A stretch of 52,303 nucleotides of DNA from Gracilaria domingensis. Its lineage: Eukaryota; Rhodophyta; Florideophyceae; Gracilariales; Gracilariaceae. A model generated the notes under the pieces. That model worked only from the letters and a program-made list of their open reading frames with translations. It was not told where the DNA came from and ran no database searches. This document shows, in pieces, positions 1 to 52,303 of the stretch. The stretch's first letter is position 1; each line of letters opens with the position of its first letter. Position numbers and translations under genes: made by a program. Location: the NCBI GenBank assembly GCA_022539475.1, contig VCMS01000110.1, positions 162,385-214,687 on the forward strand, in the 5' to 3' direction.

Positions 1-548
1 CCCACCACCACCGCAACGCAATATCCTCAAAAGCACGCATGATCAAACCCAGAAACTTTATCTTCACAACTTCTTTACGGCTGTTTGCATGTGACATCTT
101 CGCTTCGCACAGTTCACACATAAACCTCAATGCATACACCACAGAAAGCCGTAAACGGATCACAAAGGTAGTAGCCAGTAACTCCAAAACATCAAGGAAC
201 GTCTCTTCGATACCTGAAACCTCTTACCCTCTCCTCTTTCAGTCCCGAATCACCGTCCAACACACTTTCATCGCGTTTGCACCGCACAGAAACACACGTT
301 CCAAACAGTAAGTACCCAATAGCGCGCACAAATCGACTCTTGGAGGTGGCGTCTATAAAATGGATGTGTGGATAGGTCTCGAACGCTCGTAGTACGTTAT
401 AGGACGCACGCTCGGGTTGGATGGTAGACAACCCTTTCAATGCGAATATCTCCTTAACCGTTTTCAATCCTCCAGTTTCTCTCGTACGCAAAACACATCA
501 CCTTCACGTCCCTATTCAAGATCAAGACTCCGCAGAAGCAGCAAGGAG

Positions 549-893
549 ACACACAGTTAGCAATCAGATAACACACACGAACTTCTTCTCGATTCATTCG
601 TGTTACATACCTCCCATGTCTTCCAGTCCGCTAATGCGACACATTCACCCTCCACTGCTTCACGATCCATATTTTCTAGAGTTCTGACCCATGTGGAATA
701 GGAAAGTGAACGTTCCCGTTCCTATTTAACATGGATCGAAAATCTGCAAGCAGTAATTGGACACACAGTTAGTACATATACAACAAAGGTAAAACTCTCC
801 TCGTTAAGATATTGTTACATACCTCTCCATGTCTTCCAGCTCTGATAATGCGACACCTTCACCGTCTACCACTCTACCATCTACCCTTGAGGC
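549..893. repeat. Two degenerate direct repeats, about 210 bp apart
   Basis: The blocks 549-672 and 760-893 both open with ACACACAGTTAG. Both continue to a shared stretch around TGTTACATACCTC, CATGTCTTCCAG and AATGCGACAC, and then a CACCxTC-rich end. They are imperfect direct repeats. Subterminal repeats that bind transposase are common in CACTA and related elements, so this is a candidate binding region (inference). Confidence 0.6.
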
Positions 894-1106
894 CCCCCTG
901 TGCCACAGTTCCAATCCAATTCAATGGACGACCCAAGTTCACTAAGCCAGAACAAAAACCAAACCCAGCTGTTAGTCATTAGAACCTCGCTGATTAAATT
1001 CTACAAGCGTCTCCAGAGAGAATTGTAGTACATTTCTCACTCCAATCGCTTCTTAGAGCGTAATTAGCGACGTACCTTACGAGCGCGCACATGCGTTCCT
1101 AGAACA

Positions 1107-1352
1107 TTTGCTCGCTCTCCGTAAATCGCTCGCGTCAAACAGGGTCAGCAAGAACTAGATCCCAATGCAACCGTAGATAGAGTGTCAACCGTACCAGTAT
1201 GTCACTCGCATGATCTGCATAATAGTCTTTTGCTCGTTATTCGTACATCGCTAGCATCCAACTAGGTCAGCAACAAATAAGATCGCAGTAAGAGTCGAAA
1301 CCGTTACGTGTTTCACGTACCTGTATGGAACTCGCATGATCTGGAAGATAAT
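1107..1352. repeat. Two degenerate direct repeats, about 122 bp period
   Basis: Units 1107-1226 and 1229-1352 share TTTGCTCG, an ATCGCT core, GGTCAGCAA, AAGATC-like text, CAACCGT/AAACCGT and ACTCGCATGATCTG in the same order. They are head-to-tail and about 70% alike by eye. They sit 0.4-0.6 kb before the copy-1 transposase start and may be subterminal repeats of that element (inference). Confidence 0.6.
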
Positions 1353-1736
1353 GTGTCGCAGAGAAGCGCCATGATCAGAGCTCGCATCGCACTCGTCAGG
1401 CCCGTGCCATGGCACTTTCCTGACTTCTCCAGTGCAGCACTATCTACGTCTAGTGTAGAGTTCACGCCGGCCGCAAAGTATGGGGTCAAAAATTTAGGAA
1501 TGTTTTCAGTTTTTCACGATTCCCTCCCTCCTCGACGTACCCATATCATATCGTGATGTACGTAAACCATCACGGGCATGGCGCCGATTTGACTCTCCCT
1601 ATTTTCTCCCCCACACGGTACGGCAACAATTTCTCACAAGTTGCAACTACAAGTTTCAACACTGCACCTTAGACCTCCGCTCCTCACCTCCAACGTTCCA
1701 ACCAACCGCCTCCCCCCCACCCCGCCCTACTGCATC

Positions 1737-4700
1737 ATGTACATATGTTGCTTCCCCCGCTGCGCCTTTCACACAGACTCTATCGCCTCCCTCGCGCAAC
1801 ATCAGAAAGGATGCATGCCCCAGCATGACCCAAACCCTTTTCTCACTCCTGCTGCCCCCCGCGGTTCCCTCTTCACCCCCCCCCCCCCCCCCCCCCAAAA
1901 CGAAACGTCGCCGATTCAGCAGTACCAAACCGCCTCTCTCTTCTCCCTCCAACCGCCCCTCCGATAATGTGGCACTCGCTGCTGACGAACCGTATGAAGA
2001 ACGGCAGCTCGCTCTCTCCATACGTTCTGCTGACGCAGCAAATCTAGCTACACCATAACCCCCATTCAATTCTCAGTCCCTCTCCGTAGGTTCTGTTCAT
2101 GTCTTCTCTCCGCCCGCTTCAAGTGAGAACATTCACAATCTCGTCACATACACTTCCTCCATCGCCCTGACACCTGGAAGGCGCTCCGCAGACGAGCTTA
2201 TCAACATTCTCAGGCAGTCCGACTTTCCCCCCTCTCTTTTCCAAACCTCCATCACCTCCGCTTCTGAGTGTCTCAAACAACACTCCAAAATCTTTAAAGA
2301 TATCGTGAGCTCCATCGGCTTCACCTCCACCACCATTCACGATAACAACAGTCAGTTCGCTGCCACCCTCTATGTCAAGGACCCCATTAAAGTCCTTCAA
2401 CCACAACTTCGGCTAGCATCCCATGAGAACGACTTCTTTCACCCAATTCACCACGACTCTCTCACAGGAGCCAACGCATTTGCGCATCCCATGTCTTCCA
2501 AACTCGGACATGACGTCATTCCGGCTTTGAAAAAGCACATCGGACATTCTCCAAACCCAGGAGTCATCTGGCATAATCTTACCACTACTGGTATAGACTC
2601 CTTCATCGGCATGCTTCAAATCTACTCCAATAAGTCCTCCACCACGCTAAAAAGCTCCTCTGTCACATCATACCCCCTCTATATCACGTTTCTCAACTTC
2701 AAGGACTCTTTCCGCAGAAAATATATCACACACCACCACACTCTCCTCGGCTACATTCCGACTTCCTTTACATCCTTCTCCCCCGATTCTTCCTCCACTG
2801 ACACCGACTCTTTGGAAATTGGCCCCTTGTCGTCGAACATAACTCGCGTTGTGCGCATGGAGCTTGTCCAGAAGTCCTTGGAAACTATCCTCAAACCTCT
2901 GTACGATATATGCAAAAAGGCTTCCCCTTCAGAGACGCCAAGGGAGTCCTTCGTCAGTGCCATCCCATTATCGCTAACTATAGCGCTGACATTCCCGAAG
3001 CAAAAGACATTCTCGCTGTCCTCCACGGCACACAACCAAACAAGCCCTGTCATAGATGCCTTATCCCTCTTTCACAACTCAACGTATATCAAGCCATTCT
3101 CAACCTGCGAACTGTATTCCACACCTCTGCAACGAGAAAGAAACACCAAGATCTACTTGCCGGCGCTCAACAGGCTCTGCTCTCCCGCAGACCTCGAGTG
3201 GCAAGGACCCTGAAAATGAAGCTGTTGAACTACTCCAAACCACCTCCTTATCCACTTACAAGTCCTTTCTCGAATCATTTCCTATTCTCAATGTCTCCGA
3301 GCTGCTCACTTCTTACTCAATCTTCTCCTTCGAGCCACTTCATAACTTTCATTTCGGAATCTCCAAACTCATCAAACTCGCTTCGATTGAACGCCTCAAG
3401 TCCGATTCGCTTCACACTTCTGTTGGTTCTCAGGGAAACCCGAGGTCTTTCAGAACCGTTCGAACTTCTATTCTAAGCCATGCCAACGCCATTCTCGCTG
3501 ACATTGAGCGCTTCTATCCGGCATCCGGACTTCACATCGACTTCTCCACATCCGAAAAAGGAAATCTTTCAACGGTTTCTTCACGACAGACGGCATCAGT
3601 GGTATGTTGGAAGCCAAGGACTACCATTCCTTTGATGTGGTCTTCCCTTTCATTGGCGCTTTCTTTGACCGCTGTTGTGTTGAAGAATTCTCCGCCCCTA
3701 TTACCACCGTGTTCACATCCTACGTTGACCTCATCAACAACGTCCTTCGCTACAATACAACTCCAGAATGAACGGAGCATCGCATAGATGCGTTGGAACC
3801 TATGATCAAGAACTTCAAGTTTCACACAGTCTCCACTCTCGGCCCGTACCAAGCCTCCAACTTTCGTACTCTTAAGTTCCACCTCCTTGACCACATCATT
3901 TCAGACATACGGCGATACGGAGGCCTGCACTTCGGCGATGCATGCGTGTACGAACATGCTCATCTTCTCTTCAAGAACCACTATCGTCGAACTTCTCGAA
4001 GGCGAACTACTGCTGATAAGAAAACGGTGAACGCCATTCAAGAATCGCAGGACTATTTGCAATCCCTTTCGGTTAAAAGGCACTTCTCTTTGTCCTCCAA
4101 CTCTCGCAGCCCTTCCATCAAACGCTTTCCGGCGATGGTTCGCGACGGTAACTTCTTCTCAGTCTTTGACATCATCACAGCTGACAAGTACGATCGCATC
4201 CACATGTATCTTCTTCGGCTCTGGCAGAACTTTTCTCGACAACCTCACTCCAGTTCATCAACCAAATATCTCGCGACGCTCTCACCTCCTTCCGCACCCT
4301 TTGTGTAGAAACTATTCAACAGCTGAAGGACCCTCACGACATCAAACTCACTGTCGTTAATTCTGCATACGTTCTTAGCGGTTCTGCCCCTCTCTCTATG
4401 ATTACGATCGGGACCTTCGATGCATAAGACTGAGAAAGCCTGATGTACAACTATGTGAACGCATCTTCGCTACGACCTCCTTCGTACCTTCCAAGTTGCC
4501 TGCGTTCTCCACGATTCTTGTGCACGGAACACTCCCTCCCAAATGTACGTTTTCCACAGCGTGGGTATGCAAAGTATTTTCATCGCTTCGCGTCAGGGAC
4601 AAGAGCTCAGAGAACTCTGAATCGGAGCTCGCTTTCGTTCGTTTCTTCGAAGTGACAGAGCTCTTGGAAAACGTTGATGAAACTCTTAGCTGTGTATCAC

Positions 4701-4950
4701 TCCGTTGGGCCACCGACGACGAGCATGGTCACACCGTGCATTTAAGTACGTCAAGGATGAAACCTCGTTCTTCTATGGTCTCTCCTTGGTTCGGGCTTAT
4801 CCCGTTCTTCTCAATCAAAGACTCCATACACGTCATTCGCCAAAACTACCCTGCCCGACTATTTTTCCCTCCCCTGCACTGGCAATTCCATCGTTTCTAC
4901 ATTAACAGATTCTATCGTAACCCTAGAGCCCACATTCATCATACTCGTAC
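1737..4950 (+). pseudogene. Plavaka/KDZ-like DDE transposase, copy 1 (broken)
   Basis: This is a decayed DNA transposase, collinear with the better copy at 45809-48835. It starts at an ATG (1737) with a short C2HC zinc-finger-like head, then a basic stretch (KTKRRRF). The core shows IYSNKSSTT, then SYPLYITFLN, CHPIIANYSADIPEA with CHRC, EPLHNFHFGISKLI, and LKFHLLDHIISDIRR with YEHAHLLFK. These follow the order of the Plavaka/KDZ catalytic core. The presumed first catalytic Asp is Asn (codon 2629-2631); the later Asp and Glu remain. The frame changes at a C21 run (1876-1896), near 2910, 3200, 3565 and 4200-4400. There is a TAA at 2056-2058, and a TGA at 3769-3771 where copy 2 has Trp. It faces the minus-strand gene at 4986 tail to tail. 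The C-terminus extends further than in copy 2. The family call rests on motif order, not a search. Confidence 0.75.
1876..1896 (+). repeat. C21 homopolymer
   Basis: Twenty-one consecutive C residues lie inside the N-terminal linker of the copy-1 transposase. The zinc-finger head before the run and the basic segment after it are in different frames. The run is therefore the likely site of a length change, either replication slippage or a sequencing error. Confidence 0.95.
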
Positions 4951-4985
4951 TACGTAAAGTTCTTAATATAAACTGTTCATGTACT

Positions 4986-7501
4986 TTAAATATTCTCCTC
5001 CTCGTCTTTCATCTCGTGCTCATCGTCTACACCTCCCCCGTCTCGTTCCCTACTTTGTTCCGAGACATTCGGATTACAATCGGTCACATTATTATCTCGG
5101 ATTTCATCGATTGCTCTTATAGGAGAGTTTACGCGATCCCGTGGGTCACAATACCCAATATAGCAATCCAATACGGCTCCAAGATGTTCTGTAATATCTT
5201 CCATGAATACATGTTCTCGAACAGCTAGATATAGCTTCTTCTTAGACGGTATCGAGTATGCCACAGTTCCTACAGGGTCATGGTCTCTATTGGGTGGATC
5301 TTGAGCCATTGAGCCGTTCCTGAACTCCGTTCCAAACTTCTGCTCCATTTTCATTCGTGCAGCCATCAGTATACTTTCCAACGCCTGTGCAACATATTTT
5401 CCTAAAAGGTTGGAGAACAAAACCTGCCTTTTACCTCCCAGCCCTCCTTCGAACTCTGCAGCTCGAACAACTGGCGCGATCCAAGCGTCTAGACGCGCCA
5501 ACTGCACTATTGTGTCATCCCCTGGGTCCTTGTCTCCCGCATTTCTCGAATCCTTTTGGTTCACATCGTAACGCAGAAACTCCCGTAAGACCTGTAGGCT
5601 TAGAACGTTTCTAAACTGCAAGTCTTGCGGCTTGTTCTGTTCGCCACGCATTTTGAACCCGGAAAATGATATGTTCTCTATTTTGGATGTTCTCCATGTG
5701 GAGAGAATCTCACACCCTTTTGCATCTAGCGGCAGAAGCTTCTCCCGTAGTTCCTCCGCTTGGTTTAGGTATATGCTCCTCTCCCTAGAAGAGATGTTGT
5801 CTCCACCAACAAGTCATACCCTAGCTCCATCAACAACTTCTCTTTCGCATGGCGTTTTCCAACCCCCACCGCATCGCTCAAGGACTGCTTCAACCTCTTC
5901 CGTAAGCAAATGTCGCTGGTCAGCTGTCTAATGCAGTCTTCTTCCATCTTCATCTCCCAGATGGATCCCCAACGAGGTTTCATTACCTCCGTCTCCACGA
6001 TTTGCATCAGCAAGTTATGACCCGTACCACGAATCGATGGAGTATACGCTCTCATCTCCATCGCGACCTCCATTGGACAGCGTGGAACAATCTCTTTCCC
6101 ATCAACGACCAGGACACTGTACTCAGTCTCAGGTCCGAGTGTCTCACTTCGATTCTCCCAGTTTCTCGCCGGTGAACTCATCTCGAAGCACAATTCCCTT
6201 GTCTCGTCTTTCGCGTATCCCAGTATGGGCTCGTAAACTGTCTTCGCTACCCCTACATACGCGTCGTTCACATCAATCTCGTATCTTTTCCTTCCTCTGT
6301 GCGAATCATGCTCCCTCCGTGTTGCTCCTCGCTTCAGTGCCTCTCGAAGTGGTTGTATTAGAACATCTTGCTCCTTCACCTTCAGCTCTAGTTCCGTCAC
6401 GCTTTTCTGTGCTATTCTTACGGTCATCTTCAGACTTTGATTATCCTCGGTTACTCGAAAGAGACCCGCTTTCAAGTCTCCAATCTTGTCCAACAGCTCG
6501 TAGAGTGGCGTTAGGCTTTCATCTTCTTCACCTTCTTCGTCTACACCAGCAAGAGCACGAGATGGAAGCGTACGTTTAATTTTCCGGCGACCTGCCACAT
6601 TACGACCCCTTTCGTTCCATGTCTCTTTTGGTAAGTCTGACCCCACCTCTGTCCGTTCCCTACGCATCTCGGCAAAGGAAATCGAGGTCTAACCCTTCCA
6701 TCTCATTTGGTTGAACCTATTCTGCGATGGTACGACCGTACGAAGAGCAGGCTCTATCTCGTAGACTTCTTCCTCGTTCGTACGACGTTCGGGATGAATG
6801 GAATCGTTCCCATTCCGGAAATTCTTCCTCGACGGTGCGGGTGCACGTACAGAGGACTGCATATTATCGACTTCTTCCTCGTCACTATCATGATCGGCTT
6901 GAATGGAGTCGTTCCGGTTTTTCATCTCCCTTCGCGATGTCGCCGGCGCACGTACAGTGGGCTGTATATCATCGGCTTCTTCTTCGTACCTACTACGTAG
7001 AGGTTGAATGGAATCCTTTGTAATGCGCCTCGTCCTACCAGGTGAGATTGCTTTTTCATGTCTCTCCAACTCTTCTTCGATGACATTGTTTCTCAAATTT
7101 CTTGTCCGTGTTCCTTTCGCTCTCGTACGTCTGTCTGTACCATTTTCTTCCACATTCGCATCATCGATTATTTTTGGCACTTTCTCTGCAGCCATGTGTC
7201 GTGTAACCCGCCCTCCCATTGAGCTGTGATGTGGTAACACTACTTCGCTCTCTGTCACTTCTGTTGTGGTCGTACTAACACCCAGCTTCGGTTTCGGTTT
7301 TGTCTTCGAAGCCCGCAGTGCTGACTTCGAACTAGATTTCTTTCCAATAAGCCCGACACGGGGAGCTCGTCGTCGAGTACTTCTTCGGGTCGTGGCAGGC
7401 GGAGGGTTCTTGCGCTTAGCAACGTCAATACAATATCGCGGGAGTGTTTGGGATCCCTTCGTCTCCCGGTCGTCCGCGTTGCTGTGCTTTTGTGAAGCCA
7501 T
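4986..7501 (-). pseudogene. Unrecognised basic/coiled-coil protein of cluster 1 (broken)
   Basis: I do not recognise this gene. It starts at ATG 7499-7501 and would encode about 830 residues. The N-terminal 270 residues are basic and AT-hook-like (RRSTRRRAPR) and end in three imperfect 35-residue repeats built on DSIQ...EEE...VRAPAPSR. A Leu/Glu/Lys-rich, probably coiled-coil middle follows (near TELELKVKEQDVL), then a mixed C-terminal region with an acidic tail (MKDEEENI). A single in-frame TAG (6689-6691) interrupts it right after the repeats, and a frameshift lies near 5780-5800. It converges on the transposase with about 36 bp between ends. A DNA-binding or scaffold role in the element is a guess from composition. 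I saw only a faint likeness to the unknown protein at 49784, around a GDD/GDE...KRQVL/RKQVL segment. Confidence 0.55.
6704..7018 (-). repeat. Three 35-residue coding repeats
   Basis: Three consecutive copies, about 105 bp each, encode DSIQ/DSIH, then a short charged part with EEE, then VRAPATSR, VRAPAPSR or LRTVVPSQ. The third copy is the most diverged. They are in frame with the N-terminal half of the 4986-7501 gene. Confidence 0.75.
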
Positions 7502-7544
7502 ATTGGGCTTCAGAATCGTGTGAAAAGGAAGGGATTATGTTCGG

Positions 7545-7553
7545 ATTATAAAG
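7545..7553 (-). promoter_or_regulatory. TATA-like box upstream of the 7501 start
   Basis: Read on the minus strand, CTTTATAAT lies about 45 bp before the ATG at 7501. The spacing would suit a short 5' leader. There is no other support. Confidence 0.3.
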
Positions 7554-8064
7554 TGGAGAAACGGAAGCTTCTGGAGTTCTGCTCGTAGTGTGGGGTGAAA
7601 AAGCGGAAGGGGGAAAGCTTGTGAACCCTTTGCAGAAGGTGATGGAGACCTTCAGTGGTTCTTGAGCCCTGAGTGAGCTGGTCCATTCCTGTGGCAGACA
7701 TTCATACCAATTTTCCACATTTCCCACGGCCGTATTTTTCATTGGCTATGTTCTATGTGCCAGGTCCGTCTGTCGGGTCCCTTCATGATGAAGGTCCTCT
7801 ATTCCCTGGTCCAATCTTCTGGGTGTAAGGTGTTAATTCTGAGTTGTTGGTTTTGAGGTGGTAGCACTGACCGCTGTGGAGTATTCTTAGTAGCTCTTTG
7901 CTTAGCACGACAATGTGTCCTTGTGCTACGTTGTCGTTTCCTGCAACAATAGGTTTACTGGAATGATGAATGCATTCAATAAATGACGCAGTAGTTATGA
8001 AATACACTACAACAGTTTGTACTACGTCAAATTATAAAGCATGGGAGAGTTACAAATACCTCTC
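7554..8064. other. Intergenic, no recognised gene
   Basis: Only short open frames without start context occur between the coiled-coil gene and the SET-like gene. I see no repeat or RNA gene. Confidence 0.4.
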
Positions 8065-8643
8065 TCATGGATAGCTCGGTCCATAGCCTACGTACAGGTC
8101 GTCGTGTTTATGAATATCCCTGGTAGCCGTCACCAACAGTAGTCTATCGCTTGTGAGTGTACCCCATGTGGTAGCTTGATGCTCGGAAGGCTGTCGAATA
8201 ATAACGTTTGGTAAGCTGCCTTGGTAAGACTCCATCTCGGCCAAATCCTTCTCTTCGTCCCCATCGCGGTACGAAGCATCATTGATGTAGCCCGCTATAC
8301 AGAAAGGAGCGGGTACTACCCAGGCAGTCGCAGTATTGATTTCGGAATCATAGTGAGGAAGCGTGCTGTACATCTGCCCTTTCAGCTTCACTTCCCTGCA
8401 ATACCTATTGAAACGAGAAACGGTGGTACCGAGCACTCCGCTTCCGTATTTCATCTGTTTTGCATTGCGTCGGCTTATGTCATGATATACCAATGTCGCA
8501 TAGAAGTACCCAACAACCTCTCCTTCCGAGAATGATCTACTACTGAACACTCCATCTCCACTTGTGAGTTGTTTGATATTTAATTTCTTCCTGTACAACG
8601 ATAAACCTGCTGCTTCAGCGGCGAGCAAACTCTGTACATCCAT
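8065..8643 (-). CDS. SET-domain-like protein
   Basis: This ORF encodes about 192 residues from the ATG at 8643. The N-terminal part has SGDGVFSSRSFSEGEVVGYF (residues 28-47), which fits the SET GxG..F..x.I..GE.V..Y entry motif. Later come GYINDA and SLPNV, in the place of the NHS..PN motif, and at the C-terminus ATRDIHKHDDLYVGYG, which fits the RDI..GEEL...Y end motif. SET enzymes transfer methyl groups from SAM to protein lysines, usually histones. The canonical NHSC is not intact here, so activity is doubtful. It begins only 15 nt after the methyltransferase stop (8659-8661) and lies in the same frame, so both may come from one transcript. Alternative: a SET-fold protein without catalysis. 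The matching place in cluster 2 would lie beyond the window end. Confidence 0.55.
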   Translation of the reverse strand: MDVQSLLAAEAAGLSLYRKKLNIKQLTSGDGVFSSRSFSEGEVVGYFYATLVYHDISRRNAKQMKYGSGVLGTTVSRFNRYCREVKLKGQMYSTLPHYDSEINTATAWVVPAPFCIAGYINDASYRDGDEEKDLAEMESYQGSLPNVIIRQPSEHQATTWGTLTSDRLLLVTATRDIHKHDDLYVGYGPSYP

Positions 8644-8658
8644 CGTCTCCAATGTGCT

Positions 8659-9917
8659 TTAGAGATTCAGAGGCCACTCGTGCACCGGTTTCTCCTTCTG
8701 CTGCGCGATGAGACTCGGTTCTCTGCAAAAAGTTGCGATGTAGGAATTGATACGAAACGGGAAACATTGGTAAGGCGGGAATCCTTTCGTTGCGGTCCAT
8801 ATACGCGAGGTTCTTTGCTTCCCTTCTTGGAACTTTGTCTGTACTAAATACGAGGCCTGAACGACCTCATTACTGACAGTTATTCTTGCGTTGAACTCGT
8901 TACCCCAAACTTTCCTCGCATACATCACTACAGCATTGTGTTCCGCATGAGCGAAGCACTGCTCATCTCTCTCACATCCAATAAAGCGTCGGGGATCTTC
9001 CATGTCCATGCAAGCCAAGGCACCGGAAAATGTTCCAATATAGGGATCAACCACAACGTCCGCGGGATTTGAGAACCTGGCAATGAGTTCCTTTAGCAGT
9101 GCCCTCGGTTTGTGTCCGGGGCGAACCTGAACCAAGTGTATTTTGGAACGCTTCTTCACCCTCCAACGGAGTCGTTCACCAGCCTCCAGATGCGGAACCT
9201 GATCGATAATGGAGTAGTCCCCGGGGTACTGCGTGGGAGCGTAGTTGAAATTTTTGTACTTCACCATTACCTTATGCTCCTCGTACGCGTTTCCATTCTG
9301 GACTCCGTGCACGGCATACTCGGTTGCAGAGGACAACCATGTTGTGTTCCTTCCGGGTTTCTTCAAAGTGTGCGTACGAGAGCGAATGAATTGCATCGGT
9401 GCGGGGTCGACTAAGAACGAAGCACTTTGCCTCCCCACTGCATTCTCCGATTTATGCTCACGTAGAATCTCCTCCCAGTCCGCGAACTGTTCGATAGTAC
9501 AGAACATTATAAAATGACCGCCAGGGCGAGGCATTGAGGCCATCATTTCTGCAGTATTAACCATATCTTCGTCGAGAAGCTCATCATGCTCACTGTCACA
9601 TATACCATAAGGTGGGTCCGTGAGTACGAGTTGAACATGTCCTCTAGGAAATTATCGGAAGGGAACAGTGTACCATGAGTCTCCACTAACTCTTCATAAC
9701 CAACTCAATCCATAGAGAACTGTTGCTCCATTTTCTTTTTGACCACACCGAGAGCCTTCGTCGTCCTTACATCGCCAAAGTCGTGAGGTGGAAGAATACC
9801 ATCAGGAGCAATAGAAAGAGGATGCGCTCCGTCGTCGTCATCATCCGTGTCGTCTATGACAATGACATCCACGGGACCCGGGTCTGCACCGGATGTTTTA
9901 CCGGATGTTTTACTCAC
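8659..9917 (-). pseudogene. N6/N4-type DNA methyltransferase, copy 1 (broken)
   Basis: This is a SAM-dependent amino-methyltransferase of the N6_N4_Mtase type. Reading leftwards, the catalytic motif is LTDPPYG (DPPY codons 9618-9607), followed by GGHFIMFC, TEYAVHG, KPRALLKELIARF, and the SAM site VVDPYIGTFSGALAC with GCERD. This permuted order, catalytic motif before the FxGxF SAM motif, is that of beta-class bacterial-type DNA methylases. DPP[YF] usually goes with N6-adenine. Upstream, an acidic IVIDDTDDDDDG segment and a helical segment match the copy at 50776 in position. A TGA at about 9714-9716 and a frameshift near 9650 break it. No ATG opens the acidic segment, which starts at GTG 9917, so a 5' exon or lost start is possible. 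The C-terminal core is open. The SET-like gene follows after 15 nt. Confidence 0.8.
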
Positions 9918-10052
9918 CGCCCTAAATTGCTTCTTGCCTCTGTGTAGATACGTATAAACTGCGATGTGAAAAGACCAATGTGCTCTGCGTAGCTCTACTC
10001 AGCTCTATGTTGTACCCTACAACCTGCTTTCGCACCCCCCGTAGAGTGGCGA

Positions 10053-10194
10053 GGTGGCCGGATGCGACGTGTTCAAACCGCGGTCTGGACCGCGGTCAGC
10101 CGAGTTCATAGCCGAGATCATGGCTACGATCTCGGCCATGAACTCGGTTGACCGCGGTCCAGACCGGGGTCTGAACACGTCACATCCGGCCACC
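10053..10194. repeat. 142-bp near-perfect palindrome in a divergent promoter
   Basis: Two arms of about 71 bp are inverted copies with only a few mismatches, with no real loop (centre near 10123/10124). The arms begin and end GGTGGCCGGAT / ATCCGGCCACC and include CCGCGGTC palindromes. It lies between the minus-strand methyltransferase (from 9917) and the plus-strand ParB/oxygenase gene (from 10582). No target-site duplication is obvious, so it is not clearly a fold-back MITE. Confidence 0.9.
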
Positions 10195-10506
10195 ACAGGA
10201 GGGTACCAGGGGAGAACCGTGAGGGTTGATCATGCTGTCTGGTATGCATCTAAGCCTTCTACACCGTCCGTAACCGCCTGTACCACTCTTTCGAAGTGAT
10301 GCGAATGTTCACGCCAGCATTTCCGCGTGCTGCACTACAAATCTGCGATACGAACCAGTGCGACGCTTCAACCGACAGCGAAGCGTTTACCGTGTTCAAA
10401 CCGAGCGGGTGCGACGTTTGCTGACGTAATCAGAGCATTATACGATTACCGCTTTGTTCTGCATTCAACTTTTATAGGTATTTGACGAAGCTAAATTCAA
10501 AGACGC

Positions 10507-10514
10507 TATATAAT
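10507..10514 (+). promoter_or_regulatory. TATA box before the ParB/oxygenase gene
   Basis: TATATAAT lies about 68 bp before the ATG at 10582. It is the only strong TATA match in the interval between the palindrome and the gene. Confidence 0.45.
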
Positions 10515-10581
10515 GGAACCAAGAGGATTAAGGAACCGGCAGATGAGGCGCTCCCGAAAGCCGCGGAAAGTTTGAAACCTC

Positions 10582-13080
10582 ATGGCGCCGCATCTTGGAA
10601 GTGCGAAGAAGACAAAAGAAGGAGGGAAGGAGAGTAGTCAGGGAGCACAGAATCCGGAGACAAGTATGAGCTCTAATGCGGGGAAAGAGGAACCCGCACC
10701 GGGGGACAAAGTGACTCTTCTGATCGCGGGGAATGGAGGGGATAAGGTCCCAATTGGCACGGCTGATGTGGTAGCCATCGAGTCTGCTGGCGACGGCAAA
10801 GAGTATCGAAGAGAAATGCATCCTCACACACTGAAAGGGAAGCCGGGAGAGGATATAGTCGGTATATGGCGAGTTGATGTATCGAAGGGGCTCCATACAC
10901 CGTACCGGTATCCCTTTAAGTGTACGGATGAAGACTCCATTCCGAAGACCGTTGCAGACTTAAACAAAATGGGTTTCTATGCTTGGGACTTGAAATTTAT
11001 GGCTTCAGGTGAGACCGTCCAGAACACCACGCCGCAGATGCCCAGAAAGAAATCAGGGCATACCAACGCGACGTCCACGACAGGATGGAAATGAGTGCGT
11101 ATGCCGGAAACACCGAAACCCCCGCGTACACCGAGTGGGAAGCACTTGCCACCTTAAGTATCCCAGGCCAAAACACCAGGCAAACAACAGAAGAACAAAG
11201 GGGGGCAGGAAGTACCGCCCCCAGCGCCTCAGCCTGTGCTTAAAACTCCATCTAAGCAAGACCAGGGTTGTACAACGGTAGGAACTGCACAATTGACCAC
11301 AACTCCGGAGAGTGCCGTCTCTGCATTACGGAAGCAACCAGCGATGAATGTCCAGTCTGGGTCGTCCAGAAAAAGCACTGCTGAAGCGATTGCAATGGCT
11401 GGGAGTCACAGTGGAGCTAGGATGGAAGTTGTGGATGTGGACGAAGTGGATGATGATGACGTTGTCTTGGTGAAGGAGAGCTTGGCTGGAAACGTCAATG
11501 AACTATTCGACGAAGGTGATGAATTACCTTCGAGTGACGTGGATATGAGTCTCGCGTCGCTCAAGTTCACCCTGGACCATTATGAGTACGAGTCTGTGAA
11601 GGTCGACGTCGACCTAATCGAGATCCCGGACGCAACTGTGAGAGGGACAGTTCGGGAGCATGTTGAAGCTCTGAAGGCGGAGATTCGAAGGAAAGGGTTT
11701 CTTCAGGCCCTTGGAACGATGATTGTTGCTATTTTGATCACTGGTAAGTCCGAGAAGGAGATGGTGGAGGGCATTCGCGTGAAAGTTACTTGTATCCTCA
11801 TAGATGGAGCTCATCGTATTGTTGCACTCAAGGAAGTATGTTAGGAGGATGCGAAGATAAGAAAACTGCGTAAAGGACTTACCGTTTCCTTATGGAGAAG
11901 AAAGCATGAACAAAAGATGAAAACGAGGGAGCTTCTGAGCATGGGTAATGCTTTGAACGATGGACTGAAGCAGGCCCGACTTATGAACTTCGCCGACAAG
12001 GTTCATTCCATTGTATCCTTTATAACCGCGATGGTTGAAGAGGAGAAGAAAGTGTTGAATAACATGACAAGAACCGCTGTTGCGGGTGCCTTAATTGTAT
12101 GCGGAATCATAGCTCAGTACCATATCAGGCATCTATCGAGATTTGCGGAGATAGGTTTGAAGGTGGCCAAGAGTCTTCGATTGCTGAAGCATTTGGAAAA
12201 TGTGTGTCGGGAGTATAATGAAATTGGTATTACATCTATCTCCAGTGATGAGTTCTTTTCTATGGATGAGGACACAACCGATTTCACCCTCGACACCCTG
12301 GCAGCATATTTTGCGAGGAGACGAGAGTCCAAACTGAAGGGCCGCTTTGAAGAAATACGAAAGTATTTCTTTATATGCTGCCGGTCTTTAAATGAGCTGG
12401 CCGTTGAAGTATCGAAAAGAAAGAGACTCTCTCTGAAGGAAGTATACGAGATGCAGATTGAATTCACTAGGTTTGAGAAACTCAGTCTCCGTGAGTATCA
12501 TGCGACACAGGCCGCACGCCTGGAAACTGCAGCGATAAAGAAGCTTTGGGGCGGAAAGATATCGAGAAGGATGGCTTATGCTCGTGAAAAGCTGAAGAAG
12601 TCCATCGGGATGGATTTAAATTCGACTGTGGGGCCGTCTGCTACGGCGGAAGGGGGAAAAGCGATCACTTTTACGACCCAAGTCACTAAACCGGATACTC
12701 GGGCGTCGCGTTCTAAACTTGTTAAGGCGAAGAATGCCGAGGAAGACGTTCAGGAATTGGTGAGCGACGTGATTTTAGTGGAGCCAAGTGGTACGGGGTT
12801 GAGAAGGAGCACCAGAAGAAGTCGTCGACGAAGGAAGATGATAAGCGATAACAACCCCAGGGCTCAAAAGAAGGTGAAAGTAAGCGAGGTGCCCCAAGAT
12901 GAAACATTCGTCATCGATCATCTGCGTAAGCTTGGGGGAAAGGGGTCAGAAGCTTCCTCAAAGCTCATCAAATCTCCTTCAGCAGCGACACGGACTCTGA
13001 TTCAGCGCCAAATGTTGAGACGCGAGGAGACGACACGGATCCTTTCGACGACGACAGAGTCCCGAAAATTCTACTCCTAG
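10582..13080 (+). pseudogene. ParB-like domain protein, probable N-terminal part of oxygenase copy 1
   Basis: Starting at ATG 10582, the first about 140 residues are unrecognised (YPFKCTDED, YAWDLKFM). A helical and disordered linker then runs in the third frame, with a return to the first frame near a G6 run (11200-11205). From about 11584 comes VDLIEIPDATVRGTVREHV, then CILIDGAHRIVALKEV; the DGAHR codons are 11803-11817. This fits the ParB/Srx-like fold, whose hallmark is DGxHR, and the following LLSMGNALND resembles the segment after it in ParB-type proteins. A TAG (11842-11844) interrupts in frame. After a long helical region, RRSTRRSRRRRK and a KKVKV patch match the basic N-terminal part of the oxygenase at 42682-44607. 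This suggests ParB and oxygenase are one polypeptide here. ParB folds bind CTP or act as nucleases in bacteria; the role here is unknown. Confidence 0.55.
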
Positions 13081-14401
13081 GGCTGAAGAAGGCAGACGAA
13101 GGACCTTACGAGGGGGGGGGATTCGTGGTTGAAATTGTTGAAAGTTCCTACCAAGTGGCATGCTGGAGTGGATGGGATTAAGTCGGTATATCCGTGGATG
13201 GATGCGATACATCTCCGGAAGGAGCACCGAGGCCATTTGCTCGAGCCGAAGGACTTTAAAGAAGTACATCATGCTGTGTTTTGGCATGCTGCGTCTCAGG
13301 GTCAGAAGCTTCTCAACAAGGCGGTAGGAGAGGGGAAGGTTGATAATGGGACCCTATGGGCAGAGGCAGTTAAGAGCGATTCCGTCGCGTACATGTATTT
13401 TGTGAACAAGATGGTTGAGCTTCGGGAGAGAGGTTTCTGTATTTTGGAAGGCTTTGCTTGTGACAAAGACCTTTTGAAGATGACTGAAAGTCTTAGCAAG
13501 CTCATCGATGGGATTATAAGCGTCGAGGTATTGGCCTTCTTCAAAAAAAGTTTCGAAGAAGCCCCAGACCTCAAGGTACCAAAGAATCGAACTACATGGA
13601 TTTCTTTAATCAACGCGGACAATGGGAGGTATATGAGGACAAGGAGGGGGTATAGTGGACAAGCTGGAGAATAGAGCGGAAACGCATTTGCTTTTCAAGA
13701 AGAGGGCGTTGTTAGATGCTCAGCTTGGTCAGATATGTGCGGCGTTGGGGCTACAAGACAACAAGCAACCGAATGAGAGAATGTATGCACCGAAAACCGA
13801 AGGGAGGATTTTATGTACCGGAGTGACTTGCCAGCGACAGCAACTATATACCGACTTCGAGACCTTGACAAACGAAGACAAGCTGGAGGGGAAGAACCAG
13901 GGGTACTTTGTGATGGTCTCCAGAACTGTGTCGTTCCCACTTTGGATATGTGAAGGATTTCACAGTCACTTTGCTGTAACAGCAAAGGCATTTAAAGGGT
14001 TGGCACGAGGAATGGTTGTGAGAAAGTTCTTTGTACCATCTATGTCTGTATTTATTGGGAGGAGGGATGTATTTCATGCCGGTGCGGGCACTAAAGATGG
14101 AAGATTTCGGGAGAACCCACTGTTTCGCTACCATATGTATATGGTACCAGAGAAGTACAGTTTGCCGGATGCAGTTCTTCTGAATCACCATTTTCTACCG
14201 ACTTTTGTGGAAGAAGACGATCTCATGGGAATGAAGTACAACACAGTTGGTTCTGCGGTGGACATCGAATTGGTGGAGAATGGGGAGGACGAGGACGAAG
14301 AGGATGAGTTGATGGTCGAGGAAGGGGACAGGGAGGAAGAAGACGAGAACTATGAAGCGCAGGGGATGGAGGAAAGGACAGAAAATGGGGAGGAGAACTG
14401 A
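13041..14401 (+). pseudogene. 2OG-Fe(II) oxygenase-like protein, copy 1 (broken)
   Basis: This aligns along its length with the protein at 42682-44607: VHHAVFWHAA, RGFCILEGFA, MYAPKTEGRIL, GYFVMVS, VFHAGAG, RYHMYMVPEKYSLPDAV and an acidic tail. The fold is that of a double-stranded beta-helix dioxygenase that uses iron and 2-oxoglutarate. The first iron ligand is changed: the HxD motif reads Y-T-D (Tyr codon 13847-13849), where copy 2 has H-T-D. The distal His (in FHAG) and the Arg (in RYHMYMV) remain. A frame change sits at a G9 run (13112-13120), another just upstream of it, and another near 13640-13670. The copy is probably inactive as an oxygenase even if translated. It is continuous with the ParB-like part upstream. 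Confidence 0.7.
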
Positions 14402-14634
14402 ACGAGCCATGAATTTAGGATTTTATGATATTGCAGTTGACGAGTGGAAATCTGGAGATGTCTTCACCATGTTTTGTTGTTGTTGAAGATATTGATTTTT
14501 GTTTTGCGTAAAACCTATGTCACAAGTGCTATATAAATTTTCATATGTTTCCACAAAGGGACTTCATTAAGAAAGAGTTAAATGTTTGTTCTTTATCCAT
14601 GTACTACTAATAATTATCGTAGTTAGTGTCTAAA

Positions 14635-15247
14635 TTATTTCTCCAATAGATGTCGAGTCTGGGGTCTAGGATGCTCTCCGAGTGCACACAAGTACCTCTT
14701 GAGGTTGACCCGTGATTCGTGCTTGACGATACCCGCACACACAAGAAGTGCAACGAATAGGGTGTTTGTAAGAAGAGGGGGAATACCTCTAAACATACGA
14801 AAGGCTGATGGTTCTAGCGACTCAGAAAGCGTGTGGGCAAAGAATACTGGGACTACTCTGTTCAAAAACATTCCGATGGAGAGCAATACATCATGGAAAA
14901 AGAGAGCCTTTTTGAAGGAGTGTAGGACACAACGGATGTAGAGACAGAGCCTTTCCCATCGAGTTCCTACGCGGTGCGAGAGCGATACAATGTTGTTAAA
15001 GGTGTTGCCTGTAGAGTAGAAGACAGAGAGTGCGTTCAGGACGATAGTGAATAGGCCGAATAAAAAATCTACTAGGAAAAAACGCTATATAAGCTGTTCT
15101 GACAGAATCTATAAGATTGGAGGGGGATGGACGGAGTTGATAGGTGACGAAGATGGAGAGATTGAGAGTGAAAAGGCCACCGACCTCTATACCCAAGTTT
15201 TTATTCCTCAATATGGAGGAGGTGCTCGTCATGTGCGAGGGAATCAT
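14635..15247 (-). pseudogene. Fragment of a putative membrane protein (broken)
   Basis: Read on the minus strand, about 200 codons show protein-like sequence across one frame change near 14990. Included are SHRVGTRWERLCLY, an amphipathic FKKALFFHDVLLSIGMF, and two hydrophobic stretches (VVPVFFAHTL and LLTNTLFVALLVCAGIV). It ends with KHESRVNLKRYL and a basic tail. It resembles the C-terminal part of a multi-pass membrane protein, but I cannot name the family. It may instead be chance open frame. Confidence 0.3.
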
Positions 15248-15262
15248 CGGTTCGAGATCTAG

Positions 15263-18250
15263 GGTAGCGTAATCTTTGCGGCATGTCAGGGAAAGGAGCG
15301 AGGTCCAAAAGAGAAATAGTGTAACATGGTTTTCAGCACGACAACACCGCGTCCCAGCAAACTAGATCGCACCCTCACCGGGCCGGCGAGCGCAGGCTGG
15401 TGCGCCCGCGGCAGGCGGGTGGCGCGCAGGCCTCGCCTGTCGTGCGTGACACCGGACGCTGGGACGCCGGCCGTTCGCGAGATAGAGTCGCGGTGCGGGC
15501 ACGGGCGGCGACCGATTCCGGCCGCCGCGTTGTGCCGGACGAGGCGTAGCGATCGGAACGCTCGGGTGCACAGCGCGGCAGACCGGGCGCTCCTTCACAA
15601 CCCCGCAGCTCGGGCCGTGCGGTTATACAAGCAAGCGAAGTCGACTCGATCGTGCAGGTAAGACGATTGAGTGAGCTATGGATTGCTCGACCACGCGACG
15701 TTGCGTGTCGGACGTGGTGCCGTGTGCGACTATAGGAATGGATATCGCACAGTATGAAGAGTCATCGGAAGTCGGTAACGATACTCGCATAGCTAGTATG
15801 CGAGCGGCCAATGGGGAGACGCATTCAGCGATAGTCCGCGGCCGGCAGGCGCGTCGTAGGCCAGTTCGGGTCGTAGATAGGATGCTCGTAGGAGAGTCTT
15901 CAGGGAGCCGCAGAATGGCTATAACGAGAATGTGATGCGAATCTATAGCTGAGACGAGCATCGGGGCGAGACGAAGCGCATGAAACTAGTAGAGCGCTTG
16001 GGCCAAAGGAGACGCGGCTGTGAATGTAAGTATACGAAGAAGCGCGCCTATGTAGCCAGGCTAACTAATGAAGCAAAATAACCTGAGGGGTGGCGAACAG
16101 CATGGCTGGAGGAGGATTTTTAGAGGTAGGAAATGCTTGACCTGGAATATATAATCCGACAGACTCTGGGAAGAGGTTTAAATACGCGTGAGGTTAAAGG
16201 GTGGGTCTTCCCAGATACTTTCGTGACGGGGTGTGGTCATGTAGTATTTCATAGAGCCTGCTTGAGCTCATTCATGAAGTGCGGGCAGTGATGAGAGTTT
16301 GCACCCGGACGAAATGTGAGCTTCTTCAGCATCGAGGTTCGTCTGGTACTGTTGAAAAGTGATGTTCGTTGCATGGTGGGAAGCATCCAGACTGGATACG
16401 TAGAGAAGAAGCAGCGTCGATTGTGTTTAGTACGGGGATTTTCCGTAGCGTGTGGGCTGTGTATTGCGAAACCATTGCGCCGCAGTGTGAAGACAGTTTC
16501 GTTTTTCGAATTTCGTAACGTAAAGGCGAGTAAAGGGTGCTTCGATGGTTATAGAGATGAGGTACATTTCTTCATTAAAACGGTGGGAACTGTTTGCGAG
16601 TTCTATAACTAGGACCAGCTCTACTATTCAACGCGCTTCTTTAAAGATGAGCGATGCTACTGAACGATGTTGGGGAACAGGGTTTTCATAAACGATTGTT
16701 AAACTGCGTTCTTTTTATACTGTACTATGAGACGAGACAGTGAATATAGTAAGGAATAGGTACATGGATGATGAAGGGAAGTGGTAATATGAGAGGGGGC
16801 GGAGCTGGTTGAGAAACAGGGACATTGGCTCGAATTTTTCACTGAAATTGCATTTTATGAAGAGAAAGAGCCAAGAGCGTTGTTATCAACACAGGAGTTA
16901 TCAAGAAAGCCGGGTTCTAAGGGTACAGTGGTCGGTGAATTAGCGCGTACTATATACATGACTAAGGGTTTTACTGAACGCCGTGATAGATTCCGCGAGC
17001 GCTTACGCTCACGGAGATACGAGTTGTCGTCCTTCTGTCACTCGTTTCGGTATGCCCTATCCGTTTGTATCCCGTGGTATCCGGTTTCCGTTGCCTCCGT
17101 TCCCAGTTTCCGTTCGTTCCCTCCCTTCCGTTCCTTCCATTCTTCCGCGCCCGATACGTTCCCGCTCATTGAATCTGATCATGAGCGGCAAAGTCTCAGT
17201 CGATCGTGGAAGTGGCGTGGATCCACTAGGCGATGAGGAAGAGGTGTCGCAATAAGAAGATTAAGAGCGATGTTTTGCGGAGGAAAATGAAAAGGGGAGG
17301 ACAAGGCGTGAGTGACTGGTGGGTCGATGGCTATGTGGGGTGCGCCTAGCGGGCGATTGGACCCGCCTTGGTGCGGACATGCGTCGGACTGACGAAGGAA
17401 GGTCACAGAATTTATTGCTAGGGAGCTAAGGGGATTGAAGGAGTGGACAAAGAGCTTGGAGCCAGGTCGCAGTGCAGGAGGCTGGGAGGGGAAGCTAAAG
17501 GAACTCAGTAAAGAAGCGGGAGGATGTACGTCTAGTCCGAGGTACTCCAGTGACCTCCTGCGCTGACGCGATTTTGAACGGGCGTCGGGTCGGGGTCGGG
17601 GTCGATAGGGCCTAGGTGGATGCAGATGAGGATCGCGAGGAACTTTTGTGCCGGCGTACGGAGCAGCTTTGGGTGACGGATGAAATGTTGCAGTAATGAA
17701 GGAAAGAAGAGGGGCGAAAGAGGAAGGTACGTGGAAAAGACGGCCAATCGTGGCGAAGGAAAGCTAGAGCAGTAGAAGGGTGGGAAGAGTGAGATGCCGA
17801 ATGGAGATTCGGAGGGACGACAGAGGAGGAGAAGAATGGAAGAGGCGAACAAAAGAAGAAGACTAGGGGTTTGAAGGTGTCGGGGGGTGTGTTCCAAAGC
17901 CCGTTGTGGAGGGAAGCAGCGTGGTGTGGGATATCAGGAGAAGTGGACCTGGCAGGATGTGAAGGAAGGGAAGGGAGGAGGAACGGAGCGATGATGTGGC
18001 GAAAGCGTTTGGGCCGTTGTCTTTCGCAGATGCGGAGATAGAGGAGGGTGGTGGCGGTGGGCTCTTGTAAGTGAATGCAACTTGAAGTGGTATGGGGGTG
18101 GCGAGATGCATGCGCGCGATTCCATAAGATGAATATTGTACTAGGTAGTACGTAGTCAGATGAGACTATTGCTAGAGTATCATTGGTAAGCAGAATTAGC
18201 GAAAGTAAAATATGGTTTCGGCAGCAGGTGGCATACATGATCGTCCTCAA
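15263..18250. other. Gene-poor tract with GC-rich and purine-rich segments
   Basis: I see no recognisable gene. The part at 15350-15900 is GC-rich with many CG dinucleotides. At 17180-17570 there are short gene-like pieces on the plus strand (MSGKVSVDRGSGVDPLGDEE; LKELSKEAGG) in changing frames, which could be a decayed element gene. From 17690 to 18060 the plus strand is purine-rich, which makes long but meaningless open frames on the minus strand. Confidence 0.35.
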
Positions 18251-21200
18251 ACGGCAACAAAAATCACGTGCCTATACGTTTCATTTCGCGACCATCATAC
18301 TGAGCAATGCGTAGGGCGGTATACGTCAACTGTCTGTTGAGGCTTGAATTGGAGAGAAAGAGACCTAGTACAGATGGACGAGCGTAGTATACAAAACAAT
18401 TGAAATTAATTTGTTTTGCACACTCAGGTCCTATACGCACAAATTTTTTGCAGATTTTTTGAACTATATTTCAGTACCGTATAATTCGTGTGGTTTCTAG
18501 TGCAGGCGTAATAGCAAAAACGACGAACACAGACGGTAACTGATATGCGCGTTGGACCGCTGTTCTATCCGGGCAATACCTTAGTCAGCTTTTAGATGAT
18601 AAAGGATATTCGAACCGCAGAAGGCGACCAATATTACAGTGGCTAACTGTGGGTAGGGAACAACGTCCATTTAATAATGTGCATAGAGGTGGACCAGTAA
18701 GTTTATTGTTTCGCTTACCTCTTTAAAAAACTCTTTCCCACTATCAATAAGCGTTCTGCAGCAGACTCGCGCACGATTTCAGTCCGGTGATATTCCCTAG
18801 CCTTCAAAGCTGAGAACTCGGGGGTTGCATATAGGGGAGCAGGACTCGGACCTCCTGTGAATCCTCTCCCGTGTTCTCGGGTTTGTCTACACCTCCGTCC
18901 TTAGGCGTATCCCTCTCGTACACGCAGCCGTCTTCCGCTTGGCGTTCCACAACCCCTATCTCGATCACTCGGTTTTCGCGCAACGGTCAAACTCGCACGG
19001 ATTCACCATCTGCGCCTTGTCCCCTGTCCGGTGGTGGTCAACTTCCGCCTCCGGCGACGGGTTTACCGCAGTGGAAACTGGATCGGCCCTCTTGTTCCAG
19101 TCCAACCAGTGTCCCAACCCGCATTGCAGGGCCGCGTGGGCGTTTCGTACGGCTAAGAAACTCGACACAACGTTGGGGACCCGACTCGAACTAAAATACC
19201 GACACCGTTTCTTACGGGGGCTCCGTGGTTCCATCCGCAAGGCTTGGAGCCTGGAAACATTCCCTCAGCCGTCGAGGCGTACTATGACCCGCATGGGCAC
19301 GCTGGTCCACTCCAACAGAGGAAGCGCGTGCCACGTCCTCGCGATGGGCCGCTCTGCGCGTGAGTTCCCTTGAGACTGGTGAGACTCGTACCCCGTGATT
19401 TTCCTCGTGCGCCGCACCTGAGTGTTGCAGTCTCACAGTTTGAACAAGCATCGTGCGGGGCGGTCGTGGTTGCGGACCAGACTCCCTCGCGTGCGTCTGC
19501 ATTTGTCCGCTCGCTGGTCATCACAAGAAGTCGCCCCCAACAAAAAGATCCCTCTCCATAGGTTATGTTTCCGGAGGTCAGTTGGCTGGGTGATGACGCG
19601 AGGCGACATGGGACAAATGTTGTCTGCAACTTATTTATAGAAGGCGCATCGACTCCGTTGAACTGTGCCGTTTGACGCTCGCCTGATATCTGTCTAAACA
19701 ATCGGCGAAATCCAGCTTATGGGGAGCGCATAATCTTGCCATTGGGTTGCCCGCGCTGTGGTATGTGGAAGTCGCTTCCCACTCTACTTACCGTTTCGCC
19801 TCACCAGGACATGTGTGCCTAGTAGGCGGGCCTCCGTCCGACATCTTCGCTGTTGACTTAATTTATACAGATACCGCTCCCCCGGTTCGCCTGCAGGTTC
19901 GCCAACTTCCTGCAGCGGAGCATATAGAGTCCCGTCGGGTTTCGACACACGTGCTCGCGCTCCAGAGTGCGGGGTATGCTTATACCCGTGAATATCAAGA
20001 AAAGCAGCGACCCCTGACGCAAATAGAGAAAATCTTTGCTCAATCTATTGGTAACACGCCTGAGGTTGGAGTCGCAGATTTTACAGTATCGGAGCGGTGC
20101 TCGTTGCAAATAATCTGCTTGCAGAGCGTAGTGTTTATTCGCAAACTTGTAGAGGCCGAAATACGTGAAGCGGGCAACACATTCTGGCCATCCGTCACGA
20201 GCAGTGCTAGCTTTCCCTCAGCGCATGTCGCAGTACGCTTTCCGAACGTGGAGGACCTCGTCTCCACGATTAGATAACGGGTGCTGTGGTCATTCATACT
20301 ACACTCTGTGCCGCAGATTCACACTCACTTTGCCGCCCATGCGTCCTCCACCGAGGCTCAAGCCGCGCTCGCCGTTCCTGCCTCGCCCGTTATGCCATTC
20401 ACGTTGTGATCCGGAGGCATCGCGCCGTCTCCATCGGCTGCCACGGCTTTCCTCTACTTTATGACTCGAATTATCCGAACAAAATTGCGAGTGGCCGCAC
20501 CAATCCAGTCCAGGCGCACATCCCTCCTCTGCCATGCCAGGCTCCCAGCAGCCCTGGCAACCTACCGTATACTCCCCGGCAAATTTTGTTGCCGCGCCGT
20601 TACGGAAATCCACGCCACTAAGTTCCTGCTCTGTCGCACGACGCCCGTATGAGCGGCCGGTGTTCGAGAGAGCTACGATACGTACACGCGTCGAATGCAT
20701 GCCGGCCGCGACTTGAACCACCATTGTCCAGGTCCGATGCTCCCCCTTCTGATCGCGGATATTTACCGCCGCCATGCGCGCTGTTGCGCGTCTTACGTTT
20801 CACCCTGCGTTGATTGCCTCTCATACCGTTCGCCTGTGTTTGCCGATCAACGCGATTTCCATGTGGTATATATGCGAGCTCAAGACTCTGAGTGTCGCAG
20901 ATCTGCGCGCTCTTCTGTACGCACCACTCGTTGCACTTCTCCCATTCAGCGTAGGATTGAGCAAATCATCGACATGTTTAATAAGATTACCCCTGTCAAT
21001 GAGTCAGTGTCCTCTGTGGTCTCCGTCTCGTGTTCACCTCGGCTGAGTGTGATAGCCAATATACCTCCCTCTCTCTTTTCGTTGGGCCTAGCGCAGAGTG
21101 CTTGGCGCTGAAGTGATGTGCTGAACTGCGATGAGCTTTCTGTGTTTCACTCAGACGGACACGCGCAGCTCGTCGCCGTCTAAGTGTGGGATCGTAGGTT

Positions 21201-24200
21201 TCTCTGATCTGCGTTCTTTTCTGGCTCTCGTCTGGGCTTCGCGCGCACGTTCTTTCTCGTGGCGCAGCGTGCGCCATGCTTTTCTTCGTGTGCTGTCAGC
21301 ATGCGGTCCCAGTGCGCAGCCTGCTTTATTGTAGCAGCCATTGACGGCCTGTCTTCTCTCCATTTTCTCTTCGCCTCTTCTGCTCAGGCTTAGTAGACGT
21401 CCTTCTACTTTTGACGATGCCAGCTCAGTGCTACCTCGATGTGCGTTCCATTAGTATACTCTGGCTCTGGTATTGTTGAAGAGCCTAGTGTTAGATGTCT
21501 GGTCTAAAGGGTCGCTGTTGCAGTTGCTTTCATACTCCGCGCATGTAGTTCTCGAGATATCAATCGCAAGCTTCTTTGTCATGTTCTGAGATCCAGACAT
21601 ATGTATCGCTTTTTTTGTCGCTGACACAATTTGTGTAAAAGCGGCACATTGGCTATTTCTCTTAGAACTTGCTGTTCAAGGTCATATCTATGCATAGCTA
21701 GTCTTGTTTCCCCGCTTTTCAGAATGCATCTCAAACCTGTCCGCTATTACACAGCCTTTCGCAAAGAGTTATACCTGGTATTCGGGGCCCATTTTTCCAG
21801 CAGTCCCCAAACAGGATATCCTCGTGTAGAAACACCAATTTCTACAGTGCTAGCGACAGCGGGCGGGCGTAGGAGAGAAAAAATCGCGTTCGACGTCTGC
21901 GGCACTTTGATTTTCCTTGCTCGGAGCGGTTGAGGCCGGGCGGTGGTTCATTTACCTCTTATCCGCTGGATCGTTTCTTCATCTGTGTTCGGACGCTGCG
22001 CAGTGGGGCACGGGTGGGGACACGTGGAACTTTTCTCGAGGAGAGCCGCGAGTCTTTTCTTGTTCTATGCGCCAAGGCGTCTGCTGTAGGAGGAAAGATG
22101 CGCGGCAGCTCTAGAATGGAAGGCAGCGACATAAATGCGCTCAGCACGAAGAAGCAGCAGCTGCTATCTCGCGCTACACCGAGTGACCGTAAACTAGGAG
22201 TGGGGTTGATAGATTAGTGTTCGCGCCCTATGATTGATGTAGGCCACACTGATTAGGGTGCATAGAGCTCAACAGCCTTGGTCGAATTTAGTGTGGGTTG
22301 CAGACCAGTTTGCGCGGGGTGAAAACGGCCAGGTCTCCGCGTTTTGATCATGAGAGAGCTTGACACTTTCAGCTCACCAGCCTGAGATAGCACAAACATG
22401 TGCTCTCTCGACACACAGCTGCTTTTGGTCTACCGCGGACACAGACGACAAACTCGTCAGGAAGATCCGCTCGCTATGACCATCGATAGCGCACACTCGT
22501 ACGGATCGGGCCCATCTCTCGACGGAAGCTGTTTTTCCATCAAGAGGCTGCACAAGCGCATCGCGCCGAGGCTCGGTCGCATCGCCATGGGCTCGTGACA
22601 GTTCGCCTGACTGTTCTATTTGCACCAAAGCCGCCGATTAGTAATCGCAACCTATTCTCTGCCTAGAGCTCGGGCAAAATGAGATACGCAAAAAGCAAAC
22701 CGACGAGAGAACACACGCTAGGTTAGAGTTATTCGGTCTTACTTATCGGAGAAAGAGCCAAAATTGCAGCCTTGGAGATCTTCTCATACGCCGCGCTCGA
22801 ATTGACACGGGAGGCGGTTGCATAATAATCCAAAAGCAGTTCTTTCAGTTCCGCCTGACCTTTCTCTGCGGATCTAAAAGACCGCTAACCTTCAAGGAAC
22901 GGCCACGCCGCAGGTTTTGGCGCACTTCTGAAACGCCTCTCCGCTAATACCGACGATCGGCTCTGTTGCCTACAAGGACCGTTTATCACTATGCGAGTGA
23001 TCTCGTAGCACGCACCATGGGCCTAAAGGTTAAACTGAAGGCCAGGACAGGGCCGGTGCGTTTGTAGCACGTGCTGTGGAGTGCATGCTCTGCCACCATC
23101 GAGATGCTGTGAGGAGTTCAATCGTCCCTGCGCAAACTGTGGTGTCTCAATTCATTTGGAAGTCCTTCAAGGCTTCTCGCAATTACTATCATTACACTGG
23201 TTGTTTGGAAAGACCGTTGACAGGGCATTGTTATTGACGCCAAATCGGAAATTGCTCTTAGAATGTAGTCCACGCGACAGTCGAGGAGTACACGCGGGGA
23301 ATTTAGTGGGGAGACGAGTCCTGATGTGATTGTTACGACGAGTCGACGCATCATCATGAGGAAAACACATGCTTCACCCTGCGAAAACCAAGCAGATACA
23401 CATAGAGGTCGCCATTTCATTTGCGGGGAAATTTGCCCGAGCTTTTTGCGCCAGTGGAGTCTGGGACGGATGTGGCAAGTAGAGATGCTGATGAAACTCA
23501 CTTCGTAATTTAACTTTGACAACCCAGGACACTGTGATTTGCGTGCAGAAACGGAAGTAAAGTATGCAGACTGTCGTTTCCGGGCGAAGAGATGGAACCA
23601 TGTTGTGCGAATGAGTCGTTGTGAGTGAAACGCTCGTATTTATGATCCGTGTTTCATCGGTGTTCAAAAACGATTTCATACGTTTTTGTCCTATCGCTTG
23701 GCGCGTTCCGGACGACGTGCCGGGGCGGTTTTCTTCATCGAAAGCGGGCCGTTACTCCACACGGGAGTGGCGTTAAGATACTACGGGACGAACTACGCGG
23801 TGTGACTGCCCCAATGCGTCGGCTCCGAGCGGTCAAGATAGCTCATAATAAGCGTGTTTGGCGATCATGATCGGCAAGCACGCGTAACTGGTTCTGCTCT
23901 GATCGACCTGCTGGGTAAAAATCTCCATAAGCTACTTTGCCGGCCCTGCCAATCTTGCTGAAGCTGGCGAATCGTGCATACAGAACACCCGTAATACTTG
24001 CTAACGTTCCGGTCCCATCGACGACCCTGCCTGCCACCATTTGTCTGTGCAGCCAGCCGACCGTTCTTGTTTGTGTCACGCTCTCAACCAAAGCATTAGG
24101 CAAAGTGCTTTGTGCAGCAATCTGAGGGAGAAGCTCAGCATAGACTTCAAATATGATTGCAGAGCGCGGACATGCGTTGCTCGTCCGGAAGGAGCTTAAG

Positions 24201-25163
24201 AATCAGGCAGAGATTTCTTTTTGCGAATGACTGGCCGCGAGAGATTTCAACCGTGTAAGGGGGATGCCAATCTTTCAAAGAGATCAGATGGTTTAGACAT
24301 CTATGCAGGAAGGCTGAGATTGAGTAACCCGGACGTACCGCGAGGTGTCTTCTCTCTGAATCTCACCGGCCTTCGGGATAAGAGCTCCAGCTCTTCCCGT
24401 GATCCCGCATCCAGCAGGATAATATGCCAGTCACGAGAGAAGCCACTTCAATGGGCGAGCGCTCTGCTAGGATTATCGGGACGCTGTTCGCTTTCTTCGT
24501 CGCACGTTCACGGCCACCTTGGGTACCCAGTAATATCTAGGTAGTGTCGCGGAACTCAGACGGATAATGTGGCCGACAATCAATTACGTTGCTGCATACG
24601 TAAATTATCGTATGTACCCATCGCTTTAAGTGTGCGCACAACACTTATCTATGGTGACTCGTGCCTCAATTTAGCTTACATAAATAGTGTAACCCATCCA
24701 TTTTACTTGCATTCGACAGCTAGAGGAGAGCCGCCTCAGAGGCTGGAGATTGACGTGCTGGTACGCGGATGCGACTCGTCATGATCGTTGTTGGCGGCAT
24801 GCCCAGCCGCAGTAGATCCTTCCTCAATAGCCAGAGGCAGGCGTGAGGAAACAGCCGGAAGAGTGGCCGACAGCATGCTCTGGCAAGAGAGTAGGACATT
24901 AAAATGGCCCGCGGCAGGCGAGGTCTCCATAGTATCCAATCCGCCCTCAAGTTGCCCCGATCTTAGCAATTTAGGGCGTTCCAGGAGCTTTACGAAATGA
25001 AAAATTTGGAAAGTAGTGACGCCCGGCCGCTCTGTGAAGAGGTCCACTCGGGTGGTTTCCGTAAGTTGGCGTTGCTGTGTAAAGAGACAGCTCAGAAGTC
25101 TCTGTCCGAGTGAATGCAACCCTACGAGAGCAGTCTTCACCGCGCGACGTTGTCTTCTCACTC
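18251..25163. other. Gene desert, no recognised gene
   Basis: Nearly 7 kb without a recognisable protein, rRNA or tRNA. The longest open stretches are a 144-codon frame at 18939-19373 (it contains CPNPHC) and a 176-codon frame at 19747-20277 that has no ATG start. Neither matches a family I know, and lengths like these are expected by chance in this much DNA. The part at 18300-18750 is AT-rich. Confidence 0.4.
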
Positions 25164-26336
25164 ATGGCAAACCTCAACAACCGCGCCGTTCTCCGACGTG
25201 CCTTGTGTAGACCCTACATATTGCGGAACGTTCTCAAGTCACATGTGTCGAAACATAAGCAGTTTCTGCTTGCCAGTTGTTCTTTGCTCTTCAGAATGAG
25301 TCTTACGCCTCTCATCTTTTTACGAACTGTGCTTCCACGGCCCATATTTAACCTGGAGCATCACATGGAAAGTATCTCATGGGAACAATTTCGCCGCATG
25401 TACCGCATGACGAAGACACAGTTTCGTCTCCTGGTGGACACGTTACGATCTTTTTTAAAACGCTCACAGCGACATCATACCCAGGCTTCCACGGCACTCA
25501 ACGTCGAAATAATGTTGTTTGTTACACTACGTATTATGGCTGGAGCTAGCTATTTGGACGTAGGGTGGCCGTATGGAATAGGTTCCAGTACAGTATACAG
25601 CATATTTGAGGAAACATTGTGTGCATTGGATACCTTGCTACCTGAGATTCGTTTCCCTCGTACCCACGCAGAATGCACGCAAAAGGCTAATATGTTTTGT
25701 CAGCTGCGCCGATCTCCGATCTATGGTATACTCGCAGCACTTGATGGAATCGCGATCGAGATAACGAAGCCAAAACGAAGCGATGTGAAGGATCCTAAGA
25801 AGTATTTCAATCGAAAAGGGTTCTTCGCTGTCTGCGTTCAAGCTGCAGCGCAGGCCGACTACAAGTTCTGCTTCGTGTCTGCAACTCATTCTGGGGGAAC
25901 ACACGATTCTACTGCGTTTTCATCTACAAAACTGTATGAGCTACTAAAAGGACCCGAGCTCCCTAGTTGGGCTGTTGTTGCTGCTGATGAAGCTTATTCA
26001 AATGAGTCCAGAGTGTTGACACCGTATCCGGGAAAAGGTTTAAGTGGGTTGGAAGATTCCTTTAATGCATACTTGTCTTCTTGTAGGACTGTGGTGGAAC
26101 AGGCATTCAGTATATTGGTCTGTCGGTTCGGCATCTTTTGGTCTGCAATTCGCTACCCCCTGCACAAAGTTACGCTTATCATTATGGTTGCATGCAAGCT
26201 GCATAATTTCGTATTAGATGTGGACGACGGAAGCTCATTCGAAACAATTCCAAGCCATGTAGACAACAGTGTACATGGGTCACCGATCGTGAATTTACAG
26301 AAGAATCTCCACATGGAGTCAGATAACATACGGTAA
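25164..26336 (+). CDS. HARBI1/PIF-Harbinger-like transposase (DDE_Tnp_4), intact
   Basis: A 390-residue intact nuclease-type transposase. The start is taken at the first ATG of the frame (25164). An N-terminal helical part (WEQFRRMYRMTKTQFRLLV) precedes the DDE core: Asp194 in AALDGIAIEI (codon 25743-25745), THDSTAFSST, Asp275 in VVAADEAYS (25986-25988) and Glu312 in RTVVEQAFSIL (26097-26099), followed by VACKLHNFVLD. Spacing D-80-D-36-E and the ending motif are typical of DDE_Tnp_4. Harbinger elements usually also encode a Myb/SANT-like partner; I see none within 1 kb on either side. HARBI1 itself is a domesticated nuclease, so a domesticated gene is an alternative. I did not find terminal repeats. 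It is the best-preserved mobile-element gene in the middle of the window. Confidence 0.88.
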   Translation: MANLNNRAVLRRALCRPYILRNVLKSHVSKHKQFLLASCSLLFRMSLTPLIFLRTVLPRPIFNLEHHMESISWEQFRRMYRMTKTQFRLLVDTLRSFLKRSQRHHTQASTALNVEIMLFVTLRIMAGASYLDVGWPYGIGSSTVYSIFEETLCALDTLLPEIRFPRTHAECTQKANMFCQLRRSPIYGILAALDGIAIEITKPKRSDVKDPKKYFNRKGFFAVCVQAAAQADYKFCFVSATHSGGTHDSTAFSSTKLYELLKGPELPSWAVVAADEAYSNESRVLTPYPGKGLSGLEDSFNAYLSSCRTVVEQAFSILVCRFGIFWSAIRYPLHKVTLIIMVACKLHNFVLDVDDGSSFETIPSHVDNSVHGSPIVNLQKNLHMESDNIR

Positions 26337-27013
26337 AGAAACCGAAGTCGAGAAACATCAGTGATGCGAGACAAAATTGCTGTGGAGCTACAGCGATTCG
26401 GATACGTGAGACGCCGATAGTCAAAAGTTTTCTCGCGCTTGGCCAATCCTGTGTCGCCGTTGCCGTTTCCGTCACCGCCGATGTCGTATAGTGCGTCATC
26501 CAGTCACATGCTGTGTCTGGCCTACATTGAAACCCCACAGCCTATCAGTATATAACATGCTCCGCCTTCTTGAAACACCCCTCGTGTAATGGGCTCTGCT
26601 CCATATCACCTCTCTTTACCACGGACACCAGTTCACGCCCCGTCGTTCAGTTCTCAGCAGTGTGGCACGCCACAATGCTCCGGAAATTGGAATGCGGAGC
26701 GATTCAAAATGGAAGCAGCACGAGTAACAGAAGTGCTGTTCCGACACAGTTTCATCTATGTTGTAGGGGATGATGACAAGGATCACATCCCAAATCGAAC
26801 AAACGCGAAAGGTTTGTGGACCGCGAGCTTTGCGACCATCAAAGTGGGATATGCTGTGTCCCAGCGACACTCCAGAATGTGAAGCTTGTGAACTGCTTAA
26901 GAACATGGCACTGATGAGTCATACGAATACAGATGAGAGCCTGGCCTCTCGGGAAAGATTGCTGTACGACCTGGAGGCTCAATCGACGTATGCTCTTAAG
27001 CTGTGAGCAACTG
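26337..27013. other. Intergenic, no recognised gene
   Basis: Short open frames on both strands only, for example 26589-26882 plus (contains VTEVLFRHSFIYVV). None is recognised. Confidence 0.35.
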
Positions 27014-27540
27014 AAGTTTAGATGCTCGCGGAAACCCTTGTGTATCTCGGTCATTGTAACGTAGAACATTGAAACCGCCAGAAGAGCAGTAATCGATGTT
27101 GACAATCCGTACAAATTCGTTCGAGATCAAGCTCCAGCAGTCTTCGAACGCATAGTGTCCAGCTATCCGTACGAATCACCTTTGGAAGACATTGAAATTG
27201 TACGCACTGAAACAACTAAAATATAGAACCTGATGCGCGATGAGCTACAGATGAGATGCTCCGTGCCAGGCGTTTGTATCGTGGCGATCAATGTTAACGA
27301 ACTATCGTACGCGTCGGAGATTGCTCAGGCCATGCTGAAATGACAGCAGGCAGAGGCGCTCATCTCTGCGAGACGTGGGATTGTGCAGAGGGCGAAGGAA
27401 ATCGCGGTAGACGCGGTGACGGAGGTGGGCGACTACATGCAGATGAACGCCGAGAAGCGGTCGGACCTGCTGAGCAACCTGTTGGTGATTCTGGTGGGCG
27501 AGAAGGACCTGATGGCCACGCTGCAAATCTCGTCAGTTGA
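27014..27540 (+). pseudogene. SPFH/stomatin-like (band 7) protein fragment
   Basis: One frame across the interval reads as the C-terminal half of an SPFH-domain protein: NIETARRAVIDVDNPYKFV, then SSYPYES, MRDELQMRC, VAINVNELSYASEIAQAML, QQAEALISARRGIVQRA and MNAEKRSDLLSNLLVILVGEK. These match the conserved order of slipin/stomatin-type proteins, which scaffold membrane microdomains. Stops in frame at 27062-27064 (TAG, at a position that is usually Trp), 27224-27226 (TAG) and 27341-27343 (TGA, in the ML[KR]QQ motif) show it is not functional as read. The N-terminal membrane-anchor half is not visible upstream. It precedes the glycosyltransferase pseudogene in the same direction. Confidence 0.7.
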
Positions 27541-27848
27541 AGCTGATCATTTTGATAGAAGCATTCGCGCCCAAAACCAGGTGTTGTTTGAACACGTCTG
27601 GGAAAGGCTTTGCAGCCCTTGCACTGCGGTGCATGGGTCATGCTACATTATCGCTTACGTTTGGGACGGCTTGAACAGGTTTGAACTCGTCTGCCAAACA
27701 ACTAGGAGCGTCGTATTACGCGTCTGCTAGACAGCGTTGATTCAGCTGCTGATCACAGCGTCACGACTCGTGAGCGACGATCGCTCGACTGGCTGGCTGA
27801 CACTGTTGTTCGTCGTGCTGGAAGTTGATGAAGATGCCATCTTCTTCA

Positions 27849-28743
27849 ATGCGAAAAAGCAAACGTACAATGTTTCTAGCGGCGCTCGTGCTGTTCATTG
27901 CATCCGATGTTCAATGTTCGCTTGCGTGTTTCGCAGCAAAGATTGCTGTTCTTCACCTCCTTAATGCTCCCTTGTTCTCTGAGTTGGGATTGCTAACTAT
28001 CCCGAACAAGCAGCGATATGCCAGCCCGACGCCTATATGAGATGGTTTCGCACACTCCGTCCAGCAAGCACACACTGTATCGACGCGCCAAATGTTCGAA
28101 TCAGGGCGTGGTCAGGAGAGATAATGTGTACTGTGTGGAAGAGAAGGCATTTCAAATCGATCAGAGAGCGCCAACGTTTGGAAACATCAAACTAGCGTTG
28201 TCCACATGCGTTGGGAGAGTGAGGTACTGGTCGCTATGGTCAGAAGGTGATGCAAAGATTGTGAATCAGACGCTGCCTTTGACTCACCTGATCGACGACT
28301 GAAACAATGTAGCTATCACTGCGCACTGGATCATGATCAATGCGGTCGCCCTTCTTTTCAAAAGTTCCAGGTCGCCTCTTGGATTTCTGAAGCGCGCTTA
28401 TGCAACCAGAGAGTTTGATGCCGCTCGCGCACTGGATCAAAGCGGGTTTGAACACTTTTTCAACTCTGAACCGGATATATAACAGCATGTCAAATACATT
28501 ACGAACTGGACGATGAACGTGTGTACGTAGGAGTACAGACCTGGCGATTTCCTCCTTCACACGGCCGGAAAGCTGTACGAAGCGACTGTGCCAGGAGCGA
28601 TAACCGTTGCGCATCTGTTCGACATTCTATCCACCATGGATGACAAGGACGACATAGAAGCGTTCTTCCGAACTCAGTGATTGCTGGGCACGTACAGCAG
28701 TCAATGCGCACAAGACACGAAAGAAGCAAGGGATTCGGATTAG
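27849..28743 (+). pseudogene. GT34-like glycosyltransferase (broken)
   Basis: The gene opens at ATG 27849 with a type II signal anchor (MRKSKRTMFLAALVLFIASD), then changes frame near 28000. The downstream frame carries APTFGNIKLAL, a DxD-type region SEGDAKIVNQTLPL, then NNVAITAHWIMINAVALLFK and YRPGDFLLHTAGK. These match the order in the GT34 (GMA12/MNN10) family of Golgi galactosyl- and xylosyltransferases: K..L, DAD...N, the iNxGvfllRns segment and GDF..H.AGK. The metal-binding DxD is altered to EGD. In-frame stops lie at 28300 (TGA), 28480 (TAA), 28528 (TAG) and 28678 (TGA), before a final TAG at 28741-28743. It is a decayed host-type gene. Confidence 0.6.
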
Positions 28744-31039
28744 AAAGCACAGGGGGACAAACGTCGCAGATTGAAGGAGACACTGATTCTGATGTCGTCG
28801 CCATTGCGATATCGACATGTGGCGCTGAGATAGTACTGGATGCCCGACTGGAAGGATACGTACGACAAGGAGGACTGGAATCGAAACCGTCAATCGAGAC
28901 GCTCATTAAAAAGTTCAGCGACCAAACACCGCCTCCCCAGCCGGTCGATCATGGAAAACGGCCGAGTAGCACAATGGAGCCCTCCGCCGGTTTGTTCCGG
29001 AAACGAATCTGAGTATGGCAAAGTTCTGATGAAGAAAGCCAGGATCAGGGTTCGGTTTGCTCAAACATATTGGATGGAGGACTCAGTCCGAAGTCCACAG
29101 TATTACATCCATCTGGATCCCGGTCGCAGGAATCAGCTCTACCATCTGGTGATACTGAGCTAGCTGTTGGGCGTGGGTCTGCGTCTGTACACAGTTCGAG
29201 AAGTCGCAGACCTCGAGTGGTCAGGCCTCCTCACAAAATCCTTGAACTTGCTTCACAGAGCTTATTGTCACCGGATGGGGAACTTCATTCAAGTGTTATT
29301 GAGGATCCTGATGGGACATCGGTGGCGTTTTACGGTGATTTGTTCACAGATGGAAAGGACAGGATACTGGCGAGTGAAACTAGTGTTGGCAAACAGGGTG
29401 ACGGTCGAGGAGAAGCTTTCAGAGGTGATACATCTGGGAAGCCTTCGGCCGATGGGTCAGCTGCCATGAATGCTATTTCAACCAGTGGCAGTGACCCGGA
29501 GAAGTTTAAGCAACTAGCGAAGGCACTAACATCTAGAGACTTAGAAGTGACATCAACTACGTTTAAATCTGGCGCAACGGCGATGGGTACAGATGGGCAG
29601 GATGTTAGAGTGGGCAAGCGCAGTTTGGACGGGTTTACGCCGGAGTTAGTTGCAGCTCGCGATGACATCTCGAGGAAAGAACTACGAATCATTTTCACGG
29701 AGACTCACCGGCTTGAGCAGCAAGAGATTCTGCTTCTAGAAAGACAAGATTCAGAATCTGTTGTTGAGGCCGTGAAGACGATCCTTGCTGAGCACGAGCA
29801 GAAGCTCAAAGAAGCTCTAAGCATGCTTAGCGCTACTACTAAGAATGTGCCAATGCAAGATCGTTCATCTCAGGCCTCGAAGCCATCCATTGGAGGGGTC
29901 GGAGAGAATCTAAACCAGCCCATGTAGGAAGGAGATGCAAAGCTGCACACTCGAATAGACGAAGCAGAGTCAAAGCAGGACAAGAACACTACTATGATAT
30001 CCAGTCATATGCAAAATATGTGAGCTGAAGTGCAACGAGCAATGATACAGAAGATGGTCGAACTGACAGGGAACAGAGATATGGAGCTTCAGCTTCTCCG
30101 AAAGGAACTTGAAAGCAGAGAAGAACAAGGTCAGAGAGCTAGGATGTAACCAGATCTCAACTTGTCGAAAGAAATAGAGATTGTGAGGCTGAGGATTCGG
30201 AAATGAGGCTCGAGACGTTGGAGGCCACTCATGGCTATGAGCTCGAGATGTCCCATGTTACTGCACAAGTCGAGCTTGTTCATGAGTTCTCTAAGAAGCT
30301 TCACGACAACTTCGGAGAGACTGAGAATCTCCGTCAGCAGGTGTTACTCTACCAGAATAAGCTATCCCATATCTCTAGTACTACTGGAGTCAGTCATCAG
30401 CAAATCAATGAATTGCGTGAGGCATTGACCAGGGCCAATGACGAGTGTGCCAGACTACGACGAGAGGCCGACTACCGAAGAAGAAGGGATGGGAACCAAT
30501 TCGCCGTTTAGAAGAAATTGAAGAATATGAGATTCAAAGTTGAAGCTGCCGACGTTGCCAGTCCATAACCTGAGAGACGTGACGGCTCTGAATATGGCTC
30601 GTATAGAAATCTTCAATCTGGTCGTTTACTTCTACATCGTGGAGGTGGTCCTGGAGGTCCCTATGGAATTACAGGCACAGGGGTCGTAGCAGGCAGTCCT
30701 ACGCCAGCGCAGAGGGCATGACTGCTCATCAACAATAAGATCGAAGGCATAGTTGCGAACAAGGACATGGGAGCGTCAAGGCGACGTGCATACGCACACC
30801 GCACTCGCAGTGATCCGTCTAGAACTGGGACGGCGAGTCAAACATCTCAGACACGTTCCAGAAATGCTAACCGCTATGACGACATGATATCTACCTCGAC
30901 GAGGTCCAGATCCTCGAATGGTTTTGGTGGTACTCCGAGATCCAATATGCGAAGAATGTCACCGTCAGCATCAGCTGGTTCATGTAGAGCAAAACGCCCT
31001 TTGTGGGGATGCACCGAGGTGCTTTTCATAGTTTGTTGA
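28704..31039 (+). pseudogene. Large coiled-coil protein, unrecognised (broken)
   Basis: From ATG 28704 one frame runs to 30190 with TGA 29010, TAG 29925, TGA 30021 and TAA 30147. The next frame runs from about 30190 to a TGA at 31037-31039, with TAG 30509, TAA 30566 and TGA 30719. The translation is coherent through the stops: a Ser/Gly-rich N-terminal part, then long Glu/Gln/Leu heptad segments (LEQQEILLLERQD, ELQLLRKELESREEQ, ETENLRQQVLLYQNKL, LREALTRANDECARLR), then a basic Ser/Arg-rich tail with GG-rich text. This is a coiled-coil protein of about 770 residues whose function I cannot name. It could be a host cytoskeletal or scaffold gene, or a retroelement gag. It begins inside the end of the glycosyltransferase pseudogene. 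Confidence 0.5.
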
Positions 31040-32086
31040 TCCGTTACCGGCTTCGACACCTCAGGTTATGAGAGGCTACTGGGGTAGTGCCCCTATTTTG
31101 GGGTATGCCTAGGAAGGGTAGTATTTCTGCACACGTGTGCCAAGTTGGCCCGATCGCGCGGGCGCCGTGGCAAGCATGCCACGGGGGCACACCTGTAGTG
31201 TATTGGCCGGCAGCGCCGGATAGTTAGATATTTTAATTGATATTTCCAAGTGCCGTATATAAGTGGCGGCACTTGCCGCCACTGTACGGGAAGTAAACCT
31301 CAACGAGGCTTTTGGCTCTGATCTTCTTGCCGCTTGCGCACGGTCACAAGCCCCATCCTGGGGAATACCGCCGCAATTCCGGGCTGATCAACCAACCTCC
31401 GTCCCTGAGGAGTACTAATCCGTCGTCACGGCACTTTTCTTATCTATTTTATTGTTTTCATTTCCGTCTTACGGCTTTCGCTACTCTGCCCTACATTGTA
31501 GGTTTGTCCCATTTGTCTCGGGAGTTTTCCCGCTTATCGCGAGTCAGTGCTCCGCAGTGCGGCTCGTTTGTTGATTTTTGTCGTCCCATACCGTTGGGCT
31601 GGATACCCCCACTCGCTGTGGCTCGCCGGAACCATTCGGATACCTACGCCGATTCTACCCCCTCTACCTCCGACTGCACGCCCAGATCGGGGTCACCCGG
31701 ATTTACACCCGGCTCGTGTTGGCCCTATCGGAGGGTTCTGTCACTGCGCCTACCCCTGTAGGGAGCAGGGTCGAACACCCCTGTCGGTGCTCTTCCGCGA
31801 CGCGGCTGTCGTTTTCCCGTCACCGGTTTTGCACCACAAAGTGGTCTCCCGACTAGAATCGGCTTTATTGGCCAACAATCGTTGGAGCTGGTTCGTTTGT
31901 TTGGAGCCCAGATAGTTGAGAATATCCGTTCTTACGGTTCTCTTATTGTCCGTTCGGAAGTTGTTTTGGTTGCCCATTGGCCGACTGTGTCGGTGAACGA
32001 TGTCGTCCCGTCGCAGGAGTAGCGCGCCATGCTGCCGCTTCTGTGCCCGTTCGTCCGGGCTTGCCGGCAAGGTTTTGCCTCCGTTG
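31040..32086. other. Probable LTR or 5' leader of the downstream chromovirus
   Basis: This kilobase lies directly before a Ty3/gypsy coding region. It has a TATA box (TATATAAG at 31256-31263) preceded by short GC hairpins (GTGGCAAGCATGCCAC near 31167) and followed by a pyrimidine-rich, non-coding leader, as expected of an LTR plus leader. I found no second copy downstream of 35.2 kb, so the LTR assignment rests on position and layout only. The right boundary is hidden by the assembly gap. Confidence 0.35.
31256..31263 (+). promoter_or_regulatory. TATA box in LTR-like region
   Basis: TATATAAG, followed within 15 bp by a GGCGGCACTTGCCGCC inverted repeat. Confidence 0.4.
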
Positions 32087-32298
32087 NNNNNNNNNNNNNN
32101 NNNNNNNNNNNNNNNNNNNNNNNNNNNNNNNNNNNNNNNNNNNNNNNNNNNNNNNNNNNNNNNNNNNNNNNNNNNNNNNNNNNNNNNNNNNNNNNNNNNN
32201 NNNNNNNNNNNNNNNNNNNNNNNNNNNNNNNNNNNNNNNNNNNNNNNNNNNNNNNNNNNNNNNNNNNNNNNNNNNNNNNNNNNNNNNNNNNNNNNNNN
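32087..32298. other. Assembly gap (212 N)
   Basis: A run of 212 unknown bases. Open frames reported across it have no meaning. It lies where gag, protease and most of reverse transcriptase of the chromovirus should be, so a collapsed repeat is likely. Confidence 0.99.
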
Positions 32299-33000
32299 GC
32301 ATAGAGTTTTTCGATTTGTGCCTTACGCATGTGGTTCACCCGCATTGTTGGAGCAATCCTAATCAAAGCTAAGCGACACCAGTCGAGAAGGTGAGAACCC
32401 AAACTTTGATAATCCTCTTCGATACATTGAAGCAATGCAAAACGGTTTTGGGATATATTTCGCGTGTTTTCTTGTAATTTCCGCCGTAAGTATTGCAGAG
32501 ATGTTTCCAATGTAAGGGGTGGTCTTCCCAGCTGCTTTGTATGCCCTTTTTCGACGAGGAGACATTGGCACGATTAATCTTCTCCAGAATGTGTGGTGAA
32601 ATGCATATGGTCTGTACCTCGAGGTACACTCCAGGCCTTGAATGTTGATCGAGAAATGATTCGAGCAGCTGTTTTTACCCAACCCAGGAGAACAAGGTGC
32701 ATCAACGTCATACGGAAATCGAAGAAAACGAGTCAATCTCCACAGCGATAGATTTTGGCCGTCGTTTATACATTTTCTTGATGATACTGTTTCGAGATGT
32801 GACGGTTGAATCTCGCTGAGATAGTATTCTTCACAAACTTTACAACAGATTCATGGTTCTCCGAATGCGAGGGCACTTCTGTTCAATCAAGTCTTGAATT
32901 GCTCTCTCGTTCTTCTGCCGCAACGTCATCAGAAACTGTCTATCTGAAGATTCCGGTACAAACACATGAGCTCTTCAACTCGTGATGCAACTTTTTTCGG
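32299..33000. other. Unassigned sequence inside the retroelement remnant
   Basis: I recognise no reverse-transcriptase core (no YxDD box) here. An unrecognised 125-codon minus-strand frame lies at 32359-32736. Confidence 0.35.
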
Positions 33001-33009
33001 TTTGGCCTC

Positions 33010-33372
33010 TTGGAGACGGATGCTTGCCACCGTCAGATCGGATGTACTCTGCTTCAGCAGCAAGAAAATGAGAAAGATTACCGCCCGATCGGGTATTGGA
33101 GCTGTTCGCTGACCGTCCCAGAAAGGAACTACAGTACCTCTGAACGGGAATGTGTTGCCATAGTATGGAGCATGCTGCTCCTGAGGCATACCTAGAAGGG
33201 CAAAGGTTTATTGTTCGAATTCGAACAGATACAACGCTTTGCGTTGGCTCCTCAATATAACCGATGCTACGGGAAAGCTCGCAAGATGGCGCCTACGCCT
33301 TGCGAATTCGACTTCGAGGTGCAATACCGACCGGTATTAAGCATCTCCCTGCCGATGCAGTTTCGCGGATGC
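33010..33372 (+). pseudogene. RNase H domain of chromovirus
   Basis: TDACHRQIGCTLLQQQ corresponds to the Ty3/gypsy RNase H start (TDAS..GaVLxQ). RPIGYWSCSLTVPERNYSTS and ECVAIVW follow, and after a frameshift near 33180 EFDFEVQYRPG with HLPADAVSRM, which is the usual RPGxxNxxADaLSR end. The domain is broken but complete in outline. Confidence 0.85.
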
Positions 33373-33696
33373 CAACGGACGGAGAAGACGAAACGCCTTT
33401 GGAGGATGAGGTTCCGTGCCTACTTGTGATGAGACAGATACCGACACGGAATACGCCGTCGCGGATGCACTTGTGAACGAAGAAATCATAGAGGACGCCT
33501 TGATCAACTGGCCTACAATCACTGACGACGGGGAGCCGCTACATGTATTCATAACCATCGCAGAACAACCGGACGTCATCCTGATAACGGTTGAGGACTT
33601 CCTTGCCGCTCAGGCGAAAGATCCCTTCTGCAATGCAAAAGCCGAATCCATCGAAGATCCTAAGTCCCAGTTTGACTACAACCGTTCCGGGATACT

Positions 33697-34810
33697 GTGC
33701 AGAATCTCGCGATTGACGGAGCCCTACAGAGAGTGGTACCGGAGTCCCTACGGGAAAGATTTCTCGAACTGGCTCATTTCCAATGTTTGGCGGGACACCC
33801 AGGCGCGATCAAGATGTACTACACCTTGCGTCGGGATTTTTACTGGTCCTTCATGTCACAGCATGTGTTTGAGACCGTTTCTCGGTGTAACCTCTGCCGG
33901 GCAGTCCGCGGAACCCACTTCAAGAACCATAAGTACTTGAAGTTGTTCCCGGCAACGGCCCCTTTCGAGTTCGTGGCTATGGACATATTAAGTTCTTCGC
34001 CGAAAACAGGACGCAGAAATAAATACATATTGGTGATAACAGACCGCCTCACAAAACTCACTAGGGCCATACCGCTGCCGGACACAAAGGCGACTGATAT
34101 CGCAATCGCCTTTCTCAAAAACTGGGTGTAACCTTACGGGATTCCTACCTATCTTCTCACCGACAACGGCCCACAGTTCGTTTCCAAGTATTTTGAATCC
34201 CTTGTCGCCGATCTCGGTATCACGCACGCCCTGACGACTGCCTACCACCCCCAGACGAACGGACAAGCCGAAAGGTTTAATAAGGTTTTTGCTACCCGCT
34301 CTTGCGGCATTATGTATCTGAACACCGGAAGGACTGGGACAAGCTGGTCCAACCTTTGGTGTACGGATACAACCTGCACGTTCACCGTTCAACCGGATTC
34401 ACAGCTTTCAAACTCACCCTCACGCGGCACCCGCCCGGAGTTGTGCTCGATGAACCCACGTCAGCCCTCCCGCAAACGACATCTCTCCGCCCTACAACGG
34501 CAGAGATCCGTCGCGTAACACGACCCTGCGTATTGGAACTAATCAAGCTAGCCCACACCAAATTATGCAAAGCGCAGGAGCGCTACAAAGCATCCTTTGA
34601 TTCGCGGATACGGTACACTCCAACCTTTAAGGAAGGGTATATGGTTCACTTGGACGCTCCACCTGGGAAGAAAACTCTACTGAGTACGAGGATATCGTCA
34701 AGAAACTGCTACCGGCTTCGGAAGGACCGTACAAGGTCGTCCGGGTTACCGAAACTACGGTCACACTCGACATCGATGGGTTACACGACGTCGTTAATAT
34801 TGACAGAGTG
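33697..34810 (+). pseudogene. Integrase of chromovirus
   Basis: The zinc-binding part reads AHFQCLAGHPGAIK with SRCNLCR. The core has Asp in VAMDILSS (codon 33982-33984), Asp in LLTDNGPQF (34162-34164) and Glu in NGQAERFNK (34270-34272), spacing D-59-D-35-E, so the triad is complete. A TAA at 34129-34131 interrupts it. A frame change near 34290 leads to WDKLVQPLVYGYNLHVHRST, and another near 34680 leads to the C-terminal domain (EGPYKVVRVTE, VNIDRVTAVPL). Confidence 0.85.
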
Positions 34811-35067
34811 ACTGCGGTGCCTCTTTAGTTTCCCAGGAGAGCGAAGCCGCCGCCAATAATACAGACTCTAACTCCGGATCGGATGCCCTTCCTATTTCCG
34901 AGGACCCGGGTAATGCCGCCGACACAACCATTCAAGATAGAACAGCACCAGCATCAGCAGTCTGTTCAGAATTACCGCAATCGGCACAAACAACCTCGCG
35001 TGTACCCGTTACCACCAAAGAACCTGTACATGCTGGGTCAAACGCGGCCAACCTGGCCCCCAAACGG

Positions 35068-35215
35068 AAAAGGAATGGATGGTATAAAAGGTTATCGATC
35101 ACGGTGAAACCGAGGACGGTGAGGAACTCGTACGCGTGAAGTGGTTTGGTTTCAAGAAACCCACATGGGAACCGAGACGGAACTTGCCACACAACTTTGT
35201 GAAGAGGTATTTCGA
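35068..35215 (+). pseudogene. Chromodomain at the end of the retroelement polyprotein
   Basis: EELVRVKWFGFKKPTWEPRR followed by NLPHNFVKRYFER is a chromodomain (V.VKW.G....TWEP..nl....). An upstream in-frame stop (TAA near 35085) separates it from the linker. Confidence 0.8.
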
Positions 35216-36579
35216 GCGGACCGCCGCGAGGGCGCATCGCCACCTAAGAAGGGGGCAACAGACGCCGAACATCTCGGAACCACAAACTCAAAAACGGTAG
35301 TGCACCCCAACCGGACGGGATACCAACTGCGCTCTTTGTCTGATTCAATTGATGCTCAGAGAGCCACTTTTCGCGTCAGCTCTTGGGACACTACGCACAG
35401 CATCAAACAAAACTGATTTACAACAAATTGACCCGAATTCGGGAGGACATTGAAGGAGAGCTACCTGGAAGGCTTTCCAACACTTTCTGCAATGCGCGGC
35501 ACGCACGGGAGCGCCCAGCAAAGACGCAGCACACGCGGTGGCGCCAGCAAGGACGCAGTGCACGCGGCGGCGCCCAGCAAGGACGCGCCATGCCATGGAG
35601 AGCGGCAACACCATTCGTGCAGGCTCTCTTGGCCCGTATACGGCAGGTTGCGCCTTGAACCGCCAAAGGCTACTTGCAAGGATAATCAAATATTTGCGGC
35701 GGAATTACCCCTCCGCAAACGGTCAGAAACGGCGATTACTTGTTTGCCCGATATCTCGGAAACGAAGCTCTTTCAGAGGCTGAAAACACGCGATTTGCGC
35801 TCCCGGCGTGCTCAAAGTACTTAGGACTTTTTGAGAGCCGGCGCCCACGATCTATGTGCATTACTGATTACCGAATCGGTTACTAAGCGCGCGCACATGC
35901 ATGGCAGCTCTCGAGCTTTCCGAAAAATCAAACTGTTTATTTGAATAACATTGCTGGTCACTGGACATACCGTTGCTCTCCGCAAGCCATCCTCCCAGTT
36001 CTACAGACGTACGTTTCGATTTAGGCTCGTCACCGGAACTATTGAGCCTCTTTCCTAGCTGCTATTTTATCCTCTTCGCGAGCTGCAGGATCGTTCGCTC
36101 TATCTTCATCCGGACTCGGTTTCGCACCCGTTTCTGCACTTTGAATTGTGGCCTGATCTTCTGCTACTAGCGCATCCCGGATGCGGTGAAGGCGCCCAAG
36201 GAGGAACCTGCGTCCATCGGTTCTACGCTGAACGACTCCGTGGCCTCCGCGACAACGGCTTCTGCGCTTTTCTGTGATACAGAAACAATGTTCTGAAAGT
36301 TAGTGACCACCGCTGCACGGAAGAGACCTAGTCTGCTCATCGTCTGTGTTCTGCAAAGTGGAATATAGTCTGTTCGCTTTGGAACCTAAGCTAGTTTTGG
36401 GGCTATTTCGGGCGCGCGAGGGGGTAGCAGAGGCTGGCACTCAAAAATTAAGAAATTTTGGAATATTAAATTCCATCTCGCGCAGTTTAGTTCTTGGGTC
36501 CCTAGTTTTTGTAGAGGTTCTACTTCGCCGCACCATCCCATTCACTCTTTTTCGCGACCCTCTCTCAAAACTGCACTCG
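35216..36579. other. Mixed sequence, one possible minus-strand coding scrap
   Basis: I see no complete gene. On the minus strand between about 36300 and 36050 the text reads like an acidic low-complexity protein (SQKSAEAVVAEATESFSVEP; then ALVAEDQATIQSAETGAKP in another frame). This may be a fragment of an unrecognised gene. A short minisatellite lies at 35511-35592. Confidence 0.3.
35511..35592 (+). repeat. Minisatellite, about 30-bp unit, 2.7 copies
   Basis: Units at 35511, 35541 and 35570 share GCGCCCAGCAAGGACGCAG and CACGCGG(C/T)G; the second lacks one C. They are head to tail. Confidence 0.8.
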
Positions 36580-37830
36580 TGCTAGTTTGCCTTTCCATTT
36601 TCTCCCATGTTGCAATGCCAATCGCAACTCATCCCACCTCAATCATCCCATCACTTCTTCCCAGTCCACACCACTCCCGCTATTTACCCATTTCTCGCCC
36701 ATCACGCGTTCGCATCCTCTCTCTCCGTCTCCGCAAACGTCATTTTGTAGAAGTCAGGTGGACGACCCTCCCCTTCTCGTATACCCGCCTCCCCCAAAAC
36801 GGCTTCAAATCCCTCCATCCTTCTCTCCTCCTGTCCCCTCAGAATCCCCTTCGCAGTCCGCGCTACCTCCACCGCACTTCTAAACCAGTCACCACCGGAG
36901 CTCCGACTCCCTCCCGCGGCACCTCCTCACCACCTTCTTCATCTCCTTACGCCTCTTCTTCAGACGGCTCTTCCCATCCCCAACCCCACCACCTTTGTCT
37001 TCGGTGTCACAGGGGACCCTTCTGCACCGCCACCCTTCCCACACTTCCCTTCTCCGTCTTTCCCTCCACACCTCCTTTCACCGTCTCCTCTTCCACCAAT
37101 CTTTGCCTCTTGCACAGCTCCTTCACCTCCTTCTCCAGCACGTCCAACCTCTCGTTCAGAACCCTATTCTCCTCCGCAACTCTCCAACTCCCTTCCCGCA
37201 CACTCCACTATCCCATACACATGATTTCTCATCTCCACTCCAATACCGACAACGAATTCCGCAGGCTCGAAATCGCCTCAACCGAAACACCACTACCACC
37301 CCACTCAGCACCACACCGCCCATTTCCGTTACAATCTCCACAATTCATCGTCCAGTTGCTCCTTCATCACCAACCCCAACATCCCCACCTCGCCTTCATC
37401 TCCCCACAAACCGCATCTCCTGTCACCCTCTCCGCCCCCACTCTCTATCTGGTCTCCAACCTCTACTGACTCAGATGCACCGCACCCTTCTCTCCATTGC
37501 GACCCCCTCCACCTCCAATTCTACCCCCTTCTCCACCTCATCACCATCCCTCTCCTCGCCTCACACTTCTTTCCTTCATCGGCCACTTCCTTCTTCTGCG
37601 ACATCCGACCAGCCGCCGTAATCACGTCCTCTTCCCGCTTTGGTGACGGCGTCTGCGGTACCTCCTTCCCCTCCAACAGCCCACAGCTCCTCATCCTTCA
37701 CGTATCCGTTCGACATCTTCAGAAAAAGAAGTAGTAGTTGGATCGAAGTTTCCGCTGCGATACAGTGCAATCGAGCTAAACTGTGCTGTCCACCCCCACT
37801 GTCCAACCACACGGGCTATATCCAGCACCA
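36580..37830. other. Pyrimidine-rich tract; possible minus-strand disordered protein
   Basis: The plus strand is strongly C/T-rich, so long plus-strand open frames (36579-37469; 36995-37621) follow from composition and overlap each other. I do not call them genes. On the minus strand a plausible start (ATG near 37715, MSNGYVKDEELWAVGGEGG) is followed, after frame changes, by the coiled coil at 37201-37007. A decayed minus-strand gene with a leucine-zipper-like coil is possible. Confidence 0.3.
37007..37201 (-). other. Possible coiled coil (leucine-zipper-like)
   Basis: RVAEENRVLNERLDVLEKEV followed by KELCKRQRLVEEE keeps hydrophobic residues at heptad spacing. I looked for a bZIP basic region upstream in all three frames and did not find one, so the transcription-factor reading is unsupported. 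Confidence 0.3.
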
Positions 37831-37950
37831 TGATTGTCCCTGTTTCCCTCATCCCATTTCCCGCCAAAACATCCACTGTACACCTCCGCACCTTCCACTA
37901 TTTAAGCGCCATCTCTCTGTCCCCTCTTCACATAGTCCCACCCACCTCGC

Positions 37951-38280
37951 CTCGACCGGCGATATTTTTCTCTTCCACCATAACCCACTCGATGGTTATA
38001 GCAAAACAGGAAGATATTGCCAGTGGAGGCAAGCTAGGGACTAGTGATTGTACTTAGAGTTGCTCACCTCTGTCTCGACTGGGGGCATGTTCTTCTTCCG
38101 TCACATCCTTTGTGGGTTGTGACAAAAAAAGAATATGTCACCACTCGACACCGGATGGGTAACAATGGTAGCACGTAGAGTAGTTCATCCTCCCTCTCAG
38201 CGTCCACTGGGGATATATTTATGTTCTCTCACATCCTTTCCCGGTTGTGATACAAGAGAAATACATCTCCAATGGAGACG
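37951..38280. repeat. Three tandem imperfect hairpins, period about 125 bp
   Basis: Units at 37951-38030, 38074-38152 and 38201-38280 each begin CTCGACYGG or GTCCACTGG. Each has a central imperfect stem (for example TTCTTCCGTCACATCCTT paired with GGTTGTGACAAAAAAAGAA) and ends near CCA/ACTCG or CCAATGGAGAC. All three have the same layout and are diverged copies. Confidence 0.75.
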
Positions 38281-38345
38281 GAGAATTTAGTTGTGATAAC
38301 ACGTAAAGGTAACAATGTAATAAACAATAATTTATGCTACTATCT

Positions 38346-38700
38346 CTAACCAACCTTTCGAAAACCAGCTATGACATGAGCTGGGTTACTCGAGCCAAAG
38401 ATGGCAGATCCTGCAACTGAAATGTTTGCACCGGCCTTCACTACTCCTTTCACAGTACTCAGTCCAATACCCCATCCACCTGTATCCCTATTCTTGGGTA
38501 CAACTCCCTTGCATGTCGCACCTTATCAAGAACACCCTCCATAAACGCCTGTCCTCCAAACCCTGGCTCCACCGTCATCAACAATAACATGTCTACAACT
38601 CCTTCTTCATAAGTGCTTCTACGACCTTTATAGACGTATTCGGGCGCAATCCAACTCCCTCCTTTTAATTATGGCAATCCAGTGAAGCTATAAACCCGTT
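38346..38700 (-). pseudogene. rpe: Ribulose-phosphate 3-epimerase, C-terminal part (broken)
   Basis: On the minus strand the text reads [43 protein letters not shown], then AGANISVAGSAIFGSSNPA and FRKVG before a TAG (38348-38346). This is the signature of ribulose-5-phosphate 3-epimerase, including the [10 protein letters not shown] and VDGG segments around the catalytic Asp. The enzyme interconverts ribulose-5-P and xylulose-5-P in the pentose phosphate and Calvin pathways. A one-base change at a C4 run (38470-38473 on the plus strand) shifts the frame right after VDG, and another shift lies near 38590. The N-terminal half is absent. It is either a host pseudogene or a real gene with base-call errors. 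Confidence 0.85.
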
Positions 38701-39057
38701 CACGTCATTTATGAAGCCAAAATGGCTCCTTTCATCCTGTATTCAAGCTCCCCGTAACTCGTACTTTACAACTACTTTACAACTCAGGTTCGAAATCAGT
38801 TTCATTCATTGCACACTTTCTACTCTTCCACCTACCTTTCATAAAACATCATCACACTTTGTGGCTTGTCGTCTCATACAAGGCCTATCATTCATTCAGT
38901 ACAATCACATATCATACATTTCGCTCACTTTCACAAAGTGAACCATGTTCCCGTTCTGCGCTTCCAACCGTTTGTACTTAAGTATCACTCTTTACCCAGC
39001 AGTTCTCCGCCCCATCTTCCATTTCTATCGTCACACAAAAACATTCGAACACTTGCA

Positions 39058-39955
39058 ATGAACTCCCAGTGCGACATGCCTCCACTCCGCCTCCGAGTCC
39101 CAGATACTCTGACGTCCCTCAGGCTCATCTCCCGCCCGAAGGACTCGGGCCGTTATTGTTGGAAGGGGGCGTATAGGTACCATGCTGGCGAACGAAGAAG
39201 ATACGGTCATTTCCGCACACGAATTCTGCAGCATGGCTGCTACCTCTCATCTTTCTGATGTACCGATACTAGTTTGTGGAAGAACGAACACCCTGGAGAC
39301 CGTAATTCAGGCTTGCCCTTATTCGCTCAGAGAGAATCTCGTTTTCTTCCAGAATGGAGACATCATACCATTGGTTTCGAAGCTCGGTGTGGAACATGTT
39401 CAAAAGTTGTCCTATACGTTGGTGTCCCTCAAGAAACGCAGCTCCGCAGGATGGTGTCACTCCTCAAAGTCCGGATGGTCTCACTGTCGCAACAGGAAAG
39501 TGGGCCTCCAACGTTGCAGACAGGTTTAGGTCTATGGGTCTCACTTGCGGGGTTGTCGACGAAGACACATTTCTCGTAAGCTATTATGAGAAGCTCGTGT
39601 GGCTATCAGCGTTCAACATCGTCGGGGCCTCAAGAGGTTCATTCCTATGGACGTAGTCGCTACGGAGTGCAGTACGGTTGTGCTCACAATAATGAAAGAG
39701 CTGTTGAAGATAGTTTCGCTTAAGACAGGTACTACTTTCAACCTGGAAGAGACCGTTGGGCGACTTCTTGCATATGGGAAAACTCTCGTTGGCTTCCCTA
39801 CTTCTTTCTCCGACTTTCAGTTTAGGAACGCGTACTTCTACGACTTTTCCCGCCAAGAAAGAAACATTGTCGGCGGTGACCCCGCTCCTTTTCATACAAA
39901 CTACGTCAACGTTGTTAAGGAAAAGTTATCCCCCTCCCCATTCCCCCAGCTTTGA
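39058..39955 (+). pseudogene. Ketopantoate reductase-like NAD(P)-binding protein (broken)
   Basis: Reading across three frame changes gives a 2-dehydropantoate 2-reductase (ApbA/PanE)-like protein of about 300 residues. A Rossmann GxGxxG lies in AVIVGRGRIGTML (39152-39184). ENLVFFQNGDIIPLV is the QNG segment. DGLTVATGKWASNVADRF and YYEKLVWLSAFNIVGASRG match the start of the C-terminal domain (EKLxxNaxxN). GFPTSFSDFQFRNAYFYDF is in the place of the PSxxxD...E segment. Start ATG 39058 is a guess. Frame changes lie near 39146, 39450 and 39620. Substrate is uncertain: this family includes many non-pantoate members. Located between the epimerase fragment and the HAD pair. Confidence 0.55.
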
Positions 39956-40581
39956 GGTTAGAACACATGACTTTTCGGTGTTGTAAACCTTTTAGAGATA
40001 GTTAAACATAAAAGTTACTTTATCGAAATGACCTGTTCCTATTACATTACTTATATTGTTCGTCCTTCTGTGGTTCAAATATGCCCCTTTAAATCCTACA
40101 TCCCTTATCACTAATACTTCGCTAAGATTTTGCTAGATAGAAAATGGTCATTCCATATCATTAAAGTGCACGATACTAGTAACGAAACAAGTACAAAAAT
40201 TGTGATATTTCTGAAGAACTAAGCGTTTGCATTACTTGGGGCACCCGTATAAAGTAAGGTAAACCTTTTATGGGTTTCAACCCGTAATGGAGGTTGTTTT
40301 ACTCTTCTTGATTTCTAAGCTCATGTTAAGATATTTACAGTTTTCTTTACCCACTTGAACCCGTACATATAATTTATGACTAAATCATCCTTTCTTTACT
40401 TCAAATCGATGCAAAAACTTCTCCTCCTAGTAACGTTTTAAAACAGTACTACAATACCCGTATATGGTCGTTCTTAGACTCTTTTTATACTACGAAACAC
40501 CTTGTGACCATCAATCACATCCTTCTCATTTGTATACCCACACCCATTTGCAAAACGAACCCTTTCGAAAGCTTTCAAAAC
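39956..40581. other. AT-rich intergenic region
   Basis: AT-rich and without coding signs. It probably holds the end of the reductase-like gene and the promoter of the HAD gene at 40582. No clear TATA choice. Confidence 0.4.
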
Positions 40582-41453
40582 ATGTATAACTCAGAAGTTA
40601 GAGCCCAAGAAGTAACTCCTCAGCAGCTGGCTAACGAAATATTCGAAAATGGCTACGCCGTGATTAGTGATGTTGACGGTACTCTGAAAAGAGCTGGGGA
40701 GAACATTCCTGCCGAAACAGTCAAATGCATGAAGTACATCAATGCACGCGTTGGTTTCGGAATTGCTACTGGGCGAGATATAGAGGATGCCGAGAGTTTC
40801 ATGGAGCACCTGGGTGGCTACACTTTTGGCATCTCTGGAAACCAAGGCGCACGGGTGAGATTATCCAATGGTACCGAAATTGATCAGGACCTTGACAGGG
40901 AAGGCTACGAAAGATGTGCAGCCGAACTTGAGAGACTTGCACTCTCCTTAAATGAATCGCACGGACTTCACGAAGAGCGTCAACAAGCAGTGGTGAGCAC
41001 TAGAAAAGACAGTGGACTCCCTAACTTCACGTACAATGGACTGTCGAAGTGGAAAACAGAAGCTAACTCCGGTATTTCAAAAGTGTTGACATCCTTTCCG
41101 AACCTGGTTGCGTACCCTCAAGATGAAAACTGTGACATAGGGGACTTCGTTTCACGAAAAATAGTGGGGCGCTAGCCTTGGTTGAAAACGACCCGCAGTT
41201 CGACACACATTTAATCGTTGCTTTCGGGAATGCTTCCAATGATGGTCCTCTATATGAAATGGCAACCCTCGCAGTTCATGTGAAGGGAGACGACCCTCCA
41301 CCAGCGGTAACATATCTTGTTGATGGGGTGGAGGACGTGCATGAGACCATCAGAAGGGTGGCAGAACTGTACGGGTACAGAAAATGCAAGTGTCAATGGT
41401 TTAGAAATGCTCTTGGAATTTGTTTCAAGTGCTACGATGCCTTTAATACTTAG
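40582..41453 (+). pseudogene. HAD-IIB-type phosphatase with one frameshift
   Basis: Start at ATG 40582. Motif I is VISDVDGTL with nucleophile Asp30 and Asp32; motif II lies in GFGIATGRD; then a GNQGARV segment; motif III is the Lys after VSRK; motif IV is VAFGNASNDGPLYEMA, with Asn for the first Asp of GDxxND. This is a haloacid dehalogenase phosphatase of the Cof/trehalose-phosphatase type (IIB cap), about 290 residues. The frame is lost at an A5 run (41157-41161), a one-base change; both sides are otherwise intact. It is therefore possibly a functional gene with a base-call error. A related, inverted gene follows at 41506. The substrate cannot be read from the sequence. Confidence 0.75.
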
Positions 41454-41505
41454 CTATTATATGAGATCTCAGTAATAAAAGTGTCGTATATATCTCAACA
41501 CCCTT

Positions 41506-42417
41506 TTATGAATCATAGTGGTTTTTATCGTGCTGCTTTTCCTCGTAGCCGTACAACAGAGCCACCAACATAATTGTCGAATGTACATCCTCCACGCTTT
41601 CGAACAGGTTGTGTACTCCACCCGGGATACAATCTTCTTTGACGTGAACGCCGTACACGCCTACCTCATGCAAAGGCCCGTCGCTCAAAGCACTTCCGAA
41701 CGTCACGACGTCATCCGTATCAATAAATCTCGGTTCATTATCCACAAGATTTTCTCCTCCGCTTCCTTTTGTGTATCGCTTGTCCACAATTTCGCAACTT
41801 TTATCGCCGGGATAGATAACAAACGCATCCATCTTCTGCAACAGGTCCCCAATAGCAGAATCCACTTCTTCCCTCCACTGCCACAGTTTGTTGTACACGA
41901 AATTGGGAAGGCCACTATCACTTCTGGTCTCCACGAACCCCTTGTCATCATCATTCACAATACCATGCTTCCTATTCAAATCCCTTGCCAGGAACAGTAG
42001 TCCGTCAACAGTGTGGTCAAGGGTGTGATCATTGAATGCACCCTTAATTTCCCTCTCGTCAGAGAAACGCAGGAAAGCTCCATGATTCGCCGAGACACCA
42101 AACTTATAGTCTCCGAGTCCTTCCATTTTCCCCTCCACGTCGCCCACATCACCCCCTGTGACAAGTCCGAAACCAACACGTTCGTCAATGAACTTCATAC
42201 ACTTCACAACTTCTTCTGGAATTGACTCTCCGTCTCTTCTCAACGTTATATCAACGGAACTTAATATACCGGAACCATTGGCATATATGAACTTAGACAA
42301 GGTATTTGGTGAAATTTCCGCCAAGTCTCTCTGTTCCTCTGCCATTTTTCCTGATACAGTCAACATACTGCCACAAGTACCGCATAGACAGGAACTGTAT
42401 AGACTTCTCAGTTTCAT
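41506..42417 (-). CDS. HAD-IIB-like protein with lost nucleophile (paralogue)
   Basis: An intact 303-residue frame from ATG 42417. It is a paralogue of the gene at 40582: ESIPEEVVKCMKFIDERVGF, SDSGLPNFVYNKLWQWREEV, VVTFGSALSDGPLHEVGVYG and EDVHSTIMLVALLYGY align throughout. Motif I reads ILSSVDITL: the nucleophile Asp is Ser54 and the Gly of DGT is Ile57. Without the nucleophile a phosphatase reaction is not expected. Motif II keeps GLVTGGD. The gene is open along its whole length although catalytically altered, which suggests either a retained non-enzymatic role or recent loss. The two genes are convergent, ending 53 bp apart. Confidence 0.75.
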   Translation of the reverse strand: MKLRSLYSSCLCGTCGSMLTVSGKMAEEQRDLAEISPNTLSKFIYANGSGILSSVDITLRRDGESIPEEVVKCMKFIDERVGFGLVTGGDVGDVEGKMEGLGDYKFGVSANHGAFLRFSDEREIKGAFNDHTLDHTVDGLLFLARDLNRKHGIVNDDDKGFVETRSDSGLPNFVYNKLWQWREEVDSAIGDLLQKMDAFVIYPGDKSCEIVDKRYTKGSGGENLVDNEPRFIDTDDVVTFGSALSDGPLHEVGVYGVHVKEDCIPGGVHNLFESVEDVHSTIMLVALLYGYEEKQHDKNHYDS

Positions 42418-42681
42418 ACTTCTCTTAAAAGCAACCTTAAGTGCAGTTTCAGAAATGTTAGGACGCTACATGTTCAATTGCGAATTGACTGGTGCCACCA
42501 ATGATGTTAACGATACCGAGCATTTGGCATGTTGCAATTAGACGCAACTGGACCAAAGAAGTTTGACATTTGTTCAATTACCAGCCTGCCGCACCTTTTC
42601 TATGTTCATATGTATAGCCTTGTAATAGTATACTACTCTTAATACTCGCAAGACACACATAGTTTACTAATCATCTCATTC

Positions 42682-44607
42682 TCATCCACTTCGAGGCGCT
42701 CGCAGCCTCATTATTGGCAAATCGTCATCACTACTACTCTCGAGCACTTCGGTTCTACCGGCGTCCGCTTCCACACCAATCTCCACGACCACTTGGTCTT
42801 CGTCCATGTCAACCGCCCCACCCTCCTTATCGGACAACAGTTCATCCTCCGCCTCCTCCTCCTCGTCACCATTGACAAACGTGGGTCGGAAATCCCGCAC
42901 CCGATGAACAGCATCAGGTAGTGCGTAGCCCTCTGGTACCATGTACATGTGGTATCTAACCAGCAAATCCATAGACTCGGGCCTATCCACCTTGTCCTTC
43001 CCACTTGCTCCAGCATGTGTCACATCACCACGGCCCACGAATACAGAGTACGGTGGGATGGTTATCTTCTTCGCTGGATACACCTCCGACATCACTCGCA
43101 ACTGTTGGTTGTTCATCCCCACCAGTTGATGGCTTCCAGCGCTCACCCAGAGAGGAAAACCCTCTTTCCCAGAGGCCATTACAAAGTATCCGGGGTTACC
43201 AGTATTCATTGTTTCCTTCGTAACCAGACCACTGAAGTCGGTGTGCAGCGTCTGGCGCTTGCACTTTCTCGTCGTCCCCAGAAATCGACCACCAGTTTTC
43301 GGAGTGTACATCTTCACAGCTTCCCTTTCATTGTCCCATAGTCCCAAAGCCGCAGCAATTGTACCCATTCGAACATCAAGTAAAGCACGCGACCTTACAA
43401 CCCACCTGAGCTCCTCATTATCCTCCGGCTTCTCCACCGTACCCCAACGTGTCGACATCACTCTCCCCTCAAATGGTCCATCGCTACCGTCCTTCCATCC
43501 TTCATCATCGTTGATTATTTGAACAAACGACTTCTGTTCCTCTCCTTTCCGTATATCCGGCATCGCTCCATACTCATTCTCGAAGAAGTCCACCAACTTC
43601 CCCGACACATCTCCGAACTCCCGAACTTCTTCCAACTCCTCCCATTTAGGGACACCATTATCCGTCGCAAAGCCATCAAGCACGCAATATCCATTCTGCC
43701 TTAGCTCAACTTGCATTCGGGCGAAGAACATTTGCCCAAATTCGTCATGCTCCTTCGCAGCAACCCACAGCACCTCTTCATCATCCATACCTGTCGGTCG
43801 AGTACGAGGATACTGCATACCAAATGTCTCCGCCCGTAGGCGATGTTCAGCCCTTGCAGCGTGCCAAAAGACAAGATGGTGTACATCTCTGAGATTCGAT
43901 ACACTTAGCAGCTCCGACCTATGTCCCTTCGGCAAGTGAATGACTCTGAGCCAGGGGTCCTTGTGCTCAATTACGTTCTTCCCTTGCCATTCCTGCGGTC
44001 TCAGCCTGGCATACCCGCACCATGATGGGTTCAGTGGGCCATCATATGGGTCACCTCGAACAAGTCCGTGCTCCTCAGATTCCGGAAGAGCTGTAGGTAA
44101 CTCGTCATCAAATGACCCCCCACCTGTCTCTTGCTGATCGTCTGGCGCAGCATCTTTCTCGACGGTGACAACCCGTGGAACTGTCACAGAAAGAAGCTCA
44201 TCGTCATCCACAAATGCAGAACTGCCTGCGTTCTCTGCATTCGCTCCCTCTCCCAATGCCACGAACTGAACCTTCATCGACCTTCCTCTCAGCACATGTT
44301 CATTTAGTTGAGACATCAGGTCATCCGGTGTCATGCTGTTCAGAGTAGATCTCATCTGTTGTGTGAAAGTCTTTCTCCGTTTCTTCCTCGGTGGAGCCCG
44401 CTGTTCTTCTTCAGAGCTATCCAGAACTTCTATGGCACCTCGATTTCGGCCGTGCTCAATTTCCCTATAACTCACCTGCGCCCGTTCTCGTGCACTTCTT
44501 CGCGGCTCCCCTTCTTCACTGGCAGATGTTGCAGCAGCAGCAGCGGGAGTCCTCCTCTTCGTCACGGACTGCTTCACTGGTGCGGGGGGCGGAATTACCT
44601 TGAGCAT
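42682..44607 (-). CDS. 2OG-Fe(II) oxygenase-like protein, copy 2
   Basis: One open frame from TGA 42682 up to 44721; the first ATG is at 44607 (641 residues). Numbering here is from 44721. The N-terminal 200 residues are disordered with RRSARERAQVSY and an NLS-like PPRKKRRKTF. The C-terminal 430 residues are a DSBH fold: QNGYCVLDGFA, YTPKTGGRFLG, LHTDF with His493 and Asp495 (codons 43245-43237), GYFVMASGKEGFPLWVSAGS, VTHAGASGK with His569 (43017-43015), and Arg589 in LLVRYHMYMVPEG. HxD...H is the iron triad and Arg is placed to bind 2-oxoglutarate. TET/JBP and PHYH-like families share this layout; which one cannot be settled by eye. An acidic tail follows. It is divergent to the transposase across a palindrome. 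Confidence 0.72.
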   Translation of the reverse strand: MLKVIPPPAPVKQSVTKRRTPAAAAATSASEEGEPRRSARERAQVSYREIEHGRNRGAIEVLDSSEEEQRAPPRKKRRKTFTQQMRSTLNSMTPDDLMSQLNEHVLRGRSMKVQFVALGEGANAENAGSSAFVDDDELLSVTVPRVVTVEKDAAPDDQQETGGGSFDDELPTALPESEEHGLVRGDPYDGPLNPSWCGYARLRPQEWQGKNVIEHKDPWLRVIHLPKGHRSELLSVSNLRDVHHLVFWHAARAEHRLRAETFGMQYPRTRPTGMDDEEVLWVAAKEHDEFGQMFFARMQVELRQNGYCVLDGFATDNGVPKWEELEEVREFGDVSGKLVDFFENEYGAMPDIRKGEEQKSFVQIINDDEGWKDGSDGPFEGRVMSTRWGTVEKPEDNEELRWVVRSRALLDVRMGTIAAALGLWDNEREAVKMYTPKTGGRFLGTTRKCKRQTLHTDFSGLVTKETMNTGNPGYFVMASGKEGFPLWVSAGSHQLVGMNNQQLRVMSEVYPAKKITIPPYSVFVGRGDVTHAGASGKDKVDRPESMDLLVRYHMYMVPEGYALPDAVHRVRDFRPTFVNGDEEEEAEDELLSDKEGGAVDMDEDQVVVEIGVEADAGRTEVLESSSDDDLPIMRLRAPRSG

Positions 44608-45808
44608 CGTCCGCAATCGATTCTGAACGGAAGTCGTGGCAGTTCTAATTGAGTTCGTCCTGCTCCGAACACGCGGCAATGTGTTGAAGTTCACAACTTG
44701 TCCGAAAAGGAACTGATACACAGCTGCGTTGTTGTCTGGGTCTTCAACGAAGAAGAAGAAGGAAAGGGATCGGTTAGATTACCAACAATCCATCATCGTA
44801 AAGCGCGAAAAGGTGTCGAAGCGAGAACTCACAAGCAAGGACACCAAGAATGCCCATGCAGCAAACATACCGCAAGATGCGATAAACGAAAGAGCAGCCT
44901 ATATCCCAACCAAGCACCAGAATCGCCTATCCCGAACAGTCAGACATCGATCTTGAGATACGAAATGAAATTGGTCGTTTTCCTGTATACGCAAGCAGAA
45001 AGTATCCATAAGTTAGTCAATGCTCCGTTGGATACATTTGAAATGCGATGGAACGTACCATTGATAAACCAAAACAGAAACGTTGCGCTAGAAAAGTCGA
45101 GGGACCTAGTAACTCGCAAAAGTAACCCAAAGCCGTTTTCTTGCCGTGTACATGTCGCAGAGCGCGAAGAGACGTGGTGAGGATTGGTTAGTCTAGAACA
45201 AAGATACGTAGAAGGATATGGAAGCACGTACGAAAAGACTGCACTGAAAGACTGCACGGAATACATCCGTGAGATACGGATGCTGTCCGCTTTATGGAGG
45301 TGTCCGACGAGGGCGGAGAAAGAGAATGAGGTACGCTTCATGTCCGCTTAATGGAATCCATTAAGCAGAGATGAAGCGTACTTCATTCTCTTTCTCCGCA
45401 CGCTACTTCGTAGCGAGTGCGAGGGCGGAAAAAAGTACGACGGAGCGGAGTAGAACGCGAGGATGGCACGGATCACGACGGTAACAGAAGGTCGGACGTC
45501 GGACGGGCGGGGGCGGCGGCGGAGGGAAGAGATCTATTTTTCTGTGCGAGATTGGACAAGTGTACAGCGTACAACGTTGGGAAACCACAGGTTTATAACC
45601 AGTGGTAGATAATACGAGAAGTACACCCTTGTGTTGAGGTTGACGTGTACCTACGTTCCTTTTTGAACGAAAGCACGTGATTTAAACTCAAAATGTATTC
45701 TCCGTTCTCAGCAACACGTCGATATTGACTTTCGCTCGACCTCCTTCTCCCTTCGGACGCCCTTCCCTTGCAGTCTTTGTCGTCGTTTCTCGTTCAGTTC
45801 TTCTTCCC
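44608..45808. other. Divergent promoter region between oxygenase and transposase
   Basis: About 1.2 kb with no recognised gene; the open frames on both strands carry no family signature. It contains the 87-bp palindrome at 45313-45399, followed at once by a small hairpin (CGCTACTTCGTAGCG, 45401-45415). Confidence 0.5.
45313..45399. repeat. 87-bp palindrome in the divergent promoter of cluster 2
   Basis: Arms 45313-45355 and 45357-45399 are inverted copies with few mismatches (GCGGAGAAAGAGAATGA paired with TCATTCTCTTTCTCCGC) and meet at an ATGGAATCCAT centre. It lies between oxygenase copy 2 and transposase copy 2. Confidence 0.9.
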
Positions 45809-48800
45809 ATGGTCTACTACTGTACACATAAGAAGCGTGGGTGCCCCTTCGTTACTCGCCGAGGAGTCTTATCTCTTCAAGAGCATGTCAACCATTGCCC
45901 GTTTCGTCTGAAAGCAGCGCTGGAAGACGACAATAGCCGGCCCATTCGGAGAAGCAAGCGTCTCAAGCTTTCCGCACCCGCGCCCGCATCTTCCGAAACG
46001 GTCACTGCCCCTTGTCGCCTTCCCGAGCCTCCGGTGTCCGAGGACATCGTCGACCCCACTCCGTGCGCCCCTCCCATTCCGGACACTTCGCATTGTGTTT
46101 CTCCTTCCCCGGGTCCTGTGTCATTAGAGCGAGAACACGGAAGCAGTTCCCGCCCAGTGCCTTCTGAGGAGACCCTCGGTGATTTGCATATGGATTATCT
46201 CACGGTTTGTCTGGCTTCAGTAGCTTCCAACCTTGGTCATCGTGAGGCTGACGAGCTAATTGGGCTACTTCGGCACCCGCGGTTCTCGCAAAAGCGATTC
46301 AACGAGACCATAACAAGTTCCAAGCGCTGTACAGAACTGAAGAACGCCATTTTCGAACGATACGCCTCAAAGGACGGTTTCAATCGAAGAACTGTCTCGC
46401 CAGAAGGATGTAAGTTCAGCGCCTCCCTCTACACGAGAGACCCCGTTCAGACACTTGTGAAACAGCTCCAGTTGGCTAACAACGAAAACACATTCTTCCA
46501 CCCTATACCTCAGACCCACTTCACGAAAAAATCTCACCCCATGTCCGGCTCTCTCGCAGGAGACGCCACTTCGAAACTTAAAGAAATGGTCATGGGCTCT
46601 TTGGATAGTAGAATAGTGTGGTACTCCCAAGAAATAAGTTACAGTGAATCTTTCGTAGGTCTTCTGCAGGTATACACCGATAAGTCTTCAACAACTCTAA
46701 AGCAAACATCGGTTACCGCCTATCCTCTTCACCTCATATTTCTCAACTTCTCCGACGAGCTTCGCCGTAAGTGTATCCGTGATGACCTCACAGTAGTGGC
46801 ATACTTCCCTACCACACTGATCGAGGTTTCCGCATCTGAAGCAGACGCAATGCCATTTGTTTCTAGCAAGTCTCTACGCAAGTCCAGGATGCAAATCCTT
46901 CAAGAATCTCTTCGTCAAGTCCTGGAGCCCATTCTAAATCTCACGCAGAAAGGTTTTCAGTTCATCGGCGAAGACAAACTAAGTCGAGTGTGCCATCCTC
47001 TGCTTGCAAGTTATTGTGCGGATATTCCTGAGGCTAAGGACATTCTGTCCATTCTTCATGGGACCAAAACGGAAAGCCCGTGTCATAGATGCAAAGCCCC
47101 TCGCTCATCTTTATGCAGTCCTATTCCCACCTCATTCAACGGACGTTCTCAAAAGCACACGAAAAGCATCCGAAAGACATACACAGCTATCTTGCAACAT
47201 GCACAAAAAGACGAGGCGGAAAGACGTCCACGTCGTACGAGGGAGAGGAGATCTCAAGCGGATACTCTGATGCGTTCAAATTCCATATCTCTCATTCCTT
47301 CGTTCCTCGAAACTTCCGTAAGCCTTGGAATGATCCCGGGATTGTCTCCATACAGTCTGTTCTCATTCGAACCATTACACAACTTGCATCTCGGCATCTC
47401 AAAGTTGATAAAAACGGCCACAATCGAGAGACTGCAGTCAGACACCCTGTGCACCACAATAGGAACATCTGCATCGCGTTCATTTCGAACGATACGCACC
47501 CAACTCCTCAACCATGCAAACGCAATTCTAGCTGCCATAGAACGCGATTCTCCTGCCAAAGGTTTACATATCGATTTCTCCACGCAGGAGAAAGGCAAAT
47601 CTTTGAATGGTATCTTCACGAAAGACGGTCTCCGTGGAATGCTGGAGGCCAAAAACTACAAAGCACTTGACATGGTCTTTCCCTTCATAGGAGCATTCTT
47701 TGACATATGCTGTGGAGAACAGGACGTTGCCCCAATCACAACCGTTTTCTCTCAGTACTCGGACTTGCTTTCGACCTTATTCAGATACAATCGTGACCCG
47801 TATTGGACTGAAAGCTCTCTCCTGTGTCTTAGTTCGGAGATTGAAGCCTTCAAGCGTTCCGCAACAAAGACTCTGGCGGATTTTCATCCCTCCAGACTGG
47901 GAACTCTGAAGTTTCATCTTCTCGATCATCTCGTGGACGATATTCGCCGTCTGGGAAGTATCAAGTACTACGACGCAGGCATATACGAACATGCACACCT
48001 GCTATTTAAGAGACTCTACAAAAAGACGTCGAGAAGAACAGCAACGGCTGTGGAGGAGACTATTCGCTCCATTGAGCACGGACATGTTAGAAAGCAATAG
48101 AATGGCAATACTCCTTACCAGCGTAATGCAGGTTTACCAGGAACTTCTACACAGCTTCCTCGATTTGCAATGAGAGGGCGTTATTTCACTTTTCGAGCTC
48201 TTCAACATTGTGTTTCAAGTATGTCCAGTTCAAAAACATGGAGTGCTGTTAGAGAGATGTTCTCAAGTAGGGACACAAGGTCGATTTCTGATCAAATTGG
48301 TGAACAGGCTCTTCCTCCTTTCCTCAGTCTCGTGAAAGAATCACTGGATGAGCACTCTATTACATACTTCCCAGAAAAGACAAGGATAACTCTGGTGAAT
48401 TCGGCCGTCGTGAAAGGCGGTTTCGTTCCGACTCTTGAACACTTCGATTCGTCTTCTAAGGCACTTAAGCTGGGACGACCCAAATACCCCATCATCCAAC
48501 GTGTCTTCGCTTCTCCAGCATTTGGTCCCAGTAGAAAGCCAAAGTTTTCCACTGTATTGGTAAGCGGAGAAGATTCAGAGACTTGGGTTGCCCAGGTAGT
48601 CGCTCTGATGTCGGCCACGTCGCGATTCGGAGCTATTGCAAAGGTCGCGTATTGTGCTAAAAGTCGCGGATCAAGTGGGTGTGAAGCGCTAGTTTTCTCT
48701 AGTTTGATATATGTGCACGGCGTGTGCAGCGAAATCACTGCCAGAAGAGCCGGGAGGAGTGCTTTTGAAGGTCTCCGGAGGGTGCCAAAATGTGGCCAGA

Positions 48801-48835
48801 ACGTGCCCGCGGGCGGAGGGGGTCGGTCGTGTTAG
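45809..48835 (+). CDS. Plavaka/KDZ-like DDE transposase, copy 2 (one TAG, C-term cut by repeat array)
   Basis: ATG 45809 in CCCATGG context. Residues 1-30 form a C2HC finger (YYCTHKKRGC...HVNHC), followed by a basic RRSKRLKL. The core has VYTDKSSTT with Asp291 (46679-46681), AYPLHLIFLNF, CHPLLASYCADIPEA with Asp405 (47021-47023), CHRC (425-428), EPLHNLHLGISKLI, LKFHLLDHLVDDIRR and YEHAHLLFK with Glu727 (47987-47989). This order matches Plavaka/KDZ transposases (SDKT..a.Pvyl, adyPEq..CPrC, LHxxhkG, pKxHxxxH, sExxH). An in-frame TAG (48098-48100) interrupts after residue 763; the same frame continues without other stops and aligns with copy 1 (LVNSAVVKGG). After about 48740 the reading runs into the palindrome array, so the C-terminus is shorter than in copy 1. 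TAG readthrough or mutation are both possible. Confidence 0.78.
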
Positions 48836-49587
48836 GGTAGCTACCCTAACACGACCGGACACCCCCGCCCGCGGGCATAAAATCGCACATTTTTCAAAAA
48901 ATCGTCCAAAACGTGCCCGCGGGCCGGGGGGTCCGGTCGTGTTAGGGTAGCTACCCTAACACGACCGACCCCCCCCGCCCGCGGGCATAAAATCGCACAT
49001 TTTTCAAAAAATCGTCCAAAACGTGCCCGCGGGCGGGGGGGTCCGGTCGTGTTAGGGTAGCTACCCTAACACGACCGACCCCCCCCCCCCGCCCGCGGGC
49101 ATAAAATCGCACATTTTTCAAAAAATCGTCCAAAACGTGCCCGCGGGCGGGGGGGTCCGGTCGTGTTACGGTACCTACCCTAACACGACCGACCCCCCCC
49201 CCCCCCCGCCCGCGGGCACGTTCTGGCGACATTCTGGCACCCTCCGGAGACCTCCCAAAACACTCCTCCCGGCACTTCCTGTACCCACTGCGTCACCTTA
49301 GTGCACCATCCCGGCATCTTCACCCTCCAGACACTCCCTAATTTCCGGGATGGTGCACTGAGGTGACCATCCCGTCTTCTTCACCCTCCAGACACTCCCT
49401 AACTTCCGGGATGGTGCACTGAGGTGACGCAGTGGGTACAGGAAGTGCCGGGAGGAGTGTTTTGGGAGGTCTCCGGAGGGTGCCAGAATGTGGCCAGAAC
49501 GTGCCCGCGGGCGGAGGGGGGTCGGTCGTGTTAGGGTAGCTACCCTAACAGGACCAGACCCCCCCCCGCGGGCATAAAATCGCACAA
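48801..49587. repeat. Five hairpin units with a TTAGGG/CCCTAA palindrome core
   Basis: Four head-to-tail units begin ACGTGCCCGCGGGC at 48801, 48911, 49021 and 49135 (110, 110 and 114 bp apart); a fifth is at 49499. Each has G-run, then CGGTCGTGTTAGGGTAG and its exact inverse (34-bp perfect palindrome, e.g. 48824-48857), then C-run and GCCCGCGGGC. The units are joined by ATAAAATCGCACATTTTTC and an A-rich spacer. C-run length varies between units (5 to 16). Unit 4 has a changed centre. Confidence 0.95.
49219..49503. repeat. 81-bp inverted arms around a 62-bp tandem duplication
   Basis: Arms 49219-49299 and 49423-49503 are near-identical inverted copies (CCTCCGGAGACCTCCC / GGGAGGTCTCCGGAGG). 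The loop contains two direct copies, 49304-49366 and 49367-49427, each with CACCCTCCAGACACTCCCT and CCGGGATGGTGCACTGAGG. Confidence 0.92.
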
Positions 49588-49624
49588 TACCGGACCGTTG
49601 CAATAGCTCCGAATCGCGACGTGG

Positions 49625-49666
49625 CCGACACGCGACGCTATCGCTCCGACACGCGACGCTATCGCT
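49625..49666 (+). repeat. Exact 21-bp tandem duplication
   Basis: CCGACACGCGACGCTATCGCT occurs at 49625-49645 and again at 49646-49666, directly after the inverted transposase fragment and about 120 bp before the next gene. Confidence 0.97.
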
Positions 49667-49783
49667 CCGAGCGGACACGGACACGGACGAGACTGGCAGT
49701 GCGCTGGGAGGAGCTGCCGAAAGCGGGGGTGCCCAGCGTAAGTCGCCATTTAAAGGCTCGCCTCCGTTGTTTGCGCTGAAGCG

Positions 49784-50779
49784 ATGGATTCCACCGATGT
49801 TGGAGAGGAGATACATCCTATCGACATGAGTGCTCCGCCTCCGGCGTTCCATGCATATGTCAGACTTTTCTTGGTTCTTCGCGATGCTTTGGCAAACAGC
49901 GATGGAGGCCCTGATCGGCCACGGGACGTGGGGTTTAGAGGGTTAATTGAGTTCTGCGCCGAGAACTATAAGGATATTCCGGAGGCAAGGAAGATGTTTG
50001 AGGAGGCCACTAACTCCAAGAACCTGCAGAACTTGACACTGCAACAGCTGCGAAAGAGTGTTGTGAATAACAGACCTGTGGAACAACGATATCTTGTAAC
50101 CAAGCTTCTTGACAAGAAGGACGGGGATGAGGACCAGAGACTGCGCGATTTTTTCCTTCTCTCTATGGATATGGGTATATACCTACCGGTGCGATGCCTG
50201 GTTGGTTATTTCATGACCAGGAGAAAGCAGGTTCTGAAGACGACAGTGTTCATCCCACCAACAGCTGTGAACCCATTTGAGGTCGTTATATACTTATCAT
50301 ACCTCGGCCACATAATGGGAGAGAACGACAACATCCGAATGATGAAGAAGAAACAACCGAAAAAGAAACGAAAAGTGAACCATGCACCATCTGTGTACAT
50401 ACCCACTTTTACGTCGTTCTCCAAAGACAACTGTGATCGACTGGGATTCGCTATCAGTGAGGTCGTATGGGCATGGAGTTGTTTTGCGGCTCATCTTGGA
50501 TACACGAACGTTCAGCACATGGTGAAACCATACATTTACATGAATATGCAGACGTTGAAGTATACAGCGCTAGAGACACGGGAGTCTGTTTATGCCCCGC
50601 CGAGCCAGAGTACTCGATTCAACACAAAGGATGTGCCACAGAGCAGTACTAGTGGATCGGTGGAGACCTTGAGTGATGAATGCGATACAAACCTGCGAAT
50701 ACTGGCTAAGGAGTTTTTGACAGACCTCGAACCATATGCACCCACGATAGCCTCTATAGCTTACGGGTTGATCAGATGA
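49784..50779 (+). CDS. Unrecognised nuclear protein of cluster 2 (PKKKRKV motif)
   Basis: An intact 331-residue frame from ATG 49784. I do not recognise the family. It is mostly helical by composition (FHAYVRLFLVLRDAL, LQNLTLQQLRKSVV, RDFFLLSMDMGIYLPVRCLV), with a basic patch KKKQPKKKRKV; PKKKRKV at residues 192-198 is the classical monopartite nuclear-localisation motif. The C-terminal part is Ser/Thr-rich, then helical. It follows the repeat array and overlaps the next gene by four bases (ATGA, 50776-50779). A DNA- or chromatin-binding partner of the methyltransferase is a guess from context. A weak likeness to the C-terminal part of the 4986-7501 gene should be tested. Confidence 0.7.
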   Translation: MDSTDVGEEIHPIDMSAPPPAFHAYVRLFLVLRDALANSDGGPDRPRDVGFRGLIEFCAENYKDIPEARKMFEEATNSKNLQNLTLQQLRKSVVNNRPVEQRYLVTKLLDKKDGDEDQRLRDFFLLSMDMGIYLPVRCLVGYFMTRRKQVLKTTVFIPPTAVNPFEVVIYLSYLGHIMGENDNIRMMKKKQPKKKRKVNHAPSVYIPTFTSFSKDNCDRLGFAISEVVWAWSCFAAHLGYTNVQHMVKPYIYMNMQTLKYTALETRESVYAPPSQSTRFNTKDVPQSSTSGSVETLSDECDTNLRILAKEFLTDLEPYAPTIASIAYGLIR

Positions 50780-52299
50780 GGAACTGGATAGAGTTTTCGG
50801 AGATACGGATGGATACCGTATCTAGCTCTGACTCCAGTGAGTTGCCTGCTCGATTTCAGAAGTATTCGGAGTTGCTATGGAAACCGATACAGGATATGCG
50901 TCATGCGGCAGGGTTCCATGTCGGCATTCACGCGAAACCTGATATTGAACTGACGAAAACCCCTAAAACTTCCGGTAATGCCGAACCTTCTTCGACCAAG
51001 TCTGCCCCACCCCCACCTCGTCGAGAGTATATGAACCTCGTGAGCTCCGATAGCGACGAGTTCGAGAAGCCGGTGAATCTTGCGGAGCATGAATCTCGGG
51101 TTGCCGGTTACAACATCCAAAAGACTGGTATTGAGCCGCCCATGAAGGGGATATCCAGTCTCCTTCGAATGAATATGGACAAGGTGTGGAAGGGGATGAG
51201 AAAGTCACACTTTGTAGCCTACAATTGTGACATGAAGGACCTGAGGCACACACACGAAACGTTTGTGAATCAGAGTGAGATTTTATGGGGTGAGGCACAG
51301 CTTGTCCTAACAGACCCTCCCTTTAACACTCGAAGGAAGAGGAACAAACGGAATAGTGGTCACGATGTCTTCAGTGAGGAAGACATGATCCGTACGGCTG
51401 ACTTAATAAGTTCCGCGCTTCGGTCAGGTGGGCACTTCATTATATTCTGTGCCATGGCACAGTTTCATGTTTGGCACAGGATACTTTCGGAAACGGCGAG
51501 TACGAAAGATGGAGCTGGAAGCGAAGGTAAACCAGAACTCATGCCTTCGTTTAAAGTGGATGCGAATCCACTGGTGTTCATCCGGGATCGCAGTAATGTT
51601 GGAGGGAATCCACGGAAGTTTGGGATACAGCCCGTAACGGAGTACGCCGTTCATGGGGTGAAGCGTGGATTGCGACCATCGGAGGAAGCCAGTCTTACTC
51701 CATTTGAGGAGAACAATTTCATTCCTTCCACTTTCCCGGCTAACAGGAATGTAATTGACCGGGTGCCCAAACCGAGAGCGGGGGAGTGGTTGACATGGAA
51801 GGTACATGAGCCAGGTAGTTCAGTACCAGGTGGGCAGTACATAAGACCGGAGCAGAAGTCGAGGGAGTTGATGAAGGAGTTGATATGTCGCTTCACAAGA
51901 CCGGGTGATCTTGTCATGGACATGTTCGCGGGAACTTTTTCTACGGGTATGGCGTGCCTATTGCTGACAAAGCATAGGAAGTCCTTGGGGTGCGAGAAGA
52001 ATAGGCCATGTTTCAGCCATGCGAAGCACTATCTAACGACTCTTATGGCCGAAGTTATTCGCGGGGGGAAGAATGACATCCTGGTTGAACAGGAGGTGGT
52101 GGATGCGGCTTCAACGACCTATGAACGGGTTCCACATCGGGACCGAGGTCGGCTTGAATGTGAGGCTCCATTTGGTTACCCCCAGTACCAAGTGATGCCT
52201 GGACATATTACGCAGTTCCTAGGAATATGCTGGAAGGACTGGGACTTTGTCGAGAAGTGTGGACAGCGTACTGTAGATCTTTGGGAGGGGAAGTACTGA
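50776..52299 (+). CDS. N6/N4-type DNA methyltransferase, copy 2 (intact)
   Basis: A 507-residue intact frame. The first ATG overlaps the upstream stop (ATGA); Met12 is another possible start. Residues 1-150 are variable and disordered (PPPPRREYMN, SSDSDEFEKP). The catalytic motif is VLTDPPFN, Asp180-Phe183 (51313-51324), then SGGHFIIFCAMAQF, TEYAVHGVKRG, RELMKELICRFTRPGDLV and the SAM motif MDMFAGTFSTGMAC (Phe384-Gly391) with LGCEKNRPCFSHA. Catalytic motif before the SAM motif is the beta-class arrangement (N6_N4_Mtase), found mainly in bacteria and phages and not the MT-A70 layout. DPPF suggests N6-adenine, though N4-cytosine cannot be excluded. It aligns with copy 1 to the very C-terminus. 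The TGA at 52297-52299 is 4 bp from the window end. Confidence 0.87.
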   Translation: MRNWIEFSEIRMDTVSSSDSSELPARFQKYSELLWKPIQDMRHAAGFHVGIHAKPDIELTKTPKTSGNAEPSSTKSAPPPPRREYMNLVSSDSDEFEKPVNLAEHESRVAGYNIQKTGIEPPMKGISSLLRMNMDKVWKGMRKSHFVAYNCDMKDLRHTHETFVNQSEILWGEAQLVLTDPPFNTRRKRNKRNSGHDVFSEEDMIRTADLISSALRSGGHFIIFCAMAQFHVWHRILSETASTKDGAGSEGKPELMPSFKVDANPLVFIRDRSNVGGNPRKFGIQPVTEYAVHGVKRGLRPSEEASLTPFEENNFIPSTFPANRNVIDRVPKPRAGEWLTWKVHEPGSSVPGGQYIRPEQKSRELMKELICRFTRPGDLVMDMFAGTFSTGMACLLLTKHRKSLGCEKNRPCFSHAKHYLTTLMAEVIRGGKNDILVEQEVVDAASTTYERVPHRDRGRLECEAPFGYPQYQVMPGHITQFLGICWKDWDFVEKCGQRTVDLWEGKY

Positions 52300-52303
52300 G
52301 GAG

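What the first reader, a model, noticed from the sequence alone, without database searches (positions are those of the whole stretch)
8065..14401. Cluster 1 and cluster 2 are two diverged copies of a transposon family that carries DNA methyltransferase and 2OG oxygenase genes
Seen: transposase, DPP[YF] methyltransferase and 2OG-Fe(II) oxygenase all occur at 1.7-14.4 kb and again at 42.7-52.3 kb, alignable along their lengths but clearly diverged and in different order. Known: KDZ transposons of fungi and some algae carry TET/JBP oxygenases. Inference: here the element also encodes a beta-class DNA methyltransferase, so it would carry both a base-modification writer and a possible oxidative eraser, plus SET-like and ParB-like parts. 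I know of no described family with this set.
Basis: partly seen in the sequence, partly recalled or inferred. Interest (0 to 1): 0.93.

Follow-up and report, generated by a model that had tools for sequence, protein, structure and literature searches.

The report
Giant red-algal transposons carrying methylation genes
The two gene clusters are copies of very large, abundant jumping genes of a red seaweed that carry, besides their own transposase, a DNA-methylating enzyme fused to a histone-methylase-like part and a putative oxygenase fused to a ParB-like part, so the parasite may mark its own DNA; [quoted passage not shown]

Summary
Both clusters belong to one lineage of giant Plavaka-type DNA transposons, 20-23 kb at full length, in a 77.9-Mb genome, most probably Gracilaria domingensis. 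Ends are sharp: terminal repeat 5'-CGTCTGT..., 474 left-end and 490 right-end pattern matches for the cluster-2 family, exact 2-bp target duplications in 14 of 20 end pairs (shuffles: 2.1). Three subfamilies share one order: transposase>, <X, <MTase-SET, ParB-like-oxygenase>. Between subfamilies MTase, SET, ParB and oxygenase parts are constrained about as strongly as the transposase, so they work for the element. Corrections: Plavaka, not KDZ; nothing links the oxygenase to TET/JBP (orphan with invariant HxD...H...R); no C5 DNA methyltransferase was found, so a 5mC-eraser role is unlikely. Near-perfect palindromes between the two divergent genes are candidate ParB sites. Giant elements with accessory genes, and ParB/amino-MTase proteins, are reported from algal transposons: a new variant of a known kind. 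No activity is shown.

The parts
2059..4957 (+). Cluster 1 (family 1) Plavaka-type transposase, broken into several frames; upstream open frames begin near 1498
   Evidence: PF18759 E 4.8e-9; aligns in pieces to the cluster-2 transposase at 38-57% and at 74% DNA identity to the single-ORF family 3 transposase C12:67474-70803
4986..7534 (-). Protein X, no family match above cut-off (weak coiled-coil hit PKcGMP_CC, E 0.021); three ORFs 4986-5813, 5765-6688, 6689-7534; a 682 aa ORF in family 2 copy C81
   Evidence: family 2 X against family 1 and 3 X: best E 5e-42, 35% over 245 aa; family 1/3 pN 0.21-0.24 against pS 0.64-0.76
7233..7233 (.). Unoccupied site: the related copy in contig C231 carries the right end of a family 2 element at this exact position
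   Evidence: C231 73431/73432 junction reads GTTACC then CGTCTGTGTTCTGCA; the other end of that insertion was not seen
8065..8658 (-). SET-like C-terminal part of the MTase-SET protein, cut from the MTase by a stop codon in this copy
   Evidence: PF00856 E 1.1e-4; same frame and continuous in other copies
8659..9651 (-). Beta-class (N6/N4 amino) DNA methyltransferase part; motif DPPY precedes the FxGxG-like motif I; the N-terminal part of the gene is deleted at about 9924
   Evidence: PF01555 E 2.9e-14; deletion by comparison with C231
10053..10194 (.). Near-perfect palindrome in the spacer between MTase-SET and ParB-oxygenase genes
   Evidence: 67-nt arms, 93% complementary; inner 20-nt arms
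10576..12500 (+). N-terminal half of the ParB-oxygenase protein with the motif IDGAHRIVAL (broken frames)
   Evidence: 29% identity to family 2 ParB part; ParB-like PHROG E 0.0026 on the family 2 protein
13087..14401 (+). Oxygenase-like C-terminal half; metal-binding HxD reads YxD here (probably dead copy)
18525..18535 (-). Right terminus of the cluster 1 element, 5'-CGTCTGTGTTC reading inwards
   Evidence: 37 of 40 genome-wide matches to 18200-18900 stop at 18533-18538
36341..36357 (+). Right terminal inverted repeat of the cluster 2 (family 2) element, CGTCTGTGTTCTGCAAA
   Evidence: 490 matches of the longer pattern in the genome
40384..41453 (+). HAD-IIB type phosphatase-like gene carried by family 2
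   Evidence: PF08282 E 1.1e-9; TIGR00099/TIGR01484 matches below their cut-offs; in C108 and C81 copies
41506..42465 (-). Second HAD-like gene; the first Asp of the DxD motif reads Ser (SSVD)
   Evidence: the string ILSSVD lies beside the oxygenase in 20 of 20 fetched copies, window copy included
42682..44749 (-). Oxygenase part of the family 2 ParB-oxygenase; ParB half missing in this copy
   Evidence: 97.5% to the longer copy L040; junction at 44749
45422..48613 (+). Family 2 Plavaka transposase segment, in inverted orientation relative to the standard element
   Evidence: PF18759 E 5.4e-20; colinear with C108 27730-30926
48744..49586 (.). Tandem about-110-bp repeats with palindrome CGGTCGTGTTAGGGTAG/CTACCCTAACACGACCG, spacer between MTase-SET and ParB-oxygenase genes
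49754..52299 (+). Family 2 MTase-SET protein, N-terminal domain (49754-50779) and MTase (50710-52299), frame broken near 50730; SET lies beyond the contig end
   Evidence: 98-99% to the 1055 aa ORF of L004; PF01555 E 3.2e-15

Best explanation
Both clusters are members of one lineage of giant cut-and-paste DNA transposons with a Plavaka transposase (shown: transposase family, terminal inverted repeats, 2-bp target duplications, hundreds of ends, three subfamilies with one gene order). Besides the transposase the element encodes protein X, an N-terminal domain fused to a beta-class amino-methyltransferase and a SET-like domain, and a ParB-like domain fused to a putative Fe(II)/2OG oxygenase; family 2 also carries two HAD-like genes. 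Proposed working, inferred: MTase-SET writes an amino-methyl base (6mA more likely than 4mC) on element DNA and modifies nearby chromatin protein; ParB-oxygenase is recruited by the element's own palindromes in the shared promoter region and oxidises either that methylated base or a chromatin target. Together they set the chromatin state of the element, to escape host silencing or to regulate its own promoters, and the transposase moves the whole.
For: Ends and TSDs. Standard order in C108, C81 (family 2), C12 (family 3) and window cluster 1 (family 1). Linkage among the best-scoring places only (82 MTase, 64 oxygenase, 56 transposase): all 13 MTase-oxygenase pairs within 5 kb are divergent (the window pair is a 14th at 5.9 kb); 7 of 8 MTase-transposase pairs within 4.4 kb are convergent, the eighth being the rearranged window copy; 3 oxygenase-transposase pairs lie on one strand at 9.6-13.8 kb. 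Purifying selection, family 1 against 3: pN/pS MTase 0.155/0.780, SET 0.173/0.634, oxygenase 0.231/0.668, ParB 0.267/0.683, transposase pieces 0.11-0.21/0.61-0.70. MTase profile best matches DpnA and CcrM, adenine enzymes. Invariant HxD...H...R in family 2, family 1 and metagenome protein P0003. Both fusions appear by alignment in unnamed metagenome proteins P0003 and P0004. In the window the only palindromes with arms of 15 or more lie in this spacer of the two copies, and all four other copies examined (C231, C12, C81, C108) have them there. No C5 DNA methyltransferase found; CpG observed/expected 0.99 in the window.
Against: No activity of any part is shown. SET and ParB assignments are weak by sequence (SET 23.0 bits against 22.4 in cluster 1 but 17.4, below cut-off, in C231; ParB E 0.0026 in PHROGs, GmrSD_N 0.22 in Pfam); Pfam names neither SET in P0004 nor ParB in P0003. 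SET motif strings are found in only 9, 15 and 13 of 20 fetched family 2 MTase loci, against 20 and 19 for two MTase motifs. The oxygenase matches no family or solved structure; its fold could not be predicted. Six of 20 end pairs show no exact 2-bp TSD, nor does C12. Fifteen of 20 spans are under 15 kb, so MTase and oxygenase may be dispensable in trans. Other pairings do not fit one standard element: MTase-oxygenase on one strand at 14-18 kb (3) or divergent at 12-19 kb (2), MTase-transposase divergent at 5.9 kb (1) and on one strand at 10.2 kb (1); they may join different elements. Best-match lists are truncated.
Confidence: 0.6

Rival explanations
1. The extra genes are passengers: host genes captured by chance and hitch-hiking, with no function for the element.
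For: Fifteen of 20 spans are under 15 kb; HAD genes were found only in family 2 (no HAD match in C12 or C231, nor in window cluster 1).
Against: MTase-SET and ParB-oxygenase are kept in the same order in three diverged subfamilies and are about as constrained as the transposase; both fusions are seen by alignment in metagenome proteins outside the genome.
Confidence: 0.08
2. The oxygenase is a TET/JBP-like eraser that removes host 5-methylcytosine from the element, as proposed for TET-bearing fungal transposons.
For: Plavaka families with TET/JBP genes exist in two Agaricales fungi (PMC12730594, passages).
Against: No Tet_JBP match; genome-wide search negative though its control stayed silent; no C5 DNA methyltransferase found; no CpG depletion.
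Confidence: 0.1
3. Base-modification for protection rather than erasure: MTase and oxygenase act in sequence to make a modified base on the excised or newly inserted element, shielding it from a nuclease or marking it for the transposase.
For: Writer and putative oxidiser are encoded divergently around one shared spacer in the three families; phages use methylase plus TET/JBP chains to hypermodify DNA (stated in PMC12730594, section 4.2).
Against: No transferase for a further step was recognised; no target known.
Confidence: 0.2
4. The oxygenase acts on protein, for example a histone or the SET product, so the pair tunes chromatin and not DNA bases.
For: SET-like domain on the partner protein; orphan oxygenase without similarity to a known nucleic-acid oxygenase.
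Against: It is fused to a ParB-like, presumably DNA-directed part.
Confidence: 0.25

Closest known systems
Plavaka DNA transposons (CMCT group), fungi; some carry TET/JBP (Kojima 2025, PMC12730594; abstract, passages and section 4.2 read)
   Same: Plavaka transposase; CxxC and HxxxH motifs; 2-bp TSDs as in PlavakaA; an oxygenase gene as cargo
   Different: Termini CGTCTGT...ACAGACG, not TGT..ACA or CATCA..TGATG; oxygenase not recognisable as TET/JBP; extra MTase-SET and ParB parts; red alga
Giant EnSpm elements with accessory genes in red algae (Petroll et al. 2025, Bostrychia moritziana; not held; known through citing passages in PMC12477816; from recall, unchecked, its abstract speaks of giant Plavaka transposons)
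   Same: Giant size, red alga, accessory genes, related transposase group, probably the same broad lineage (inference)
   Different: Cannot tell: gene content of those elements was not seen; MTase-SET and ParB-oxygenase fusions may or may not be described there
Ectocarpus Sola1-1_Ec32 ParB-MTase protein (Dinatale et al. 2025, PMC12477816; abstract, passages, part of the reference list read)
   Same: A giant transposon that encodes ParB-like and N4/N6 amino-MTase domains, suggested there to bind and mark its own sequence
   Different: There ParB and MTase are one 1104 aa protein in a Sola1 element; here MTase is fused to SET, ParB to an oxygenase, in a Plavaka element
Retrotransposons with DNA methyltransferases (SymbioLINE/SymbioDIRS DNMTs; Dam-like MTases of DIRS; de Mendoza et al. 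2018, PMC5890265; listing and passages read)
   Same: Transposons that encode a DNA base writer
   Different: Retroelements; C5 enzymes or Dam-like; no SET, ParB or oxygenase partner in the passages seen
Bdelloid rotifer N4CMT (Rodriguez et al. 2022, PMC8885841; listing and passages read)
   Same: N6_N4 (beta-type) amino-MTase joined to a chromatin domain in a eukaryote without canonical C5 methyltransferases
   Different: Host gene with a chromodomain reader, marks transposons and is thought to help repress them; here a SET-like domain on a transposon's own protein

Membership tests
Plavaka | Transposase matches PF18759 | tested here: met
   E 6e-24 (C12), 5e-20 and 5e-9 (window), 36-85 bits against a 26.3-bit cut-off
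Plavaka | CxxC and H(3-4)H motifs in the transposase (Kojima 2025) | tested here: met
   CHRC and HLLDH in families 2 and 3; position relative to catalytic residues not checked, and other H(3-4)H strings occur in family 3
Plavaka | 2-3 bp target-site duplications | tested here: met
   exact 2 bp in 14 of 20 pairs, never longer; shuffles mean 2.1, maximum 9 in 20,000
Plavaka | Published terminal motifs TGT..ACA (A) or CATCA..TGATG (B) | tested here: not met
   termini are CGTCTGT..ACAGACG (family 2 both ends; family 3 both ends; family 1 right end); hence Plavaka-related with another terminal type, not PlavakaA or B
KDZ (Kyakuja-Dileera-Zisupton) | KDZ transposase PF18758 | tested here: inconclusive
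   no match in the genome, but no control genome rang either
KDZ (Kyakuja-Dileera-Zisupton) | 7-8 bp TSDs | tested here: not met
   TSD is 2 bp; the 7-8 bp values are from PMC12730594
TET/JBP dioxygenases | Match to Tet_JBP PF12851 | tested here: not met
   none in Pfam scans at E up to 10; genome-wide search negative with silent control
Fe(II)/2OG oxygenase superfamily | HxD...H...R facial triad and co-substrate arginine (motif recalled, not from a call) | tested here: met
   invariant in window cluster 2, C231 and P0003; the three motif strings in 20 of 20 fetched family 2 copies, which were the best-scoring ones; YxD in window cluster 1
Fe(II)/2OG oxygenase superfamily | Double-stranded beta-helix fold | not testable with these tools
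Beta-class amino DNA methyltransferase | PF01555 with DPPY/F motif before motif I | tested here: met
   DPPF in 20 and motif I in 19 of 20 fetched family 2 loci
Beta-class amino DNA methyltransferase | Methylates adenine N6 or cytosine N4 | not testable with these tools
   profile nearest to adenine enzymes DpnA and CcrM
SET domain | PF00856 above cut-off | tested here: inconclusive
   23.0 bits against 22.4 in cluster 1; 17.4, below cut-off, in C231; none in P0004; weak SETD8 matches
ParB-like | Recognised ParB N-terminal domain | tested here: inconclusive
   PHROG ParB-like E 0.0026; GmrSD_N E 0.22 (that it is ParB-related is recalled); no ParB match in Pfam; motif [IV]DGxHR in L040, window cluster 1 and P0003

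The most novel reading that the evidence does not exclude
The element carries a complete epigenetic module of its own in a host without C5 DNA methylation: MTase-SET writes a DNA mark and a histone mark in one polypeptide, and ParB-oxygenase, loaded at element-specific palindromes as ParB is at parS and perhaps spreading from there, oxidatively removes or rewrites the mark. Transposons would then be the main DNA-methylation system of this alga, and each subfamily's palindrome would make its oxygenase recognise only its own kin.
Probability: 0.2. Interest if true: 0.88.

Novelty: new variant of a known kind. Interest (0 to 1): 0.62.

Why it matters
Transposons that carry a DNA base writer, or an oxygenase, are each known; a DNA transposon in which a writer fused to a SET-like domain and a ParB-like oxygenase are both conserved, under about the same constraint as the transposase, would let one test in a single system whether parasites set their own epigenetic state. 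No C5 methyltransferase was found in the host, so methylation found on element DNA could be attributed cleanly. The palindromes give a ready binding assay.

Tried and rejected
Telomere reading of contig ends: oxygenase copies often lie at contig ends, but the end sequences of the eight looked at are element interior, so these are assembly breaks in a repeat. KDZ: no PF18758 match and 2-bp TSDs. TET/JBP: no match. Viral or prokaryotic origin of the oxygenase: scans of viral and prokaryote contigs found no relative; of ten viral contigs met with the MTase profile, nine match a stretch of 47-74 residues at 28-47% and one matches residues 35-271 at 25%. A genome-wide pattern for a family 1 right end was badly designed and found only the window; a DNA query settled the end. 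The full-length MTase-SET search of the protein database found nothing, the length filter being the likely cause. The left end of the cluster 1 element was not found: the flank fetched outside the window reads N, and the other contig carrying the same copy is too short.


Full report
WHERE THIS IS. The window lies at the end of contig C110 of a 77.9-Mb, 680-contig genome. Two proteins annotated in Gracilaria domingensis match the oxygenase of this genome at 88-91% (P0001, P0002), and G. domingensis is quoted at 78 Mb (PMC10388701, passages). The host is therefore very probably that red alga (inference).

THE OBSERVATION. Both clusters encode a Plavaka-type transposase and a beta-class amino-methyltransferase by Pfam; the SET match is just above cut-off in cluster 1. 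Cluster 1 and cluster 2 align as proteins: MTase-SET 35%, oxygenase 32-43%, ParB part 29%, transposase 38-57%.

A MOBILE FAMILY. The cluster-2 proteins have many near relatives in the genome: 82 MTase places scored of 690 candidates (83% identity or more), 64 of 827 for the oxygenase, 56 of 1658 for the transposase (only best candidates are scored, so these are lower bounds). I aligned C108 and C81, two copies that hold all the genes (not all of them unbroken); they are colinear over more than 20 kb. Their common sequence starts at CGTCTGTCTCTTGCAGATGC on the left, and C81 and the window share the right end CGTCTGTGTTCTGCAAAGTG (the right end of C108 is missing). A degenerate 23-base left-end pattern matches 474 times (the 100 places listed are all of the left type) and a 25-base right-end pattern 490 times; the same patterns read backwards match 0 times. 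From the places listed (the first 100 of each) I paired ends by orientation and spacing and fetched 20 pairs. Fourteen of 20 show an exact 2-bp target-site duplication and none a longer one; shuffling the right flanks gives 2.1 on average and at most 9 in 20,000 trials. The spans run from 6.4 to 22.9 kb. Five are 20 kb or longer; of these C6, C29 and C34 hold a listed oxygenase or MTase place and the other two (C5, C8) hold none that is listed. Seven lie at 10.3-10.8 kb and four at 13.8-14.1 kb. The 20 spans average 14.2 kb, so about 480 copies would make up some 7 Mb, or 9% of the genome (rough inference from selected pairs).

THREE SUBFAMILIES, ONE ORDER. With the cluster-1 MTase as query, and counting matches of at least 280 of 330 residues, the list holds 24 places at 78-100% identity (family 1, window included), 32 at 66-68% (family 3), 20 at 37-39% (mostly the cluster-2 type, family 2), and a few in between (74, 60, 51 and 44%) that may be further lines (121 of 591 candidates scored). 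Family 3 copy C12 runs from 65379 to 85355 with 15-bp exact terminal repeats CGTCTGTGTTTCCGG (its flanks show no exact TSD). It has a 1110 aa transposase ORF, X in two overlapping frames, a 1118 aa MTase-SET ORF, and ParB-oxygenase in broken frames. Family 2 gives single ORFs of 1100 aa (transposase, C108), 682 aa (X, C81), 1055 aa (MTase-SET, L004) and 1308 aa (ParB-oxygenase, C81). X of family 2 matches X of families 1 and 3 (best E 5e-42). The order is transposase>, <X, <MTase-SET, ParB-oxygenase> in C108, C81, C12 and window cluster 1. The right end of cluster 1 at 18535 was checked independently: of 40 genome matches to 18200-18900, 37 stop at 18533-18538. Among the best-scoring places every MTase-oxygenase pair within 5 kb is divergent (13 of 13), with the window pair a fourteenth at 5.9 kb; 7 of 8 MTase-transposase pairs within 4.4 kb are convergent, the exception being the window; the wider pairings, which fit less well, are listed under evidence against.

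WINDOW COPIES. Cluster 1 is a decayed family 1 copy: broken transposase, a stop between MTase and SET, about 2.5 kb lost at 9924, YxD in place of HxD. Cluster 2 is a rearranged family 2 copy: right end at 36341, HAD genes, oxygenase cut at 44749, a transposase segment in inverted orientation, then palindromic repeats and MTase up to the contig end. A related family 1 copy in C231 carries a family 2 right end at the position equal to window 7233, where the window is unoccupied.

SELECTION. Between families 1 and 3, pN/pS is 0.291/0.707 for the N-terminal part, 0.155/0.780 for MTase, 0.173/0.634 for SET, 0.267/0.683 for ParB, 0.231/0.668 for oxygenase, 0.21-0.24/0.64-0.76 for X, and 0.11-0.21/0.61-0.70 for three transposase pieces (synonymous sites are near or at saturation, so the ratios are rough). 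The window copy against C231 gives dN/dS 0.53 for MTase and 1.0 for SET, as expected of decaying copies. The cargo is thus constrained about as strongly as the transposase.

WHAT THE PARTS ARE. The MTase profile finds DpnA, CcrM and MboIIA, adenine enzymes, first. The SET part shows weak SETD8 similarity. The ParB-like part has the motif [IV]DGxHR, and a PHROG ParB-like partition protein matches at E 0.0026. The oxygenase part has no meaningful match in Pfam, NCBIfam, PHROGs or the PDB, but H-x-D, a distal H and R are invariant among family 2, family 1 and metagenome protein P0003. By alignment P0003 has the same ParB-oxygenase fusion (32% identity over 27% of the query) and P0004 the same MTase-SET fusion (36% over the MTase); Pfam itself names neither the ParB part of P0003 nor the SET part of P0004. 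The module therefore seems not to be private to this genome. No viral or prokaryote relative of the oxygenase was found. Family 2 adds two HAD-like genes, the nearer one beside the oxygenase in 20 of 20 fetched copies (these were the best-scoring ones).

PALINDROMES. In the whole window the only palindromes with arms of 15 nt or more (loop up to 12, one mismatch allowed) lie in the spacer between the divergent MTase-SET and ParB-oxygenase genes: one in cluster 1, five in cluster 2. C231, C12, C81 and C108 have them in the same spacer, with arms up to 39 nt; families 1 and 3 share one core sequence, family 2 has another (the other contigs were scanned only in that spacer). They are candidate binding sites of the ParB-like domain (inference).

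SUBSTRATE. A search for C5 DNA methyltransferases (PF00145) found none in the genome, while 10 of 14 control genomes, all prokaryotes as listed, rang (a gene cut by introns could be missed). CpG is not depleted in the window (0.99). A 5mC-eraser reading is therefore unlikely; a methylated adenine, or a protein, is the likelier target (inference).

PRIOR ART. Kojima 2025 (PMC12730594; abstract, passages, section 4.2) describes Plavaka with 2-3 bp TSDs and TET/JBP cargo in fungi. Dinatale 2025 (PMC12477816; [quoted passage not shown] Neither of these two was read (Petroll not held; Iyer 2011 not looked up). [quoted passage not shown] In ten paper searches I met no MTase-SET or ParB-oxygenase fusion in a transposon; this does not show that none is in print.

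VERDICT. Element identity is near certain. A working epigenetic cassette is likely from constraint and repeated linkage. The exact chemistry is open.

Noticed in passing
window 25110-26336 +: Separate DDE_Tnp_4 transposase (PF13359, E 3e-25), a different DNA transposon between the two elements.
   Followed up: no
C12 65379-85355 (L092, L093, L095): The family 3 element abuts family 2 oxygenase sequence exactly at its right end (window 43405 equivalent), which looks like one element inserted in another, but its left flank shows no matching 2-bp duplication.
   Followed up: partly
window 48818-49570: The family 2 palindrome core reads TTAGGGTAG/CTACCCTAA, resembling telomere repeats; no TTAGGGTTAGGG array in the window. 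Probably coincidence.
   Followed up: partly
window 36341-52303 and 18536-36340: GATC is scarce in the element (observed/expected 0.41) and not in the stretch between the two elements (1.12); small counts, no test made.
   Followed up: no
several contigs, e.g. C91:121479, C591:7304, C28:32225: A set of MTase copies matches the query only over residues 7-454 at about 98% identity; five of them lie convergent to the transposase at a nearly constant 4379-4382 bp: perhaps a distinct recent derivative.
   Followed up: no
C440:21323-27659: A second contig carries the cluster 1 core at 100% identity over 6337 bases and continues past the element end at lower identity: allelic or duplicated locus.
   Followed up: no
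one search places, e.g. C299, C20, C263: MTase matches at 44-60% identity to cluster 1 lie between the three subfamilies and may be further lines of the element.
   Followed up: no
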